64,000 bases of DNA from Burkholderia cenocepacia (GTDB lineage Bacteria; Pseudomonadota; Gammaproteobacteria; Burkholderiales; Burkholderiaceae). Both the position numbers and the translations under genes were made by a program. Where the stretch lies: NCBI RefSeq assembly GCF_014211915.1, contig NZ_CP060040.1, forward strand, positions 620,001 through 684,000. The letters run 5' to 3'. Of this stretch, positions 1-64,000 are shown piece after piece. The notes beneath the pieces were generated by a model. That model was not told the DNA's origin. It worked only from the letters and a program-made list of their open reading frames with translations, and made no database searches. Every line of letters starts with the position of its first letter. Within the stretch, counting starts at the first letter, position 1.

Positions 1-3000
1 GCCGCATCGGCTTCCCACGGCTGCGCGCACGCGGCCGGCACCTTGAGCGCGGGTGTCGCGCGGGCGTCCGGATGCAGCGCACGCACGCAGACGAGCCGCT
101 CGACCGGCACCCACAGCGCGGCGCCGCCCGGCGTCGCGAGTTTCGTCGCGCGGCGGCGTTCCGCGAGTTCCGCGAGTCGCTCGGGCCAGCCTGCGTGCGC
201 GTGCGCCTCGTCGTCGGCGACGCAGGCGAGGGTGAGCAGCGCATCGTGCATTTCGTCGGCGTCGCGCACGAGCGGCCACGCTTCGTCGCGTACCGCATCG
301 ATCGCGTCGGCGTCGAGCGCGCCGAGATCGTCGGCCGTTTCAGGGTCGCTCCAGCGGCGCGACTGCACGGCTTGTGTGCGGCGCTCCTCGAGCGGCGCAT
401 CGTCGAGGAACGCGTAGGGCTTCGCATTCAGGATCTCGGCCGCGAGCGGCGACGGCGCGGGCAAGTCGCGCGTGATGAGCTCGATCGCGCCGCTTTCGAT
501 CCGGCGCAGCAGCGCGAGCCAGCCGTCGGTGTCCATCGCGTCGTGCAGGCAGTCGTCGAGCGTCTGGTCGACGAGCGGGTGATGCGGAATCTCGCGTTCG
601 CCGACGATGTTCTCGAGGCACGCGACCTGGTCGGGAAACACCGTCGCGAGCAGATCGTCGCTCTTCATCCGCTGCAGTTGCGGTGCGGTGCGCCGGCCGC
701 CGGTGAAACGCGGCAGCGCGAGCGCGGTGGTCGCGTTCCAGCGCCAGCGCACGCCGAACATCGGCGCATCGAGCAGCGCCTGGATCAGCACGTGTTCGGC
801 ACTGGCCGAACGCAGGTAGCGCCACACCTCGTCGAGCGCGAAGCTGTGCGCGAGCGACAGCGACAGGATGATCGCGTCGTCGGTTGCAGCGGCCTGCAAT
901 TCGAAGTTGAAGTTGCGACAGAAGCGCTTGCGCAGCGCGAGCCCCCATGCGCGGTTGATGCGGCTGCCGTACGGCGAATGGATCACGAGCTGCGTGCCGC
1001 CCGATTCGTCGAAGAACCGCTCCATCACGAGCGTGTCCTGCGTCGGCAATGCGCCGAGCGCGGCGCGGGTGCGGGCGAGGTAGTCGGCGATCTGGCGCGC
1101 GGCGTCAGGCGACAGGCGCAGATCGTCGACCAGCCAGCGCAACGCGGGCGCGAGGCGGATTTCGGTGGGGGCGAGCGCGGTGCCGCCGGGCGCGTTGTCG
1201 GGCGAGGCGGGCGGCGCGTCAGTTTCGGCGGCCGCTTTTCGGGATTTGCCGCGGGTGGTCGTCTTGCCGGCCTCGGTGACGTTCGCGTGCTTCGCCGCAT
1301 CGAGCCGCGCATGCCGGTCGCCGTCCGCGAACAGCCCGTCGAGTCGCGCACGCAACCGGCCGACCGCCGCCGACAGTTCATCGCTGCGCCCCAGCCCCTC
1401 GCCGAGCCAGAACGGAATGCCCGGCGATTGACCCTGCGCATCCTCGACGCGCACGCGGCCCGTTTCCACGCGAATGATCCGGTACGACTGGTTGCCGAGC
1501 TGGAACACGTCGCCGGCCAGGCTCTCGATCGCGAAATCCTCGTTGACGGTGCCGACCTGAATGCCCTGCGGTTCGAGCAGCACCGCGTAGTCGGCCATGT
1601 CGGGGATCGTGCCGCCGGAAGTGGTTGCGGTCATCATCGCGTTGCGACGGCCGCGCACGGTGCCGCCCACCACGTCGCGGTGCAGGTACGCGCCGCGCAC
1701 GCCGCGTCGGCTCGTGAACCCCTCGGCGAGCATCTTCATCACTTCGTCGAAGCGCTCGCGCGCGAGCCGGGCATACGGCGCGGCGCGCGTGAAGCTCGCA
1801 TACAGCGCGTCCTCCTGCCATTCCGCGCACGCGACTTCGGCGACGATCTGCTGCGCGAGCACGTCGAGCGGCGCCTCGGGAATCCGCAGCGCATCGAGTT
1901 CGCCGCGCTGCACGCAATCGAGCAGCGCCGCGCATTCGACCAGCTCGTCGCGCGACAGCGGAAAGAGCCGCCCCTTCGGCACGCCGCCGACGTGGTGCCC
2001 CGAGCGGCCGACACGCTGCAGGAACGGCGCGATGCCGCGCGGCGAGCCGACCTGGCAGACGAGATCGACGTCGCCGATGTCGATGCCGAGTTCAAGCGAC
2101 GCGGTGGCGACGAGCAGCTTCAGTTCGCCGCGCTTCAGGCGCTGCTCGGCGTCGAAGCGGTGCTCTTTCGCGAGACTGCCGTGATGTGCGGCGATCGCGT
2201 CCTTGCCGAGCCGGTCGGCGAGATGGCGCGCCATGCGCTCGGCGGTACGCCGCGTGTTGACGAACACCAGCGTCGTGCGATGCGCGGCCGCGAGCCCGGC
2301 GATGCGGTCGTACACCTGTTCCCACACGTCGGTCGCCATCACCGGTTCGAGCGGCACGTTCGGCAGTTCGAGCGCGAGGTCGCGCTCGCGCGTGTGGCCG
2401 GTGTCGACGATCGCGCAATCGCGCGGCGCGTCGGCCGGCCCGCCGACGAGGAAGCGCGCGACCGCGTCGATCGGCTTTTGCGTGGCCGACAGCCCGATGC
2501 GCGGCAGCGTGCGCCCGGTCAGCGCGTCGAGGCGTTCGAGCGACAGCGCGAGATGGCTGCCGCGCTTGGACGACGCCAGCGCATGGATTTCGTCGACGAT
2601 GACCGAGCGCACGTTCGACAGCATCTGCCGCCCCGACGTGGACGACAGCAGCACGTACAGCGATTCGGGTGTCGTGACGAGGATGTGCGGCGCGCGCTTG
2701 CGCAGCGCGGCGCGCTCGGCCTGCGTCGTATCGCCGGTGCGCACCGCGGTGCGGATCGCCGGCACCGGCAGGCCGAGCTGCGCGAGCGATTCCGCGATGC
2801 CGGCGAGCGGCGCGTCGAGGTTCACGTGGATGTCGTTCGACAGCGCCTTCAGCGGCGACACGTAGACGACCAGCGTCGCATCGGGCAGCGTGCCGTCGTG
2901 CGCGAGCGCATCGCGTACCAGATCGTCGAGTGCGCACAGGAATGCGGTGAGCGTCTTGCCGGAGCCGGTCGGCGCGGCCACGAGCGTCGAGCGGCCGGCC

Positions 3001-3128
3001 TTGATGTGCGGCCACGCGAGCGCCTGCGCGCCGGTCGGCGCGGGGAACGTGCGTGTGAACCACGCGGCGACGGCCGGGTGGAACACGTCGAGCGCACGGG
3101 CGGCAGGGCGGGTAGCTGTGACGTCCAT
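1..3128 (-). CDS. lhr: Lhr-family DEAD/DEAH-box ATP-dependent helicase (C-terminus outside window)
   Basis: Superfamily 2 helicase of the Lhr type, a DNA or DNA:RNA unwinding enzyme tied to repair. Reading from ATG at 3128, 1042 residues are visible with no stop before the window edge. The Walker A motif APTGSGKT lies at residues 52-59, the DEIH box at about 179-182, and motif III reads SATQKP. The second RecA domain ends with a motif VI that includes QRVGRSGH, and an Lhr-specific winged-helix/core region follows. Full-length Lhr proteins are about 1400-1600 residues, so roughly a third is missing. The 212-base gap to the next minus-strand gene holds no clear gene. The family call is firm. 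Whether it belongs to the long or short Lhr class cannot be told from this fragment. Confidence 0.9.
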
Positions 3129-3340
3129 CGGAGCGTTGAAATAGGGTGCGAGCGGGGTGCGAGCGCGCGGACGCATCGCACGCGAATCGAATCGTCAGTG
3201 TGCCAGACGTCACGGGTGCGTGCCGGGCATGCGTGCCGACGATTCACCCTCAGGTGGGGGCCTGCGCTGCACTTTCAATGGACGGAAAGTTGCGTGCGAT
3301 TCGGCACGCCGATCGCGCGCGGAATTGCGTCGAATTGCAA

Positions 3341-3865
3341 CTAGACGCGATGCAGCCAGCCGAGCCACTGTTCGATCAGCGGCGCACGCGACCACAGCGA
3401 TTGCGCGAGCCACAGCGTGCCGCCCCAGGCGGCCGCCACCACGATCAGGTCGCAATGCCCGCTGTTCCACAGGTTCAGCGAATGGCGCCGCCAGATCCAC
3501 GGTACGCCGAGCGGATTCGGCCAGTCGGCGAGCAGGTGCATCACGCCGCCGCAGGCGAAGCCGAACAGCGGCGCGGCCCACAGCGGATGCGGATGATGGA
3601 TGAGCCCGTGCCAGCCGAGCGCGAGCAGCGCGACCCAGCCGATGCCCCAGTGCGTGAGGGTGCGATGCGTGATCCACAGGCGGCGCTTGCGGCTCCACCA
3701 GGCGACTTCGAGCCAGTCGGGCGCGGTGCCGCCCGCGACGCCCGCCGCGAACGCGGCGAGCATGCCCGAGTGCCACGGACCGGTTGCGCCGGTTTGCGCG
3801 ACGAGGACGGCGGCGGCGACGCCGGCTGCGAAGCCGGACGCGTGATGTGCATTGTGTGATGCCAT
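3341..3865 (-). CDS. YdjM-like (DUF457) membrane-bound metal-dependent hydrolase family protein
   Basis: A 174-residue membrane protein of the YdjM/DUF457 family, annotated elsewhere as an inner-membrane metal-dependent hydrolase of unproven substrate. The family's histidine-rich motifs are visible: HRTLTHWGIGW in the middle and HLLADWPNPLG near the C-terminus, both set between hydrophobic stretches that would be membrane segments. An open frame runs further upstream, but that part is arginine-rich and unlike the family. I therefore place the start at ATG 3865 (MASHNAHHASG). It is transcribed away from ggt. Confidence 0.8.
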   Translation of the reverse strand: MASHNAHHASGFAAGVAAAVLVAQTGATGPWHSGMLAAFAAGVAGGTAPDWLEVAWWSRKRRLWITHRTLTHWGIGWVALLALGWHGLIHHPHPLWAAPLFGFACGGVMHLLADWPNPLGVPWIWRRHSLNLWNSGHCDLIVVAAAWGGTLWLAQSLWSRAPLIEQWLGWLHRV

Positions 3866-4262
3866 AGGGAGCGAGACGAAGCAACGTGAAGCGGCGCGTG
3901 CACGAAACGATGATGCTGCGCGCAATGGGGCGCTATCTTCGCAGATCGGGCTGTGCCGCGGGCGGGGCGTTCGCGGATTTTTTTGCACGCGCGGCGAGGC
4001 TTGCCGCGCGGTTCGCAACTTTCGGGTTTTGTGCGGTGCGCGAAGCGCGCGCCGCAGGCGATGTCGAACGATCCGCGCGCACGTCGCGGCAGCGCAACGT
4101 GACCGCGCGCACACAATCGCCACGCTTTCGTCGCGCCCCGCGTGTTCGACCCTTTTTGTCCCCCTATACTACGTAGCCGGCACAGGGCCGTCGGCGCGCC
4201 CGCGGCCTTCCACGGATCAGGTGCTCGTCGTGCCTGAAGGAGATCCACATGGGGGACATGCA
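3866..4262. other. Divergent intergenic region between the YdjM-like gene and ggt
   Basis: No gene is recognised here. The region should hold the divergent promoters. A TATACT hexamer at 4165-4170 could be a -10 element for ggt, but no well-spaced -35 was found. The self-complementary CTACGTAG overlaps its downstream side. The last 26 bases carry the Shine-Dalgarno sequence and minicistron described separately. Confidence 0.5.

Positions 4263-4266
<4 letters not shown>
4237..4266 (+). promoter_or_regulatory. Shine-Dalgarno plus 5-codon minicistron overlapping the ggt start
   Basis: AAGGAG at 4237-4242 is spaced 6 bases from an ATG at 4249, not from the ggt ATG at 4263, which is 20 bases away. 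The ATG at 4249 opens a five-codon frame (M-G-D-M-Q) whose TGA at 4264-4266 overlaps the ggt ATG as ATGA. This is the geometry of translational coupling. An in-frame GTG upstream of 4263 is an alternative start for ggt, but it would put extra residues before a well-formed signal peptide. Confidence 0.5.
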
Positions 4267-5966
<1,700 letters not shown>

Positions 5967-6027
5967 CGCGGATCATTCGGTGACGTTGACGTGAAGCGAC
6001 GCGTGCGCGAAGCGACCGCGCACGCCG

Positions 6028-6066
6028 TTCGGCAGCCGGTGTTTCGAGCCGGCTGCCGAAATTTTT
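6028..6066 (+). terminator. Intrinsic terminator after ggt
   Basis: A perfect 12-bp stem (6028-6039 with 6049-6060), a 9-base loop, then A and five T. It lies 61 bases after the ggt stop and ends where the convergent hydrolase gene ends, so it may serve both strands. Confidence 0.9.
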
Positions 6067-6989
6067 CAGCCGGTCGTTCGGATGAAATCCGCGATTCGCG
6101 CGGCAATGGCATCCGGCGCGTCCTCGAAGCAGTAGTGCCCGACGCCCGCCAGCCGCTCGATCGGCGCGGACGGAAACAGCGCGGTAAAGAGCGGCAGGAA
6201 GTGTTCGGCGCCGAGCGTTCGGTCGGCGTCTCCCCAGATCGCGAGCGCGGGCTTGCCGCGTATCGCGCGCAGCGCCGCCGCATCGGGTTCCTCGAACCGG
6301 TGCGCGCCGGCCGCGAACCCCCGTGCCCATCCGATCGCGCCGAGACAGTCGGCCGGCTGCGCGAACGGCGCGCCGTATGCGGCGATCCACGTGTCGGTGA
6401 TGATCGCGTGATCCTCGAAACCGTTCAGCTTCAACGTGCTCAGGATGTTGAAGCCGAGCTGCCCGAGCACCGTTTCGAGCGTATCGTCGGCCGCCGCGCG
6501 CATGATCCACTGGAACCACGGCGCCTCGCGGCCGTTCGCCGTCAGGCGCTCGGCGAGATCGGTCTGCCCGAACGGCGTCGGTCCGTTGGCCGACACGATG
6601 CGCCGAATCCGGTCCGGATGCCGCGCGGCGAGCCCCATGCCGACCGGGCCGCCGAAGTCGTGCATCACCAGCGTGATGCGATCGAGGTCATGCGCGAGCA
6701 CGAAGCGCTCGAGATTGTCGATGTGATCCTGCAGCCAGTAGCTGCGGTCCTGCGGCGTCGCGCTTTTGCCGAAGCCCATGTGATCGGGCACGACGACGCG
6801 GTATGTCGGGCTCAACGCCGTCACGAGGTGACGGAACAGATATCCCCATGTGGGTTCGCCATGCAGGCACAGCACGATTTCGCGGTCGCGCGGGCCTTCG
6901 TCCACGTAGTGCATCCGGAAGCCGGATGCGTCGTCGAAATGCGGGGCGAATGGAAAGGTGCCGTCGAACGTGGCATCGGACCGGATCAT
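6066..6989 (-). CDS. Alpha/beta hydrolase, haloalkane dehalogenase-like
   Basis: A 307-residue cytosolic alpha/beta-hydrolase. The oxyanion motif HGEPTW (about residues 44-49) and the nucleophile elbow VMHDFGGP carry an aspartate nucleophile, as in haloalkane dehalogenases and epoxide hydrolases rather than serine esterases. The late GVGHYCFED supplies the catalytic histidine. Halide-binding residues cannot be assigned with certainty, so epoxide hydrolase remains possible. The gene is divergent from an HxlR regulator across a 350-base gap with operator-like palindromes, two of them 31-83 bases upstream of its start. It is therefore probably repressed or induced by that regulator. No signal peptide is visible. 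Confidence 0.8.
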   Translation of the reverse strand: MIRSDATFDGTFPFAPHFDDASGFRMHYVDEGPRDREIVLCLHGEPTWGYLFRHLVTALSPTYRVVVPDHMGFGKSATPQDRSYWLQDHIDNLERFVLAHDLDRITLVMHDFGGPVGMGLAARHPDRIRRIVSANGPTPFGQTDLAERLTANGREAPWFQWIMRAAADDTLETVLGQLGFNILSTLKLNGFEDHAIITDTWIAAYGAPFAQPADCLGAIGWARGFAAGAHRFEEPDAAALRAIRGKPALAIWGDADRTLGAEHFLPLFTALFPSAPIERLAGVGHYCFEDAPDAIAARIADFIRTTG

Positions 6990-7019
6990 CGAATGCTCCT
7001 TCGGGAGTTGGACAGAATG

Positions 7020-7034
7020 GTTTCAAGTTGAAAC
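7020..7034. promoter_or_regulatory. HxlR operator candidate 1 (perfect 15-bp palindrome)
   Basis: GTTTCAAGTTGAAAC is a perfect odd-centred palindrome, 31 bases upstream of the hydrolase start. It shares the core CAAGTTG with site 2, so I read it as a regulator binding site. Confidence 0.6.
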
Positions 7035-7055
7035 TGATTCGAGCGTAGATGATCT

Positions 7056-7072
7056 GGTTTCAAGTTGCAACC
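7056..7072. promoter_or_regulatory. HxlR operator candidate 2
   Basis: GGTTTCAAGTTGCAACC is an inverted repeat GGTT-n-CAA-g-TTG-n-AACC. Its centre is 37 bases from the centre of site 1, within the hydrolase promoter region. Confidence 0.6.
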
Positions 7073-7256
7073 TATTAAATCATGAGGGCAGGTGCCGAAT
7101 GCGGGGCCGATGAGGTGGGGCGACGTGATGAAGCCCTCCAATGTATGGATTTATTGGCTGTAACGTATGAATTCATATGCCAATTCCGGCTGGAACGGTC
7201 ATTCCGTTCATCGATCCCGAACGGTCGCGCACTCAGCATTGATCTTTTCTGAGTTG

Positions 7257-7273
7257 GGTTTTATATTGCAACC
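7257..7273. promoter_or_regulatory. HxlR operator candidate 3, near the regulator gene
   Basis: GGTTTTATATTGCAACC matches site 2 at 14 of 17 positions and keeps the outer GGTT/AACC arms. It lies 67 bases upstream of the hxlR-type gene, so it would suit autoregulation. Confidence 0.45.
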
Positions 7274-7339
7274 ATTCATTTCAACGAAAGCGAACGCCGT
7301 CGAGTCCGTATCCCGGCCAAGGCATCGCCCCCTGCACCG

Positions 7340-7789
7340 ATGAACCGACGCACCACGCACGAAGATTCCCTTTGCGGTGTCGCCCGCCCGCTGGACGCGA
7401 TCGGCGACTGGTGGTCGCTGCTGATCGTCCGCGACGCGTTCGATGGCCTGCGCCGCTTCGGCGAATTCCAGAAGAATCTCGGCCTCGCGAAGAACATCCT
7501 GGCTGCGCGCCTGCGCAACCTGGTCGCGCACGGAATCATGGACGTCGTGCCGGCCGCCGACGGCGGCGCGCATCACGAATACGTGCTGACCGAGAAGGGG
7601 CGCGGGCTGTTTCCGCTGCTGGTCGCGCTGCGGCAGTGGGGCGAGGATTTCTTCTTCGAACCGGACGAGGCGCACGTGCTGCTGGTCGACCGGAAGACCG
7701 GGCTGCCGGTCAGGAAGCTGGAACTGCGTTCGCAGGACGGCCGCGTGCTCGGCCCCGAGGACACGCTCGTGCTGCCGCCGCCCGACTGA
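7340..7789 (+). CDS. HxlR-family winged-helix transcriptional regulator
   Basis: A 149-residue DNA-binding protein of the HxlR family (MarR-like fold). The N-terminal cysteine of the family is present (SLCGVARPLDAIGDWWSLLI), followed by the winged helix (FGEFQKNLGLAKNILAARL). The C-terminal ~50 residues form the longer tail seen in HxlR proteins that carry a second domain. HxlR proteins act as dimers and often sense aldehydes or redox through the conserved cysteine. It is divergent from the dehalogenase-like gene, with three palindromes in the gap, so control of that gene and of itself is the simplest reading. Confidence 0.9.
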   Translation: MNRRTTHEDSLCGVARPLDAIGDWWSLLIVRDAFDGLRRFGEFQKNLGLAKNILAARLRNLVAHGIMDVVPAADGGAHHEYVLTEKGRGLFPLLVALRQWGEDFFFEPDEAHVLLVDRKTGLPVRKLELRSQDGRVLGPEDTLVLPPPD

Positions 7790-7922
7790 TGTACCTCGAA
7801 TCAATGCGTATCACCGCTTCAGCCACGCATGCGGCTGCGCACGGGCGCGGTAAGCGACGAGCGGGAATCGCGATGCGCCGTCGTCGAACCTCCGACCAGC
7901 CGGCACATCGACCTTTTCCTTG

Positions 7923-7942
7923 AAGGTTGTGTACGCAACCTT
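7923..7942. terminator. Stem-loop between convergent hxlR-type and tolC-type genes
   Basis: AAGGTTG and CAACCTT form a perfect 7-bp stem around a 6-base loop. There is no T tract on either strand, so termination is likely but not certain. Confidence 0.45.
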
Positions 7943-7973
7943 GCCCGGGATACCGACGTATGGGATATCGCGT

Positions 7974-9389
7974 TTACCCTCGATCGCTCGCCGCGTTGCT
8001 TTCGAGGAAACTGTCCACCGCGATCAGCGATTGTTCGTCGAGCGTGCCGAGCACGCTTTTCAGCTTCAACTGAAGCTTCAGCGCATCGAGATAGCTGTCG
8101 AACAGCTTCTGCCGGATGCCCGAGATGTCGCGCCTCAGGTTCAGCGTCTCGTACGTCGTGCTGTAGCCGACCTGATGCGCCTTCATCGACGCATCGTAGG
8201 CGAGCCGCGCGGCCTGCAGCGACTGCTGCAGCGCGCGAATGCGCTTGCCGACCGATTCGAGCGCGGACAACGCCTCGCGGTGATCGGTGCCCAGTTGCTC
8301 CTCGACCTCGCGCAGCCGGTTGCGGTACTGCTCGGTCACGTGCTCGGCCTCGACCTGCCGGTAGTACACGCTGCCGCCGGAGAAGATCGGAATCGTCACC
8401 TGCACGCCGACCGCGCTTTGATGGAAGTCCGAACGATCGGTGAGCCCGCGCAGGTTCGGGTTGAGCCCACGCGAATACGACGCGAACAGGTCGACGGTCG
8501 GCAAGTGTTCGGCGCTGACGCGCTTCGCGGCAAGGCGCGCGACCTGGACGTCGCGATAGGCCTGCCGGTACGCGGGGTTGTCCTGCGGCGCATAGTCGCC
8601 GGACGGAATGCGCGGCGACGACCCGCGCATCGCCAGCCGCGGCCAGCGCGAGAAATCGATCGTCGAACCGAGCAACGTCTCGTAACGGGCGCGCCGCGCA
8701 TCGACGTCGGTCTGCGCGAGCGCTTCGTCGGATTGCGCGAGACTGCGGCGCGCCTCGATCTCGGCGGTGTCGCCGATCGTCTTCATCCCGAGTTGCGCCA
8801 TGCGCCGCGTATCGCTTTCGAGTCGCGTGAGCGCGCTGACTTCGTCGTCGGCGGATTGCAGTTTCTCTCGCGCGCTCAGCAGATCGAAGCACGCGTTCGC
8901 GACCCGCAGGATCAGGTCCTGCTTCGCGACCTCGAACTTCTGCTTCGCCGCTTCCTCGTATTCGGTCGCACGCCGCATGTCGTACAGGTAGGGCACGTTG
9001 AACAGCGCCTGCGTGACCTGCGCGGAACCGTATGCCGCGTTGCTCGAGCCGCTGACGTCGATGCCGAACAGGTTCGCGTGCGTGCCGTAGCGCCCCCACT
9101 CGAGTTGCGCGGCGGCCTGCGGCAGCATCTGCGCACGCGCCTCGGGAAATTTCTGGCGGGCCGCATCGTATTCGCTGCGGGCCTGCAGGTAGCGCGGATC
9201 GTGCACGGACGCGTACTGGTAGGCGGTATCGAGGCAGAACGCACGGGCGTGTGCCGCCACGCCGGCTATCGTTACAGCGAACAATGTCATGGTTGCAAGT
9301 CGGGGATTCCACCTAGTCGAAAATCTTGATAGGGAAATACCCGCATCCGGTGTCGCCGACTCGCGATTCGTGCGCCTCGTTTCAAACAT
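7974..9389 (-). CDS. TolC-family outer-membrane efflux/secretion channel
   Basis: Outer-membrane channel of the TolC family, expected to complete the tripartite exporter formed by the ABC transporter at 10397 and the HlyD adaptor at 13530. From ATG 9389 it has 471 residues. I prefer this start because GGAG lies 8 bases before it; an ATG at 9290 lacks any ribosome site but would give a shorter signal peptide. The hydrophobic segment MTLFAVTIAGVAAHARA ends in a signal-peptidase-like site. Two TolC repeats with long alternating coiled-coil helices follow (for example EQLGTDHREALSALESVGKR and LAYDASMKAHQVGYSTTYET). It is transcribed away from the peptide genes across an AT-rich gap. Confidence 0.88.
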   Translation of the reverse strand: MFETRRTNRESATPDAGISLSRFSTRWNPRLATMTLFAVTIAGVAAHARAFCLDTAYQYASVHDPRYLQARSEYDAARQKFPEARAQMLPQAAAQLEWGRYGTHANLFGIDVSGSSNAAYGSAQVTQALFNVPYLYDMRRATEYEEAAKQKFEVAKQDLILRVANACFDLLSAREKLQSADDEVSALTRLESDTRRMAQLGMKTIGDTAEIEARRSLAQSDEALAQTDVDARRARYETLLGSTIDFSRWPRLAMRGSSPRIPSGDYAPQDNPAYRQAYRDVQVARLAAKRVSAEHLPTVDLFASYSRGLNPNLRGLTDRSDFHQSAVGVQVTIPIFSGGSVYYRQVEAEHVTEQYRNRLREVEEQLGTDHREALSALESVGKRIRALQQSLQAARLAYDASMKAHQVGYSTTYETLNLRRDISGIRQKLFDSYLDALKLQLKLKSVLGTLDEQSLIAVDSFLESNAASDRG

Positions 9390-9443
9390 GGCCGTCTCCG
9401 TCTCCTGTCCGTGCCGCAATGCATTGCGACGGGATTTAAACGT

Positions 9444-9462
9444 TTTGAAATTGAAATTCAAA
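9444..9462. repeat. AT-rich inverted repeat upstream of tolC-type gene
   Basis: TTTGAA (9444-9449) and TTCAAA (9457-9462) flank 7 bases in the AT-rich divergent promoter region between the TolC gene and the GG-peptide genes. It could be an operator; no regulator of the island is encoded nearby. Confidence 0.35.
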
Positions 9463-9670
9463 CAGCATGAATGCCTGCTACTCGCCGTGCATCGGAAAAT
9501 GCGGCTGTAAGAGTGTGTCCTCCATTGAATTCCGATGCGCCCGCATGATAGCCTGATTTCGGCTGGTAATCGCAGTGATTATTAGATTAACGAGTCGCTC
9601 GGGATTAAAAGCCGTTTGTCTTTCAATGAAGGTTCTTTGCATCATCTTTATTTTTTACGAGGAGAGAATG

Positions 9671-9844
9671 ATGAAGGTCATGACGACGGAACAGGTCAGG
9701 AATGTGCATGGCGGCGGTGCGATCAGCTCGCTGGGTAGCCTCGCCGTTGACGCCGCGCCGGTGGTGACCGCGCTCGGCCAGTTCCTGCCGAGCCTCGGCA
9801 ATTACCTGCAGAACCCGAAGACGTTCAATAACACCGGCAAGTAA
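9671..9844 (+). CDS. Double-glycine leader peptide 1 (microcin/bacteriocin-like precursor)
   Basis: A 57-residue precursor. The leader MKVMTTEQVRNVHGG (residues 1-15) ends in Gly-Gly, the cleavage site for C39 peptidases. The 42-residue remainder begins GAISSLGSLAVDAAPVV and is Gly/Ala/Ser-rich, amphipathic and free of cysteine. The start at 9671 is set by GAGGAG at 9659-9664, 6 bases before it; the ATG at 9668 would be too close. Its leader matches that of the second peptide (M..xT.EQ.R..GG), and the C39 exporter follows, so export and cleavage by that transporter is the natural inference. Antibacterial activity is unproven; a signalling role is equally possible. Confidence 0.8.
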   Translation: MKVMTTEQVRNVHGGGAISSLGSLAVDAAPVVTALGQFLPSLGNYLQNPKTFNNTGK

Positions 9845-9930
9845 CCGCCGTGCGCGGGGAGGCGCCCCCCGCGTCAGATGCTGCGAAACAGAAGGAAAAG
9901 AATCGATCGCCGCAGTGCAAATAAAGTGAC

Positions 9931-9951
9931 TTCGAAATGCATTATTTCGAA
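9931..9951 (+). repeat. 8-bp inverted repeat between the two GG-peptide genes
   Basis: TTCGAAAT (9931-9938) pairs with ATTTCGAA (9944-9951) around a 5-base loop, 87 bases after the first peptide gene. A 10-base direct repeat AATAAAGTGA also occurs on both sides (9920-9929 and 9994-10003). It may attenuate transcription so that the first peptide is made in excess, as in many bacteriocin operons. Confidence 0.45.
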
Positions 9952-10068
9952 ATCGGGCGATTATCAGGAGACTGGAGTGCCGGATTATCACGTAATAAAG
10001 TGAACGGCCATCGAGCTTGCAATTGGCTGACGGCTGTTGGCATTCCGACAATATAAAGGCCACCACAA

Positions 10069-10254
10069 ATGCGAGATATCACGGAAGAACAGGCCCGCCA
10101 GATTCGCGGCGGCGCGTCGCTTTACTCCAATTCGGCCGCCTATACGGTCGATCTCGTCAACCAGTCGATCGGGACCACGCTGCAGGGCCTGATGACCCAG
10201 TACCAGGCCCACGCCGTCGAACAGTTCCGGATGTCGCTCGGCTCGTCGCGCTGA
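10069..10254 (+). CDS. Double-glycine leader peptide 2 (microcin/bacteriocin-like precursor)
   Basis: A 61-residue precursor with leader MRDITEEQARQIRGG (15 residues, the same length as peptide 1) and a 46-residue predicted mature part beginning ASLYSNSAAYTVDLV. The mature part is polar, free of cysteine and contains an amphipathic helix-like stretch (TTLQGLMTQYQAHAVEQF). AAAGG at 10055-10059 is 9 bases before the ATG. The two mature sequences are unrelated although the leaders match, which is the pattern of a two-peptide bacteriocin or of two independent cargoes of one exporter. The ABC transporter starts 142 bases downstream. Confidence 0.8.
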   Translation: MRDITEEQARQIRGGASLYSNSAAYTVDLVNQSIGTTLQGLMTQYQAHAVEQFRMSLGSSR

Positions 10255-10396
10255 GCGGCCCGCCGAGCGGCCGGCAACACCGATCTTCCGTCGCAGCCGG
10301 TAGCGCCGGCTGTGCCCATGCGTATCGCGCACGACCCGCCACGGGCCCGCACTGGCTGGCCCGGGCGGCGCGTCGTCGCGCCCCGGGTGCCCGACC

Positions 10397-12517
10397 ATGC
10401 TCTTCAATACGCGTAAAGTCCGTCCGGTCCTGCAGGACGAAGTGACGGAGTGCGGCCTGGCCTGCCTCGCGATGATCGCGTCGTGGCACGGGCGCGAAAC
10501 GACGTTGCGCACGCTGCGCAACCGCTATCCGGTGCGGATCGACTCCGGTCTGTCGTTCTTCGACCTGATGGAGATCTCGAACGATCTCGGCCTGCGCGCA
10601 CGCGGGCTGCAGTTCGATGCGGGCGAGCTCGACGCGCTCAAGACGCCGTGCATCCTGCACTGGGGGATGAACCACTATGTCGTGCTGACGAAGGTCGGCT
10701 ACGGCAGCGTGCACATCGTCGACCCCGCGCTCGGCGAGACGAGGCTGCCGCTCGCGCAGGCGCTCACGCACATCACCGGCTATGCGCTCGAACTGAATCC
10801 GGACATCGGTTTCACGCGGGCGGGGCAGGCCGACCGCATCCGGCTGCGCGACTACCTCGAAGGGCTGACCGGCATCCGCAAGAGCCTCGCGATCGGCATC
10901 GCGGGCGGCGTCGCCGCGCAGCTCCTGCTGCTGCTCGGCCCGTCGTACGTGCAACTGACGATCGACGAGGCGCTGAAGAAAACCGACGTCGACATCCTGT
11001 ACCTGCTGACGATCCTGTTCGCGATCGTGTTCCTGTTCGACACGCTCTACGCGAATCTCGTCGGCAACATCAAGAGCTACCTGCGCAACATCGTGTCGCA
11101 GCAGTTGTCGGCGAACATGGTCGGCCATCTCGCGCGGCTGCCGATCGGCTATTTCCTGTTTCACAACACCGGCGATTCGATCTCGCGCGTGTCGTCGGTG
11201 TCGGAGGTCGGGCGGTTTCTCGTCGACGGGCTGGTGGGAGGGCTGCTGAACCTCGTCACCTGCACGCTGACGCTCGTGCTGATGCTGTATTACAGCCCCG
11301 TACTGGCCGGTATCAGCCTCGCGGGGATGGTGCTGTTCGCGTTGAGCCGGCTCGCGATCCAGCCGCAACTGCAGGACGCGATGTCGCAGATCCTCACGCG
11401 CGGCGCCGAGGCCGATGCGCTGCTGATCGAGAACATCCGGTCCGCGCATTCGATCAAGCTGCTGTCGGCCGAGACCGCGCGCAGCAGCCTGTGGGTCAAC
11501 GCGTTCACGCAGAAACTGCAGGCGATGCGCCAGCAGGAGCGGCTGCAACTGCTGTTCGACGCGATCTCGAAGGGGATCGTGCACGTCGAGCAGCTCGTGA
11601 TCGTCACGTACGGCGCATGGCTCGTGATGCACGGCCAGAGCACGATCGGCGTGATCTACGCGTTCATCCAGTACAAGAACCTGTTCGCGGACAAGTTCAT
11701 CGATTCGATCCAGCTCTACGTGCGGCGCAAGGTGCTGCAGGTGCACATGGATCGCGTCGCGGACGTGCTGCAGACCGAGACCGAGGAGCCGGCGCCGGAC
11801 GCGGTCGTGCGGCCGGTCGACGGGTTCGACGGCGCGCTGTCGATCCGCGCGCTGTCGTACACGCCGAAGGGCGGCCATCGGCCGATCCTGAGCCATGTCG
11901 CGCTCGACGTGCCGGCCGGCAGCAAGATCGCGATCGTCGGCCGTACCGGCAGCGGCAAGACGACGCTGCTGAACCTGATCTGCGGGCTCGTGCGGCCCGA
12001 GCCCGGCACGCTGTTCGTCGGCGGCGTCGATCTCGCGGAAGTGAACCTGCGGCAATACCGCAAGCATCTCGCGGCCGTCACGCAGTCCGACCAGCTGTTT
12101 CGCGGGACGATCCGCGACAACATCACGAACTTCGCGCCCGCGCCGCGGATCGGCGCGATGTTTGACGCGGCGAAGCTCGCGTGCATCCACGACGAGATCG
12201 AGCGGCTCGACCATCGCTACGACACGCCGCTCGGCGATACGCAGAAATTCCTGTCGGCCGGCCAGATGCAGAGACTGCTGATCGCGCGGGCGCTGTATTG
12301 CGAGCCGCGCCTGCTGATCCTCGATGAATTTTCGTCGAACCTCGACCAGGCGACCACGCACGAGATCTGCCGCAACGTGCTGACGCTGCCGTGCACGATC
12401 GTGCTCGTCACGCACGATGCGTCGATCCTGTCGATGGTCGACCGGATCTACCGAATGGATGACGGCGTGCTGACCGATGCGACCGAGGCCTGGCGCACGC
12501 ATGAGGAGGCGCGGTGA
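10397..12517 (+). CDS. Peptidase-containing ABC transporter (C39 peptidase-TMD-NBD)
   Basis: A 706-residue bacteriocin-type exporter that removes GG leaders and pumps the peptide. Residues 1-150 are a C39 peptidase: the Cys lies in QDEVTECGLACLAM, the His in WGMNHYVVL, and the Asp in VHIVDPA. A six-helix ABC membrane domain follows (about 165-450). The nucleotide-binding domain has Walker A GRTGSGKTT, a signature reading LSAGQMQR rather than the usual LSGGQ, and Walker B RLLILDE with the H-loop VTHDAS. Its gene follows two GG-leader peptide genes and precedes an HlyD adaptor, so the substrate assignment is strong. Its stop overlaps the next start by one base (TGATG). Confidence 0.95.
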   Translation: MLFNTRKVRPVLQDEVTECGLACLAMIASWHGRETTLRTLRNRYPVRIDSGLSFFDLMEISNDLGLRARGLQFDAGELDALKTPCILHWGMNHYVVLTKVGYGSVHIVDPALGETRLPLAQALTHITGYALELNPDIGFTRAGQADRIRLRDYLEGLTGIRKSLAIGIAGGVAAQLLLLLGPSYVQLTIDEALKKTDVDILYLLTILFAIVFLFDTLYANLVGNIKSYLRNIVSQQLSANMVGHLARLPIGYFLFHNTGDSISRVSSVSEVGRFLVDGLVGGLLNLVTCTLTLVLMLYYSPVLAGISLAGMVLFALSRLAIQPQLQDAMSQILTRGAEADALLIENIRSAHSIKLLSAETARSSLWVNAFTQKLQAMRQQERLQLLFDAISKGIVHVEQLVIVTYGAWLVMHGQSTIGVIYAFIQYKNLFADKFIDSIQLYVRRKVLQVHMDRVADVLQTETEEPAPDAVVRPVDGFDGALSIRALSYTPKGGHRPILSHVALDVPAGSKIAIVGRTGSGKTTLLNLICGLVRPEPGTLFVGGVDLAEVNLRQYRKHLAAVTQSDQLFRGTIRDNITNFAPAPRIGAMFDAAKLACIHDEIERLDHRYDTPLGDTQKFLSAGQMQRLLIARALYCEPRLLILDEFSSNLDQATTHEICRNVLTLPCTIVLVTHDASILSMVDRIYRMDDGVLTDATEAWRTHEEAR

Positions 12518-13517
12518 TGCTCGGGCGGCTCTTCCTGCTCAATCCGTTCTCGTACGTGTTCCTGCTACGCCGCGCGGTGCGGGCGATCGCGCTGCGTACG
12601 TCGCCCGCGCGTGGGCTCTGGCTGATGCGCTGGTGCTCGGGCGCGTGCCTGCGCTGCTTTCCGTGCATCCGCGAGTCGATCGAACGCGCGGTCGCTTACA
12701 TGTTGAGCGCGCACCTGAACGACGATCCGCGGCGCGTGCGCGAAGTGTCGGCCGCGATCGTGCGCGAGCTGTTCGAGGCCGAATTCGCGGGGCTCAAGCT
12801 GCGCACGCACAGCCTCGCATCGATGAAGACGATGATCGACGGGATGGCGTGCGAAGGCGACGACCAGTTGCGCGCGGCACTCGCACGCGGCGGCCCGCTG
12901 ATGCTCGCGGGCTGCACTTCGGCAACCTGATGCTGTTCGTCACGAAGCTGCGCTTCATGATTCCCGACGACCGCAAGCTGATGGTGATCCTGCACCGCGA
13001 TGCGCCGGGCGCGTTCTTCGACGATGCGCTGCGGCTCGTCGCCGAGTACGGTGCCGGCGAAGTCGAATTCATCGACATCGAGGAGCGCGTGCACCTGCGG
13101 CGGCTGATCACGAGCCTGCGGCGCGAGGCGCCCGTGTTCCTGCTGTTCTCCGACCTGCACGGCAAGTTCGGCAAGACCAATCGCTGCCGGCTCGGCGGGC
13201 GCTGGGTGCGGATGGCCGGCGGCGGCGTGAAGCTCGCGGTCGAGCAGGGCATTCCGCTGCTCGTCGCGTATGCGACCGGCGTGCCGTTTCGCGATCGCTG
13301 CGCGGTGCATTTCACCGAACTCGCGGCCAGCCCGCTCGCGCCGATGCTCGGTACCGACGACGACGCGTCGCCCGTGCGCGCGACGCACCAGCGCATCGTC
13401 GACCGTCTCGAGCAGGCGCTCGTGCGCCAGCCCGAGCAGTGGCATTTCTGGGAACACTTCACGCCTTACCTGATGCCGACGCCGCTGCTCGATGCGGCCG
13501 CGCGGCGTCGCTCCTGA
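12517..13517 (+). pseudogene. Lysophospholipid acyltransferase-like (LpxL/HtrB-type) gene with a -1 frameshift
   Basis: Two frames together encode about 333 residues of an LPLAT-family acyltransferase. The first runs from ATG 12517 (GAGGAGG at 12503-12509) to LMLAG. The second resumes with LHFGNLMLF and continues to 13517. One base is missing at 12910-12912, in the run GCGGGCTGC; restoring a G or C joins the frames exactly inside the family's HxxxxD region. The residue at the acidic position of H-x4-D is Met (HFGNLM), so catalysis may be altered. A later block (DLHGKFGKTNRCRLGGR) matches the family's second conserved region. It lies in tight operon with the exporter and HlyD genes. Either a recent pseudogene or a sequencing error; the intact remainder suggests the latter or very recent loss. 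Confidence 0.75.
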
Positions 13518-13529
13518 CGAGCCCGCCCC

Positions 13530-14825
13530 ATGCCGACCTGGAATTCCGCCTTCCGAGAACAGAAGCCGTCGCGCAAGCTCGCGCGCGGCACGACCTTCGG
13601 CACCGTGATTCACGGCGTCGTCGACGTGCCGGTGTCGATGCGGTTCTTCTGCTACCTGTCGCTGGCGATGTTCGCGATGTTCGTGACCGCGCTCGTCGAG
13701 CTGAGCTACGCGAACACCGAGAGCGTGTCGGGGATGCTGACGCCGCGCTCGGGGCTGATCGGCGTCGGTGCGCCGCCGGGCTGGGCGGTGCGCGACATCT
13801 ACGTCGGCAAGGACCAGCACGTGAAGGCCGGCCAGCGCCTGCTCGCGGTGACGCGCGACACGAGCTTCGTCAGCCAGGCGAACAACGTGCAGGGAATGCG
13901 CGCGGCGCTCGACCGGCAGCGCGTCGAGGTGACGCAGCAGATCGATGCGGCGCGGCTCGAATACCGGTCGTCGGTGCAGCAGATCAATCAGCAGATCGCC
14001 GCGCAGGGCGAGAGCCGCGGGCTGATCGACCGGCAGATCCAGGACCAGAAGCGCATCGTCGACGAGTATGGCGAACGGCGCGCGCGCGTGAAGCAGTTGC
14101 TCGACGAACAGGTCGTGACGCTCGAACAGTACAACCAGGTCAACACGCAATACCTGCAGGCCGGGCAGGCGTACCAGGACCTGCTGCTGCGCCGCGCCGA
14201 ACTCGCGAAGAACGCGATGAAGCTGCGCGGCGATCTCGACACGATGCAGAGCAAGTACGACGGCGCGAACGCGGAACTGAAGATCAAGCAGGAGGAGCTG
14301 AACGCGAAGGAATACAACATCGACGAGAACGTGAACCAGGTGCTGTACGCGCCGGCCGACGGGCAGATCGTGCGGCTCGACGTCGTGCAGGGCGGCGTGA
14401 TCGATCCGCCCGGCACGCGTGTCGTCGAGATCCTGCCCGCGAAGGCGGACGGACTGATCGCCGAGGTCTACATTCCGTCGTCGAAGGCCGGCTTCGTGAA
14501 GAAGGGGCAGGAGGTGAAGGTTGCGTACGCAAGCTATCCGGTGGAGAAATTCGGCACCTATCGCGGCAAGGTGCTGTCGATCTCGCCCGTCGCGTTCTCG
14601 GCGAAGGAACTGAACCTGCCCGGCGATGCGGCCGCGCCGCAGACCTACTTCAAGACCTGGGTCGAACTCGCCGACCGCACGCCGTCGTTCGACGGGCGGC
14701 CGTTGTCGCTGCGGGCCGGGATGATGCTGAAGGCGGACATCGTGCTCGAGCGGCGCAGCCTGCTCGAATGGCTGTTCGAGCCGTTGTACCGGATTCGCCA
14801 GCGCCTGTTCGGCGTGCCGGCCTGA
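13530..14825 (+). CDS. HlyD-family periplasmic adaptor protein
   Basis: A 431-residue membrane-fusion protein linking the ABC exporter to an outer-membrane channel. One transmembrane segment sits at about residues 37-58. It is followed by a first lipoyl half (VRDIYVGKDQHVKAGQRLLAV) and a long coiled coil (about 110-270, with repeated Gln/Glu/Arg heptads). The second lipoyl half (LYAPADGQIVRLDVVQGGVI) and a beta-barrel domain complete it. The bacteriocin-exporter type is indicated by its position 12 bases after the LPLAT gene and in the same operon as the C39 transporter. Confidence 0.93.
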   Translation: MPTWNSAFREQKPSRKLARGTTFGTVIHGVVDVPVSMRFFCYLSLAMFAMFVTALVELSYANTESVSGMLTPRSGLIGVGAPPGWAVRDIYVGKDQHVKAGQRLLAVTRDTSFVSQANNVQGMRAALDRQRVEVTQQIDAARLEYRSSVQQINQQIAAQGESRGLIDRQIQDQKRIVDEYGERRARVKQLLDEQVVTLEQYNQVNTQYLQAGQAYQDLLLRRAELAKNAMKLRGDLDTMQSKYDGANAELKIKQEELNAKEYNIDENVNQVLYAPADGQIVRLDVVQGGVIDPPGTRVVEILPAKADGLIAEVYIPSSKAGFVKKGQEVKVAYASYPVEKFGTYRGKVLSISPVAFSAKELNLPGDAAAPQTYFKTWVELADRTPSFDGRPLSLRAGMMLKADIVLERRSLLEWLFEPLYRIRQRLFGVPA

Positions 14826-14829
14826 GCCG

Positions 14830-16224
14830 ATGGGCAATCGCGACACTCGCCGCCCCCGCGCGCGGCCGGTCACCGTGCGTCCGCTGTCGCGCTGGCTCGG
14901 CGCGACGCTGTTCGCATGCGCGGCGGCCGCGCACGCCGCGCCGCAGCCCGACGGCGACGCCGCGCCGCGCTGGCAGGCCGGCGCCGACGGGATCGGCTTC
15001 TGGCCGGGCGGCGATGCGGCTGGCTTCGATGCGAGCGCATGGATGACCGATGCGGGGCCGGCGCGCGGCGCACGCAACGAAGCTTCGCGCGACGAGCGGC
15101 AACCCGATACCATCCCGTTGACCGCCCGGAAGATCACGCTCGGGCAGCGAACCGGCGCGGCAGCGCGCGCCTGGGAGGCCGTCGGCGACGCGGGCGCGGA
15201 CGGCATCGGCTTCGACGACGGCCGTACCGGCGGCGGCTGCGATCCGGCCGCCACGCACGATGCACCGGCCGACGACGCAGCGGCGCGCGGCGTCGTCCAT
15301 GCCGACCGGATGCCGTACGAACTGCATCCGGTCGATCCGTCGCGGCTGCCCGATCTGCCGGCTGCGCAGGCGCCGCCCTTGCTCGAGCAACTGATGGGCG
15401 ACGACCGCAACATGGTCGGCCTCGGTTGGCACTTCGTCGGGACGACCGGCCGCTCGACGCCCGTGACGACGCGCACCGACGCGCTCGGCCTGAACAGTTT
15501 CCAGAACGCGGGTTCGAGCCTGTCGCTCAGCAATACGAACACGCTGGCGTTCACGTTCACGCATTTTGTCTCGGAGCACTGGGCGGCCGAACTGGGCGCC
15601 GGCATTCCGCCGGTGCTGACGCTGCGCGGGCACGGCAGCATCGCGCTGCCGCTCGACCGCATCTTTGCCGGCGTCCACGGGCGCTTTCCGCTGATCGATC
15701 TCGGCAACACGCAAAGCAACCCGCTCGCGACCACGCGGGCCTGGCTCGGCTCGGTCGTGTTCAAGTACTACCTCGGCGAGCGCGACGACCGTTTCCGTCC
15801 GTTCGCGGGCATCGGCGTCAGCTACACGCGTTTCACGAACACGAACCTGAACCCCGTGTTCCAGCGCAAGCTCGCATCGCTCGGCGGGCTGCTCGCGGCC
15901 GGCGCGGACATCGGCAGCCTGCAGTCGCTGCTGCTCGATCCGGCGCTGTTCCAGCGGATCTGGGACGCCGGCGGCGATCTGCTGCTGTCGGGGCGGACCA
16001 ATGTGTCGGCGAAGGTGAAGAGCGTCTGGGAGCCGGTGTTCACCGTTGGCGCGAGCTACCAGATCACGCGCCGGTTCTGGCTCACCGGGATGGTGACCTA
16101 CATCCCGCTGCGCACCCGGATCACGCTCGACATCAACCAGCCGAACCGCCTGCTGGCGTCGAATACGTTCGATATTTCGGCGAACCCGGTGCTGGCCACC
16201 GTGCTGCTGAACTTCCGCTTCTGA
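14830..16224 (+). CDS. OmpW-like outer-membrane protein with a long N-terminal extension
   Basis: A 464-residue exported protein, about twice the ~200-220 residues of ordinary OmpW. After a signal peptide (ending AAAAHAA near residue 37) comes a ~150-residue low-complexity, Asp/Gly/Ala-rich segment in which GADGIGF occurs at residues 51-57 and again at 122-128. The C-terminal ~270 residues look like an OmpW/AlkL barrel: FTFTHFVSEHWAAELGAGIP, FKYYLGERDDRFRPFAGIGV, and a final Phe (LLNFRF) as a barrel-assembly signal. It starts 4 bases after the HlyD gene, so it belongs to the peptide-secretion operon. A role as immunity, receptor or exit-pore protein is possible; none is shown. Confidence 0.75.
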   Translation: MGNRDTRRPRARPVTVRPLSRWLGATLFACAAAAHAAPQPDGDAAPRWQAGADGIGFWPGGDAAGFDASAWMTDAGPARGARNEASRDERQPDTIPLTARKITLGQRTGAAARAWEAVGDAGADGIGFDDGRTGGGCDPAATHDAPADDAAARGVVHADRMPYELHPVDPSRLPDLPAAQAPPLLEQLMGDDRNMVGLGWHFVGTTGRSTPVTTRTDALGLNSFQNAGSSLSLSNTNTLAFTFTHFVSEHWAAELGAGIPPVLTLRGHGSIALPLDRIFAGVHGRFPLIDLGNTQSNPLATTRAWLGSVVFKYYLGERDDRFRPFAGIGVSYTRFTNTNLNPVFQRKLASLGGLLAAGADIGSLQSLLLDPALFQRIWDAGGDLLLSGRTNVSAKVKSVWEPVFTVGASYQITRRFWLTGMVTYIPLRTRITLDINQPNRLLASNTFDISANPVLATVLLNFRF

Positions 16225-16311
16225 CGGCGCAGCCGGCCATTTTCATGAATTTGACGCGCGACGCTGGGATAATGGTCGAGTTTGGCTGCGTCAATGATGG
16301 AAGGAGGCCCC

Positions 16312-17262
16312 ATGGGCGACAACGATACCCGCACCGAGACCGACAACCGCACCGAGACGCGCTCGATGGAGGAGCGCCAGCGCCGTTTCGAGGAAGATCT
16401 CGTCGACGCCTACGACGAAGAGCTCGAGATGGAACTCGACGACCGCCGCTTCGACAATGGTGAGGACGTGCTGTTCTCGCCCGAGCGTCGCGAGGCGCGC
16501 AAGGCGTATTTCCGCGAGTTGTTCCGCTTGCAGGGCGAACTCGTGAAGCTGCAGGACTGGGTCGTGAACACCGGGCACCGGCTCGTCGTCCTGTTCGAGG
16601 GGCGCGATGCGGCCGGCAAGGGCGGTGCGATCAAGCGCATCACGCAGCGCCTGAACCCGCGCGTGTGCCGGGTGGCCGCGCTGCCGGCGCCGAACAACCG
16701 CGAGCGCACGCAATGGTATTTCCAGCGCTATGTCGCGCATCTGCCGGCAGGCGGCGAGATCGTGCTGTTCGACCGCAGCTGGTACAACCGTGCGGGGGTC
16801 GAGCGCGTGATGAATTTCTGTACCGACGACGAGTACGAGGAATTTTTCCGGTCGGTGCCCGAGTTCGAGAAGATGCTCGTGCGCAGCGGCATCCAGATCG
16901 TCAAGTACTGGTTCTCGATCACCGACCACGAGCAGGAACTGCGCTTCCAGAGCCGGATCGAGGACCCGCTGAAGCAGTGGAAGCTGAGCCCGATGGACCT
17001 CGAAAGCCGCCGCCGCTGGGAGGCTTATACGGCCGCGAAGGAAGAGATGCTGCAGCGCACGCATATTCCGGAGGCGCCGTGGTGGGTCGTGCAGGCCGTC
17101 GACAAGAAGCGCGCGCGGCTGAACTGCATTCACCATCTGCTCGGCCAGGTGCCGTATCACGAGGTGCCGCGCCCGACGATCGACCTGCCGCAGCGCGAGC
17201 ATCACGAGGATTACATTCGCCGGCCGGTGCCCGACAACATGATCGTGCCGGACGTGTATTGA
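16312..17262 (+). CDS. ppk2: Polyphosphate kinase 2 (PPK2)
   Basis: A 316-residue PPK2-family kinase that transfers phosphate between polyphosphate and nucleotides. The P-loop FEGRDAAGKGG, the lid-side motif FDRSWYNRAGVE and the KYWFSI strand are all present. The start at 16312 is set by AAGGAGG at 16301-16307, 5 bases before it; an ATG further upstream lacks this. The first ~40 residues are acidic and charged, as in class I PPK2 enzymes. Class I (GDP/ADP phosphorylating) is likely from length, but nucleotide preference cannot be read from sequence alone. An 8-bp hairpin downstream ends the unit. Confidence 0.93.
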   Translation: MGDNDTRTETDNRTETRSMEERQRRFEEDLVDAYDEELEMELDDRRFDNGEDVLFSPERREARKAYFRELFRLQGELVKLQDWVVNTGHRLVVLFEGRDAAGKGGAIKRITQRLNPRVCRVAALPAPNNRERTQWYFQRYVAHLPAGGEIVLFDRSWYNRAGVERVMNFCTDDEYEEFFRSVPEFEKMLVRSGIQIVKYWFSITDHEQELRFQSRIEDPLKQWKLSPMDLESRRRWEAYTAAKEEMLQRTHIPEAPWWVVQAVDKKRARLNCIHHLLGQVPYHEVPRPTIDLPQREHHEDYIRRPVPDNMIVPDVY

Positions 17263-17293
17263 GCGGTTCGGGCCGGCTGGATCGGCCACCGAG

Positions 17294-17320
17294 GCGCGCC
17301 GTGCAACGCGGCGCGCGGTC
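17294..17320 (+). terminator. GC-rich hairpin between convergent ppk2 and yigZ
   Basis: GCGCGCCG (17294-17301) pairs with CGGCGCGC (17309-17316) around 7 bases, followed by a short T-rich run. It lies between two convergent genes. Confidence 0.6.
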
Positions 17321-17339
17321 TTCTATCGAGCGAATCCAA

Positions 17340-17927
17340 TCACAGGTCGGGGAAGCCGGAGCGTCCTTGCGTCAGGTCGAACAGTTCGGCTCTTGCCGCG
17401 GCTTCGGCGGCTTCGGGCAGCTTGATCACGAGCTTTACCGTCATCCCGTACGCGCTGTCCACTAGCGCGTAACCCGCCTGTTCGATCCAGCGGCGCACGC
17501 GTGCCTCTTCCGGGTAGCCGATCTCGATCGCGAGCCGCGTGTGCCGAATGCGCTCGACGCGCTCGGCATCGAGCAGCGCCGACGCGATCGCATCCGTGTA
17601 CGCGCGCACCAGCCCGCCCGCGCCGAGTTTCACGCCGCCGTAGTAACGCACGACCGCGCCGAGCACGCCGTCGAGGTCGTGATGACGCAGCACTTCGAGG
17701 ATCGGCCGGCCCGCCGTGCCCGACGGCTCGCCGTCGTCCGACATACCCGACTGGCCGCCCGCCAGCAGCGCCCAGCACACGTGGGTGGCCGCCGGATGCT
17801 CGTCGCGCAGGCGCTGCAGCACCTGCATCGCGGCATCGCGGTCCTCGACGGGAACCGCGTACGCGATGAAACGGCTCTTGCGGATTTCGAGTTCGCGGAG
17901 GTAGGAGGTGGCGAGCGAATAACTCAT
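17340..17927 (-). CDS. yigZ: YigZ/IMPACT family protein
   Basis: A 195-residue member of the YigZ/IMPACT (UPF0029) family. The N-terminal domain has the family blocks KSRFIAYAVPV, DDGEPSGTAGRPILEVL and VRYYGGVKLGAGGLVRAYTDA. A C-terminal EF-G-like ferredoxin fold (DUF1949) follows. The eukaryotic relative IMPACT interferes with GCN1/GCN2; the bacterial role is unsettled, with reports of peptidase or translation-related activity. It is convergent with ppk2 and stands alone. Confidence 0.9.
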   Translation of the reverse strand: MSYSLATSYLRELEIRKSRFIAYAVPVEDRDAAMQVLQRLRDEHPAATHVCWALLAGGQSGMSDDGEPSGTAGRPILEVLRHHDLDGVLGAVVRYYGGVKLGAGGLVRAYTDAIASALLDAERVERIRHTRLAIEIGYPEEARVRRWIEQAGYALVDSAYGMTVKLVIKLPEAAEAAARAELFDLTQGRSGFPDL

Positions 17928-18198
17928 GCGTCGCGACGCGGAAAGCGTAGGGAAATCAAGGTGATGATGGCCGGTCGATGCTCGTGGTGTGGGCCCGCGG
18001 ACCGATGGATGTCGTCTGCATGAGCGCGGGGCGAAGACGGAATTTTACCGTGGCGCAGGTCGAGGGTATCCAGTTTGGCCGGCGACCGCGGTCCGGATGG
18101 CGCGCATGGCTTGAATCGGGCACGGTACCTGCGCGCGACATGCGCTGCTTTCGTTCCTGCGCGTGGGTCAAGTCGATTCATCGATGCCGCGCACGGCA

Positions 18199-19056
18199 TC
18201 AACGCACGCCGACCGACGACCGCAGCGCCGCGCCCAGCGTGCGCAGCGCCTGCCGGGCGTGCGCATCGGTCAGGTTCGAGTAGAGCACCACGTCGCGCGC
18301 CGGCAACGGCGGCAGCCCGTAGCGCATCCCCACGTCGACGGTGCCGGCGGGCGCCACGCGATGCCCGAGCGCCGCGACGGCCAGCCCCGCGGATACCGCC
18401 GCGCCGATCGTCGCCACGCCGCCGCCGACGAAGACTTCCATCCACGCGACACCGGCTTCGTCCAGCGCGTCGACCGCCATGCGGCGCACGCTGCACGGTT
18501 CGGCCTGCGTGGCGAGCCGCAGCGGTTGCGGCGGATGGTATTCGAAATCGGCCGCCGCCATCCAGCCGAACGACTCCGACAGAATGGTTTCGCCGTCGAG
18601 CCGCCGGCTGTCGTGCTGCAACGCGACGGCCGCATCGAGCCGGCCGCGATCGAACGCATCGAGCACGTCGCGTGACGCGGCGACGCGGATCTCCAGCACC
18701 AGCGCCGGCTCCGCTTCGCTCATCCGCCGCAGCAGCATCGGCAGATCGGCGCCGACGACATGGTGGCTGACGCCGATCACGAGCCGTCGCTGGGTCGTGC
18801 CGAAGGCGCCGAGCGCACCATGATGAGCGGCCACCAGTTCGCGCGCCGGTTCCAGGAACGCGGTGCCGTCGGCCGACAGGCGAACCTGCCGCGGCGTGCG
18901 TTCCAGCAGGCGGCGGCCGAGCCCGTCTTCCAGCCGCTTGATCTTCAGGCTCACCGCGGACTGCGTCGTGTCCAGCGCTTCCGCGGCCCGCGTGAAGCTC
19001 TTGAGGTCGGCGGTCAGCACGAAGGCCTGCACGGCTTCGATGTCGAGCGTTTTCAT
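18199..19056 (-). CDS. LysR-family transcriptional regulator
   Basis: A 285-residue LysR regulator. The N-terminal helix-turn-helix (IEAVQAFVLTADLKSFTRAA, then TTQSAVSLKIKRLE) is complete, followed by a periplasmic-binding-protein-like effector domain. I chose ATG 19056 because GAGGG lies just before it; an ATG 15 bases upstream is the alternative. It is divergent from the DUF4865 gene 130 bases away, the usual layout for a LysR protein and its target. Confidence 0.92.
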   Translation of the reverse strand: MKTLDIEAVQAFVLTADLKSFTRAAEALDTTQSAVSLKIKRLEDGLGRRLLERTPRQVRLSADGTAFLEPARELVAAHHGALGAFGTTQRRLVIGVSHHVVGADLPMLLRRMSEAEPALVLEIRVAASRDVLDAFDRGRLDAAVALQHDSRRLDGETILSESFGWMAAADFEYHPPQPLRLATQAEPCSVRRMAVDALDEAGVAWMEVFVGGGVATIGAAVSAGLAVAALGHRVAPAGTVDVGMRYGLPPLPARDVVLYSNLTDAHARQALRTLGAALRSSVGVR

Positions 19057-19186
19057 CCCACCCTCGTTCATTTCAGAATCGAATCATTGAAATATTCTGC
19101 CATCGTCTTTTCAAATGATTCAAGGTCTTCTACGCTGCGTTCATGCCGTCCGGAATGCCGTCCGTTTCTTTCGCCAGGAGTCGATC

Positions 19187-19765
19187 ATGCTGACCGCGTA
19201 CTACGTGCACCGCCTGCCGGCGGACTACGACCTCGACATCATCCGTAATCGCGTGCGCGAGCGTGGCCGGCTGTGGGACGACACGCCCGACCTGCTGTTC
19301 AAGGGATTCCTGCTGCGCGAGGCCGGCCGCCACGGCGCAACGGAAAACGGCTATGCGTCGTTCTACCTGTGGCGCAACGAACAGGCGTTCGCGCGGTTCG
19401 TGACGGACGGCCGCTATCGGGTCGTGACGGACAGCTTCGGTCGCGCGCCGATCGACACGCAGGTTGCGCTCGACGCGCGCAAGGGCAGTGCGTCGACGGG
19501 ACGTTTCGCGCGTCTTGAAACGATCGAGATTCCGGCGGACGCCGATCTCGATGCGGCACTGGCGCGGGAGATCGCACGCAATCGCGAAGCGGCGGCTCGG
19601 CAGGGTGTGGTCGCGGCGGCCGTCAGTCTCGATCCGCTGCGTTGGCGCTTGACGCGTGCGCTCGTGACCGAACATGAGCCGGACGACGGCGGCGCGGGCA
19701 CCGTGTACCAGGTCCTGCATCTGGCGAGGCCGTTGCTCGACACGCTGGACGCGGGTCGCGCGTGA
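19187..19765 (+). CDS. DUF4865 family protein
   Basis: A 192-residue protein that I recognise as DUF4865, small proteins often found beside a LysR regulator and of unknown function. It opens MLTAYYVHRLPADYDLDIIR and has a dimeric alpha/beta-barrel-like character (WDDTPDLLFKGFLLREAG, YASFYLWRNEQAFARFV) resembling monooxygenase-like stress proteins. AGGAG 7 bases before ATG 19187 sets the start; a longer frame from 19115 lacks a ribosome site. Control by the divergent LysR protein is inferred from layout only. Its stop overlaps the start of a 40-residue membrane peptide. Confidence 0.8.
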   Translation: MLTAYYVHRLPADYDLDIIRNRVRERGRLWDDTPDLLFKGFLLREAGRHGATENGYASFYLWRNEQAFARFVTDGRYRVVTDSFGRAPIDTQVALDARKGSASTGRFARLETIEIPADADLDAALAREIARNREAAARQGVVAAAVSLDPLRWRLTRALVTEHEPDDGGAGTVYQVLHLARPLLDTLDAGRA

Positions 19766-19887
19766 TGGCCGGCATCGCATCGCGATTGCCGGCCGGCGTG
19801 GTGATTGCCGCGCATCTGGCGGGTGTGGCGGCGGTCATCGTCACGATCGCGGCGCTCGTGACGGTGCTGGCGCTGCTGTTCAGGTAA
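19765..19887 (+). CDS. Small hydrophobic membrane peptide (40 aa)
   Basis: Starts within the stop of the DUF4865 gene (TGATG, one-base overlap) and encodes 40 residues. After MAGIASRLPAG comes a run of about 26 hydrophobic residues rich in Val, Ala, Leu and Ile, ending LLFR. This would be a single membrane segment. I do not recognise it. The overlap suggests translational coupling with the gene before it, and the very strong hairpin 29 bases later marks the end of the transcript. Confidence 0.5.
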   Translation: MAGIASRLPAGVVIAAHLAGVAAVIVTIAALVTVLALLFR

Positions 19888-19915
19888 CGCGCTTCAGCAC
19901 AGTGGTGGTGGGCGC

Positions 19916-19948
19916 GGGGGCGCCGCGCATGCGGTGCGCGGCGCCCCC
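19916..19948. terminator. 14-bp perfect hairpin between convergent genes
   Basis: GGGGGCGCCGCGCA (19916-19929) pairs perfectly with 19935-19948 around a 5-base loop. It separates the LysR-linked gene pair from the convergent GH3 gene. No long T tract, but the stem is one of the two strongest in the window. Confidence 0.8.
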
Positions 19949-19969
19949 GGTCGCTTCATCGCCGCTCGC

Positions 19970-22171
19970 TCAATGGCCTTGCAAGCGGATATCGCGCGAC
20001 GACGCGCCGACGTACACGGTCCCGCCCGAGACGACCCGCCAGCCGTTGCGCGACGTATCCCAGACGCTCTGCATCCGTGGCGACACGGTCACGCGCACCC
20101 GCCGTGCCTCGCCCGGATTCAGCCGGATCTTTTCCCAGCCGACCAGCCGCTTCGGCGGCTCGTCCTTGTACGGCACGCCGAGATAGACCTGCGGCGTTTC
20201 CGCGCCGGCCACGCGCCCGTCGTTGCGTACGGTGAACGCGACGCTCAGCGAGCCGTCCCATTGCTTCGACACCGACAGACCCGAATACGCGAAGTGCGTA
20301 TACGACAGGCCGTAGCCGAACTCGAACATCGGCTTGATGTTGCGCGCGTCATACCAGCGGTAGCCCATGTTCAGCTTTTCTGCGTACACCGGGTCGGTGT
20401 CGAACGCGCCGTTTTGCCCCCACGTCGGCGAGTCCTGATCGCGCGCCGGGAAAGTCACGGGCAGTTTGCCCGACGGATTGACCGCACCGAACAGCACGTT
20501 CGCGATCGCCTTGCCGCCGGCTTCGCCCGGATACCACGCCTCGACGATGGCCGACACGTTGTCCTTCCACGGCATCAGCACCGGATTGCCGCTCTGGACG
20601 ACCACGACCGTATGTGGATTCGCGCGCGCGACGGCCTCGACGAGCGCATCCTGGTTCGACGGGTTCGCGAGGCTCAGGCTCTGCAGATCGCCGAAATCCT
20701 CGCCGGCCGGCTGCGCGACCACGACGATCGCGACGTCCGAGCGGCCCGCGAGCGCCGCGGCCTGGTCGATCTCCTGCTGCGTGTACGCGCGGAACGGCGA
20801 CTGCTGGTCGCTGTTGCCCGCATACGTGACCTGCGCGGCCGGCGCCAGCGCTCGGATCGCCGCGACGATCGGCACGTCGACCTTGAGCCACGGATTGCGC
20901 CACCAGCTGCAGCCGGTCGACGATCCGAACGTCAGGCCGCCGCAGCCGGCGAACGAACCGGATACGGGGTCGCGCGTGTTGCCCGAGCCGCCGCCGGACA
21001 GCACGGCTGCATCCGCATGGCCGCCGATCACGGCGATCCGCGACAGTGCCGACGCGACCAGCGGCAACTGGTTGCCGTCGTTCTTCAGCAGAACGATCGA
21101 TTGCTCGGAAGCCGCTTGCGCGAACCGGTTCCCGGCCGCGAAATCGATCGTGCCGCCGCCTTGGGCCGGATCGTCCATCACGCCCACGCGGATCATCACG
21201 GCGAGCTTGCGGCGCACCATGTCGTCGAGGCGCGCGGTCGACACCGAGCCGTTCGCGATCGCCTGCTTGACGGCCGCCGGCGTCAGGTACACGCTCGGCC
21301 CGACGTCTTCTTCCTCGTCGAGCCCGGCATTGATCGCGGCGGCGGTGCTGTGCGTGGCGCCCCAGTCGGACTGCACCTGGCCCTGGAAGCCCCATTCGTT
21401 TTTCAACACGTCGTTCAGCAGATGAGGGTTCTCGCATGCATAGGTGCCGTTCAGGCGGTTGTAGCTGCACATCACGCTACCGGGCCGCCCGCGTTTCGCG
21501 GCGATCTCGAACGGCAGCAGATACAGCTCGCGCAGCGTGCGTTCGTCGATCTGCGTATTGCCGCCCATCCGGCCGTGCTCCTGCTCGTTGCCCGCGTAGT
21601 GCTTGATCGTGGCGATGACTTTCTGCCGCTGCGTGGCGAGCGTGCGTTCGGCGAGCAGGTCGCCGGCGAGCAGCGGATCCTCGCCGAGATACTCGAACAG
21701 GCGGCCGCCGCGCGGCTCGCGTGCGAGGTTGGTGCCGCCGGCGAGGCCCATCCCGAATCCTTGCGCGCGCAACTGGATCGCGACCTGCTTGCCGTAGTCG
21801 TACGAAAGCCGCCGATCCCAGCTCGCGGCGACCGCGATCGTGGCCGGGAACGTCGTGCTGGCCTGCGACGTGCTGCCGGAGCCGGTCGCCGAATCGACCA
21901 TGTTGAGATCGGGAATGCCGAGCCGCGGCACGCCCTGGATGTAGCCGGCGCCGCCGCCCGGCACCTTGGACATTTCGTATTGCGAATGAATGAATTGAAG
22001 CTTCTCGTCGAGCGTCATCTTGCGCACGAGCAGGTCGGCGCGCCGTTGCGCGGCGGCCGATGCGAACGCGTCGGTCGCGTCGCCCTGCGCATTGAAATCG
22101 GCGTCGCCGGCGTAGGCAGTGGTGCAGAGGGTCGCTGCCAGCACGACGGCCGGCCAGAGTTTGTCCCGCAT
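19970..22171 (-). CDS. Secreted glycoside hydrolase family 3 beta-glucosidase
   Basis: A 733-residue GH3 enzyme hydrolysing terminal beta-linked sugars, probably in the periplasm. The signal peptide is MRDKLWPAVVLAATLCTTAYA. The N-terminal TIM barrel ends with the nucleophile motif QVQSDWGATHS (Asp of SDW), preceded by IKHYAGNEQEHGR, the family's KHF/Y motif. The alpha/beta sandwich and a C-terminal fibronectin-like domain (FEFGYGLSYTHFAYSGL) complete the three-domain form. The start at 22171 follows AGGAGAG. It lies beside the EPS cluster but points away, so a link to polysaccharide turnover is only a possibility. Confidence 0.93.
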   Translation of the reverse strand: MRDKLWPAVVLAATLCTTAYAGDADFNAQGDATDAFASAAAQRRADLLVRKMTLDEKLQFIHSQYEMSKVPGGGAGYIQGVPRLGIPDLNMVDSATGSGSTSQASTTFPATIAVAASWDRRLSYDYGKQVAIQLRAQGFGMGLAGGTNLAREPRGGRLFEYLGEDPLLAGDLLAERTLATQRQKVIATIKHYAGNEQEHGRMGGNTQIDERTLRELYLLPFEIAAKRGRPGSVMCSYNRLNGTYACENPHLLNDVLKNEWGFQGQVQSDWGATHSTAAAINAGLDEEEDVGPSVYLTPAAVKQAIANGSVSTARLDDMVRRKLAVMIRVGVMDDPAQGGGTIDFAAGNRFAQAASEQSIVLLKNDGNQLPLVASALSRIAVIGGHADAAVLSGGGSGNTRDPVSGSFAGCGGLTFGSSTGCSWWRNPWLKVDVPIVAAIRALAPAAQVTYAGNSDQQSPFRAYTQQEIDQAAALAGRSDVAIVVVAQPAGEDFGDLQSLSLANPSNQDALVEAVARANPHTVVVVQSGNPVLMPWKDNVSAIVEAWYPGEAGGKAIANVLFGAVNPSGKLPVTFPARDQDSPTWGQNGAFDTDPVYAEKLNMGYRWYDARNIKPMFEFGYGLSYTHFAYSGLSVSKQWDGSLSVAFTVRNDGRVAGAETPQVYLGVPYKDEPPKRLVGWEKIRLNPGEARRVRVTVSPRMQSVWDTSRNGWRVVSGGTVYVGASSRDIRLQGH

Positions 22172-22652
22172 GTTGCTCTCCTGATCGTATTGCCGGTTGT
22201 TCGAATGATGTCCGGAGCTGCGCACGTCCGGTGGATTCGCACCGGACGGATTCGGCTGGCGGTGCAGGGTGGTTGCGCGTCGGCATGCCAGGCCAGGCGG
22301 GGAATCGTTACGGCCGGTTGGGCTCGACCAGTCAATGCGGGCGGCGACGCAGCCCGTCCCGCACTGTCGAATCGGGTGTAGCGATTCTCTGCTGCGACCA
22401 ATGGTATGAATGTAGTTTGACTACAGCATCGGTGTTTCTACCGATCCGTGTGATCTTTATTTCGTAGTCGCGCTGGGTGGGGTGGAAAGGCGGTCATCGT
22501 TCCCGACGAGGCGTGTTTGGTCGGGTAAGAAGTACCTGGGTGCAAGCGGTTTTGCATGGGAATGCGTCGGGCGGAGACCGGCTCGTTGCGTGCGCATCGA
22601 ATGCGGGGAGGGCGCATCGGGCGAATCCGCTCCCCGCGTGCGGAAAGTGCGA
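22172..22652. other. Intergenic region upstream of the GH3 gene
   Basis: No gene recognised. A 15-bp dyad, TGTAGT-TTG-ACTACA, sits at 22411-22425, 240 bases upstream of the GH3 start. It has the same 6-3-6 geometry as the dyad at 24135-24149 but a different sequence. The rest shows no structure that I can name. Confidence 0.4.
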
Positions 22653-23843
22653 TTACTTCGTGACGAGTGCGCCCGTCAACCCCGCGCTGATCGCCGGCAG
22701 CAGCAGGTTCAGCACGCGGCTTGCGCGGACGAGCCCGGTGTTGTCGACATACACGACGTCCTTCGACGCGAGCGGGAACTGGTTCGCGAGCAGCATCGAT
22801 ACCGGCGACTGCATGTCGAGATGATAGATGACGGGCGCGCTATCGGCGGCCTTGCGCAGCACGAACACCTGTTTCGCATTCGACGTCTGCTGGTTGAGCT
22901 GGCCGGCCTGCGTGAGCGCTTCGCTGAGCGTGAGCGAGCCGTCGCGCAGCGGTGCGACGGCTTGCGGCCTGACCACTTCGCCCATCACGTACACGGGATT
23001 GTCGTCGCGCGCGCTCACATGCAGCATGTCGCCGGGTCTCAGCATGATGTCCGCCGGGTTTTTCCCCGTCTTCATCATCTGCGCGACGTTCAGCGGGTAG
23101 ATCGTGCCGTTGCGGGTGATCGTGACGCGGCTCTGGTCCGCCGTCGGCGCAAAGCCGCCCGCGCGGCTGACGGCTTCGATCAGCGTCATCGGGATGTCGT
23201 TGATCGGCTGTGCGCCCGGATTGCGGACCTCGCCGTCGATATAGACCTGCGTGGCGCGAAACGACGCGACGCGAACCGTGACCTGCGGCTTGACGAACAC
23301 CTTGGCGAGCTCGGCCCTGACCTCGTGCTGGAGCTGCGCGACGGTCTTTCCGACCGCATGGATCGGATGCGGCACATACGGAAACTGCACGTTGCCGTTG
23401 CTGTCGACGACGAAGCCGGGCGCGGCGTCCGCGGCCTTCGTGTTCTGCACCGGCTGCCCGGCGGCCGTCGCGAATTCCGGGTGATCCCACACCGTGATCT
23501 GCAGCACGTCGCCGGCACCAATCCGGTACATGTCGGACTTCGCGAACAGGTTCGGCGGAATGGACGTACCGGGTGCGCGTTTCTGCTCGGCCCGGATCTG
23601 TTCGATCTGCGTCAGGTCGATCTGCTTGACCGGAACCTGCATGTCGCTGGTGACGTCGCCGTTGTCGGCGGTCGTGACCGGCAACGCGGTCGAACTCATG
23701 TGCTGCCCTGGCACCGTGCATGCGGACAACGTCGCGATGGTCGCGAACGAGAATGCCATGGCCATGCGGCGCATGGCTGTGCGAGGGTGGCCCGGCGCCA
23801 CGGAATCCAGCGGTTGAGCAATTTTCATTTTTTTATCCAGCAT
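22653..23843 (-). CDS. OPX polysaccharide export lipoprotein (Wza/BceE type)
   Basis: Outer-membrane polysaccharide exporter of the OPX family, the exit channel for the polymer made by the cluster. The lipobox LSACTVPG places the lipidated Cys after a signal segment (MAMAFSFATIATLSAC). The Poly_export domain (YRIGAGDVLQITVWDHPEF) and two SLBB domains (VYIDGEVRNPGAQPINDIPM and VYVMGEVVRPQAVAPLRDGS) follow, ending with a hydrophobic C-terminal helix. The start is uncertain: ATG 23843, 23828 and 23774 are all possible and none has a good ribosome site. It is divergent from the heptose genes and has a sigma-54-like promoter about 300 bases upstream. Confidence 0.92.
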   Translation of the reverse strand: MLDKKMKIAQPLDSVAPGHPRTAMRRMAMAFSFATIATLSACTVPGQHMSSTALPVTTADNGDVTSDMQVPVKQIDLTQIEQIRAEQKRAPGTSIPPNLFAKSDMYRIGAGDVLQITVWDHPEFATAAGQPVQNTKAADAAPGFVVDSNGNVQFPYVPHPIHAVGKTVAQLQHEVRAELAKVFVKPQVTVRVASFRATQVYIDGEVRNPGAQPINDIPMTLIEAVSRAGGFAPTADQSRVTITRNGTIYPLNVAQMMKTGKNPADIMLRPGDMLHVSARDDNPVYVMGEVVRPQAVAPLRDGSLTLSEALTQAGQLNQQTSNAKQVFVLRKAADSAPVIYHLDMQSPVSMLLANQFPLASKDVVYVDNTGLVRASRVLNLLLPAISAGLTGALVTK

Positions 23844-24134
23844 CGTTGAATCGATTGATACGTTATCCGGATCGAATCGAAAGCGCTTGTCGCACCCTCG
23901 ATTCGTTCTGCACATCGTGACGACGCTCGCGGGCGGCGTTCAGGCGCACGGCAATCCGCGCGTCGTTCGCGGCGACGCTGCTTCCGGCATCGATTGTCAA
24001 ACATTGCCAATGACGGAAGGAAGTCGTCATGCGGGGGCGGGGACGTGACGGCGATTTCGATGCCGGTTCGCACGTCGCCGTGCCGGTCGCGAACAGAGCG
24101 TAACGCAGGTTGGACGCTTCGATTGAGCGCTGGC

Positions 24135-24149
24135 GGCTTAATGTAAGCC
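24135..24149. promoter_or_regulatory. Palindrome GGCTTA-ATG-TAAGCC in the OPX/hddA divergent promoter
   Basis: A perfect 6-bp dyad with a 3-base centre. It sits immediately downstream of the sigma-54-like element read toward OPX, over the expected transcription start. It could bind the CRP/FNR regulators encoded nearby. Confidence 0.4.
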
Positions 24150-24152
24150 ATC

Positions 24153-24168
24153 GCACGCAGCGTGCCGG
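24153..24168 (-). promoter_or_regulatory. Sigma-54-like promoter toward the OPX gene
   Basis: On the minus strand the sequence reads CGGCACG-CTGC-GTGC. The essential GG and GC are separated by exactly 10 bases and the -24 half GGCACG is perfect; the -12 half is GTGC instead of TTGC. It points toward the OPX gene. Confidence 0.45.
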
Positions 24169-24279
24169 ACATCTATCGCATAGTGGCGCCAACGAACATG
24201 GTCGTGCATTCCCGGCCGAATGTGCGGGAGCGCGAACGGCATCGTGCCGACGGCCGACTCACTGTCTGCGAGAGATTTC

Positions 24280-25326
24280 ATGACACGCTTCATTGCCCGT
24301 TCGAGGGCGCCTTTGCGGTTGGGTCTGGGCGGCGGCGGAACCGACGTGCCGCCTTATTCGGACCGGTTCGGCGGTCTGGCGCTCAATGTGACGATCGAGA
24401 AATTTGCGTATGCGTCGATCGCGCCGCGCGACGACGCGAAGATCGAACTGGTGGCGGCGGATACGGATACGCGCTGGATCGGCCCGGTGTCGCCGGTGCT
24501 CGAAGTGCAGAACGGGCTCGGGCTGCATGTCGGCGTCTACAACCGGATCGTGCGGGATTTTCATGGCGGTCATCCGCTGGCCGTCACGATCACGACGTGT
24601 TCCGAGGCGCCGCCGGGGTCCGGGCTCGGCTCGTCGTCGACGATCGTCGTCGCGCTGGTCAGGGCGTTCTGCGAACTGCTGTCGTTGCCGCTCGGCGAAT
24701 ACGACATCGCGCATCTCGCGCACGACATCGAGCGAGAGGATCTCGGGCTTGCCGGCGGCAAGCAGGATCAATACGCGGCGACGTTCGGCGGGTTGAACTT
24801 CATGGAGTTTTATGGCGATCGCGTGATCGTCAATCCGCTGCGGATCAAGCAGGAAATCAAGGCCGAGATGGAGGCGTCGCTCGTGCTGTATTACACCGGC
24901 GTATCGCGCGAGTCGGCCAACATCATCAAGGAACAGAGCAGCAACGTGACGGAAGGCGTCGTCGATTCGCTCGCTGCGTTGCACGAAGTCAAGGACGAAG
25001 CCGTACGCATGAAAGAGGCCGTGCTGCGCGCCGATTTCGATGCGTTCGCCGCGTCGATGCGCGACGCGTGGGAATCGAAGAAACGGATGGCGAAGAACAT
25101 CTCGAACTCGATGATCGACGACCTGTACCGGGTCGCGGTCCGGGCCGGTGCGAAGGCCGGCAAGGTGTCCGGCGCGGGCGGTGGCGGTTTCATGATGTTC
25201 TTCGTGGACCCGGTCGACCGGTCGACCGTGATGCGCGCGCTGGACGCATACAACGGAATCAACGGCCAGGTGCTCAACTGTACGTTCACCGACATCGGTG
25301 CGCAGTCGTGGAGAAAGAATCAATGA
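24280..25326 (+). CDS. hddA: D-glycero-alpha-D-manno-heptose 7-phosphate kinase
   Basis: GHMP-superfamily kinase (348 residues) that phosphorylates C1 of heptose-7-phosphate in the GDP-D-glycero-alpha-D-manno-heptose pathway. The N-terminal motif RAPLRLGLGGGGTDVPPY and the ATP-binding loop PPGSGLGSSST are typical, as is the late GKVSGAGGGGFMMFF. I start at ATG 24280, where the protein begins MTRFIARSRAP; an ATG at 24220 adds 20 unrelated residues. It heads a four-gene operon with gmhA, hddC and gmhB: the stop overlaps the gmhA start as ATGA. Confidence 0.93.
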   Translation: MTRFIARSRAPLRLGLGGGGTDVPPYSDRFGGLALNVTIEKFAYASIAPRDDAKIELVAADTDTRWIGPVSPVLEVQNGLGLHVGVYNRIVRDFHGGHPLAVTITTCSEAPPGSGLGSSSTIVVALVRAFCELLSLPLGEYDIAHLAHDIEREDLGLAGGKQDQYAATFGGLNFMEFYGDRVIVNPLRIKQEIKAEMEASLVLYYTGVSRESANIIKEQSSNVTEGVVDSLAALHEVKDEAVRMKEAVLRADFDAFAASMRDAWESKKRMAKNISNSMIDDLYRVAVRAGAKAGKVSGAGGGGFMMFFVDPVDRSTVMRALDAYNGINGQVLNCTFTDIGAQSWRKNQ

Positions 25327-25904
25327 CGATCGGGGCAGAGAGCGAAATTCGCCAGACGCTCGCGGTGCTGACGGCGCTCGTATCCGACCGTGAGCAACTG
25401 GCGCGGGTCGAGCAGGTGGCCGAACGCGTGACGGAAGCGCTGCGGACGGGCAACAAGGTCCTGCTCGCGGGCAACGGCGGCAGCGCGGCGGATGCGCAGC
25501 ATATCGCCGGCGAATTCGTCAGCCGTTTCAACTTCGACCGACCCGGGCTCGCGGCGTTTGCGCTGACCGTGGACAGCTCGGTGATGACCGCGATCGGCAA
25601 CGACTACGGTTACGAGAAGCTGTTCGAGCGCCAGATTCAGGCGACCGGACGCCCCGGCGACATCTTCTGGGCGTACTCGACGTCGGGGCGGTCGCCGAAC
25701 ATTCTCCGCGCGCTGGAAGTGGCGCGGACAGCCGGCATGTTTTCCGTCGGCTTCACCGGCAACGGACCCGGCGCCGCCGAGATGCGCAGGCGTGCCGACA
25801 TCTGCATCGAGATTCCGTCCGCGTCGACGCCGAAGATCCAGGAGGGGCACCTCGTGTGCGGCCACATCATTTGCGGCATCGTCGAAGAGCGGATCTTTGC
25901 ATGA
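25323..25904 (+). CDS. gmhA: Phosphoheptose isomerase
   Basis: Sedoheptulose-7-phosphate isomerase (193 residues), the first step of heptose precursor synthesis. The SIS-domain core is visible: VLLAGNGGSAADAQHIAGEF, then YSTSGRSPN and the zinc-ligand region EGHLVCGHIICGIVEE. It overlaps hddA and hddC by 4 bases on each side. The copy for lipopolysaccharide core synthesis would normally be elsewhere, so this one is probably dedicated to the cluster. Confidence 0.95.
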   Translation: MTIGAESEIRQTLAVLTALVSDREQLARVEQVAERVTEALRTGNKVLLAGNGGSAADAQHIAGEFVSRFNFDRPGLAAFALTVDSSVMTAIGNDYGYEKLFERQIQATGRPGDIFWAYSTSGRSPNILRALEVARTAGMFSVGFTGNGPGAAEMRRRADICIEIPSASTPKIQEGHLVCGHIICGIVEERIFA

Positions 25905-26632
25905 GCGCGATGCTGCCCTGCCTGATCCTTGCCGGCGGACTCGGCACGCGGCTGCGCCCGGTGCTGGGCGACGCGCTGCCGAAGGCGCTCGCGTCGATCG
26001 GCGGCGAGCCGTTCCTGGCCTGGATGCTGCGCGGGCTCCAGCAGCAGGGCGTGACGGAGGTCGTGCTGTCGCTCGGTTACGGCAGCGACCCGATCAAGTC
26101 GTTCGTGACGTCGCGCGACTTCGGCATCGCGGTTTCCGTGATCGAGGAAGACGAGCCGCTCGGCACCGGCGGCGCGATCGTTCATGCGCTGAATGCTCAC
26201 GGTGCGCGCGACATGATCGTGATGAACGGCGATACGTTGTCGAATCTGGATCTGCGCGCGTTGGCGGCATTCCATCACGCAATGCGCCCCGATCTTGTCG
26301 TGGCGGCGACGCGCGTCGACGATGCGTCGCGCTACGGTACGCTCGAATTCGATGCGACGTCGCGCCGGCTGTCGGCATTCCGCGAGAAGCGGCCGGCGCC
26401 GGGCTACATCAATGCAGGTACGTATGTCGTCAACGCGCGCAAGCTGCTCGGCTTCGCGCTGCCGGTGAAATTCTCGTTCGAGCAGGATTTCCTGGCCGAA
26501 CGGGTCGACGCGCTCGACATCCGCGTATTCCCCGAGGTCACGGCGTTCATCGACATCGGCGTGCCGGCGGACTATCTGCGCGCGCAGACGGTGATTCCGT
26601 CGATGCTGGAGACCGGGACCAGTGAAGCCTAA
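25901..26632 (+). CDS. hddC: D-glycero-alpha-D-manno-heptose 1-phosphate guanylyltransferase
   Basis: Nucleotidyltransferase (243 residues) that forms GDP-heptose from heptose-1-phosphate. The N-terminal signature LILAGGLGTRLRPVL and the sugar-binding strands (MNGDTLSNLD, PGYINAGTYV) are present. Choice of GDP over other nucleotides rests on its neighbours hddA, gmhA and gmhB, which together form the complete GDP-heptose route. The ATGA overlap with gmhA supports the start at 25901. Confidence 0.9.
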   Translation: MSAMLPCLILAGGLGTRLRPVLGDALPKALASIGGEPFLAWMLRGLQQQGVTEVVLSLGYGSDPIKSFVTSRDFGIAVSVIEEDEPLGTGGAIVHALNAHGARDMIVMNGDTLSNLDLRALAAFHHAMRPDLVVAATRVDDASRYGTLEFDATSRRLSAFREKRPAPGYINAGTYVVNARKLLGFALPVKFSFEQDFLAERVDALDIRVFPEVTAFIDIGVPADYLRAQTVIPSMLETGTSEA

Positions 26633-27194
26633 AGCCCTGTTCCTGGATCGCGACGGCGTGATCAACGTCGACTACGGCTACGTGCACCGCCAGCAAGACT
26701 GCGTGTTCGTCGACGGCATCTTCGATCTCGTGCGGCTGGCCAATGCGACCGGGTATCAGGTGGTCGTCGTGACGAATCAGGCCGGGATCGGCCGCGGATA
26801 TTTTTCGGAGTCGCAATTCGTCGCATTCATGGACTGGATGCGACGCAGGTTCGACGAGCGTGGCGCGAGAATCGACCGCGTCTATTTTTGCCCGCATCAC
26901 CCGGTGGCCGGAATGGGCCGCTACCGGCAAGCATGCGCCTGCCGGAAGCCGCAGCCCGGCATGCTGCACGACGCGCGGCGCGATCTGGACCTCGACCTGT
27001 CCGCGTCGATCCTGGTCGGCGACAAGCCGTCCGATCTCGACGCCGGTGCGCGCGCGGGTGTCGGGCGTCGGTTCCTGTTCGTGGGCGACCGGCCCGGACA
27101 TGCGCAAGCCGATCCGGCGGCCGAGGTGGTCGCGCGGCTGTCGGACGTCGGCGCGGCGCTGCAACGCACGGGAATCGCCGCGGCGGGCGTGTAG
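26622..27194 (+). CDS. gmhB: D-glycero-D-manno-heptose 1,7-bisphosphate phosphatase
   Basis: HAD-family phosphatase (190 residues) that removes the C7 phosphate. The catalytic loop LDRDGVINVDYGYV and the zinc-binding loop CPHHPVAGMGRYRQACACRKP carry the family's Cys/His ligands. The start is GTG at 26622, overlapping the hddC stop by 11 bases. It closes the heptose operon; 227 bases separate it from the Wzc-like gene. Confidence 0.93.
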   Translation: MKPKALFLDRDGVINVDYGYVHRQQDCVFVDGIFDLVRLANATGYQVVVVTNQAGIGRGYFSESQFVAFMDWMRRRFDERGARIDRVYFCPHHPVAGMGRYRQACACRKPQPGMLHDARRDLDLDLSASILVGDKPSDLDAGARAGVGRRFLFVGDRPGHAQADPAAEVVARLSDVGAALQRTGIAAAGV

Positions 27195-27421
27195 CGGGCG
27201 GCAGTATCGACGACGGCACGCCGGAATGAAACCAACGAGGACTCGACGACGGCTGGCCGGCCGTTGCGCCGGTCGGGAAGCGCGGGGCATCCAGGTTCCC
27301 GACGCAACGCGCTCCCGGGCGGCACTGAAGGGTTTCCAGCCGGATTTTCAAAGACATGAACGTGAATCACAACACGCGTAAAGCGGCGAAGCCAGCCGGA
27401 TCTTCCATTCTGGAGTTCAGC

Positions 27422-29644
27422 ATGAAGATGGACCGACCTGCATTGACCGGGCATCAGAACGAACCGAAACAGGCTGCCGGACATGCGACGCGGTTGTCGC
27501 CGATCGATTTGCTGGAGAACGTGCTCGACAACGGGCGCCTGTTTGCGGCCGTGTTCGCGGCGTGCCTGCTGCTGGCGATCGTCTATGCGATGGCGGCCAC
27601 GCCCGTGTATTCGGCCGATACGCTGATCCAGATCGAGGAGAACAAGGCCAGCGCGCTGGGATCGCTGTCGTCGATCTCCAAGGCGCTCGATATCCAGAAT
27701 TCGGCGGTGGTCGGCGAAATCGACATCGTCCGTTCGCGCTCGGTCGTCATGGAAGCGATGAACGCGACGGCCGCCCAGGCGGAGGTGTCGGTCGAGAACC
27801 GGTTTCCGATCGTCGGCGGGCTGATCGGGTCGTTCCTGCCGAAGGATGCGAACGGCCTCGTCGACGCGCCGTTCGGGATGTCGTCGTGGGCATGGGGCGG
27901 CGAGCGTCTGGAGTTCAATGCGTTCGAGGTGCCGGCCGCGCAGGTCGGCAAGGCGCTGACGTTCGATTATCTCGACGGCAATCGATTCCAGCTGACGGAC
28001 CGCAGCGGCCAGGTGCTGCTGAGCGGGGTGGTCGGCGTGCCGAGCGCGAGCAATGGCTATCGCGTGGACGTGGCACGGATCGTCGCGCACCCGGGCGCGG
28101 AATTCCGGGTGCGACGCGTCGCCACCGACGTGCGTCTCGAAGCAATCCTGAAGAAACTCGGCGTGACCGAGACGAAGCGTCAGTCGGGCATCATGCAATT
28201 GAGCTTCGAGGATGCCGATCCCGTTTTTGCCGCGCGCATGCTCAATGCGATCGCCGCGGCCTACCTGAACTTCAACGCGAGACGCCGCGCCGACGATGCC
28301 GAGCGCACCCTCACGTTCCTCAACGCGCAGATGCCGATCGTCAAGGCCAGGCTGCAACAGGCCGAGCAGGCGCTGAACGCGTTCCGCAATCAGCAGGGTT
28401 CGATCGACGCGCAGGGCGATATCCGGCTGTTGGTCGAGCAACTGGCGTTCGTCGACAAGTCGCGGCTCGAAACGCGGCTCGAGTATCAGGATCTGCTGTC
28501 GAAATACGTGCCGGGGCAACCGCAGGTCGTTGCGGCGGCCAACAAGCTGAAGGAACTCGACAAGCAGGCCGCCGTGTTGAAGGACAAGGCCGCACGCCTG
28601 CCGTCGCAGCAGCAGACGTACTTGCGTCTCGCGCGTGACGTCGAGGTCAACAACCAGCTCTATGTCGGCTTGCTGAACAATGCGCAGCAGTTGCAGATCG
28701 CGGAAGCCGGCACGGTCGGCAACGCATCGGTCGTCGACAAGGCGGTCGTCAGCGACAAGCCGATCCGGCCGAAACGCCTGATGGCGATCCTGGCGGGCGC
28801 GGTGATCGGGCTGATGCTCGGGTTTCTCGCGGCGCAGGGCCGTGCACTGCTGGCCGGCCGCATTCGCGATCCGCATGAGCTGGAAGCGGCGCTCGGTATC
28901 CCGATGCTCGGCATTCTGCCGAATTCGCGCCGCCAGGCCGACGCGGATGCGCACGGAACGCCGGCGTTCTTCGCGACGCAGGCGCCGGCCGACGAGCCGC
29001 TCGCTGACGCGATGGACAGCCTGGCGCTGACGTTGCGGCACCGGCTGGCGGCCTATGGCGGCGACGCGAAGGTCGTGCTGGTGTCGTCCGCGGCGCCCGC
29101 GCAAGGCAAGTCGATGATTGCCGCCAATCTCGCGTACCTGTTCGCCGAGAGGGGGCTCAAGACGGTGATCGTGGATGCCAACCTGCGTGCGCCGGCGTTG
29201 CATCGCTATTTGCCGGTCACCGCGACGCAGGGGCTGTCCGACGTACTCAAGGGCACGCTGCCGGCCGACCAGGCGATTACCCGCGTGGCCGGGCAGCTCG
29301 ATGCACTGCCCGCCGGAACCCAGCGCACGTCGGTGCGCAACCGGTTCGACATCGCGCGTCTCGACAAGCTGGTCGTGTCGCTGCGCAGCGGCTACGACAT
29401 GGTCATCGTGGATGCGCCGGCCGCGCTGCCGGTGGCCGACATCGAGGCCTTGTCGCGGGTGGCCGACATGACGCTGCTGGTGGTGCGCCAGGGTTCGGCG
29501 AACTCGGCCGGCATGACGGACGCGCTCGACAACCTCGGCAAGATCGGGGTGCGCATCGACGGGCTGGTGTTCAACGGTTTCGAGCCGTCGCCGTTGCGCG
29601 GCGTTCGCCGGATGGGCGCCGGCTTCGCCGCGGCGCGCGCGTGA
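27422..29644 (+). CDS. Wzc/BceF-type polysaccharide copolymerase and BY-kinase-like ATPase
   Basis: Inner-membrane protein (740 residues) that controls chain length and couples synthesis to export. It has a Wzz domain between two membrane segments (about residues 39-58 and 455-475) and a cytoplasmic BY-kinase-like domain. Walker A is AAPAQGKS with Lys about residue 563, Walker A' is VIVDANLR with Asp about 585, and Walker B is VIVDAPA with Asp about 664. The C-terminus ends RRMGAGFAAARA with no tyrosine cluster, so the classic autophosphorylated tail is missing. TGGAG at 27411-27415, 6 bases before ATG 27422, decides the start; ATG 27356 lacks one. Confidence 0.9.
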   Translation: MKMDRPALTGHQNEPKQAAGHATRLSPIDLLENVLDNGRLFAAVFAACLLLAIVYAMAATPVYSADTLIQIEENKASALGSLSSISKALDIQNSAVVGEIDIVRSRSVVMEAMNATAAQAEVSVENRFPIVGGLIGSFLPKDANGLVDAPFGMSSWAWGGERLEFNAFEVPAAQVGKALTFDYLDGNRFQLTDRSGQVLLSGVVGVPSASNGYRVDVARIVAHPGAEFRVRRVATDVRLEAILKKLGVTETKRQSGIMQLSFEDADPVFAARMLNAIAAAYLNFNARRRADDAERTLTFLNAQMPIVKARLQQAEQALNAFRNQQGSIDAQGDIRLLVEQLAFVDKSRLETRLEYQDLLSKYVPGQPQVVAAANKLKELDKQAAVLKDKAARLPSQQQTYLRLARDVEVNNQLYVGLLNNAQQLQIAEAGTVGNASVVDKAVVSDKPIRPKRLMAILAGAVIGLMLGFLAAQGRALLAGRIRDPHELEAALGIPMLGILPNSRRQADADAHGTPAFFATQAPADEPLADAMDSLALTLRHRLAAYGGDAKVVLVSSAAPAQGKSMIAANLAYLFAERGLKTVIVDANLRAPALHRYLPVTATQGLSDVLKGTLPADQAITRVAGQLDALPAGTQRTSVRNRFDIARLDKLVVSLRSGYDMVIVDAPAALPVADIEALSRVADMTLLVVRQGSANSAGMTDALDNLGKIGVRIDGLVFNGFEPSPLRGVRRMGAGFAAARA

Positions 29645-29686
29645 TCGCACGGGGAACGCGATGCAACCGGGCGAGGAGCGCAACGC

Positions 29687-30868
29687 ATGAGTGATTCGAT
29701 GGCAGGCAATGACGGGCTGCGGCGCGAAGCGCCCGCGGTGCGGGTCGTGTGGTTTCTCGGGCCGCGGCCGGTGAGCTGGAACGGCGTCATGCGATACAGC
29801 CTCAAATGTATCGACTTCATCCCGGCATTGGCAGGATTCGACGTGGAGCCGGTCGACATTCCGGCCGAACCGCGTTCGTTGAGGCGCTACTGGACACAAT
29901 TCGTGCTGTATCCGCTGCGTGCGATCGCGGCGGCGCGCGCGGGGCACTTCGTGATGCTGTACCAGGAGGACCTGGCCTTCATGATTCCGCTGATTCGCTG
30001 GGCGGGCGGCCGCGTCGGCATCGTGCTGCATCACGTGCAGCGTCCGGGGCAGGTGCGCGGCGTCGTCGAGCAGTTGAAGAATGCGTACATGCGGCTGACG
30101 CAATCGCTGATTGCGACCGCGGACGTGGTGCTCGCGCCGTCCGACGTGACCGCGCAGGAAGCGCTGGCCGATCTGCGCATTCGTGCCGACCGGATCCAGG
30201 TCGTGCCCAATGCATTCGACGACCGCTATGCGCCGATCGACGCCGAGGTGCGTGCACGGGCGCGCGCGATGCTGCTCGCGCGCTTCGGCATCGACACCGG
30301 TGAAGCGTGGGTCGTGCTGAACGTCGGCTCGGACGAAACGCGCAAGAACAATGCGACGCTGTTTCGCGCGCTCGCGTCGCTCGGACGCAAGGACGTGATG
30401 ATGCTGCGGGTAGGGAGCGCGCAAAACCAGGCGAACCGCGAGGAATGCCGCGGCATCGCCGCCCAGGCGGGCATTTCCGCTCATTTCGTCGAGAACGTCG
30501 GCGACGAGGATCTCGGCTACTTTTTCCAGGCATCGGATCTGTACGTATCGCCGACGTTGCACGAAGGATTCGGTCGCACCGTAATCGAAGCGCAGTTCGT
30601 CGGCGTGCCGGTGGTCGCGACCGATTTGCCGGTGTACCGCTATACGATGGGCGACTCGTTCGTGGCCGTCGCCAATGCGATGGATGCCGCCGAATGGGGT
30701 CGACAGATCGAACGCGTCGCCGGCGACCCGTCGCTGCGCGCTGCGCTGGTGAGCGCCGGGCGGGCGAACGCACGGCGCTTTTCGTCCGGCGCGGTCAGCG
30801 CTCAACTGCACGATGCGCTGGAGCGAGCCGTGCACGACCGGCCGCGCGCCGGCCGGGCACCAGCGTGA
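29687..30868 (+). CDS. Glycosyltransferase family 4 (GT-B)
   Basis: A 393-residue retaining GT-B glycosyltransferase of the polysaccharide assembly line. The C-terminal donor domain shows the E-x7-E-type motif HEGFGRTVIEAQFVGVPV, preceded by the linker VLNVGSDETRKNN. GAGGAG 8 bases before ATG 29687 supports the start. The sugar transferred cannot be told. Its stop may overlap a GTG start of the polymerase gene (GTGA at 30865). Confidence 0.88.
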   Translation: MSDSMAGNDGLRREAPAVRVVWFLGPRPVSWNGVMRYSLKCIDFIPALAGFDVEPVDIPAEPRSLRRYWTQFVLYPLRAIAAARAGHFVMLYQEDLAFMIPLIRWAGGRVGIVLHHVQRPGQVRGVVEQLKNAYMRLTQSLIATADVVLAPSDVTAQEALADLRIRADRIQVVPNAFDDRYAPIDAEVRARARAMLLARFGIDTGEAWVVLNVGSDETRKNNATLFRALASLGRKDVMMLRVGSAQNQANREECRGIAAQAGISAHFVENVGDEDLGYFFQASDLYVSPTLHEGFGRTVIEAQFVGVPVVATDLPVYRYTMGDSFVAVANAMDAAEWGRQIERVAGDPSLRAALVSAGRANARRFSSGAVSAQLHDALERAVHDRPRAGRAPA

Positions 30869-30879
30869 AAGAGGCGCCG

Positions 30880-32312
30880 ATGCGAACGATTCGGGCCGAC
30901 GGCCGGACCGCGGCGCTCACGGGTATGGCCGTGTCGACGCTGCTCGTGCTTGCGTTGAGCGTCAATGCGATGCTGCCGGCGCTCGGCGAGATGGAGCCGA
31001 GCGCGACCTGCACATTGCTGGTGGCGGTCGCGGGGTTGATCGCGCTGATCGTCGCACGTCCGGTATTCGCCGTGTCGATCCTGTACACGCTCGTGATCGG
31101 CCTGACCGCATTCGTAGCCGGCGTGGGGATCGAATCCGGCGGTTTCCTGCGGGAAACGGACATCTTCGGTGTCGCGAACGGTGCGTTCAGCCGGCTGCTG
31201 TCGTTCTATGTCATTTTCGTCGCGTGCGCACTGTTCACGTTCGACCGGCTTCTGAACGCGCGCGCCGTCCACTCGCCGATCCGTGCGCGGATGACGCTTC
31301 AGCCGGTCAGCGTGGCGCTCGGGCTGGGGCTGGTCGGCGCGATCCTCGCGACGGGCGTGCTGGCCGGCCTGACCGGCGGCTTCGCGGTGCTGAGCGGCGT
31401 GAACCGCTACGCGCTGCGCAACGACGCGTCGAACAGCACGCTGTTCAACCTGTTCCTGAACAACCAGACGTTCGTCGCGGTGCTGCTCGGCACCTTCTGC
31501 ACGAGTTCGAACCGGGTCTTGCGCTGGACGTCCGTGTGCCTGATCGTCGTCGATCTGGTGCTCGAGGCGTTGCATGGCGAACAGTTCATGGCCGTGCTGC
31601 ACGTTTGCCTGACGATCCTGATCCCGTTCATCGCGATCCACGCGATGAACGGCAAGCCGGTCATGCGTTACCTGGGAATCGGCTCGGTCATCGCGCTCGT
31701 GATCGGCAGCGTGTCGGTGTTCTACGCATACCGGGGCAAGGGCTCGACATCGCGGAAACGGTGGTGTCGCGGTTTCTCGAGCAGGGGCAGGCGTGGTACG
31801 TGGTGGACGGCGACGCACACCTGTTCGGCGCGCCGACGTTCGGTGGCATGGCGGCATTCGGCCGCTTCATCGATTCGCTGGGCTCGTTCACCGAGCCGAC
31901 GTTCTTCAGCGACGCGCCGGTGAGCGGGTTGCGCGACCTGATGCTGTCGTACGGCACGCCCGAGATCCTGAAGGCCTACGTGTTCGACGACGTGACGTTC
32001 ACGATGGGCAACATGGCAGTGCCGGTCTACTGGTTCGGCTATGCGGGCGGCGCGCTCTTCATTGCGCTGACGGGCGCGATCTACGGCGTGGCGAGCGCGA
32101 TGCTGATCCTGGTCGCGATGCGCGGCGGGGTCGTGATGCTGTGGCTCGCCACGAAGATCTTTGCCTACGCGACCTATGCGATGCAGCAGGGTGATTACTG
32201 GACGCTGTTCGGTGCGCGCACGCTGTTCTACCTGGCGATCGCGCTGATCTGGTGGCATTGCATCGACGCGCGGCGCATGCACGCCGATGCGATGCGGACG
32301 GGGACATCTTGA
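30880..32312 (+). pseudogene. Wzy-like polysaccharide polymerase with a -1 frameshift
   Basis: Polytopic protein of about 477 residues in two frames. Frame one runs from ATG 30880 (AAAGAGG 5 bases upstream) through nine or so hydrophobic segments to FYAYRGKG. Frame two resumes LDIAETVVSRFLEQGQ and carries the last periplasmic loop and membrane segments to 32312. One base is missing at 31741-31743, in AAGGGCTCG; adding one restores an unbroken protein. There is no strong Wzy motif, so the call rests on topology and position before a Wzx flippase. As with the acyltransferase at 12517, the deletion lies in GGGCT, which points to a systematic read error rather than two mutations. Confidence 0.7.
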
Positions 32313-33547
32313 ACGCGTTCATCAGGCTCCTGTTTTCGTCGTTCGCGGGCGTGGTGTGCGAAAAGATCATCGGGGCGCTCGCGGCGATCGCAAGCAATCA
32401 CCTGTTCGCGAACATCTACGGCGCGCGGCTGTTCGGCGAGCTGCAGTTCGCGTTGTCGCTGGCCTACGTGATCGGCAGCGTCGCGCTGATTTTCGGCGCA
32501 CAGGTGATCCAGCCGATCCTCGGCAAGCACCCGCGTCTGCGGCACATGGTCGTCTACCGCGCATTCCGCCTGCGGCTCACGCTCACGCTGGCCGTCATGC
32601 TGCTGTTCATGGGGATCGTGGTGATCGTCATGCGGCCGTCGAGCGTATCCGAGCTCACGTTGATCGCGGCCTTCGCGTTGATCGTGGAGCCGATCGCGCT
32701 CGGTTCGCTGATGGCCTATGCCGAATCGAAACCATGGGTGATCACGCGGGCGAGGGCGTACGCCAGCTGTGTGCGCGTGCTGTGGCTGTACATCGCGGCA
32801 CACGCGTCGCTGGGCGTGATCGTCGCCGCGTTCGCGTGGCCGCTCGAAGCCTGCGTGGCGGCCGCGGCACCGTTCAGCCGCTATCGGGAACTGGCGTTGA
32901 AGTCGCCGAAATCGTTTCGCGGCAGCGCGGCCGTCACGAAAGCGCTGGTCGTGCGCGGGCTGCGGATCTGGCCGGCCATCGCGGCCAGCGTGCTGGTACT
33001 GCGCATGGACCGGCTGCTGCTCGGCGTGCTGGTGTCCAAGGCCGATCTCGGCATCTATGCGTCGGCGGCGTCGCTGGTCGAACAATGGAATTCGGTCGGC
33101 ACGACGCTGGCGCTGGCATTGGCGCCCAGCATGGTCTTTTCGGCGCGGACCGAACCGCTCGTGCGCGCCAAGGCGTTGAAGCTCGGCCTGTATCTCGGCC
33201 TCGTCGGCTGTATCGCGTGGGTCGGCAGCTACTTCGTCGGCCGCAAGGTGTTCCTGATGATCTACGGGCCCGCGTTCGTGCAGGGCGTGCCGATCATGAT
33301 CTACGCGACCGGCTGCGCGATCGCCACGTTCGTCGATGCGGGGCTGAGCACGTGGCTCCTGGCCGTGCGCCGCTACCGGCTCATCATGATCAAGCAGGTG
33401 CTGATCGTCGCGGCGATCGTCGCCGCGCCGTTCGTCATGCCGCGCGCGCTGGTGATGTATGCGCCGTCGACGGGCATTGCGGTATCGCTTGTCGTGTTCT
33501 GGTGCGTGGTGCTCGGCAATCTCGCGTTCAACCGGGAGCGGCCATGA
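32309..33547 (+). CDS. Wzx-like polysaccharide flippase (MATE/MOP superfamily)
   Basis: A 412-residue membrane protein with about 12 hydrophobic helices that would flip the lipid-linked repeat unit across the inner membrane. Conserved features include an N-terminal AAIASNHLFANIYGARLFGEL and the mid-protein VLRMDRLLLGVLVSKADLGIY. The start is probably TTG 32309, overlapping the polymerase stop as TTGA; an upstream frame is open but unlike the family. It is followed by a 39-codon minicistron that overlaps its stop. Confidence 0.85.
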   Translation: MNAFIRLLFSSFAGVVCEKIIGALAAIASNHLFANIYGARLFGELQFALSLAYVIGSVALIFGAQVIQPILGKHPRLRHMVVYRAFRLRLTLTLAVMLLFMGIVVIVMRPSSVSELTLIAAFALIVEPIALGSLMAYAESKPWVITRARAYASCVRVLWLYIAAHASLGVIVAAFAWPLEACVAAAAPFSRYRELALKSPKSFRGSAAVTKALVVRGLRIWPAIAASVLVLRMDRLLLGVLVSKADLGIYASAASLVEQWNSVGTTLALALAPSMVFSARTEPLVRAKALKLGLYLGLVGCIAWVGSYFVGRKVFLMIYGPAFVQGVPIMIYATGCAIATFVDAGLSTWLLAVRRYRLIMIKQVLIVAAIVAAPFVMPRALVMYAPSTGIAVSLVVFWCVVLGNLAFNRERP

Positions 33548-33663
33548 GCGGGTGCGCGGGCGGTCGTTCGCCGTGCCGGCAACGGGCCGCGCGCGTGCGC
33601 CGGCATGCGCCGGCGGGGCAAGGAATCGGGAAGGTTTCGAATCGTTGGGGAGGTCGCTCGTGA
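33544..33663 (+). other. 39-codon linking frame between Wzx and the next glycosyltransferase
   Basis: ATG 33544 overlaps the Wzx stop (ATGA), and the frame's own TGA at 33661-33663 overlaps the GTG start of the next gene (GTGA). The encoded peptide (MSGCAGGRSPCRQRAARV and so on) is Arg/Gly-rich and unlike anything I know. It may carry ribosomes across the gap rather than make a functional protein. Confidence 0.35.
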
Positions 33664-34868
33664 AAAACCGGGTGCTGATGGTGATGACGCGGGACATTCC
33701 GCATGACGTATCGAACGGGCGGGAGCGCACGCTGAGCTTCATCCGGAAGGCGATCGGCGACCACATGGACGTGACCGAATTCAAGATCCGGTCGGTGTTC
33801 GAGGACGGCGGCTGGCGCGCGAAGATCGGGGCCGCGGTGCGGGTCGGATGGAGCGTGTTGCGCGGCGCGCCGTGTGCGCTTCAGGTGGCGATGTTCTCGC
33901 ATCCGCGCAAGCGCACGGCGCTGCTGCGCGCCGTCGAGACGATCAAGCCGGACGTGATCTATTTCGACGGCATCCGGCTCGTCGATTACGCGATCCTGGT
34001 GCGGCGCAGCGTGCCGGGCTGCCGGATCGTCGTGGATTTCGACGACCTCATGTCGCGCCGCGCGAACATCCTGCGCGAACAGGATTTTCCGTTGTCGGCC
34101 GGGTATCTGGAGAAGTCGATTCCGGGGCCGTTCGTCAGGCTCGCCAACGCGAGGCTGGTCCGCAACGCATTCCTCGGCTATGAAGCGTTCGCGCTGAAAC
34201 GGCAGGAGCGCGCGGCGATCGACTCGTCGCATGCCGTTACGCTGGTTTCGACCGAGGACGCGCAGTCGCTGCGGCGCTCCCTCACGAACGACGAGGCCGT
34301 GAAGACGCACGTGATCGCGCCGCCGATGCATGCGCTGGTGCCGATGCGGCGTCCGACGGCGCCGTTCCGGTTCGTCTTCATCGGTTCGGACCGGCAGTTG
34401 CAGAACCGCCTCGCGATCGAATACCTGGTGGCGTTGTGGGCGCGTATCCGGCCGGCTACGCCGCTCGTGATCTACGGGCGCATGGCCGGCCGGTACGCGC
34501 CCGTTCCGAACGTCGAATTCGCCGGATTCGCGCCGACCCAGGCGGATGTCTACACCGGGTGCTCGATCGCGTTGTGTCCTGCGTTTCTGCGCGGCGGCAT
34601 CAAGTCGAAGGTGCTGGAGGCGGTTTCGTACGGTTGCGTGCCGGTCGGCAACGAAGCCGCCTTCGAGGGGCTGGGATTCCACGACGAGGCGCTTGCGATG
34701 AGCGACGCGCGACTGGAGCGGTTCGTCGCCGATCCGGCCGCGGATCTGGATCGCGTCGTGGCGGCGGCCACACGCTTCGCCGCCTACTGCGAGCAGCATT
34801 TCAGCATGCCGGTATTCGATCGTCGGTGGCGCGAGCTGATCGCGCCGCCGGCCGGTAGCCCGTCGTGA
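33660..34868 (+). CDS. Glycosyltransferase family 4-like protein
   Basis: A 402-residue GT-B glycosyltransferase. The donor-domain motif GGIKSKVLEAVSYGCVPVG carries the key Glu and Lys. The N-terminal half has the DVIYFDGIRLVDYA strand and a DFDDLMSRRA acceptor region that recurs in glycosyltransferases of exopolysaccharide clusters. GTG 33660 is the start: GGAGG at 33649-33653 lies 6 bases before it, while the longer frame upstream is arginine-rich. Donor sugar unknown. Confidence 0.87.
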   Translation: MKNRVLMVMTRDIPHDVSNGRERTLSFIRKAIGDHMDVTEFKIRSVFEDGGWRAKIGAAVRVGWSVLRGAPCALQVAMFSHPRKRTALLRAVETIKPDVIYFDGIRLVDYAILVRRSVPGCRIVVDFDDLMSRRANILREQDFPLSAGYLEKSIPGPFVRLANARLVRNAFLGYEAFALKRQERAAIDSSHAVTLVSTEDAQSLRRSLTNDEAVKTHVIAPPMHALVPMRRPTAPFRFVFIGSDRQLQNRLAIEYLVALWARIRPATPLVIYGRMAGRYAPVPNVEFAGFAPTQADVYTGCSIALCPAFLRGGIKSKVLEAVSYGCVPVGNEAAFEGLGFHDEALAMSDARLERFVADPAADLDRVVAAATRFAAYCEQHFSMPVFDRRWRELIAPPAGSPS

Positions 34869-34884
34869 CGGGCGCCGCAACGAA

Positions 34885-34906
34885 GAGGAGGGCCTCGATG
34901 GTGTGA
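34885..34906 (+). other. Strong Shine-Dalgarno in front of a two-codon frame (ATG GTG TGA)
   Basis: GAGGAGGG at 34885-34892 is well placed for ATG 34898, which is stopped after one more codon. The frame beyond the TGA stays open to TAA at 35060-35062, but the translation is not recognisable. Either a decayed small gene or a minimal ribosome-parking frame ahead of the hydrolase gene, which itself lacks a good ribosome site. Confidence 0.3.
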
Positions 34907-35068
34907 TTCGAACGGCTCGCGGCCGGCCGGCTTCCGGACCTTGCATGTGCGGCATGGATACCGGAAAGGGGAAAGGCTTCCGCGAGCGATTTGCCGTCCG
35001 GCGGCCGATCGATTCAGCAGTCGGGCCGTCGGACGCCGTACCCATTCTTCACCGATACCTAATAGAAA

Positions 35069-36880
35069 ATGAGACCGATCATATTTGGCGGACGGTTCGG
35101 ATGGCTGCATCCGGGCAACGGGACGCGGGGCGTCGTCCTGTGCAACGCTTACGGACACGAATCCGTCTGGAGTCACGGCGGCATGCGGAATCTGGCGGAT
35201 CGCCTGTCGGCGAGCGGAATGCCGGTGTTGCGTTTCGATTACCGCGGCACCGGCGATTCCGCAGGGGCCGATGGCGCGAACGACCAGTTCGAAACGGCCG
35301 TCGACGACGTGTGCGCGGCCATCGCGCGATTGCGCGAGGAAACCGGCGTCGCACGGGTGACGCTGTGCGGCCTGCGGCTGGGCGCGGCATTCGCGTTGCT
35401 GGCGGCGGACCGATGCGAAGTCGACCAGCTCGTGTTGCTGGCGCCGGTGGCAAGCGGACGCAGCTACGTGCGCGAACTGTCGATCATGCGCAATATCTGG
35501 CTCGACCAGTTGCCGGCGCCGTTGCGCGCGGCCCAGCCGAAAGACGCGCCGCTCAACGTGCTCGGGCAGGTCTACAGTGCGGCGTTCCGTACGCGGCTCA
35601 ATGCATTCGACGCGATCGACGCGTTGAAGGACCGCACCGGTGCGCCGGCATCGAGAACGCTGATCGTCGACATGAGCGCCGGCGGCACCGACGCGCTGCA
35701 GACGCGGCTCGAAGCGCTGGGCGGCAAAGTCGAGCAAAGGCCGTTCGAAGGCTATGCGGCGTTCATGCAGGAGACGACGTTCTCCAGCTTGCCGATGCGC
35801 GTATTCGATGCCGTCGTCGACTGGATCGCGGCCACCGATGGCCGGCAGGGGCCGTCGTCGCGCGCCGTGTTGAAAACGGACTGGGAACCCGACCTGATGC
35901 TGCGCACGCCCGAAGCATGCGAGCGGCCGGTCAGATTCGGCGTGGCCGGCCGCCTGTTCGGCATCCTGTGCACGCCGCACGAGATGCACGACCGTGGGCC
36001 GGTGCTGCTGATCACGAACACGTCGGCCAGTCCGCACGTCGGCGACAGCCGGCTGTCGGTGCGGATTGCCCGTGAGCTGGCGCGTCGCGGCATCGCGTCG
36101 CTGCGCTTCGACGGACGTGGGATCGGCGACAGCTCGCCGGTGCACGGCGCCGGTTCGCCGCAAGATGAGCGCCAGCCGGTCTATTCGAGCGCCGTCGTCG
36201 AGGACGTCGCGACGGCCGCGCACTGGTTGAAGGAGCAGGGGTATCGACAGGTCGTGTCGTTCGGCATCTGCTCGGGCGCATACAGCGCATTGCGTGCGGC
36301 GCTCGCGGGACGCGCGCTGTCTGGCGTCATATCGGTGAACCTGCAGCGCTTCCACGTGCCCGACGGCATCTCGACCGATGCGCTGCGCCAGCATCGCCCC
36401 AATTCGATGGCCGGTTACCGCTCCTCGTTCTTCGAGCTGAAGAAGTGGAAGCAGGTGCTGAGCGGCGATCGAAAGATCATGCCGTTCGTCCGGCTCGTGC
36501 TGAAGCGCTCGACCACGGCGCTGGCGGTGCGGATCGGCGCGTGGCGACGCCGGATCGCCGGCTGGTCGTGCGCGGAGACGATGCCGGTCGATCCGCACGA
36601 GATCCTGCGTACGCTGCAGCGCAAGGAGGTGAGCGCGTTGTTCGTCTGCGGTGCATACGACAGCAGCCTCGATCTGGTGACGATGTATTTCGGGCCGCGC
36701 GGCAAGCGGCTGTCGCGATTTGCCGGCGCGCGTGCCGTCGTGCTCGACGATCTCGATCACAGCGTATTCGGTTCGCATGCCGCCGACGCGGTGGTCGGGC
36801 TGTGCAGCGAATTCGTCAAGGGGCTCGAATCGCGCCGCGCGACGGCGGCGACGATCATCAACGCGGAGTCGCCGGCGTGA
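35069..36880 (+). CDS. Tandem alpha/beta-hydrolase protein with atypical nucleophiles
   Basis: A 603-residue protein made of two alpha/beta-hydrolase domains. Domain 1 (about 1-260) has the strand VLRFDYRGTGDSAG but its elbow reads G101-L-R-L-G105, with Arg where Ser, Cys or Asp is needed. Domain 2 (about 285-600) has LRFDGRGIGDSS and elbow G399-I-C-S-G403, so Cys401 is the likely nucleophile. A late LDDLDHSVFGSHAAD could supply Asp and His to domain 2. Domain 1 is therefore probably non-catalytic. Related hydrolases occur in exopolysaccharide clusters, perhaps as acyl esterases or transferases for the polymer. No signal peptide is visible, so it acts in the cytoplasm. Confidence 0.75.
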   Translation: MRPIIFGGRFGWLHPGNGTRGVVLCNAYGHESVWSHGGMRNLADRLSASGMPVLRFDYRGTGDSAGADGANDQFETAVDDVCAAIARLREETGVARVTLCGLRLGAAFALLAADRCEVDQLVLLAPVASGRSYVRELSIMRNIWLDQLPAPLRAAQPKDAPLNVLGQVYSAAFRTRLNAFDAIDALKDRTGAPASRTLIVDMSAGGTDALQTRLEALGGKVEQRPFEGYAAFMQETTFSSLPMRVFDAVVDWIAATDGRQGPSSRAVLKTDWEPDLMLRTPEACERPVRFGVAGRLFGILCTPHEMHDRGPVLLITNTSASPHVGDSRLSVRIARELARRGIASLRFDGRGIGDSSPVHGAGSPQDERQPVYSSAVVEDVATAAHWLKEQGYRQVVSFGICSGAYSALRAALAGRALSGVISVNLQRFHVPDGISTDALRQHRPNSMAGYRSSFFELKKWKQVLSGDRKIMPFVRLVLKRSTTALAVRIGAWRRRIAGWSCAETMPVDPHEILRTLQRKEVSALFVCGAYDSSLDLVTMYFGPRGKRLSRFAGARAVVLDDLDHSVFGSHAADAVVGLCSEFVKGLESRRATAATIINAESPA

Positions 36881-36992
36881 TTCGATCCGGGCCGGGCTGT
36901 GTCACATGTCGAACAGTCGGCGCACGGAGGCGGTGCTACGGTAACGCATCCGTTCTCTGGCGATACCGCCCGGCTTCTACGCGACCCTGACG

Positions 36993-38153
36993 ATGCATTC
37001 CGAACACTCCGGACGTCTGGACCATATCGATGCGATGCGCGCCGTCGCGGTCCTGCTCGTCATCTGGACACACTACGCCGAGCGGTTCGTCGCGCTGGCG
37101 GGCGCTCAGCAGTGGCTCGACACGCTGCAGCGCTCGGTCAATTTCGGACGGATCGGCGTGGTGGTCTTTTTCGGCATCAGCGGTCTGCTGATCCCGGTCA
37201 GTTTGCGCGGCCAGGCGGGACCGGGCACGCGGCGCTTCCTGATCCGCCGTTTCCTGCGGCTGTATCCGGCATTCTGGTTGTCCATTCCGATCGGCTGCGT
37301 CGTCTTCTGGACGTTGTTCGGCAAACCGGTGAGTGCGGCGCTGCTGATCGCCAATGCGACGATGATCCCGACCGCGTTCGGGCAGGAACCGGTCATGGGG
37401 CATTACTGGACGCTCGAAACGGAACTGTATTTCTACTGGCTTTGCCTCGTGCTGTTCTGGTGGGGCGGGCTGCACCGGATGCGTGACCTGTCGTTCGCCT
37501 GCATTGGGCTGTGTGCGGTGTTCGTGATCACCGTCGCGCTGCACGTCTTTCCCGATGACACACTGGGCCAGTACAAGGCCATGCCGTACCACCTCGCGAT
37601 CATGTTCTGGGGTGCATGCTTTCGTCAGGCTTACGACCAACCGCTCGGCACGGTGCGGGTGAGCCGAGGGCGTGGCGGCATCACGCTGACGTACCGGTCC
37701 GTGGCGGGCCTGCTGACGGCGATGATCGTCGGCGTGGCGCTCGTCGGGGCGGCCAACGACTGGCGGCATCACAACGTCGACCATCTGCCGTCGTCGCTGG
37801 CTTACGTGGCCGGCATCGCGATCTTCGTGGCGATGGCGACGGTATTGAAAGTCCGCGCGCGCGGGATGGCGAAGCTGGGCGAGGTCAGCTACTCGATTTA
37901 CCTGTTTCACGCGATCCCGCTGTTCGGCTTCTACTGGCTGTGCGAACACTACCGATGGACCGGATGGCCGCTGGGCGTCTACATGATCGTTCCGGTCGTG
38001 CCTTTGATTGCGTTGTCGTACCTGAGCTACCGGTATTGCGAGGCGCCCTGCGTGCGGCTCGCGCATCACCTGACCGCGTCGCGGCCGCGCGATGATCTGC
38101 CGCTCGGCAATCGGCCGGTCAATGCGACGCAGGACCCGGTCGGGAACGGATGA
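36993..38153 (+). CDS. Acyltransferase 3 family (OafA/YrhL-type) membrane O-acyltransferase
   Basis: A 386-residue polytopic membrane enzyme that adds acetyl or other acyl groups to sugar units before or during polymerisation. The family signature is at the start: HIDAMRAVAVLLVIWTHYAE with the catalytic-type His in WTHY, then FFGISGLLIPVSLR and RRFLRLYPAFWLS. About ten hydrophobic helices follow, with a short hydrophilic C-terminal tail. No ribosome site stands out before ATG 36993. Confidence 0.93.
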   Translation: MHSEHSGRLDHIDAMRAVAVLLVIWTHYAERFVALAGAQQWLDTLQRSVNFGRIGVVVFFGISGLLIPVSLRGQAGPGTRRFLIRRFLRLYPAFWLSIPIGCVVFWTLFGKPVSAALLIANATMIPTAFGQEPVMGHYWTLETELYFYWLCLVLFWWGGLHRMRDLSFACIGLCAVFVITVALHVFPDDTLGQYKAMPYHLAIMFWGACFRQAYDQPLGTVRVSRGRGGITLTYRSVAGLLTAMIVGVALVGAANDWRHHNVDHLPSSLAYVAGIAIFVAMATVLKVRARGMAKLGEVSYSIYLFHAIPLFGFYWLCEHYRWTGWPLGVYMIVPVVPLIALSYLSYRYCEAPCVRLAHHLTASRPRDDLPLGNRPVNATQDPVGNG

Positions 38154-38264
38154 CACGCGCGGACGGACGAAACGACGCGGCGCGGCGATCCCGCGTTGCC
38201 GATACGAATGGAATGAACGGTATGGAGCGGCGATGATGCTGGCGAGTACGGTGGTGCACGACGA

Positions 38265-39533
38265 TTGCGGCGGCATGTCGCGATACCGGATGGTTCAACA
38301 CACGTTTGGGATATCGAATTGAACGGTTTGTCGTCAATCGGCTCCCGGGAGGAAGCGACGCGCATCGTCGTCGTCAACGACTACGCGCGCAAGGGTGGCG
38401 CGGAGGAGGTCTACCAGACCTCCATCGAGGTGCTGCGAAACATCCCGGACGTGGAGGTGACCTCGTTCGACGAGACCAATTTCCCGGCGGGCGCAGGCGC
38501 GCTCACGCGCGGCTGGAATCGCGCCGCGGCGAACGCGCTGGCGGCGTTGCTCGACGACGTGCGTCCGCATCGCGTGCTGGTGCACAACTATCACAATCTG
38601 CTGACGCAATCGATCCTGCCGGTGCTCGCGCGGCGGCGCCGCGAGCAGGGATTCCGCACGTATCTGACGTGCCACGACTACCATCTGGTGTTCTACAACC
38701 CGAACCTGCTCGCCTATCGCGACGGGCGTCCGGTGCCGGTTCCGGTCGATGCGCTGTCGAATCCGGCGCGCTTGCTCGCACTGGCGAGCCCGCGCGGGCG
38801 GCTGCACGACACGGTGAAGAAACTGCACTGGCACGCGGTGTACGCGTATTGCAATCCGCGGGACGTATTCGACCTGTTCCTGTGCCCGAGCCCGTACATG
38901 CGTACGGCGCTGGCGCAGCGAGGCATCACGCGAACCGCATTGCTGCCGAATCCGGTGAGCACGCTGGCGGAGCCGTTCCCGCCGCGCGTGGGCGATCGCG
39001 AGCAGTTCGATCTCGCCTATGTGGGGCGGCTCGACGCGGAGAAGGGCATTCACGAGTTCATCGAACTGGCGCGGCAGACGGCGTTTCACCGTATCGGTAC
39101 CCTGACGCTCTACGGCGACGGGACCTTGCGCGCGCAGCTCGAAACGCGCCACCACGATCTGGTCGAGGCCGGCCGGCTGCGTTTCGCCGGGCGACTCGGG
39201 CACGGCGAGCTGTTTCATGCGCTGCGCGCCCACGATGCACTGGTCCTGCCGTCCGTCTGGGCCGAAAACGCGCCGCTCGTGCTCGTCGAGGCCGCCACGC
39301 TGGGGCTACCGGTGCTGGCGCACGAGATCGGCAGCCTGTCGACGTTCGGCAGCGAGATCGGCAACAAGATCCTGTACCGGAATTCGCCGGCGGGCCTGAC
39401 GGGGGCGCTCGATGAACTGGGGCGCCACCTGCACACCGCCGATCGACACTACGATTGTTCGGCTTACACGCCGTCGCGCTACGCGGCCCAGCTTGCGTCG
39501 TGGATGGGGCTCGGCGGGCAGCACGGCGGTTAG
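38265..39533 (+). CDS. Glycosyltransferase family 4
   Basis: A 422-residue GT-B glycosyltransferase. It opens the Rossmann domain with IVVVNDYARKGGAEEVYQ, and the donor domain has LAYVGRLDAEKGIHEFIELA and the catalytic ENAPLVLVEAATLGLPV. The start is unsure: TTG 38265 is the longest, TTG 38319 would begin just before NGLSSIGSREEATR. Neither has a clear ribosome site. Third glycosyltransferase of the cluster. Confidence 0.87.
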   Translation: MRRHVAIPDGSTHVWDIELNGLSSIGSREEATRIVVVNDYARKGGAEEVYQTSIEVLRNIPDVEVTSFDETNFPAGAGALTRGWNRAAANALAALLDDVRPHRVLVHNYHNLLTQSILPVLARRRREQGFRTYLTCHDYHLVFYNPNLLAYRDGRPVPVPVDALSNPARLLALASPRGRLHDTVKKLHWHAVYAYCNPRDVFDLFLCPSPYMRTALAQRGITRTALLPNPVSTLAEPFPPRVGDREQFDLAYVGRLDAEKGIHEFIELARQTAFHRIGTLTLYGDGTLRAQLETRHHDLVEAGRLRFAGRLGHGELFHALRAHDALVLPSVWAENAPLVLVEAATLGLPVLAHEIGSLSTFGSEIGNKILYRNSPAGLTGALDELGRHLHTADRHYDCSAYTPSRYAAQLASWMGLGGQHGG

Positions 39534-39569
39534 GGCGTGCCGCCGCGACACTCACGCGGGAGAAAGGTC

Positions 39570-40859
39570 ATGCGGGCATTGCGACGTATTGCGGCGGTCG
39601 CGCTGGGTGCGCTGGCGCTGTCGGCCGGTTCCGGCTCCAGCCATGGCGGCGAGCGGGTGGCAGCGCTCGCGCCGGCCAATACGTCCGGCAGCCGCGATTT
39701 CAAGGGATCGTCGAACGGGCTGCTCGCCGGCACGTCGTCGATATCGAAAATCGATGTGCACACGCTGCTGTATTCGGGCAGCACCACGCAGGTGCTCGCG
39801 CACTATCTGCCGTGGTGGGGCCCCGACCCGCGCGGCGTGAACGTCGGCTATCGGTCCGACGATCCCCACCAGGCGTTTCGCACCTTCGCCGACATGCGTT
39901 CGAGAGGCATCGACGGCGTGATCGTCGACTGGTACGGCGCGGGCCATTTCGTCGACACCGCGTGGCAGGCATCGCTGCCCGAACTGGCGAAGTTTCCCGG
40001 GATGACGTTCTCGATCATGATCGACAGCGGTTCCTTCAAGTTCAATGCGTGCCGCGGCTGCGACCTGACCGAGACGATCCTGCACAACCTCGCGTACATC
40101 AGCCGCGAATACTTCACGTCGAGCCAATACCTGCGCTACGACGGTCATCCGGTCGTGTCCGAGTTCGGGATGGATGCGGTCGGGAAGGCCGACTGGGCAC
40201 GGATTCACGCCGCATACCCCGACATCTACTGGATTCATACGTTGGCGCAGGGCTTCGATCTTCCGTACAGCAAGGGCGCGTATGTGTGGGCGCAGCCGTC
40301 GCCGCGGGCCACGCCGCAAGCGATCGGTACGCGGCGCGACCTGCTGTATCGCGAGCGCTTCTACGACATCGCGCGGAACCAGCCGCCGGGGGCGATCACG
40401 GTCGGCGGCGTGTGGAGCGGCTTCGACGATACGAAGGCATCGTGGGGCGCCGCGGCGCCGCGCTTTCTTGCGCCGTCGTGCGGCCGGACCTGGCTGGACA
40501 CGTTCAGGAGCATCAACGAACGCTACAGCGTGCAGCGGCAACTGCCGTTCGTTCAGCTGATCACATGGAACGACTACGAGGAAGGCAGCGCACTCGAAAC
40601 CGGCATCGCGAGTTGCACCGCAATCGACGCGCAGCCCGTGGGCGCGAGCGTGACCGTGCGGATCACCCATGCGGAAACCGTCGACCATCTCGAGCTGTAC
40701 GAGCAACTCGGCGACGGAACGTTCAGCCTGGCCGGCCGCTATCCGGCCGATACCACCAGCATGCCGCTGCCGGACGGCCGGGCAGGCACCTACTTCATCA
40801 AGGCGGTCGGCAAGCCGTTCATCCAGAACGTCGTGTCGACGGCCGTCGTCGTGCACTGA
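39570..40859 (+). CDS. Secreted glycoside hydrolase-like protein (GH71/GH99-like)
   Basis: A 429-residue exported protein. The signal peptide is MRALRRIAAVALGALALSAG. A TIM-barrel glycosidase resembling endo-alpha-glycanases follows: VLAHYLPWWGPDP near the start, GIDGVIVDWYGAG in the middle, and FVQLITWNDYEEGSALE near the end, where family-typical acidic residues fall. A C-terminal ~85-residue beta domain may bind carbohydrate. ATG 39570 is chosen for its GGAG and the signal peptide. In the cluster it probably trims or releases the polymer in the periplasm or outside. The exact GH family is uncertain. Confidence 0.72.
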   Translation: MRALRRIAAVALGALALSAGSGSSHGGERVAALAPANTSGSRDFKGSSNGLLAGTSSISKIDVHTLLYSGSTTQVLAHYLPWWGPDPRGVNVGYRSDDPHQAFRTFADMRSRGIDGVIVDWYGAGHFVDTAWQASLPELAKFPGMTFSIMIDSGSFKFNACRGCDLTETILHNLAYISREYFTSSQYLRYDGHPVVSEFGMDAVGKADWARIHAAYPDIYWIHTLAQGFDLPYSKGAYVWAQPSPRATPQAIGTRRDLLYRERFYDIARNQPPGAITVGGVWSGFDDTKASWGAAAPRFLAPSCGRTWLDTFRSINERYSVQRQLPFVQLITWNDYEEGSALETGIASCTAIDAQPVGASVTVRITHAETVDHLELYEQLGDGTFSLAGRYPADTTSMPLPDGRAGTYFIKAVGKPFIQNVVSTAVVVH

Positions 40860-40883
40860 CGCGCGGGCGCCAAGCCCGTTCGG

Positions 40884-42449
40884 TCAGCGTGCGTCGTCGG
40901 CCGCCGGCACAGCAAGCACGGCAGTCTTCTGCGTCGCCGGTTCGGGCGGTACGCAAGTCGCCCGCCCATACTGATCCTCGAACCGCACGATATCGTCCTC
41001 GCCGAGATAGTTGCCCGACTGCACCTCGATGATCTCGAGCGGAATCCGGCCGGGATTCTCGAGTCGATGCACTTCGCCGACGGCGATGTACGTCGATTCG
41101 TTCTCGCACAGCAGGAACGTGTCGGCGCCGCGCGTCACCTTCGCGGTGCCGCGCACGACGATCCAGTGCTCGGCGCGGTGATAGTGCATCTGCAGCGACA
41201 GCCGCTTGCCGGGTTCGACGACGATTCGCTTCACCTGGAAGCGCTCGCCGAGATCGATCGAATCGTAGTGGCCCCACGGCCGCTGCACTTTGCGGTGCTC
41301 GCTCGCCTGCGGGCGCTGGTCGGTCTTCAGGCGCGCGACGATGTTCTTCACGCGCTGCACGTCGTGCTTGTTCGCGACCAGCACCGCATCGGCTGTCTCG
41401 ATCACGACGACGTCCTTCATCCCGACGCACGCGACGAGACGGCCTTCCGAACGCACGAGGCTGTCCTGCGTATCCTCGAAGACGATCGGCCCGCGCGCGA
41501 CGTTGCCCTGGTCGTCCTTCGGCATGATTTCCCAGATCGCGTCCCACGTGCCGACGTCCGACCAGCCGGCCGCGAGCGGCACCACGATGCCTTCGATGCC
41601 GAGTTCGGGGTGTTCCGCGAGGCGCTCCATCACCGCATAGTCGATCGAATCCGCCGGACACGCGTCGAAGGCCGCCGCATCGATCCGGAAGAACGGATCG
41701 TCGGCGACGCCCGCGCGCCATGCGCTGTCGCAGGCTGCGTGGATGCCCGGCGCGAGCGCGCCGATCGCCTTCAGCCAGACCGATGCGCGCGTGACGAAGA
41801 TTCCGCTGTTCCACCAGTAATCGCCCGATTGCAGGTAGCGCTCGGCGAGCGTTGCATCGGGCTTTTCGACGAAACGCCCGATCGCGTAGCCGCCCTGGCT
41901 GCCGTGGCGGCCCGAGCGCGGTTCGCCGACCTGGATGTAGCCGTAGCCGGTCTCCGCGCGGCGCGGCAGCACGCCGAGCGTGACGATCGCGCCTTCCTGC
42001 GCATAACGCGCCGCGCGCGCGATCGCGTCCTGGAACGCGCCGACGTCGACGATCACGTGATCGGCCGGCATCACGGCGAGCACGGGATCGTCCGCGAGCG
42101 CGCTCGCATCGAGCGCCGCAAGCGTCAGCGCGGGCGCGGTGTTGCGCGCGGCCGGCTCCAGCAGGATGCGGGCAGGCGCCGAGCGGCCGTGTACCTGCTC
42201 GGCGCTCATGAAGCGATGCTGTTCGCCGCACACGAGCAGCAGCGTGTCGCCGAGCGACGCGTTCGCGATGCCGTTCAGGCGGCGCGCCGTCGCCGACAGC
42301 GGCGACTCGTTCGAAACCAGCTCGATCAGTTGCTTCGGATACTGCTCGCGCGACAGCGGCCACAGCCGCGTGCCGGAGCCGCCGGCGAGAATCACCGGCA
42401 AGATGCTCGGCAGATCGGGTTCGGGAACCGGGCGAAGGGTGCGGGTCAT
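40884..42449 (-). CDS. manC: Mannose-1-phosphate guanylyltransferase / mannose-6-phosphate isomerase
   Basis: Bifunctional enzyme (521 residues) supplying GDP-mannose. The N-terminal transferase domain has LAGGSGTRLWPLSREQYPKQ and the FVEKP motif (GRFVEKPDAT). The C-terminal cupin domain has QMHYHRAEHWIVVRGTAKVT, the isomerase metal site. It is convergent with the glycosidase gene and is co-transcribed with the GNAT gene, whose stop overlaps its start (ATGA). GDP-mannose is also the usual precursor of GDP-rhamnose and GDP-fucose, so the polymer may hold mannose or a derivative. Confidence 0.96.
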   Translation of the reverse strand: MTRTLRPVPEPDLPSILPVILAGGSGTRLWPLSREQYPKQLIELVSNESPLSATARRLNGIANASLGDTLLLVCGEQHRFMSAEQVHGRSAPARILLEPAARNTAPALTLAALDASALADDPVLAVMPADHVIVDVGAFQDAIARAARYAQEGAIVTLGVLPRRAETGYGYIQVGEPRSGRHGSQGGYAIGRFVEKPDATLAERYLQSGDYWWNSGIFVTRASVWLKAIGALAPGIHAACDSAWRAGVADDPFFRIDAAAFDACPADSIDYAVMERLAEHPELGIEGIVVPLAAGWSDVGTWDAIWEIMPKDDQGNVARGPIVFEDTQDSLVRSEGRLVACVGMKDVVVIETADAVLVANKHDVQRVKNIVARLKTDQRPQASEHRKVQRPWGHYDSIDLGERFQVKRIVVEPGKRLSLQMHYHRAEHWIVVRGTAKVTRGADTFLLCENESTYIAVGEVHRLENPGRIPLEIIEVQSGNYLGEDDIVRFEDQYGRATCVPPEPATQKTAVLAVPAADDAR

Positions 42450-43024
42450 CGGTTCGCTCCGGTATCGGCGGGTAGTCGGGGGTGAGCGCGGCCGTCGGCG
42501 CGTGCGTCGTCGTTGCGCGAGACCGAAACGGCTCGCGACAGCAGCTGACGCAGCGCGCCGGCCGCGCGGTCGGCCGACCGGACCAGGCCCACGAACGGCG
42601 CGCCCTGTTCGAGATACGGGCCGTAGGCCTTGCGGAATCCGAACTGTTTGTAGAACGCCTGACGCGGCGCAGGCACGTGCGTGCGCACCGCGGTGTCCGG
42701 CCACGCGGCCTGCGCGGCGGTGAGCGCGCGCTCGATCAGGCGTTCGAGCGTGTCGTCGTCTCGGCAGCTTTCGCTCGTCAGCACCTTGTCGATCACGACG
42801 TCCGGATCGATGTCGTCGCCGGGCAGGATGCGCGCGTAGGCGGCGACTTCCGTCGTGTCGCCGTCGCGCACGCTCGCGTAGACGTGCAGCGCGCCCGCGT
42901 CCTTGCCGTCGATGTCGAGATGCGTGTGCGCGTCCTCGACCACCAGCACGGCGTTGCGTGCGCGCAGGATTGCATAGAGATCGACGGCGCTCAGATGTTC
43001 GAATTCACAACAATGCCATTCCAT
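42446..43024 (-). CDS. ElaA-like GNAT acetyltransferase
   Basis: A 192-residue protein of the ElaA/GNAT family. It opens MEWHCCEFEHLSAVDLYAIL and has the family region VLVVEDAHTHLDIDGKDAG, then VLTSESCRDDDTLERLIERA and FYKQFGFRKAYGPYLEQGAP, the usual acetyl-CoA-side helix and exit. The C-terminal ~35 residues are basic and unstructured. The start at 43024 is set by GAGGA nine bases upstream. It precedes manC in an operon with a 4-base overlap. The acceptor is unknown. Confidence 0.85.
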   Translation of the reverse strand: MEWHCCEFEHLSAVDLYAILRARNAVLVVEDAHTHLDIDGKDAGALHVYASVRDGDTTEVAAYARILPGDDIDPDVVIDKVLTSESCRDDDTLERLIERALTAAQAAWPDTAVRTHVPAPRQAFYKQFGFRKAYGPYLEQGAPFVGLVRSADRAAGALRQLLSRAVSVSRNDDARADGRAHPRLPADTGANR

Positions 43025-44351
43025 GATGCTGTCCTCGCGTGATGCCTTCGGCATGCCGCGCCGCACGGACGCGATCGTTCCGTGCAGCGCGGCGATCCTC
43101 ATCATCCGGATGCGCGGTACGGCGGTCTGTTCGAAAGCGTACTCACCCTCGGGATTCGCACGCCGGCGCCGGATACGGGGCGATGCACATGACGCGCGAG
43201 CGTCGCAAGGTGCGGTAGCACACAACGTCCGGGCCGGCGCCTTTTCATAATTGATTCATCGTGGTGGCCTGCAATGAAGCATGGCCGGACGACATCGCAC
43301 GCAAACGACGGACGGAGGCGGGACCGGAAATTGCGATCCTCGGCTGATCGTGCGCGACAGTGCGTGACACAGGATCGCCGCCGATTGCGGGGCGTCGGCG
43401 GATTCATGCGATCTCGCCGCGTTCCAGCGGAATGGCGCGCACCTGCGCGGTGCACCCGTCCGGCGTCGGTACGCTGCCGCTCGCGCGCATGCCCGACCGC
43501 CGCGATCTGTCAGCCGTCGGCTGGCGTTGGAGCCGTGCGGCTGGTGCGGCCGCGCAAGGGGGCGATCATGCTGCATCGCACGACACGCGCGCCAACGCCC
43601 GGTATTCACGCCGACTCACGCGGGCCGGCGCGAATCCGCCGAAAAGAGCCGGTGAGGCGCGATGTCGAGGATTACGCGGTGATTACGACGTGTAACGGCC
43701 GGGCGGCCCGCGCGCCGCCGCGATGCGATCCGGCTACCCGGCCGCGGGCGGGATTATGCGGTCCGGCGAACACGGCGCCGCGATTTTTGGGAGATTTCGA
43801 TGGAAATCACGGGCAATCGCCAGGATCAATGTTGCGGAAAAGTAGTATTTGCCACTGATTGACGGGAATGGTCATAGATAATCAAATCTCAGTGGTCAAA
43901 AGCGCACGGCGCCGCGCCGCGGGCAGCGTAACCGACTGATTCAGGTTTATCGTTTGGTAACAAGACCAACGCGAAACGGGGTGTAGATTCAGGTGCGGAT
44001 GAAATGGGGCGGTCAATCCGGGCGCGGTTTGGCAGCCCTCCGGTTCAGCATCGGGCGCGACTGTCGTGTACGACGCGACGCACATGTGGACGGAATTTCC
44101 GTTGCCGACGTGCCCCGCCTGACGGCGGGTCGCTTCAAAGCCGGAATGTCGTGGCTCCCGTAGCCGCGCATTCCGTTCGAGTTCGATGACAACGAGGCCG
44201 GATGACATTCGGCTCGACCTCCGGGGGTTCTCGCCGTGTGCAGTTTCTATCTTCGCCAAGGCTGCGGAAACGCAGCGCGGAAAGGCGGCCATGCGCCGCC
44301 GGCCGCAGCGCACGCGTACGGTTCGCGGAGTGCAGAAAATGATGGTTCGTT
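43025..44351. other. 1.3-kb region without recognised gene, between the GNAT-manC operon and the sigma-54 activator
   Basis: No coding sequence is supported; long frames here have shadow-like arginine and alanine composition. It must hold the divergent promoters. A paired TGGTCA repeat lies near 43869-43898 in the only AT-rich patch. I found no canonical sigma-54 site on either strand. Confidence 0.5.
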
Positions 44352-45743
44352 ATGAATATGCCAATAACGCGCGATAAGAGCGCCGGCGTGGGGAGCGGTA
44401 ACGGGCAGCGTCCGTTGATTTACTGGACGCAGTCGCCGTCCGTGATGCTGCGAAAGGAATTGTCGCGCCGCGACTGGAAAGTATCGGTCGTCGCGCATGC
44501 GAACGAGCTGCGCGACACGTCCGGCGAAATTACCTGCGGCATTCTCGACTTGAGCGGCGGCCACGCCGATGCGATCGGCAGCATCGCGTCGACCTGCGCG
44601 TCGATGCGCGACGTCGTCTGGGTGGCGCTCGTGGATGTCGGCCAGACCGCCTCGCCGAACGTGCGGGCGCTGTTGCGCGACTACTGCTTCGACTACGTGA
44701 CGTTGCCGGCGTCGCACCAGCGGATCGCCGATACGGTCGGCCATGCCTACGGCATGGAATGCCTGTTCGCGCGCGATCGCGAACAGCTCGAATCGGAAGA
44801 AAAGGGCATCGTCGGCACCTGCAGCGCGATGCTGCGGCTGTTCGATACGGTGCGGCGTTTCGCGCGCACCGACGCACCGGTATTCGTGTTCGGCGAAACG
44901 GGAACCGGCAAGGAACTCACGGCCGTCGCGATCCATCGTCATTCGGAACGGCGCAACGGCCCGTTCGTTGCCGTCAACTGCGGCGCGATCCCGCCGCATC
45001 TGCTGCAATCGGAACTGTTCGGCTATGAACGCGGTGCGTTTACCGGTGCGAACGCGCGCAAGATCGGCTACGTCGAAGCCGCGAACGGCGGCACGCTGCT
45101 GCTCGACGAAATCGGCGACCTGCCGCACGAAAGCCAGGCGAGCCTGCTGCGATTTCTGCAGGAGCGTTCGATTCACCGTCTTGGCGGAAGTGATCCGGTG
45201 CCGGTCGACGTCCGGATCGTGTCGGCAACGCACGTCGATCTGCGCGAGGCAATGGAAGAAGGGCGTTTTCGCGCCGACCTGTTCCACCGTCTCTGCGTCA
45301 TGCGCATCGACCAGCCGCCGCTGCGCGCCCGCGGCAAGGACATCGAACTGCTCGCGCACCACATGCTCGAACGCTTTCGCGGTGACGCGCGCCATCGCGT
45401 GCGCGGGTTCTCGACCGATGCGATCACGGCGCTCTACAAGCACGACTGGCCGGGCAACGTCCGCGAGCTCATCAACCGCGTGCGCCGTGCGGTCGTGATG
45501 ACGGAAGGGCGCCTGATCACCGCGCAGGACCTCGAGCTCGAATACTGTCTCGACGCGGCGTCGCCGTCGGTGGCCGACATCCGCAAGTCGATCGAACGCG
45601 AGGCGATCGAAACCGCGTTGCTGCGGACGCGCGGGCGCGTTGCCGCTTCGGCGCGCGAACTCGGCGTGTCGCGCGCGACGCTGTATCGCTGGATGGAGGC
45701 GTACGGTATCGAGCGGCCGCGCGGGACGGGCTCGTCCGATTGA
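44352..45743 (+). CDS. berB: Sigma-54-dependent transcriptional activator, BerB-like
   Basis: A 463-residue enhancer-binding protein. Residues 1-140 form a degenerate receiver-like domain, 150-390 the AAA+ domain and 415-460 a Fis-type helix-turn-helix. Walker A is GETGTGKE (181-188), the sigma-54-contacting GAFTGA is intact (228-233), and Walker B is LLLDEIGD (249-256). Its place next to an EPS cluster and near a CRP/FNR gene fits BerB, the c-di-GMP-responsive activator of the B. cenocepacia biofilm polysaccharide. The symbol rests on gene order, not on a search. A perfect hairpin follows. ATG 44352 or 44358 may be used; neither has a strong ribosome site. Confidence 0.8.
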   Translation: MNMPITRDKSAGVGSGNGQRPLIYWTQSPSVMLRKELSRRDWKVSVVAHANELRDTSGEITCGILDLSGGHADAIGSIASTCASMRDVVWVALVDVGQTASPNVRALLRDYCFDYVTLPASHQRIADTVGHAYGMECLFARDREQLESEEKGIVGTCSAMLRLFDTVRRFARTDAPVFVFGETGTGKELTAVAIHRHSERRNGPFVAVNCGAIPPHLLQSELFGYERGAFTGANARKIGYVEAANGGTLLLDEIGDLPHESQASLLRFLQERSIHRLGGSDPVPVDVRIVSATHVDLREAMEEGRFRADLFHRLCVMRIDQPPLRARGKDIELLAHHMLERFRGDARHRVRGFSTDAITALYKHDWPGNVRELINRVRRAVVMTEGRLITAQDLELEYCLDAASPSVADIRKSIEREAIETALLRTRGRVAASARELGVSRATLYRWMEAYGIERPRGTGSSD

Positions 45744-45755
45744 TACATGGCGGCA

Positions 45756-45782
45756 CGACGCTCGCGGTCGCCGCGAGCGTCG
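45756..45782. terminator. 12-bp perfect hairpin, bidirectional terminator
   Basis: CGACGCTCGCGG (45756-45767) pairs with 45771-45782 around TCG. It fills the 41-base gap between the convergent activator and GH2 genes. Confidence 0.8.
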
Positions 45783-45784
45783 CG

Positions 45785-48271
45785 TCAGCCGGCCTGCGTG
45801 GCCCGCACCGCGCGTGAGGCGTTCACGGCACGGATTTCCACCGCGGGCGGCGCGTTGTCGTCAGCCGCCGCGGGCTTCCCGTCGATTCGCAATGGAATCA
45901 GCGCGATGCGCGCCGGCGTGCCGGGCGCGAGATGGAACCAGTCGTCGCCCGGCATGAAACCCGGCGCGTCGATCTGCACGTGGCGGGCGACGTGCCGGGT
46001 GTCGATGTCGACGTGCCAGGTCTCGCCGGTGCGCGACACGCATGCCTCGATCCCCGGTTCGCGGCGCGCCAGCACGGCCGGATGCGTGCGGGAGGGGAAA
46101 TGGAACGCCTGCGACAGCAGCGTGCCGTCGTCGGCGCGCAAGGTCGCGACGACCGTATCGTGTTCGCAAGGGCCGAAACGGTACGCGTAGGTCCAGTCGA
46201 AGAAGCGGCCGAGCAACTCGGCCGAGCCGAGCCGCACCGTGTCGTACGCGGCGATCCGCACCGGGCAGCCGGCCCGCGCGACCGGCGTGCGGCCGTCGCG
46301 CAGCGCGACCAGCTCGATCGCCGCCGACAGCGGCGCCGGGCGCTCGTTGACGACGTGCACGTCGAGCCCGTTCAGCCCTTCGTCGACGAGCAGCACCTGG
46401 ATCGGCTGCAGCACCTGGCGCAGCGCATACCAGGCCGATTTCGGCCGGTGCGCGGCGTCGATCACGCCCCATCCGGCGCCTGGCATCACGTCCTGGAACT
46501 GCCACACGAGCGCGCCGGCGCAGCGCGAGCCGGCGCGGCGCCATTCGGAAAACGTCTCGCGCATCACGTCCGCGATCACCGCACGCGACAGCTCGACATA
46601 GCGCGCCGGGTCCTCGCGCCGCAGCCGGTCGGGCGCGACGTCGTAGAGCGTCTGCAGATAGTGGTCGCGGATATCGTCGAAATCCCACGACGTGCCGGGG
46701 TCGCGCGGCACGGCCGCCTTCCAGCGCGGCTCGTGCACGCCGGGCCAGCCGAGTTCGGTGAGCGTCGCGTCGCAAGGCACGTTCGCGAACGCGAGGCATT
46801 CGCTCGCGAAGCGTACGTCCGCGCGGCGCGCGTCGTCGAGCGGACGCAGGTACGCGCCGACGCCGTAGTAGTGCGACACGCGTTCGCGCGGCGTGAACGG
46901 CAGCACGCCGCCGTCGGGCGAATCAGGCACGTAGGGGACATCGGGGCGGTGCGCGGCCGCGTGGTCGGCCAGCCGGTCGGCCGTCAATTCGAGGAAGCGC
47001 TGCTTCGGCCCGAGCCCCGACATCGCGGCTTGCTGCGCGATCTCGCTGCCGCCGCACAGCACCGCGAGCGACGGCGAGGCGCCGTGACGCGAGAGAAACT
47101 GGCTCGCTTCGCGATCGACGTTGGCCGCGAACGCGGGATCGTCGAGCGCGTAATCGAAGTTCGCGAAACCGAAGTCCTGCCAGACCAGCAGCCCGAGCCG
47201 GTCGCACGCCGCGTGGAACGTGTCGGCCTCGTAGGTCATCGTGCCGCCGACGCGGATCATGTTGAAACCGGCGTCGCGGGCGAGCCCGAGCAGGTGGCCG
47301 TAGGTCGCGTCGTCCGCGTGCAGCGCGAGCGGCGCGGCGCTGCTCCAGCATGCGCCGCGCGCGAACACGGGCACGCCGTTGATGCGCAGTCCGAACCCCT
47401 TGCCGTCGGCGCCGGAATCGATCTCGATCGTGCGAAAACCCGTCGAGCCGAGCGGCCGGCGCGTAGCGCCGATATGCAGCGCGATCTCGTAGAGCGCCGG
47501 TTCGCCGTGGGTATGCGGCCACCAGCGGCGCACGTTGGGGATCGCGACGCTCGTGCGCAGCCGGTCGGCGCCGGCCCGTTCGAGCGTCGCGTGATGTTCG
47601 CCGCACGACAGCCGCGCCGCGAACGTGTCGGGCAACGGCGCGGCGAACGTCAGTTCCGCATCGAGCCAGCCCGTGTCGCCTTCGACGCGGGCCTGCAGTT
47701 TGTAATCGGTGAGAACGTGCCCGTCGGCCGGATCGAGTACGTCGACGGGCCGCCACGGGCCGGTCGGCACGTACGGCGGAAACCAGCCCGGCATGTGCCC
47801 GAACAGCGACGTGCGGATCGTGCGCAGCCCGGCCGGCTCGGCCAGCCGTGTGCGCCAGCGCGCCCGGCGCGGTGCGCGTGCGTCGCGCAGGTGCGGCGCG
47901 AGTGCGCGGAAACAGATCGTCAGCCGATGCGTGCCGTCGAGCGACACGGGCACGTCGTGCGCGACGAACATGCTGTCGGAATGGAGGATCGGCGTGTCGT
48001 CGAGCCAGGCCTGCGCGAGCGTCGCGAGGCCGTGAAAGCGCAGGATGCGCGGCCCGCGCCCGCGCAGCTCGAGGCGGTACCAGTGGTCGCGCTCGTCGAG
48101 CGACGCGGCTTCGTCGAGCCGGCCGGCCAGCGCGAGCGCCTGCGCGACCGTGCCGGGCACCGGCGCCGCGATCCAGCCGCCGTGGTCGGCAGGGAGGTCG
48201 CGCGGGTCCCGCACGGCGCCCGCGGCCGTCGCCAGCATCGCCCACGCCGGCAGGGGGCGCGCGCGCGTCAC
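45785..48271 (-). CDS. GH2-type beta-mannosidase-like glycosidase
   Basis: An 828-residue cytosolic glycoside hydrolase family 2 protein. The sugar-binding, Ig-like and TIM-barrel domains are in the usual order. The jelly-roll start GGWIAAPVPGTVAQAL and the barrel motif NGVPVFARGACWSSAAPL are typical of beta-mannosidases. The acid/base Glu falls in VLCGGSEIAQQ and the nucleophile Glu in FASECLAFANVP. GTG 48271 is the start, overlapping the DUF1839 stop as GTGA. No signal peptide is seen, so the substrate would be intracellular. It is the last gene of the carrier-protein operon, an unusual place for a glycosidase. Confidence 0.87.
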   Translation of the reverse strand: MTRARPLPAWAMLATAAGAVRDPRDLPADHGGWIAAPVPGTVAQALALAGRLDEAASLDERDHWYRLELRGRGPRILRFHGLATLAQAWLDDTPILHSDSMFVAHDVPVSLDGTHRLTICFRALAPHLRDARAPRRARWRTRLAEPAGLRTIRTSLFGHMPGWFPPYVPTGPWRPVDVLDPADGHVLTDYKLQARVEGDTGWLDAELTFAAPLPDTFAARLSCGEHHATLERAGADRLRTSVAIPNVRRWWPHTHGEPALYEIALHIGATRRPLGSTGFRTIEIDSGADGKGFGLRINGVPVFARGACWSSAAPLALHADDATYGHLLGLARDAGFNMIRVGGTMTYEADTFHAACDRLGLLVWQDFGFANFDYALDDPAFAANVDREASQFLSRHGASPSLAVLCGGSEIAQQAAMSGLGPKQRFLELTADRLADHAAAHRPDVPYVPDSPDGGVLPFTPRERVSHYYGVGAYLRPLDDARRADVRFASECLAFANVPCDATLTELGWPGVHEPRWKAAVPRDPGTSWDFDDIRDHYLQTLYDVAPDRLRREDPARYVELSRAVIADVMRETFSEWRRAGSRCAGALVWQFQDVMPGAGWGVIDAAHRPKSAWYALRQVLQPIQVLLVDEGLNGLDVHVVNERPAPLSAAIELVALRDGRTPVARAGCPVRIAAYDTVRLGSAELLGRFFDWTYAYRFGPCEHDTVVATLRADDGTLLSQAFHFPSRTHPAVLARREPGIEACVSRTGETWHVDIDTRHVARHVQIDAPGFMPGDDWFHLAPGTPARIALIPLRIDGKPAAADDNAPPAVEIRAVNASRAVRATQAG

Positions 48272-49323
48272 CGCATGGCCGACACGGGCTCCGTGTCGTA
48301 GCGCACGGGCGTCACGTGCCGCAGCGGCGCACCGATCTGCCGCGCGCACGCGACGAGGTCGCCGTACGCGGCCTCGATCGCTTCGAGCGTCGAATCGCCG
48401 CGTTCTTCCTTGCCGCGTGCGCACGCGCGCGCGAGCCGGAATTCGAGCACCATCGCTTCCGACGCGATGCGATCGCACGCGGCGCGGATCTCGGCGAACG
48501 GCCCGGTGCAGCCGCTCGCCTGCAGCCAGCGCGCATAGTGGCCGAACAGTTCGAAATTCGCGCCGAGCTGCCGCACCGAATTGAACGAATACGCATGGAA
48601 GCGCTCGAGCGGGGCCTCCGCGAGGATGGGCGCGTCGGCCTGCAACTGCCGACGGAACGCCGCGATCGGATCGACGACCGGCAGGCGCCGCAGGTGGCGC
48701 TGCAACGCGGCGAGCGACGCTTCGCACAGCGCGCGCTCGTCGAGCGGCGCAAAGCGTCGCTTCGCGCATTCGACGTACGGCGGCAGCGTCATCGGCGAAC
48801 TGCTGCCGACGAGCCCGGTGTAGTCGAAATCCTCGGCGACGTAATAGCCGCTGTTGTGGAAGTAGCCGATCTGGTGCTTCGCGCGGTCGATTGCATCGAT
48901 GCCGATCGTCGTCTTCGTGTGCTGGGTGCGGTAGCTGCTGCCGCGCGTATCGGGCAGGAACCACGCATCGACCTCGACGATCATCAGGTGGCCGCGCGCG
49001 ACCTGCGTCTCGATGTGCTGGTCGAGCGGCTCGTAGATCGAATGTTCCTGCACGACGATCCCGTAGAGCCGCTCCAGCTCGTCGTGCGGAAACTTGAAGA
49101 ACGTGAACTGGTCGCCCTCGAAATCGAGCGCGATCGTAAACGGCAGCGCCGCGTACGGATTGAGGCCCCACCACCGGAGCACCTCGAGCCACATGTCGAC
49201 GTAGCAGTTGGTCTGTTTCCAGACCATCTCCTGACTGTGCAGCGGGTGCGGCCGGTAGTGGCGCGCGCGATGGCGCACGCTCTCGAACGACGCGTCTTCG
49301 CCGTCGCGGGAAACGAACCTCAT
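48268..49323 (-). CDS. DUF1839 family protein
   Basis: A 351-residue protein of the DUF1839 family, which I know only as a companion of amino acid:carrier-protein ligases. Visible blocks are HYRPHPLHSQEMVWKQTNCY, LDFEGDQFTFFKFP, VEVDAWFLPDTRGSSYRTQH and KTTIGIDAID. Two invariant-looking Cys/Trp-containing stretches near the start might form an active site. The likely role is to take the aminoacyl group from the carrier protein, or to modify it; this is inference from context only. It overlaps both neighbours by 4 bases. Confidence 0.75.
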   Translation of the reverse strand: MRFVSRDGEDASFESVRHRARHYRPHPLHSQEMVWKQTNCYVDMWLEVLRWWGLNPYAALPFTIALDFEGDQFTFFKFPHDELERLYGIVVQEHSIYEPLDQHIETQVARGHLMIVEVDAWFLPDTRGSSYRTQHTKTTIGIDAIDRAKHQIGYFHNSGYYVAEDFDYTGLVGSSSPMTLPPYVECAKRRFAPLDERALCEASLAALQRHLRRLPVVDPIAAFRRQLQADAPILAEAPLERFHAYSFNSVRQLGANFELFGHYARWLQASGCTGPFAEIRAACDRIASEAMVLEFRLARACARGKEERGDSTLEAIEAAYGDLVACARQIGAPLRHVTPVRYDTEPVSAMR

Positions 49324-50294
49324 CGCGTGCCCCACAGCACGTCGCGGACTGCTTGCGGCCATGCGTCGATGTCGAAGCCGTGATGACGGAACAGCGCGAG
49401 CGTGAGCCGCTCGAGGCCGAAGCCGACGCAGCCCGTGTGCGCGACGTCGCCCGTCGCGGTGCGGATGTCCCACAGCAGCCCGAAATGGTCCATGTGGTAG
49501 TTGAAGCTCAGGCACGCGGTCTGGCGATCGTCGTGCTCGATCGGGATCAGCAGCTCGAACTTCAGGTTCTGCTCGCGCTGGCTGTCCGCGACGATCTTGC
49601 CGCCGCGTCCGAAGAACGGGTCGTTCGCGAGATCGATCGCATTCGGCAGGCCCAGCGACTCGATCATCCGCGTGCCGCGTTCGATCCACGTCTCGCGGAA
49701 CGAGACGATCTGCTCGGGCGTGCCGATCCGCACGTACTCGCGCATCCGGAACAACTGCATGCGGGTCGGGTCGAGCGACGGTTCGTGACGGAAGCAGTAC
49801 GAGAACACGTCGACGATGCGGCCGTCGGCAGGCAGTGCGCCCGCGCGGGCGACGACGGGATAGACGGGGTAGCACGCGGCCGGCGTCATCACGACGTAGG
49901 TCGGCTTCTGGTTCTCGGTCCAGTCGTCGCCGCGATCGAGGCATTGCAGCACGCGCTGATGCTGGCGCTCGTCGCCGCAGAACGCATGCACGCTGCCCGC
50001 CAGTTGCGGGAAGCTCTTCATGTATTCGCTGCGCTCGAACTCCATGCGGCTCATCGCCGGCGGAAAGCGCAGCACTTCGGCCTGCTGGTCGGCGCCGATG
50101 CGCGTGACGAACGCGTCGAGCGCTTCGACCACGCGCTCGAATCGTTCGCTGCGGCCGAACAGGCCCTGGATACCGGTCGAAACCAGCAGGCCCGCGTCGA
50201 TCAGCGCGTCGCGCAGCGGATTGACGCCCGCGCGGTCGAGCGGTGCGTCGGCGGGAACGGAGGCGGCGGAGGGCACGGCGAGGCGATCGTTCAC
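49320..50294 (-). CDS. Amino acid:[carrier protein] ligase (aaRS-like)
   Basis: A 324-residue class II aminoacyl-tRNA synthetase homologue lacking a tRNA-binding domain. It should activate an amino acid with ATP and load it on the phosphopantetheine arm of the neighbouring carrier protein. The atypical SerRS-like zinc site is visible: Cys141 (TPAACYPVYP), Glu186 (FRMREYVRIG) and Cys289 (AHTGCVGFGLERL). Motif 2 is FRHEPSLDPTRMQLF and motif 3 GFGLERL. The start is GTG 50294, overlapping the dehydrogenase stop (GTGA). Glycine and alanine are used by characterised family members; the substrate here cannot be read from sequence. Confidence 0.9.
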   Translation of the reverse strand: MNDRLAVPSAASVPADAPLDRAGVNPLRDALIDAGLLVSTGIQGLFGRSERFERVVEALDAFVTRIGADQQAEVLRFPPAMSRMEFERSEYMKSFPQLAGSVHAFCGDERQHQRVLQCLDRGDDWTENQKPTYVVMTPAACYPVYPVVARAGALPADGRIVDVFSYCFRHEPSLDPTRMQLFRMREYVRIGTPEQIVSFRETWIERGTRMIESLGLPNAIDLANDPFFGRGGKIVADSQREQNLKFELLIPIEHDDRQTACLSFNYHMDHFGLLWDIRTATGDVAHTGCVGFGLERLTLALFRHHGFDIDAWPQAVRDVLWGTR

Positions 50295-51487
50295 GTATGT
50301 TTCTCCAGCGTCGCAGGACGCAGCGCGAGCAACAGGCTCGCAGTGTTGGCGGCAATGCGGTCGTTGCTGATCATCAGCGGCGCCGCGTGCAGGTCGCGAA
50401 TGTGGCGGCCGATGCTGAACGGCGTGCCTTGCTTGTAGCCGGCCATGCCGCAGATCATCATCGCCTGCTGCGCGACTTCGAGCGCGGTCGCCGACACGTA
50501 GGTCTTCAGCGTATTGATCTCGGCGGCCCAGGCCATGCCGGCCGACCACGAGCGGGCCGACGCGTTCGCGTGGAGGCGCAGCACGTTGTCGACGCGGGCC
50601 TGCATCGCCTGCATCAGCGCAAGCGATTCGGCGATGCGCCGCGCGGCGGGCGACGGCGCGCCGTCGGTCTGGCGCGCCTGTGCACGGAAGAACTGGTGCG
50701 CGCGATGAAACGCGTCGCCGGCCACGCCGATCCACACCGCGGCCCACAGGATGTGCGAGACCGGCACCATCGTTTCCTCGGCGATCTTCGCGAACGGCAC
50801 CGGCAGGCATTGCACGGCGGCGCCTTGCGCGTCCAGCACGAAGCCGTTGCTGCACGTGCCGCGCATGCCGAGCGTGTCCCATTCGCCGCGGCGCGTGAGC
50901 GTATAGCCGTCGCGCAGCAGCGTGACGAGCACCTGCTCGGAAGCCGGCGCATCCGCATCGCGTCGCGCGGTGGCGAGAATGCCGTCCGCGTAGTCGCCGT
51001 ACGAGATCGTCGGCGCGGATTTGTGCAGCCGGAATCCGCCGCCGTCGATCTCGAGTGCGCACTGGCTCGCGCGCAGGTTGCCGCCGACGCCGTCTTCCGA
51101 CGTGGCCGATGCGAGCAGCCATTGGTGGCGCACGAGCTGTTGCAGGAACAGCCGGTGCCAGCCCTGGTCGGCGGCGTGGTCGACGATGCAGGCGACCTGG
51201 ATCTGGTGCATCGCGAACACCATCGCCGACGACGCGCAAGCCTGGCCGAGGATCGAGCAGGCCGACGCGATGTCTTCCAGCGACGCGCCAGCGCCGCCGA
51301 GATGGGTCGGCACCATTGCGCCGAGCAGGCGGCGCGCGCGCATCGCCTCGATCGCCTCTACGGGGCAGCGCGCGTCGCGATCGACCGCATCGGCATGCTG
51401 GGCGGCGATCTGCGCGACGGCATGCGCGGCCTCGTCGAGCCGATGCGAATCGCTGTCGGACGCGAGTTCGGGAAGCAGCGCGCTCAT
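50291..51487 (-). CDS. Acyl-CoA dehydrogenase-like flavoprotein
   Basis: A 398-residue protein of the acyl-CoA dehydrogenase fold (N-terminal helices, beta barrel, C-terminal helices). Conserved parts include LLGAMVPTHLGGAGASLEDI and GEWDTLGMRGTCSNGFVLDA. The usual catalytic Glu region near the C-terminus is replaced by FSIGRHIRDLHAAPLMISND, so the base may differ. It lies between the carrier protein and the ligase with 4-base overlaps to each, so the substrate is probably an aminoacyl-S-carrier protein, oxidised to an imine or a dehydroamino acyl group. That reaction is inferred from analogy with prolyl-carrier-protein oxidases. Confidence 0.85.
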   Translation of the reverse strand: MSALLPELASDSDSHRLDEAAHAVAQIAAQHADAVDRDARCPVEAIEAMRARRLLGAMVPTHLGGAGASLEDIASACSILGQACASSAMVFAMHQIQVACIVDHAADQGWHRLFLQQLVRHQWLLASATSEDGVGGNLRASQCALEIDGGGFRLHKSAPTISYGDYADGILATARRDADAPASEQVLVTLLRDGYTLTRRGEWDTLGMRGTCSNGFVLDAQGAAVQCLPVPFAKIAEETMVPVSHILWAAVWIGVAGDAFHRAHQFFRAQARQTDGAPSPAARRIAESLALMQAMQARVDNVLRLHANASARSWSAGMAWAAEINTLKTYVSATALEVAQQAMMICGMAGYKQGTPFSIGRHIRDLHAAPLMISNDRIAANTASLLLALRPATLEKHT

Positions 51488-51735
51488 GCGGAGTGCTCGG
51501 TGCGTTGCAGCGTGGCGATCGTGTCCGCGAGCGCGTCGATGCTGCGGAACAGGTTGCGGTTCAGCATCTCGTCGGGAATCTCGATGTTGAACTGCTTTTC
51601 GATCGCGAGCATCAGCTGGATCGTATCGAGCGAGGAAAGGCCCGCTTCGTAGAGGTCGTCCCCGTCACCGATCGAATCGATCGCGGCTTCGAGGTGGGCG
51701 ACGTGCTTCAGGATGGTTCTGATTTCGTTTTTCAC
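51484..51735 (-). CDS. Acyl/aminoacyl carrier protein
   Basis: An 83-residue carrier protein. The phosphopantetheine attachment Ser35 is in EAGLSSLDTIQLML, followed by the family's helix III (AIEKQFNIEIPDEML). I start at GTG 51735 because GGAG lies 7 bases before it and the length then matches normal carrier proteins; ATG 51795 adds 20 residues with no ribosome site. It heads the five-gene operon: its stop overlaps the next start (ATGA). Partner of the amino acid:carrier-protein ligase. Confidence 0.9.
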   Translation of the reverse strand: MKNEIRTILKHVAHLEAAIDSIGDGDDLYEAGLSSLDTIQLMLAIEKQFNIEIPDEMLNRNLFRSIDALADTIATLQRTEHSA

Positions 51736-51914
51736 GTGCTGCTCCGGCGTGCGTGGTGTCGTCCGCTCGGGCAGACGCGCGATAAGCGCTGACATCCCCC
51801 CGGCAGTCCGGCATCAGTAGACCATTGGCAGACACGACGTTCTGTTCGCCACCCTACAAACGGCTGACCCGGCACGCGGGCGGCGCCGAAGCGCCGCTCC
51901 GGCCGGTGCGCCGA

Positions 51915-52697
51915 TCATGCGCGCGACGCGGCCGGCACGCCCGAGTCGGCCGACAGGATGCGCTTCATCTCGTCGCGCACGATCGCGCGGCAGCCGCACG
52001 ACATTTTTTCGAGGCCGTCGAGGTCCGCGAGCTCGATCGAGCTGCGGTATTGGCGAATCAGGCCGAGCTTCTGGATTTCGCCGGCGGCGTCCGTGACCGT
52101 TTCGCGCCGTACGCCGAGCATTTGCGCGAGCATGCTGTGCGTCACCTGGATCTCGATGCTGCGCGTGCGGTCGAACGCCAGCAGGAACCATCTGCATAAC
52201 TGATGTTTGAGCACGTGATGACGGCTGCAGAATGTGATCTGCGACACCTGCGCCATCAGCAGCCGCACGCAGACGAACACGAGGTGGCGAATCACCGGCG
52301 ACGCATCGAACGCGGCGGCGAACACACGCCGGTCGAGCCGGTAGACGAAGCCGTCGCGGCACGCGAGCGCACGGCACGGCATCCGGCCGCTGCCGCCGAT
52401 CACGTCGTCGCAGACCACGCTTTCGCTGCCGATCTCCGCGACTTCCAGCGTCATGCCGCCGGACGACACGTACTGCAGCGAAATCGCGGTCGTGACCGGC
52501 AGGTAGACCGCGGCGAGCATCTCGCCGGGTTCGCAGAGCACTTGCCCGGATTTCAGGTGAACGAGTTGCAGGTGGGGCGTCAGTGTGAGGAGTTCGTCGC
52601 GGTCGATGGCCGCGAGAAACCGGTTGGCATCGAAGCTGTGGGAAAGCTCGATCATGCCGTTCGCATGCGCGACGGCGTCGGCGGCCTGGTGAGTCAC
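51915..52697 (-). CDS. CRP/FNR-family transcriptional regulator (first of two)
   Basis: A 260-residue regulator with a cyclic-nucleotide-binding-like domain (ELLTLTPHLQLVHLKSGQVL, MTLEVAEIGSESVVCDD) and a C-terminal helix-turn-helix (HSMLAQMLGVRRETVTDAAG). No FNR cysteine cluster is obvious. GTG 52697 has GAGGA 8 bases upstream; the longer frame adds a hydrophobic stretch unlike the family. It is a paralogue of the protein at 53619 (same length, matching helix-turn-helix MLGVRRE). The carrier-protein operon follows 180 bases downstream on the same strand and may be its target. Confidence 0.88.
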   Translation of the reverse strand: MTHQAADAVAHANGMIELSHSFDANRFLAAIDRDELLTLTPHLQLVHLKSGQVLCEPGEMLAAVYLPVTTAISLQYVSSGGMTLEVAEIGSESVVCDDVIGGSGRMPCRALACRDGFVYRLDRRVFAAAFDASPVIRHLVFVCVRLLMAQVSQITFCSRHHVLKHQLCRWFLLAFDRTRSIEIQVTHSMLAQMLGVRRETVTDAAGEIQKLGLIRQYRSSIELADLDGLEKMSCGCRAIVRDEMKRILSADSGVPAASRA

Positions 52698-53035
52698 GGG
52701 CGCATCCTCGCAGGTTGGCGGTCGCGCGTCGTTTCGGCGAATCCCGGAACGGGATTTCGCACGATCGTGCGGACTTTTGTGGATCAAAAACGGAATGACG
52801 ATACTCGCGAAAAAGGCTAGCACGCAATTGAAATCGTCCAATTCCGCATTCTGTAATTTTACAAAGTTTGACGGTTGCGATTGCGCGCAAACGTTATGCC
52901 GATTTAATAATTCATTTCGCCAGAATTAATCATCCTGAAATGGAATCGTGTGCTCGCTTGTCATTCGATGTCGATAGGGAATCAATCGAACGACGTGCGC
53001 ATCGTACAGCGAAAGTGTCGGAAAGGCATTGAACA

Positions 53036-53050
53036 TTATTTGACAAATAA
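53036..53050. promoter_or_regulatory. 15-bp palindrome TTATTTG-A-CAAATAA
   Basis: Perfect 7-bp arms around one base. It is the longest of four dyads that cluster upstream of the berA-like gene and is a candidate CRP/FNR operator. Confidence 0.45.
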
Positions 53051-53072
53051 ATGGGGATCGCCTGATTTTTCA

Positions 53073-53160
53073 TTTGAATCAAAGGCTTGTGGGGGATGTG
53101 TGCGGCAGCGCACAGAGTGCCGGATGAGTGTGCCGATTCAAATTTGAGACAGTTTGAAAC
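53073..53160. promoter_or_regulatory. Cluster of three TTTGA-type palindromes
   Basis: TTTGA-A-TCAAA (53073-53083), TCAAATTTGA (53138-53147) and GTTTGAAAC (53152-53160) share the TTTGA/TCAAA half-site. Together with the dyad at 53036 they suggest repeated regulator binding sites. Confidence 0.4.
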
Positions 53161-53424
53161 GAGCGTGTGAGGTGCTGTGGCGCCGGTAAATGCTGCGCTG
53201 CACATCATGGAAACAATTGAAAATCGGTCGTAAGTATTTGAACGATAAGCGTCGTGGCCGCCGCGTAGCCGCCGTGATCCGATAGTCGGGAATTGATCAG
53301 TCGAATGCGCGCTGTGTCCAGCGGATGGAAGAGTGTCCGGAAATGAGACGTTTTTTTGCTTTTGGGGTCGGTTATTCGGGGGCGCTAAATCGGATGTGAT
53401 TCATATATTAAGGACGGGCGGCTA

Positions 53425-53441
53425 TTGGCACGTAAATCGCT
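53425..53441 (+). promoter_or_regulatory. Sigma-54 promoter upstream of the berA-like gene
   Basis: TTGGCACG-TAAA-TCGCT: the -24 element TGGCACG is perfect, the -12 element is TCGC (one change from TTGC), and GG and GC are 10 bases apart. Transcription would begin near 53452, about 165 bases before ATG 53619. The BerB-like activator encoded at 44352 is the obvious partner. Confidence 0.75.
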
Positions 53442-53618
53442 TATTCGGGCTGGCGTGTAGAGAACGGGACAGTCGACTCAATCGGGCAATGACAAACCGA
53501 TGGTCAGTCGGATTCAGGGTTGTGGGCCGCAACCGCTGTCAATGTCCTGGTGCGCATCGCGATAACGAATTCCGTGCATGCGGTTGCAGGCGGCGCGGAC
53601 GATAAAAGGGATACAGAC

Positions 53619-54401
53619 ATGCTTCATCTTCACTCGAGCTATTCGGCGAATGCCATTCTTGCTGCCCTCCCGGAGGACAGCATCCGCACCATCGCACCGC
53701 ATCTCGAACTGGTCAGGATCAAGGCCGGGATGCTCAACCGGGTCGGCGAGCCGATGCGTCATCTGCATTTTCCGACGACGGCGATGATGTCGGTCCAGCA
53801 CCTGATGGAGGATGGTGCGATGGTCGAGGTGGCGGTGGTGGGCCGCGAGGGCGTGGTCGGGCTGGGGACGCTGGTCGGCGGCATCGCGGCGTCGAACCGG
53901 GTCGAGGTGCGGATCGGCGGGATGGCTTATCGCGTGCCGAGTTGCGTGATGCGCGCCGAATTCGAGCGGTCGCCGCAGACCTATCGGCTGCTGCTCAACA
54001 CCTGCCAGGCGACGATGGCGCAGATCTCGCGCAGCGCGCTGTGCAACCGGCACCACTCGGTCAGCGAGCAGCTCAGCCGCTGGCTGCTGCTCGCGCACGA
54101 CCGGATCGACGGCGACGAGCTGGCGGTCACGCAGCAGACGATCGCGAACATGCTCGGCGTGCGGCGCGAGGGCGTGACGGAAGCGGCCGGGAACCTGCAG
54201 GAAGCCGGGCTGATCCGGCAGCGCCGCGGCCGCATCACGGTGCTCGACCGCGACGGCCTCGAACATCACGCCTGCGAATGCTACGACCTGATTCGCGCGG
54301 ACTATCGCCGGTTGCTCGGGACGCGCGGGAATGCGATGCCGGCGACGGTTCGCCCGCGCATGCCGGAAGGGCACCGCGGATTCCCCGCACACGGTGCGTG
54401 A
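53619..54401 (+). CDS. berA: CRP/FNR-family regulator, BerA-like
   Basis: A 260-residue regulator with a cNMP-binding-like domain (IRTIAPHLELVRIKAGMLN, AMVEVAVVGREGVVGLGTLV) and helix-turn-helix (QQTIANMLGVRREGVTEAAG). ATG 53619 follows AAGGG at 8 bases. Counting genes from the sigma-54 activator, its position matches BerA (Bcam1349), a c-di-GMP-binding activator of the biofilm polysaccharide genes in B. cenocepacia. The alternative is that the paralogue at 51915 is BerA. A sigma-54 promoter lies upstream. The priming transferase gene begins 2 bases after its stop. Confidence 0.75.
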   Translation: MLHLHSSYSANAILAALPEDSIRTIAPHLELVRIKAGMLNRVGEPMRHLHFPTTAMMSVQHLMEDGAMVEVAVVGREGVVGLGTLVGGIAASNRVEVRIGGMAYRVPSCVMRAEFERSPQTYRLLLNTCQATMAQISRSALCNRHHSVSEQLSRWLLLAHDRIDGDELAVTQQTIANMLGVRREGVTEAAGNLQEAGLIRQRRGRITVLDRDGLEHHACECYDLIRADYRRLLGTRGNAMPATVRPRMPEGHRGFPAHGA

Positions 54402-54403
54402 CG

Positions 54404-55819
54404 ATGCAGTCGATGTCCGGTGGAACGAATGCGATGCGGCGTGCCGCGATCGCGGCGGCCGACGTCGTGCTCGTGATGGCCGGCGCGCTCGTCGCGCAGG
54501 CGGCGTCGGGTCTCGGCTGGCATGCGCTGTCCGACGCGCAGCGCGGTGCGATCGCGCTGCTGTGCGTGCTGACGGTGGCGCTGCTGCCGCGTTACCTGCG
54601 CACCGTGCGCGGCGGCGTGGCGGTGCAGGGTGGCGCGCACGTGCTGACGCACACGCTGGTGGCGGTCGTTTGCGCGAGCGTGCTGACGGTGGCCGGCACG
54701 ATGTGGATCATGAATCGCGGCGGCACGGTGACGACCCGCTGGATCGTGCGCACGGTGCTGGCCGGCGACGCGGCACTGCTGCTCGGGCGCGCGGCGCTGC
54801 TGGCGCTCGCGCTGACGCGCGGCGACTCGCGGGCGCGGCAGCGCCGCGTCGCCGTCGTCGGGGCAACGGCGTACGGGCGCGTGGCGATCGAGCGGATGCA
54901 ACTGGCGCCGAATGGCCCGTTCGTCGCCGCATGCGTATTCGACGACGATGCCCAGGCCGTCGCGGGCGGTATCGGCGGCGTGCCGGTGATCGGCGACTGG
55001 AACGGGTTGCGTGAACTGATTCGCGGCGGCGGCATCGATGAGGTCTGGCTCACGCTGCCGATGTCGCACGAGTGGCGGATCCAGCGCATCGTGCGCGAGC
55101 TGCGCGACGAGTTCGTCGAGTTGCGGTTGTTGCCCGACGTGCGGCAGATGTCGGTCGTCGATCGCTCCGCGACCGACGTGCTCGGCATGCCGGCGATCAA
55201 TCTCGCGACCACGCCGCGCTCCGCGCCGGAGCTGTGGGCCAAGTTCGCGTTCGACCGGCTGTTCGCGTTCGGCGTGCTGATTCCGTTGCTGCCGCTGCTG
55301 GCGCTGCTGGCGATCGCGGTCAAGCTGTCGTCGCCGGGGCCCGTGCTGTTCAGGCAGCGCCGCAAGGGGGTCGACGGCCGCGAGTTCGATATCCTCAAGT
55401 TCCGGACCATGCGCGTGCATCGCGCGCAGCCGGGCGTCGTGCGGCAGGCGTCGCGCAACGATTCGCGCATCACGCGCGTCGGCGCGTTCCTGCGCCGCAC
55501 GTCGCTCGACGAGCTGCCGCAGTTCTTCAACGTGCTGTTCGGGCAGATGTCGGTGGTCGGCCCGCGTCCGCACGCGATCGAACACGACGACTTCTACCGG
55601 CAACTGATCGACTGCTACATGTACCGCTATCGCGTGCGGCCCGGCATCACCGGATGGGCCCAGGTGAACGGCTATCGCGGTGAAACGCGCAAGGTCGAGG
55701 CGATGGAGGCACGCGTGAAGTTCGATCTGTTCTACATGCAGAACTGGAGCTTCTGGTTCGACATCAAGATCATCCTGCTGACGGTGGTGCGCGGCTTCAT
55801 CGGGCGCAATGCGTTCTGA
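54404..55819 (+). CDS. Undecaprenyl-phosphate sugar-1-phosphate transferase (WcaJ type)
   Basis: A 471-residue membrane enzyme that starts the repeat unit by moving glucose-1-phosphate (or another hexose phosphate) to undecaprenyl phosphate. It has four N-terminal membrane helices, a CoA-binding-like region (VAVVGATAYGRVAIERMQL), then a fifth helix and the catalytic domain: FRQRRKGVDGREFDILKFRT, RTSLDELPQFFNVL, and RYRVRPGITGWAQVNGYRG. The EPS cluster itself has no priming enzyme, so this gene, linked to the berA-like gene, most likely serves it. ATG 54404 is 2 bases after the regulator's stop. Confidence 0.93.
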   Translation: MQSMSGGTNAMRRAAIAAADVVLVMAGALVAQAASGLGWHALSDAQRGAIALLCVLTVALLPRYLRTVRGGVAVQGGAHVLTHTLVAVVCASVLTVAGTMWIMNRGGTVTTRWIVRTVLAGDAALLLGRAALLALALTRGDSRARQRRVAVVGATAYGRVAIERMQLAPNGPFVAACVFDDDAQAVAGGIGGVPVIGDWNGLRELIRGGGIDEVWLTLPMSHEWRIQRIVRELRDEFVELRLLPDVRQMSVVDRSATDVLGMPAINLATTPRSAPELWAKFAFDRLFAFGVLIPLLPLLALLAIAVKLSSPGPVLFRQRRKGVDGREFDILKFRTMRVHRAQPGVVRQASRNDSRITRVGAFLRRTSLDELPQFFNVLFGQMSVVGPRPHAIEHDDFYRQLIDCYMYRYRVRPGITGWAQVNGYRGETRKVEAMEARVKFDLFYMQNWSFWFDIKIILLTVVRGFIGRNAF

Positions 55820-56200
55820 GGAGGACGAATGATCGAAGCGGCGCCGCGCGAGCGATCGTCCCGACGCAGTGAGGCCGGTTCGGGCGCGCGGAAGCAGCGC
55901 CGTGGCCGCGCCGGAATTGCTGCGCTGCGGTTGTGCCGGCAGGCTTCGGGGTGCGCGCGGCGGGGCGGAATTCCTCGTCCGTCCCCAGTTTCCCCGCCTT
56001 TGCCGCGGCATGACCGGCACGCTGATTCCGGTCAACACACGCGTGTTCAATGGGTTTATCCTGCGTCGCATGCGTCCGGCGTTTTGCGTGTCCGGCCGCT
56101 GATCCGGATGCGACGGCACGGGGCATGCCTGCGTGCCGCGCACCCGCGCGATACCGCGCGCCGCTCTTTTTCGCGCGGACCCGGAACAGGAGAGACGGCC
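55820..56200. other. Intergenic region, no recognised feature
   Basis: 381 bases between the priming transferase and the DksA-like gene. A long frame here is arginine-rich and has no resemblance to a protein family. I see no terminator with a T tract. Confidence 0.4.
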
Positions 56201-56593
56201 ATGTCGCTCGACCCACAACAACGGCAGACGCTGAAGCAGCGGCTGAACGAGAGCGAGCAGACGCTGCGTGCGGAGATCCGCACCAGCGAAGACCAGCGCG
56301 CGTCCGAATCCTATGCGGAGCTTGCCGGCGCGGCGCCGGACGAGGGCGACGAGGCGAACGCCGACCTGTTCGTCGACGTCGATCATGCATTGATCGGCAT
56401 GAAGCTGACCGAACTGCGCGCGATTGGCCGCGCCCAGCAGCGGATGCGCGACGGCAGTTACGGCGAATGCATCGACTGCGACGGCTCGGTCGGCTACGAA
56501 CGCCTGCTGGCGCGCCCGACCGCCGAACGCTGCACGCATTGCCAATCGCTCTACGAGCGGCGCTACGCCACGACGCCGCGCGCGTCGCTCTGA
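56201..56593 (+). CDS. TraR/DksA-type zinc-finger protein
   Basis: A 130-residue DksA/TraR-family protein. An N-terminal pair of charged helices (about 1-75) precedes a four-cysteine zinc finger, CIDCDG then CTHCQS, spaced as in DksA. It lacks the length of true DksA (~150) and may be one of the small paralogues that bind the RNA polymerase secondary channel. The start at 56201 follows AGGAGAG. It is a monocistronic gene ahead of polX. Confidence 0.87.
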   Translation: MSLDPQQRQTLKQRLNESEQTLRAEIRTSEDQRASESYAELAGAAPDEGDEANADLFVDVDHALIGMKLTELRAIGRAQQRMRDGSYGECIDCDGSVGYERLLARPTAERCTHCQSLYERRYATTPRASL

Positions 56594-56742
56594 CGTCGCG
56601 GTTCCCACCGCGCCGCACGTACGGCGCGGCCGGCGCAGGATGACCAACGGGCGCCCGGCGGCGTCGACATGCGGCGCCGGGCGGGCAGACGCCGTCGCGC
56701 CCGCGCGCGGCGCCATCCACGTGGAAGGGAGCCACGCCAATC

Positions 56743-58518
56743 ATGCCGATCCACAATGCCGAGTGCGCGGCCGTGTTCGCCGAGATCGCCGACATGCTCG
56801 AGATCCAGGGCGCCAATCCGTTTCGCGTACGTGCGTACCGCAACGCCGCGCGGACGATCGCCGACTACGGTCGCGACATCCCGACGATGATCGAGAACGG
56901 CGACGATCTCGGGAAGATTCCGTCGATCGGGGCCGATCTCGCGTCGAAGCTGCGCGAGATCACCGCGACCGGCACCTGCGACCTGCAGCAAACCTTGCGT
57001 CATGCGCTGCCGGGCGCGATCGTCGAGCTGCTCGACGTGCCCGGGCTCGGCGCGAAACGCGTGAAGGCGCTGCATGACGCATTGCACGTCGATTCGCTCG
57101 AACAACTGCGCGCGGAAGCGAAGAACGGGCATGTGCGTGAGCTGCCGGGCTTCGGCGCGAAAACCGAAGCGCATCTGCTCGAAGCGATCGACGATCGCCT
57201 GCAGCGCGAGCCGCAACGCTTCCTGCTGCCCGAGGCCGCGCACGCGCTGATGCCGTTGCTCGAACGCCTGCGTGCGGTGGCCGGTGTCGGCCAGGCCGTG
57301 CCGGCCGGCAGTTTCCGCCGCCGCCGCGAGACGGTCGGCGATCTCGACATCCTCGTCACCGCACGTGATCCGGTCGCGGTCACCGAAGCGTTCGTCGGCT
57401 ACGGCGAGGTGGCGCGCGTGCTCGCGCACGGCAAGAGCCGCTCGAGCGTGATGCTGGCCAACGGCTTGCAGGTCGACCTGCGCGTCGTCGATGCCGATGC
57501 GTTCGGCGCGGCGCTCGTCTACTTCACGGGGTCGAAGGCGCAGAACATCGCGCTGCGCCGGATCGCGCAGGCCGGCGGCCTGAAGATCAACGAATACGGC
57601 GTGTTTCGCGGCGACGAGCGGATTGCCGGCGCGACGGAGGCATCGGTCTACGCGGCCATCGGGCTGCGCGAGGTGCCGCCCGAGTTGCGCGAGGATCGCG
57701 GCGAGATCGATGCGTCGCGCGCCGGCACGCTGCCGGCGCTCATCGAGCGCAAGCATCTGCATGGCGACCTGCACGCGCATACCGATGCGTCGGCCGGTCG
57801 CGACGGCCTGCGCGCGATGGCCGCCGCCGCGCGTGCACGCGGGCTCGCCTACCTTGCCGTCACCGACCGCGTGCCGCCTGGCGGCGATCGCGACGGTTTC
57901 GACTGGCTCGCGCGGCAGCTCGACGAGATCGACCGCATCAACGCGACGTTCGACGATTTCGTGCTGCTCAAGGGCGTGGAAGCCGGCATTCGCGAGGATG
58001 GCAGCCTGGACGTGCCCGACGCGATGCTCGGCCGGCTCGATCTCGTCGTCGGCGCGGTACGCGACGGCTTCGATCTGCCGCGCGGCGCGCAGACCGATCG
58101 CATGCTGCGTGCGATGGAGCATCCGCATTTCACGATTCTCGCGCACCCGACCGGCCGCGTGCTCGGCGAGCGCGACGCGTGCGAACTGGACGTGCCGCGC
58201 GTGCTCGCGCAGGCCGCCGCGCGCGGCTGCTTCGTCGAACTCGATGCGCAGCCGCGGCGCTTCGACCTGCCGGACGTCTGGTGCCGCGAGGCCGCGAAGG
58301 CCGGCGTGCCGGTCGCGATCGGTTCGGATGCGTACGGCGCCAACGAGCTCGACCATCTCGCGTTCGGCGTCGATCAGGCGCGGCGCGGCTGGCTGACGCG
58401 GCAGGACGTGCTGAACACGCGCACGCTCGCGCAACTGCGGCCGCTGCTGGCACGCACGATGGGCGGTGCGGGCAGCGCGGGCGGCGGCGCGCAGCGGAGC
58501 CGGTCGAAGGGCGCGTGA
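56743..58518 (+). CDS. polX: DNA polymerase X family / PHP 3'-5' exonuclease
   Basis: A 591-residue repair polymerase. The N-terminal HhH and nucleotidyltransferase domains (EIQGANPFRVRAYRNAARTI, GSFRRRRETVGDLDILVT, with Asp pair DLDI) are followed by a C-terminal PHP phosphoesterase (HGDLHAHTDASAGRDGL with the metal-binding His cluster, and later HPTGRVLG). This architecture matches bacterial PolX. The length is normal. It ends with a low-complexity GSAGGGAQRSRSKGA tail and is convergent with ald. Confidence 0.95.
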   Translation: MPIHNAECAAVFAEIADMLEIQGANPFRVRAYRNAARTIADYGRDIPTMIENGDDLGKIPSIGADLASKLREITATGTCDLQQTLRHALPGAIVELLDVPGLGAKRVKALHDALHVDSLEQLRAEAKNGHVRELPGFGAKTEAHLLEAIDDRLQREPQRFLLPEAAHALMPLLERLRAVAGVGQAVPAGSFRRRRETVGDLDILVTARDPVAVTEAFVGYGEVARVLAHGKSRSSVMLANGLQVDLRVVDADAFGAALVYFTGSKAQNIALRRIAQAGGLKINEYGVFRGDERIAGATEASVYAAIGLREVPPELREDRGEIDASRAGTLPALIERKHLHGDLHAHTDASAGRDGLRAMAAAARARGLAYLAVTDRVPPGGDRDGFDWLARQLDEIDRINATFDDFVLLKGVEAGIREDGSLDVPDAMLGRLDLVVGAVRDGFDLPRGAQTDRMLRAMEHPHFTILAHPTGRVLGERDACELDVPRVLAQAAARGCFVELDAQPRRFDLPDVWCREAAKAGVPVAIGSDAYGANELDHLAFGVDQARRGWLTRQDVLNTRTLAQLRPLLARTMGGAGSAGGGAQRSRSKGA

Positions 58519-58564
58519 ACGCCACGCGGCCCGGCCGTATTGCGTTCAGCTCATGCCGGCAGGG

Positions 58565-59680
58565 TCATGCGAGTACGCCGGTCGCCGGGACGTAGGGCAG
58601 GCCGAGCGCCAGCGCGACCGCTTCGTACGTGATGTGGCCGTCGCACACGTTCAGGCCCGCGCGCAGATGCGGATCGTCGAGCATCGCCTGCTTCCAGCCC
58701 TTGTCGGCGAGCGCGAGCGCATGGCCGAGCGTTGCATTGTTCAGCGCAAAGGTCGACGTGCGCGCGACCGCGCCGGGCATGTTCGCGACGCAGTAGTGGA
58801 CCACCCCGTCGACCACGAAGGTCGGCGCCGCGTGCGTGGTCGCATGCGAGGTCTCGAAGCAGCCGCCCTGGTCGATCGCGACATCGACGACGACTGCTCC
58901 CTTGCGCATCGTCGCGATCATGTCGCGTGTGACGAGCCGCGGCGCCGATGCGCCCGGCACGAGCACGGCGCCGATCACGACGTCGGCATCGCGCACGGCT
59001 TCGTCGACCGTCTGCGCATTCGAGCAGACGGTCGCGATCCGGTTGGCGAACACGAGATCGAGCTGGCGCAACCGGTTCACGTTGTTGTCGAGCACGGTGA
59101 CGCGCGCGCCGAGGCCCACCGCCATCTGCAGCGCGCCGGTGCCCACGACGCCCGCGCCGAGCACGACGACGTGCGCGGCCGGCACGCCCGGCACGCCGGC
59201 CATCAGCAGGCCGCGGCCGCCGCGCGGGCTTTCGAGGTGGGTCGCCGCGACCTGGATCGACATGCGGCCGGCGACTTCGCTCATCGGCGCGAGCAACGGC
59301 AGGCCGCCGCCGGGGCCCGTCACGGTTTCGTACGCGATGCAGACCGCGCCGGATTTCACGAGCGCGGCGGCCTGGTCGGGATCGGGCGCGAGATGCAGGT
59401 ACGTGTAGAGGATCTGGCCGCGCCGCAGCATCGCGCATTCGGTGGGCTGCGGCTCCTTGACCTTGATGATCATGTCGGCGCGCGCGAAGATTTCTTCGGC
59501 GCCGTCGCTGAGCGACGCGCCCGCGGCCGTGTAGTCGTCGTCGAGCAGGCCGATCGCCGTGCCCGCGCCGCGCTGCACCAGCACGCGATGGCCGTGCCGC
59601 GTGAGTTCGCGCGCGCCGGCCGGCGTGAGGCCGACGCGGTATTCGTGGTTCTTGATCTCCTTCGGCACACCGATCAGCAT
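58565..59680 (-). CDS. ald: Alanine dehydrogenase
   Basis: A 371-residue NAD-dependent enzyme that interconverts alanine and pyruvate plus ammonia. The N-terminal [20 protein letters not shown], catalytic region YTYLHLAPD, and the NAD motif [22 protein letters not shown] are intact, ending with the conserved [19 protein letters not shown]. It is divergent from the DUF3995 gene across 290 bases, with no neighbour on its own strand. Confidence 0.96.
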
Positions 59681-59970
59681 GAGTCGCCTCCATGGCCTTC
59701 GTTATCGTCGTCGTGCGGGCAGCCCGTTGCGCAGCGCCTTGCCGACCGCAGTACTGGAATAACAGGGTAGTAGTGCGCGGAGGGAAGTCAAGCGACCGGG
59801 CTGTGCGACGACGCATGCGCACTGCAACGCAGCATGCGTCGCCGTCGGTTGCGACCGGACGTCGCAATGCGCGCGTGACGCGGTTTCGGTATCGTCATGC
59901 GTGGCGTGGGCCGCGAGCCGAACACCTTTCGGCAAAACGACGAGACAACGAGACGAGGACCTTGATCGAC

Positions 59971-60387
59971 ATGACCGGTGCGTATTTCAGCGTGCCGACG
60001 CTTTGCGCCATCGCGCTCGTGCACGTCTACTGGGCGTTCGGCGGGCGATTGGGCAAGCGCGCGGCCATTCCGGAGCAGGATGGCGTACCGCTGTTGCGGC
60101 CGACGGCGCTCGGCACGCTGGCCGTCGCGCTCGCGCTGCTGGGCGGGGCAGGCGTGGTCGCCGCGCGTGCCGGCTGGCTGGGGCGCAACGCGTATCCCTG
60201 CACGATCGCGTTCGCGGTCGTTGCGCTCGCATTGATCTTCGCGGTGCGCGCCGTCGGCGATTTTCGCTACGTCGGCTTCTTCAAACGGATTCGCGGGTCG
60301 CGTTTCGCGCGGATGGACACGCTGTATTACTCGCCGCTGTGTGCGGCGCTGGCGCTGTCGATCGCGTCGATGTTCTGGCCGTGGTGA
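59971..60387 (+). CDS. DUF3995 membrane protein
   Basis: A 138-residue protein with four hydrophobic helices of the DUF3995 family, of unknown function. The family region LVHVYWAFGGRLG is at the start and GDFRYVGFFKRIRGSRFARMD precedes the last helix. ATG 59971 is preferred; TTG 59962 is closer to the GAGGA at 59955 but too close (3 bases). Confidence 0.83.
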   Translation: MTGAYFSVPTLCAIALVHVYWAFGGRLGKRAAIPEQDGVPLLRPTALGTLAVALALLGGAGVVAARAGWLGRNAYPCTIAFAVVALALIFAVRAVGDFRYVGFFKRIRGSRFARMDTLYYSPLCAALALSIASMFWPW

Positions 60388-60406
60388 GCGGGGCGCGGCG
60401 CGCGAT

Positions 60407-60650
60407 TCAGTCCGCGCGCGTATCGATCGGCGGCAGGCATTCGGCGGGCACGGCATCGGTCAGCCGGACACCGTTTTCGGCGACGAAGAACGTATGGCCC
60501 TGCCGGTGCATCCGCTGCGCCTCCACTGCGAGGATCGCGGGCACGCCGTGATGCGCCGACGGCCCGCGCCGTCCGGATTTCCGCCGACAGATGCACGTGA
60601 TGGCGGGCGCCCGGTTCCGCCGCCGCCGATCCTCGCTGTCCGCCATCCCC
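60407..60650 (-). pseudogene. kptA: Remnant of kptA (RNA 2'-phosphotransferase), C-terminal part only
   Basis: Two frames carry the C-terminal half of Tpt1/KptA. Frame one reads EPGARHHVHLSAEIRTARAVG, frame two continues HHGVPAILAVEAQRMHRQGH, then FFVAENGVRLTDAVPAECL, ending at 60407. Both match the family's conserved VHLS and SENGVWLT-type regions. Bases are missing at the junction near 60555, and a TGA stands about 11 codons before the first block. The N-terminal domain that starts the family is absent upstream. It is a decayed gene, not a read error alone. Confidence 0.8.
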
Positions 60651-61114
60651 TCATCCTTGCACATTCCGGCATCCGGTTTTCCCATTGTTGCTGATTTCGA
60701 TGCACTGAATTGCATTGAACCCTCTAGTAATGGAACCGGTTCCATATATAATTCGCCGCACTCGTCGCCGGGCCCGAAAGAGGGTCGTGCACGTTGCGCT
60801 TGCCGTCGGCGGACGCGACGTCTAAGTTGAACAAGGGTCATGGGCGATGACGGGTAGATGCCGGCCAATGCCGGTATTTGTCCGACGATAGGGCCCGCAA
60901 AGAGGTCGATCCACGCAACGCCGCCGGCACCGGGGCGAGCGCGGCTGCAATGACGGCGCCACCGCGAATCGCGGCCGGGCGCCTGCATCGAGGTTGTGCG
61001 CAACACACGAAAGAACAGGGCGACCGGCCGCCTGCGGCACGGCTGCCGTGCCGGGCACGCGGCATGCGGAATGCGCGCGTCCGAACCCCGATCCCCAACG
61101 ATCAACATCCGACC
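60651..61114. other. Leader region of the gluconate dehydrogenase operon
   Basis: 464 bases without a gene, holding a PtxS-like palindrome (60731-60744), a TATAAT-like hexamer at 60747-60752 and a GCCGGC-based dyad near 60861. A frame opening at 60878 is in phase with the small subunit but has no ribosome site. Confidence 0.5.
60731..60744. promoter_or_regulatory. PtxS-like operator palindrome
   Basis: TGGAACCGGTTCCA is a perfect 14-bp palindrome. It differs at two symmetric positions from TGAAACCGGTTTCA, which I recall as the operator of PtxS, a LacI-family 2-ketogluconate sensor in Pseudomonas. It lies 370 bases before the gluconate 2-dehydrogenase genes and next to TATAAT. Confidence 0.65.
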
Positions 61115-61855
61115 ATGTCCACGCCACCTGACAAACCCAATTCGCGTCGCCGTTTCCTGCGCACATCGGTCGCGCTCGTGCCGATCGCGTCGGTCGCCGG
61201 CTGCGACCTGCACTCGTCGTCGCCGTCCGCGACGACCGCCGGCAACGCGTCCACTGCATCGGCCAGCGCCGAACGCGCGCCGTACAAGCCGACCTTTTTC
61301 GACGCGAAGGAATGGGCGTTCGTCCAGGCCGCCGTCGACCGGCTGATTCCGGCCGACGCCGAAGGCCCCGGCGCGCTCGAGGCGGGCGTGCCCGAATTCA
61401 TCGATCGCCAGATGGAGACGCCGTATGCGCACGGCGCGACGTGGTACATGCAGGGGCCGTTCCAGCAGGGCGTGCCCGAGCTCGGCTACCAGTTGAAGCT
61501 GGTGCCGCGCGACATCTACCGGCTCGGCATCGCGGCCGTCAACCGCTATTGCGAGAAGACGCACGGCAAGGCGTTCGCGGATCTCGACGCGCCGACGCGC
61601 GACACGGTGCTCGGCGCGCTGGAGAAGGGCGGCGCGCAGATCGACGACGTCCCGCCCGGCGTATTCCTCGGCCAGTTGCTGCAGAACACGCGCGAAGGCT
61701 ACTTCTGCGATCCGGTGCATGGCGGCAATCGCGACATGGCCGCGTGGAAGATGATCGGTTTCCCGGGCGCACGTGCGGATTTCATGGATTTCGTCAACCA
61801 GAGCGGCAAGCCCTATCCGTACGGCCCCGTCTCGATCAACGGGGAGCGCAGCTGA
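61115..61855 (+). CDS. Gluconate 2-dehydrogenase subunit 3 (small, Tat-exported)
   Basis: A 246-residue chaperone-like small subunit of the membrane-bound FAD-dependent gluconate 2-dehydrogenase. The twin-arginine signal SRRRFLRTSVALVPIASVAG leads the flavin subunit through the Tat system. The mature part has FFDAKEWAFVQAAVDRLIPA and a C-terminal WKMIGFPGARADFMDFV, typical of the family. ATG 61115 is chosen because it places the signal at the N-terminus. The stop overlaps the next ATG by one base. Confidence 0.93.
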   Translation: MSTPPDKPNSRRRFLRTSVALVPIASVAGCDLHSSSPSATTAGNASTASASAERAPYKPTFFDAKEWAFVQAAVDRLIPADAEGPGALEAGVPEFIDRQMETPYAHGATWYMQGPFQQGVPELGYQLKLVPRDIYRLGIAAVNRYCEKTHGKAFADLDAPTRDTVLGALEKGGAQIDDVPPGVFLGQLLQNTREGYFCDPVHGGNRDMAAWKMIGFPGARADFMDFVNQSGKPYPYGPVSINGERS

Positions 61856-63633
61856 TGGCCGCAGACAAGAAGCCGCACGTCGATGCGGTGATCGTCGGCT
61901 TCGGCTGGACCGGCGCGATTCTCGCGAAGGAACTGACCGAAGCGGGATTGAACGTCGTCGCGCTCGAGCGCGGCGAATATCGCGACACCTATCCTGACGG
62001 CGCGTACCCGAACACGATCGACGAGCTGACCTACAACATTCGCAAGAAGCTGTTCCTCGACCTGTCGAAGACGACCGTGTCGATTCGTCACGGCCTGCAG
62101 GACACCGCGCTGCCGTACCGGCAGCTCGCCGCGTTCCTGCCGGGCGAAGGCGTCGGCGGCGCGGGGCTGCACTGGTCGGGCGTGCACTTCCGGATCACGC
62201 CGGAAGAGCTGCGCCTGCGCAGCCACTATGAAGAGCGCTACGGCAAGAAGTTCATCCCCGAGGGGATGACGATCCAGGATACGGGCGTGACCTACGACGA
62301 GCTCGAGCCGCATTTCGATTTCGCGGAGAAGGTGTTCGGCACGTCGGGGCAGGCGTACAAGGTCGGCGGCAAGGTGGTCGGCGACGGCAACGTGTTCGAG
62401 GCGAACCGTAGCGACAACTTCCCGCTGCCCGCGCAGCTCAACACCTATTCGGCGCAGCGCTTCTTCGATGCGGCGCATTCGCTCGGCCTGCATCCGTACC
62501 GGCTGCCGTCGGCGAACACGTCGGGCCCGTACACGAACCCGTACGGCGTGCAGATGGGCCCGTGCAACTTCTGCGGCTACTGCAGCGGCTACGCGTGCTA
62601 CATGTATTCGAAGGCGTCGCCGAACCTGAACATCCTGCCCGCGCTGAAGCAGGCGCCGAACTTCGAGCTGCGCTCGAAGTGCCACGTGCTGCGCGTCGAC
62701 CTCGACGACACGAAGAAGCGCGCGACGGGCGTCACCTACGTCGATCCGGCCGGGCGTGAAGTGCACCAGCCGGCCGATCTCGTGATCGTGGCCGCGTTCC
62801 AGTATCACAACGTGCACCTGCTGCTGCTGTCGGGCATCGGCAAGCCGTACGACCCGATCTCGGGCGAAGGCGTGGTCGGCCGCAATTTCGCGTACCAGAA
62901 CCTGTCGACGATCAAGGCGTTCTTCGACAAGGACACCTACACGAACCCGTTCATCGGCGCGGGCGGCAACGGCGTCGCGGTGGACGACTTCAACGCGGAC
63001 AACTTCGACCACGGCCCGCTCGGCTTCGTCGGCGGCTCGCCGCTGTGGGTGAACCAGGCCGGCGTGAAGCCGATCAGCGGCATCGCCACGCCGCCCGGCA
63101 CGCCGCAGTGGGGCTCGGCGTGGAAGAAGGCGGTCAAGGACAACTACGCGCACACGATCTCGATGGACGCGCACGGCACCAACATGTCGTACCGCGACGT
63201 GTATCTCGACCTCGATCCGACCTATCGCGATTCGTACGGCCAGCCGCTGTTGCGGATGACGTTCGACTGGAAGGACAACGACATCAAGATGGCGCAGTAC
63301 GTGACCGGGCAGATGAAGAAGATCGCGGAAGCGATGGGGCCGAAGGCGATCGGCGTGTCGACGCGCGAATTCGGCAAGCACTTCGACTCGCGCCAGTACC
63401 AGACGACCCACCTCGTCGGCGGCGCGATCATGGGCACGGACCCGAAGACGAGCGTGCTGAACCGTTACCTGCAGTGCTGGGACGTGCACAACGTGTTCGT
63501 GATGGGCGCGTCCGCGCTGCCGCAGGGCATCGGCTACAACCCGACCGGGATCATCGCGGCGCTGGCCTACTGGTCGGCACGCGCGATCCGCGAGCAATAC
63601 CTGAAAAATCCCGCCCCGCTGGTGACCGTATGA
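61855..63633 (+). CDS. Gluconate 2-dehydrogenase flavoprotein subunit (GMC family)
   Basis: A 592-residue GMC oxidoreductase oxidising D-gluconate to 2-ketogluconate in the periplasm. The FAD-binding motif is DAVIVGFGWTGAILAKELTE. The GMC region has LPGEGVGGAGLHWSGVHFR, and the end has NVFVMGASALPQGIGYNPTG with the catalytic region (His in THLVGG). Cys237, 240, 243 and 248 form a CNFCGYCSGYAC cluster able to hold the 3Fe-4S centre known in this enzyme group. It shares one base with the small-subunit gene, and its stop overlaps the cytochrome gene (ATGA). Confidence 0.95.
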   Translation: MAADKKPHVDAVIVGFGWTGAILAKELTEAGLNVVALERGEYRDTYPDGAYPNTIDELTYNIRKKLFLDLSKTTVSIRHGLQDTALPYRQLAAFLPGEGVGGAGLHWSGVHFRITPEELRLRSHYEERYGKKFIPEGMTIQDTGVTYDELEPHFDFAEKVFGTSGQAYKVGGKVVGDGNVFEANRSDNFPLPAQLNTYSAQRFFDAAHSLGLHPYRLPSANTSGPYTNPYGVQMGPCNFCGYCSGYACYMYSKASPNLNILPALKQAPNFELRSKCHVLRVDLDDTKKRATGVTYVDPAGREVHQPADLVIVAAFQYHNVHLLLLSGIGKPYDPISGEGVVGRNFAYQNLSTIKAFFDKDTYTNPFIGAGGNGVAVDDFNADNFDHGPLGFVGGSPLWVNQAGVKPISGIATPPGTPQWGSAWKKAVKDNYAHTISMDAHGTNMSYRDVYLDLDPTYRDSYGQPLLRMTFDWKDNDIKMAQYVTGQMKKIAEAMGPKAIGVSTREFGKHFDSRQYQTTHLVGGAIMGTDPKTSVLNRYLQCWDVHNVFVMGASALPQGIGYNPTGIIAALAYWSARAIREQYLKNPAPLVTV

Positions 63634-64000
63634 AGAGGACGATGAACCACCACAACGCCGCGCGTCCGGTGTCCCCGCTGCGGCGCGCGCTGGCGATCGG
63701 CACGGCATGGGCGGCATTCGGTCTGGCGGGCGGCGCCGCATTCGCGCAGCCGGCGTCCACGCCGGCCGCGGCTTCGGGCGCGGCGGCTGCGCCCGTCGCC
63801 CAGTCCGCCGACGCGGCGCTCGTCAAGCGCGGCGAGTACCTCGCCCGCGCAGGCGACTGCATCGCCTGCCACACCGCGATCGGCGGCAAGCCGTTCGCGG
63901 GCGGCCTGAAGTTCGACACGCCGATCGGCGGCATCTACTCGACGAACATCACGCCGGACCCGAAGACGGGCCTCGGCGGCTGGACTTACGAGGACTTCAC
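63630..64000 (+). CDS. Gluconate 2-dehydrogenase cytochrome c subunit (partial)
   Basis: The first 123 codons of the membrane-anchored multi-haem cytochrome c that passes electrons from the flavin subunit to ubiquinone. Signal peptide ends AAFAQ near residue 40. The first haem site is CIACH with Cys77, Cys80 and His81, followed by the family's TPIGGIYSTNITPD block. The window edge cuts off the other two haem sites expected for this family. The third gene of the operon. Confidence 0.93.
   Translation, partial: MKRTMNHHNAARPVSPLRRALAIGTAWAAFGLAGGAAFAQPASTPAAASGAAAAPVAQSADAALVKRGEYLARAGDCIACHTAIGGKPFAGGLKFDTPIGGIYSTNITPDPKTGLGGWTYEDF

Follow-up and report, generated by a model that had tools for sequence, protein, structure and literature searches.

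A candidate carrier-protein route for decorating a sugar with a modified amino acid in a Burkholderia biofilm exopolysaccharide locus

Five tightly packed genes in a Burkholderia biofilm cluster probably activate an amino acid, change it and hand it to a sugar. We suggest, with a probability of about 55%, that they form a carrier-protein route by which a sugar receives a modified amino acid while the biofilm exopolysaccharide is being assembled. If this is correct, a long-unexplained amino-acid-loading enzyme gains a testable job and the DUF1839 family a proposed function; the ligase, the carrier, an enzyme with the CcbD fold, a GH2_14-like enzyme and a cysteine hydrolase would make one recurrent biofilm-locus unit that is cheap to test.

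Results

The window analysed is a 64-kb stretch of Burkholderia cenocepacia DNA with the following features, in which bec/bep gene names were assigned by gene order (PMC5507470, PMC9684580).

51484..51735, minus strand: carrier protein (CP), 83 residues (PF00550, NF005480, PDB match 4h2w_C)
50291..51487, minus strand: flavoprotein of acyl-CoA dehydrogenase fold (ACAD; PF02771/PF00441)
49320..50294, minus strand: amino acid:[carrier protein] ligase (LIG), class II aaRS core (NF005479, 4h2w/3mey)
48268..49323, minus strand: DUF1839 protein (PF08893)
45785..48271, minus strand: GH2 glycosidase, GH2_14-like (PF22666)
35069..36880, plus strand: tandem alpha/beta hydrolase (ABH; Bcam1334, becK by gene order; PF12146 in two stretches)
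40884..42605, minus strand: ManC-type GDP-mannose enzyme of the Bep cluster (PF00483, PF01050)
44352..45743, plus strand: VpsR/sigma54-type regulator, BerB (Bcam1342) by gene order (PF00158, PF20161; PMC9684580)
51915..52841, minus strand: Crp/Fnr-type regulator (Bcam1348 by gene order), just upstream of CP (PF13545)
53520..54401, plus strand: Crp/Fnr-type regulator, BerA (Bcam1349) by gene order, start uncertain (PF13545; locus table of PMC9684580)
53942..55819, plus strand: WcaJ-type sugar-phosphate transferase, open frame with the true start downstream (PF02397, 222 bits)

The first-pass annotation had described five minus-strand genes with overlaps at all four junctions, and coordinates, strand and junction letters all agree (CP/ACAD, ATGA; ACAD/LIG, GTGA; LIG/DUF1839, ATGA; DUF1839/GH2, GTGA). 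Its gene set was right for these five and overlooked a recurrent sixth partner elsewhere in the window, ABH. The domain scores (PF00550, PF02771, NF005479, PF08893 and PF22666) exclude a chance finding of the five families. Gene order, including that of DUF1839 and GH2, is fixed in 107 of 107 five-gene loci, of which 97, 34, 84 and 56 have an overlap at the successive junctions in operon order; all four overlaps occur together in 31 (29 Burkholderia and 2 Paraburkholderia). Locus L001 and matches covering less than 70-75% of the window protein were left out of the conservation sets, as were 13 short loci (L082-L094) from those for the CP serine, the DUF1839 cysteine and histidine, the overlaps and ABH co-occurrence. 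The operon has no condensation or other NRPS gene, which argues against peptide synthesis by it, and a search for a sigma54 promoter upstream gave no enrichment (68 matches in the window against 71.8 expected).

CP matches PF00550 at 43 bits and NF005480 at 145.6 bits (cut-off 72); the latter aligns from model position 1 at the GTG codon at 51735, which supports this start. The phosphopantetheine serine is Ser35 of the 83-residue form, lies in a GLSSL motif and is conserved in 120/121 sequences, the sole exception being L132. The best PDB match is 4h2w_C, an aminoacyl carrier protein. LIG (324 residues) scores 560.3 bits against the NF005479 equivalog (cut-off 357), and 321 and 315 bits against 4h2w and 3mey; its only Pfam match is PF00587, the class II aaRS core alone. 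C141, E186 and C289, placed by alignment to 4h2w/3mey, are invariant in 125/125 sequences and we take them to be the zinc ligands. That LIG loads CP with an amino acid, as proposed earlier, is well supported by homology, since the pair matches the solved 4h2w complex and these three residues do not vary. As a first step, LIG would activate a small amino acid (the family suggests glycine or alanine) and load it onto CP, for which the homology is strong. The ligase and carrier families are common to this operon and the Bradyrhizobium/Agrobacterium systems (3mey, 4h2w, NF005479); what differs here are the four gene overlaps and the setting, a locus with regulators that act as c-di-GMP effectors in B. 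cenocepacia. A ligase neighbourhood with an ACP, a redox enzyme, a conserved unknown protein and a glycosidase has already been noted, and aminoacylation of a surface sugar by such a neighbourhood was proposed in 2010 (PMC2922099).

ACAD matches PF02771 at 42 bits, and also PF00441. Its top PDB sequence matches are DnmZ (54.9 bits) and KijD3 (48.6 bits), with the dehydrogenase 4m9a close at 48.1 bits, and the fold scores of its AF2 model (pLDDT 84.9) tie between dehydrogenases and the monooxygenases DszC/TdsC. The two usual catalytic Glu positions hold I373 (113/116 sequences) and H245 (116/116), in a register taken from the 4m9a alignment, which ends a few residues short of the C-terminal Glu position; we assume these to be the MCAD-type and IVD-type positions. 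The lack of Glu at both argues against a canonical dehydrogenase, a question that the family scores and fold comparison do not decide. Oxidation on the carrier, as first annotated, is plausible; the accompanying mass loss of 2 is doubtful because both positions hold other residues. The second step may be oxidation of the CP-bound aminoacyl group by oxygenation or imine formation, which we consider likelier than classical alpha,beta-dehydrogenation. The first-pass scheme as a whole (alpha,beta-dehydrogenation, hydrolysis by DUF1839 to free the product, and an enzyme of beta-mannosidase type whose target is the polysaccharide or a glycosylated product) is improbable, and glycine, moreover, has no beta carbon.

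We also considered that CP, ACAD and LIG convert glycine to another building block (e.g. glyoxylyl or iminoacetyl), with DUF1839, GH2 and ABH only editing mis-loaded intermediates. In 8/8 inspected loci, drawn from 12 phylum-sample genomes with a ligase over the cut-off and without DUF1839, ACAD adjoins LIG, and DUF1839, GH2 and ABH are found in none; a cysteine alpha/beta hydrolase could also be a thioesterase. Against this stand the invariant order of DUF1839 and GH2 in the five-gene loci, the transferase type of the DUF1839 fold, and three ligase loci (L127, L128 and L134) that have ABH and no detected ACAD, so that the trio is not obligatory. We regard this explanation as most improbable.

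DUF1839 matches PF08893 at 426 bits (cut-off 22.5). His135 is found in 130/130 sequences and Cys40, a candidate nucleophile, in 114/130. The model has a papain-like fold with a C-terminal helical part, as in acyltransferases of the CcbD/CtaG type. Its top structural match is AziU3/U2, which is not a plain acyltransferase and counts against a transferase reading. DUF1839 resembles CcbD/LmbD, CtaG, AziU3/U2 and BtrH-type papain-fold enzymes in predicted fold, in a conserved Cys and His, and in an adjoining CP gene; the likeness is one of overall fold, no sequence match was detectable, and a profile of 30 DUF1839 sequences searched against PDB sequences did not find CcbD or CtaG. The protein looks like a carrier-protein-dependent aminoacyl transferase and not a release enzyme, judging from the model; product release, the role first assigned to it, is less likely, as the fold groups with CcbD. 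In the third step, Cys40 would take up the group and pass it to a cytoplasmic sugar acceptor in a CcbD-like reaction. Two decayed loci (L036 and L048) retain Cys40 with no ligase nearby, which counts against the proposed route. L127/L128 gave a DUF1839-like score of 62-67 bits, which we did not trust because it came from a stop-to-stop-frame profile and did not recur in later searches. To our knowledge, and on a non-exhaustive search, no CcbD-, CtaG-, AziU3- or BtrH-type enzyme acts in polysaccharide synthesis, and we know of no relative of DUF1839 that acts there as a papain-fold carrier-protein transferase. A different arrangement from Cys40/His135, C-(T/S)-H, has been proposed (PMC10318531); beyond the papain classification, a literature search on DUF1839 found nothing further, which is not proof of absence in print.

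GH2 matches PF22666 at 42 bits and its PDB relatives are of the beta-mannosidase type. Both catalytic Glu residues, E410 and E491, are present in 101/101 sequences. The acid/base dyad is Ser-Glu (S409 in 100/101), compared with Asn-Glu in the aligned BtMan2A, and a crude hydropathy scan of the N-terminus found no strongly hydrophobic stretch; the enzyme is probably cytoplasmic. GH2_14 enzymes have a Ser-Glu dyad and no signal peptide, and showed no activity on mannobiose or mannotriose (PMC12243196). The window protein has the dyad and, by the crude scan, no evident signal peptide; it shares both, and a Burkholderia origin, with BmGH2_14 (PMC12243196), which may be the GH2 of this locus. GH2 enzymes act on beta-D or alpha-L glycosides (Table 1 of PMC12243196), whereas the Bep backbone is all alpha-D, which counts against action on the polymer. 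On the strength of the dyad and the all-alpha backbone we reject a beta-mannosidase acting on the polymer, and the earlier label "beta-mannosidase-like" holds as distant homology only. As part of a fourth step, GH2, its pocket opened around C2, might act on a beta-glycoside bearing the aminoacyl substituent. In four module genomes searched, there was one GH2 homologue each, adjoining DUF1839.

ABH resembles TIGR03100/TIGR03101 with scores below cut-off. Domain 2 has Cys401 in a GxCxG motif (38/38), with Asp531 and His564 (13/13); domain 1 lacks a nucleophile, the position being R in 30 and G in 8 of 38. ABH and the module lie in the same fetched stretch in 34/108 loci, and in three loci ABH is fused to a flippase-like part (Pfam was run on one of them). 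The fourth step could also include editing or relay of the acyl group by this Cys-type hydrolase at the flippase step.

The module has the setting of the bec/bep exopolysaccharide locus: a Crp-type regulator lies on one side and a sigma54-type regulator on the other, and the EPS genes are shared; the BerB-type gene is convergent with the operon. The likeness to becA-R of B. pseudomallei and bepA-L/Bcam1330-1350 of B. cenocepacia lies in gene order between the regulators, ABH and ManC, and the biofilm role; the operon falls outside the 12-gene bepA-L definition. Insertions in the module and in EPS genes alike give smooth colonies (PMC5507470). The polysaccharide link first suggested is supported by the locus, its gene order and these published mutants. 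The pellicle screen did not yield an insertion in CP (becF by gene order), which counts against a biofilm-polymer reading. The accessible parts of the bec/bep literature assign no enzymatic role to the operon; Bcam1343, Bcam1344, Bcam1347 and Bcam1348 are unmentioned in PMC3584217, and Bcam1343 and Bcam1348 in PMC5552954, which is not proof of absence in print.

Discussion

Neither an amino acid nor an amino sugar appears in the repeat unit published for Bep (PMC7084887), which counts against Bep aminoacylation; with no amino sugar in the unit, Bep as acceptor requires a base-labile ester link. Amide products from CcbD and CtaG, set against the ester required on Bep, count against the proposed mechanism. 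CtaG forms amides, not esters. CcbD likewise joins PCP-bound proline to an amino sugar by an amide bond on the sugar amine (PMC12945683).

The CcbD amide and the lack of an amino sugar in Bep would suit a stand-alone small molecule, for which DUF1839 couples the oxidised aminoacyl group with an amino-sugar amine and GH2 releases or trims the glycoside, the product being diffusible or lipid-linked and, in Burkholderia, only co-regulated with Bep. A Ser before the acid/base residue also occurs in the glucosaminidase CsxA (PMC6566704). Such a metabolite fits equally well for two modules without an evident polysaccharide cluster: by PLSDB tables, which are incomplete, no polysaccharide gene is listed within 15 kb of a Caballeronia plasmid module (L118), and those near an Azospirillum module (L116) are limited to a glycosyltransferase of family 9 and a sulfotransferase. 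The Burkholderia modules, however, lie in EPS loci, a WcaJ-type gene being present in 35 of the 49 fetched stretches (L032-L081 minus L034, crude frames), and the ABH-flippase fusion and the shared smooth-colony phenotype also speak against it. We consider this alternative rather unlikely.

For the exopolysaccharide route that we prefer, a specific and bolder version is tentative and unlikely as a whole: DUF1839 would esterify the lipid-linked repeat unit with the oxidised aminoacyl group in the cytoplasm, before flipping, the GH2_14 enzyme and the flippase-linked Cys hydrolase would proofread the decorated sugar, and alkali extraction would have stripped the decoration from a native polymer that is an aminoacyl ester. 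If true, this would explain why alkali-extracted Bep may miss some native structure. D-alanylation by DltA/DltC is a carrier-protein route to an aminoacyl-decorated surface polymer, the same principle as proposed here; unlike that system, the present operon, which has no MBOAT gene, encodes an aaRS-type ligase, a flavoprotein and a putative papain-type transferase.

Operon structure and genomic setting

The first-pass annotation had described five overlapping genes as one operon, and this is borne out: they form a minus-strand run in the order carrier protein, acyl-CoA-dehydrogenase-fold flavoprotein, amino acid:carrier-protein ligase, DUF1839 and GH2, with overlaps of ATGA, GTGA, ATGA and GTGA. 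Records from B. anthina and B. cenocepacia match the window DUF1839 at 97% identity. The relevant features are as follows.

about 22650-42605, biofilm exopolysaccharide (Bep) cluster
35069-36880, plus strand, tandem alpha/beta hydrolase (ABH), inside the Bep cluster
44352-45743, plus strand, sigma54/VpsR-type regulator, one flank of the five genes
51735 to 45785, minus strand, the five genes
other flank of the five genes, two Crp/Fnr-type regulators
end at 55819, WcaJ-type gene

A published locus table gives BerB as BCAM1342 and BerA as BCAM1349, with six genes in between (PMC9684580); the window likewise has six between its BerB- and BerA-type regulators (the five operon genes and one Crp/Fnr gene), and the five are thus Bcam1343-1347 by order. 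A sigma54-type site with a single mismatch lies upstream of the BerA-type gene (53426-53440, plus strand), the window-wide total of such matches being at chance level.

Conservation of the module

When the fetched loci were compared with the window's six proteins (the five and ABH), all five genes turned up in 107 of them: 75 from named genome records, 5 on named plasmids and 27 in other genome stretches. The named ones include Burkholderia, Paraburkholderia, Caballeronia, Mycetohabitans, Azospirillum and Rhizobium. Order and strand are the same in 107 of 107, mostly from related species and so not independent; all four overlaps are kept in 31. In the phylum sample of 398 genomes, DUF1839 occurs in 16, every one with a ligase over cut-off, and such a ligase occurs in 28. 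Twelve phylum-sample genomes have a ligase over cut-off and no DUF1839; in all eight of these that were inspected the flavoprotein adjoins the ligase, and their fetched stretches hold no DUF1839, GH2 or ABH. In the family sample, 45 of 120 genomes have DUF1839 and 42 of these a ligase over cut-off; the three exceptions (G006, G036 and G098) keep carrier protein, flavoprotein and DUF1839, but lack an adjacent ligase and have no GH2 anywhere in the genome. Five family-sample genomes have the ligase over cut-off and no DUF1839: two loci read carrier protein-flavoprotein-ligase-ABH (L129, L130), two have ligase and ABH with no flavoprotein detected (L127, L128), and one has a ligase fragment only (L131). 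Because of these layouts with and without DUF1839, we regard carrier protein, flavoprotein and ligase as the core, frequent though not obligatory, and DUF1839 and GH2 as an added part.

Caballeronia sordidicola S170 (L036) and Burkholderia sp. S171 (L048) carry an intact DUF1839 with its Cys, GH2 fragments only and at most a trace of flavoprotein, ligase and carrier protein being undetected; these are decayed modules. In L112, L113 and L136-L140 the module DUF1839 has lost the Cys and a separate second DUF1839 of the same genome retains it, possibly a pair of pseudo-enzyme and active enzyme. Lone DUF1839 paralogues in L141-L145 and L147 lack the Cys and keep the invariant His, with no module gene in the fetched stretch. 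Genome G046 has a second ligase (L134), flanked by a ManC gene on one side and a tandem hydrolase on the other, apart from its five-gene module and with no flavoprotein detected, and in L124-L126 homocysteine/sulfur metabolism-like genes (N-termini only) adjoin flavoprotein and ligase.

The flavoprotein and the glycosidase

Sequence search of the PDB with the flavoprotein gave the nitrososynthase DnmZ (55 bits), KijD3 (49) and then an acyl-CoA dehydrogenase (48), and the best NCBIfam matches were the FadE16 acyl-CoA dehydrogenase family (102 bits, far under the cut-off of 600) and SfnB (72 bits). The fold search did not separate monooxygenases from dehydrogenases: VIA Z places dehydrogenases first (42.2 versus 40.7 for DszC), Foldseek E-value places TdsC first. 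The C-terminal and helix-G positions, usual for the catalytic Glu of acyl-CoA dehydrogenases, are occupied by Ile373 (113 of 116) and His245 (116 of 116), in a register that depends on the 4m9a alignment. The fold neighbours include ColB1, whose title describes dehydrogenation of carrier-bound cysteine, so dehydrogenation may still be the reaction; with glycine the product would have to be an imine.

Both catalytic Glu of GH2 are present in 101 of 101 sequences, and the residue preceding the acid/base is Ser, in place of Asn, in 100. Subfamily GH2_14 bears this Ser-Glu motif; its two tested members lack a signal peptide, weak pNP-beta-galactosidase activity is reported (kcat 2.8 per min for the Burkholderia enzyme BmGH2_14), mannobiose and mannotriose are not detectably cleaved, and the larger pocket may admit substituted sugars (PMC12243196). 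The glucosaminidase CsxA also has Ser ahead of its acid/base residue (PMC6566704) and is absent from the PDB sequence matches of GH2. Genome searches found one GH2 homologue, beside DUF1839, in each of four module genomes and none in seven that lack the full module. Among the loci examined, GH2 accompanies DUF1839 only, and always with the ligase except for the fragments in the decayed L036 and L048; its restriction to DUF1839 loci fits action on the DUF1839 product.

A sixth partner

ABH directly follows GH2 in the annotated plasmid loci of Mycetohabitans and Azospirillum and lies near the module in both Rhizobium ones. It consists of two domains in tandem and resembles the exosortase-A-associated hydrolases 2 and 1, though scoring under the cut-off of each; Bcam1334 bears the same TIGR03100 annotation (Table 2, PMC3584217). 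The first domain has a Ser/Cys nucleophile in none of 38 sequences (R in 30, G in 8), the second has Cys in GxCxG in all 38, and Asp531 and His564 are invariant in a 13-sequence alignment. Cys boxes of this kind occur in PHA synthase. Of the 108 loci that have ligase, DUF1839 and GH2, 34 also show ABH within the fetched stretch, many stretches stopping short of its Burkholderia site. In Rhizobium sp. NLR16a (L117), and in L095 and L097, which encode close relatives of that protein, it forms the C-terminal portion of a polypeptide of ~1100 residues, preceded by 13 hydrophobic segments and flanked by two glycosyltransferase genes in all three; in L117 Pfam assigns the front part to Wzx-type polysaccharide proteins (PF13440). 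Of the sequence evidence, this flippase fusion argues best for action of the system on a lipid-linked glycan. An OafA-type membrane acyltransferase (PF01757; 36993-38153, plus strand) adjoins the window ABH, and another PF01757 protein precedes the Mycetohabitans module (L115).

Published phenotype and Bep chemistry

In B. pseudomallei becA-R, exactly six genes separate becE, which encodes a cyclic-nucleotide-binding protein, from becL, which encodes a sigma54 regulator; the second of the six, becG, is the flavoprotein (PMC5507470). Genome G083 has a becA-R-like layout, with carrier protein, flavoprotein, ligase, GH2 and ABH between Crp-type and BerB-type genes and a DUF1839 match between ligase and GH2. 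In the same study, a becG insertion gave a smooth colony and an OD of 0.84 versus 1.25 for wild type, possibly through polarity within the operon, and only becF, becM and becO of the 18 bec genes were unrecovered in the pellicle screen, so that becG-K were recovered (PMC5507470). By order we take becF to be the carrier protein gene; it was present in the library, and its absence from the hits reported there is either a point against a role of the module or a small-target effect.

The published Bep repeat unit consists of four neutral, alpha-linked hexoses; 0.3 M NaOH served for extraction, and the measurements were made in 0.3 M NaOD at 50 C (PMC7084887). Under such alkali conditions esters should be lost and amides kept; hence either Bep is esterified or the conjugate is a separate molecule. 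The first-pass interpretation gains partial support; its central idea, aminoacylation of a surface sugar, had been proposed in 2010 and is not new (PMC2922099). New, as far as searched, are the predicted CcbD-type fold of DUF1839 and the tendency of Cys40, its candidate nucleophile, to go with the ligase; the GH2_14 signature in the operon; the absence of the catalytic Glu from the flavoprotein; the partnership of the tandem Cys hydrolase with the module, and its flippase fusion; and the argument for loss of a possible Bep ester in alkali.

Elsewhere in the window, a protein with a sub-threshold GH71 match (39537-40859, plus strand) lies between an exopolysaccharide glycosyltransferase gene and ManC, and an open frame outside the exopolysaccharide locus (10397-12517, plus strand) resembles a C39-peptidase peptide ABC transporter at its N-terminus.
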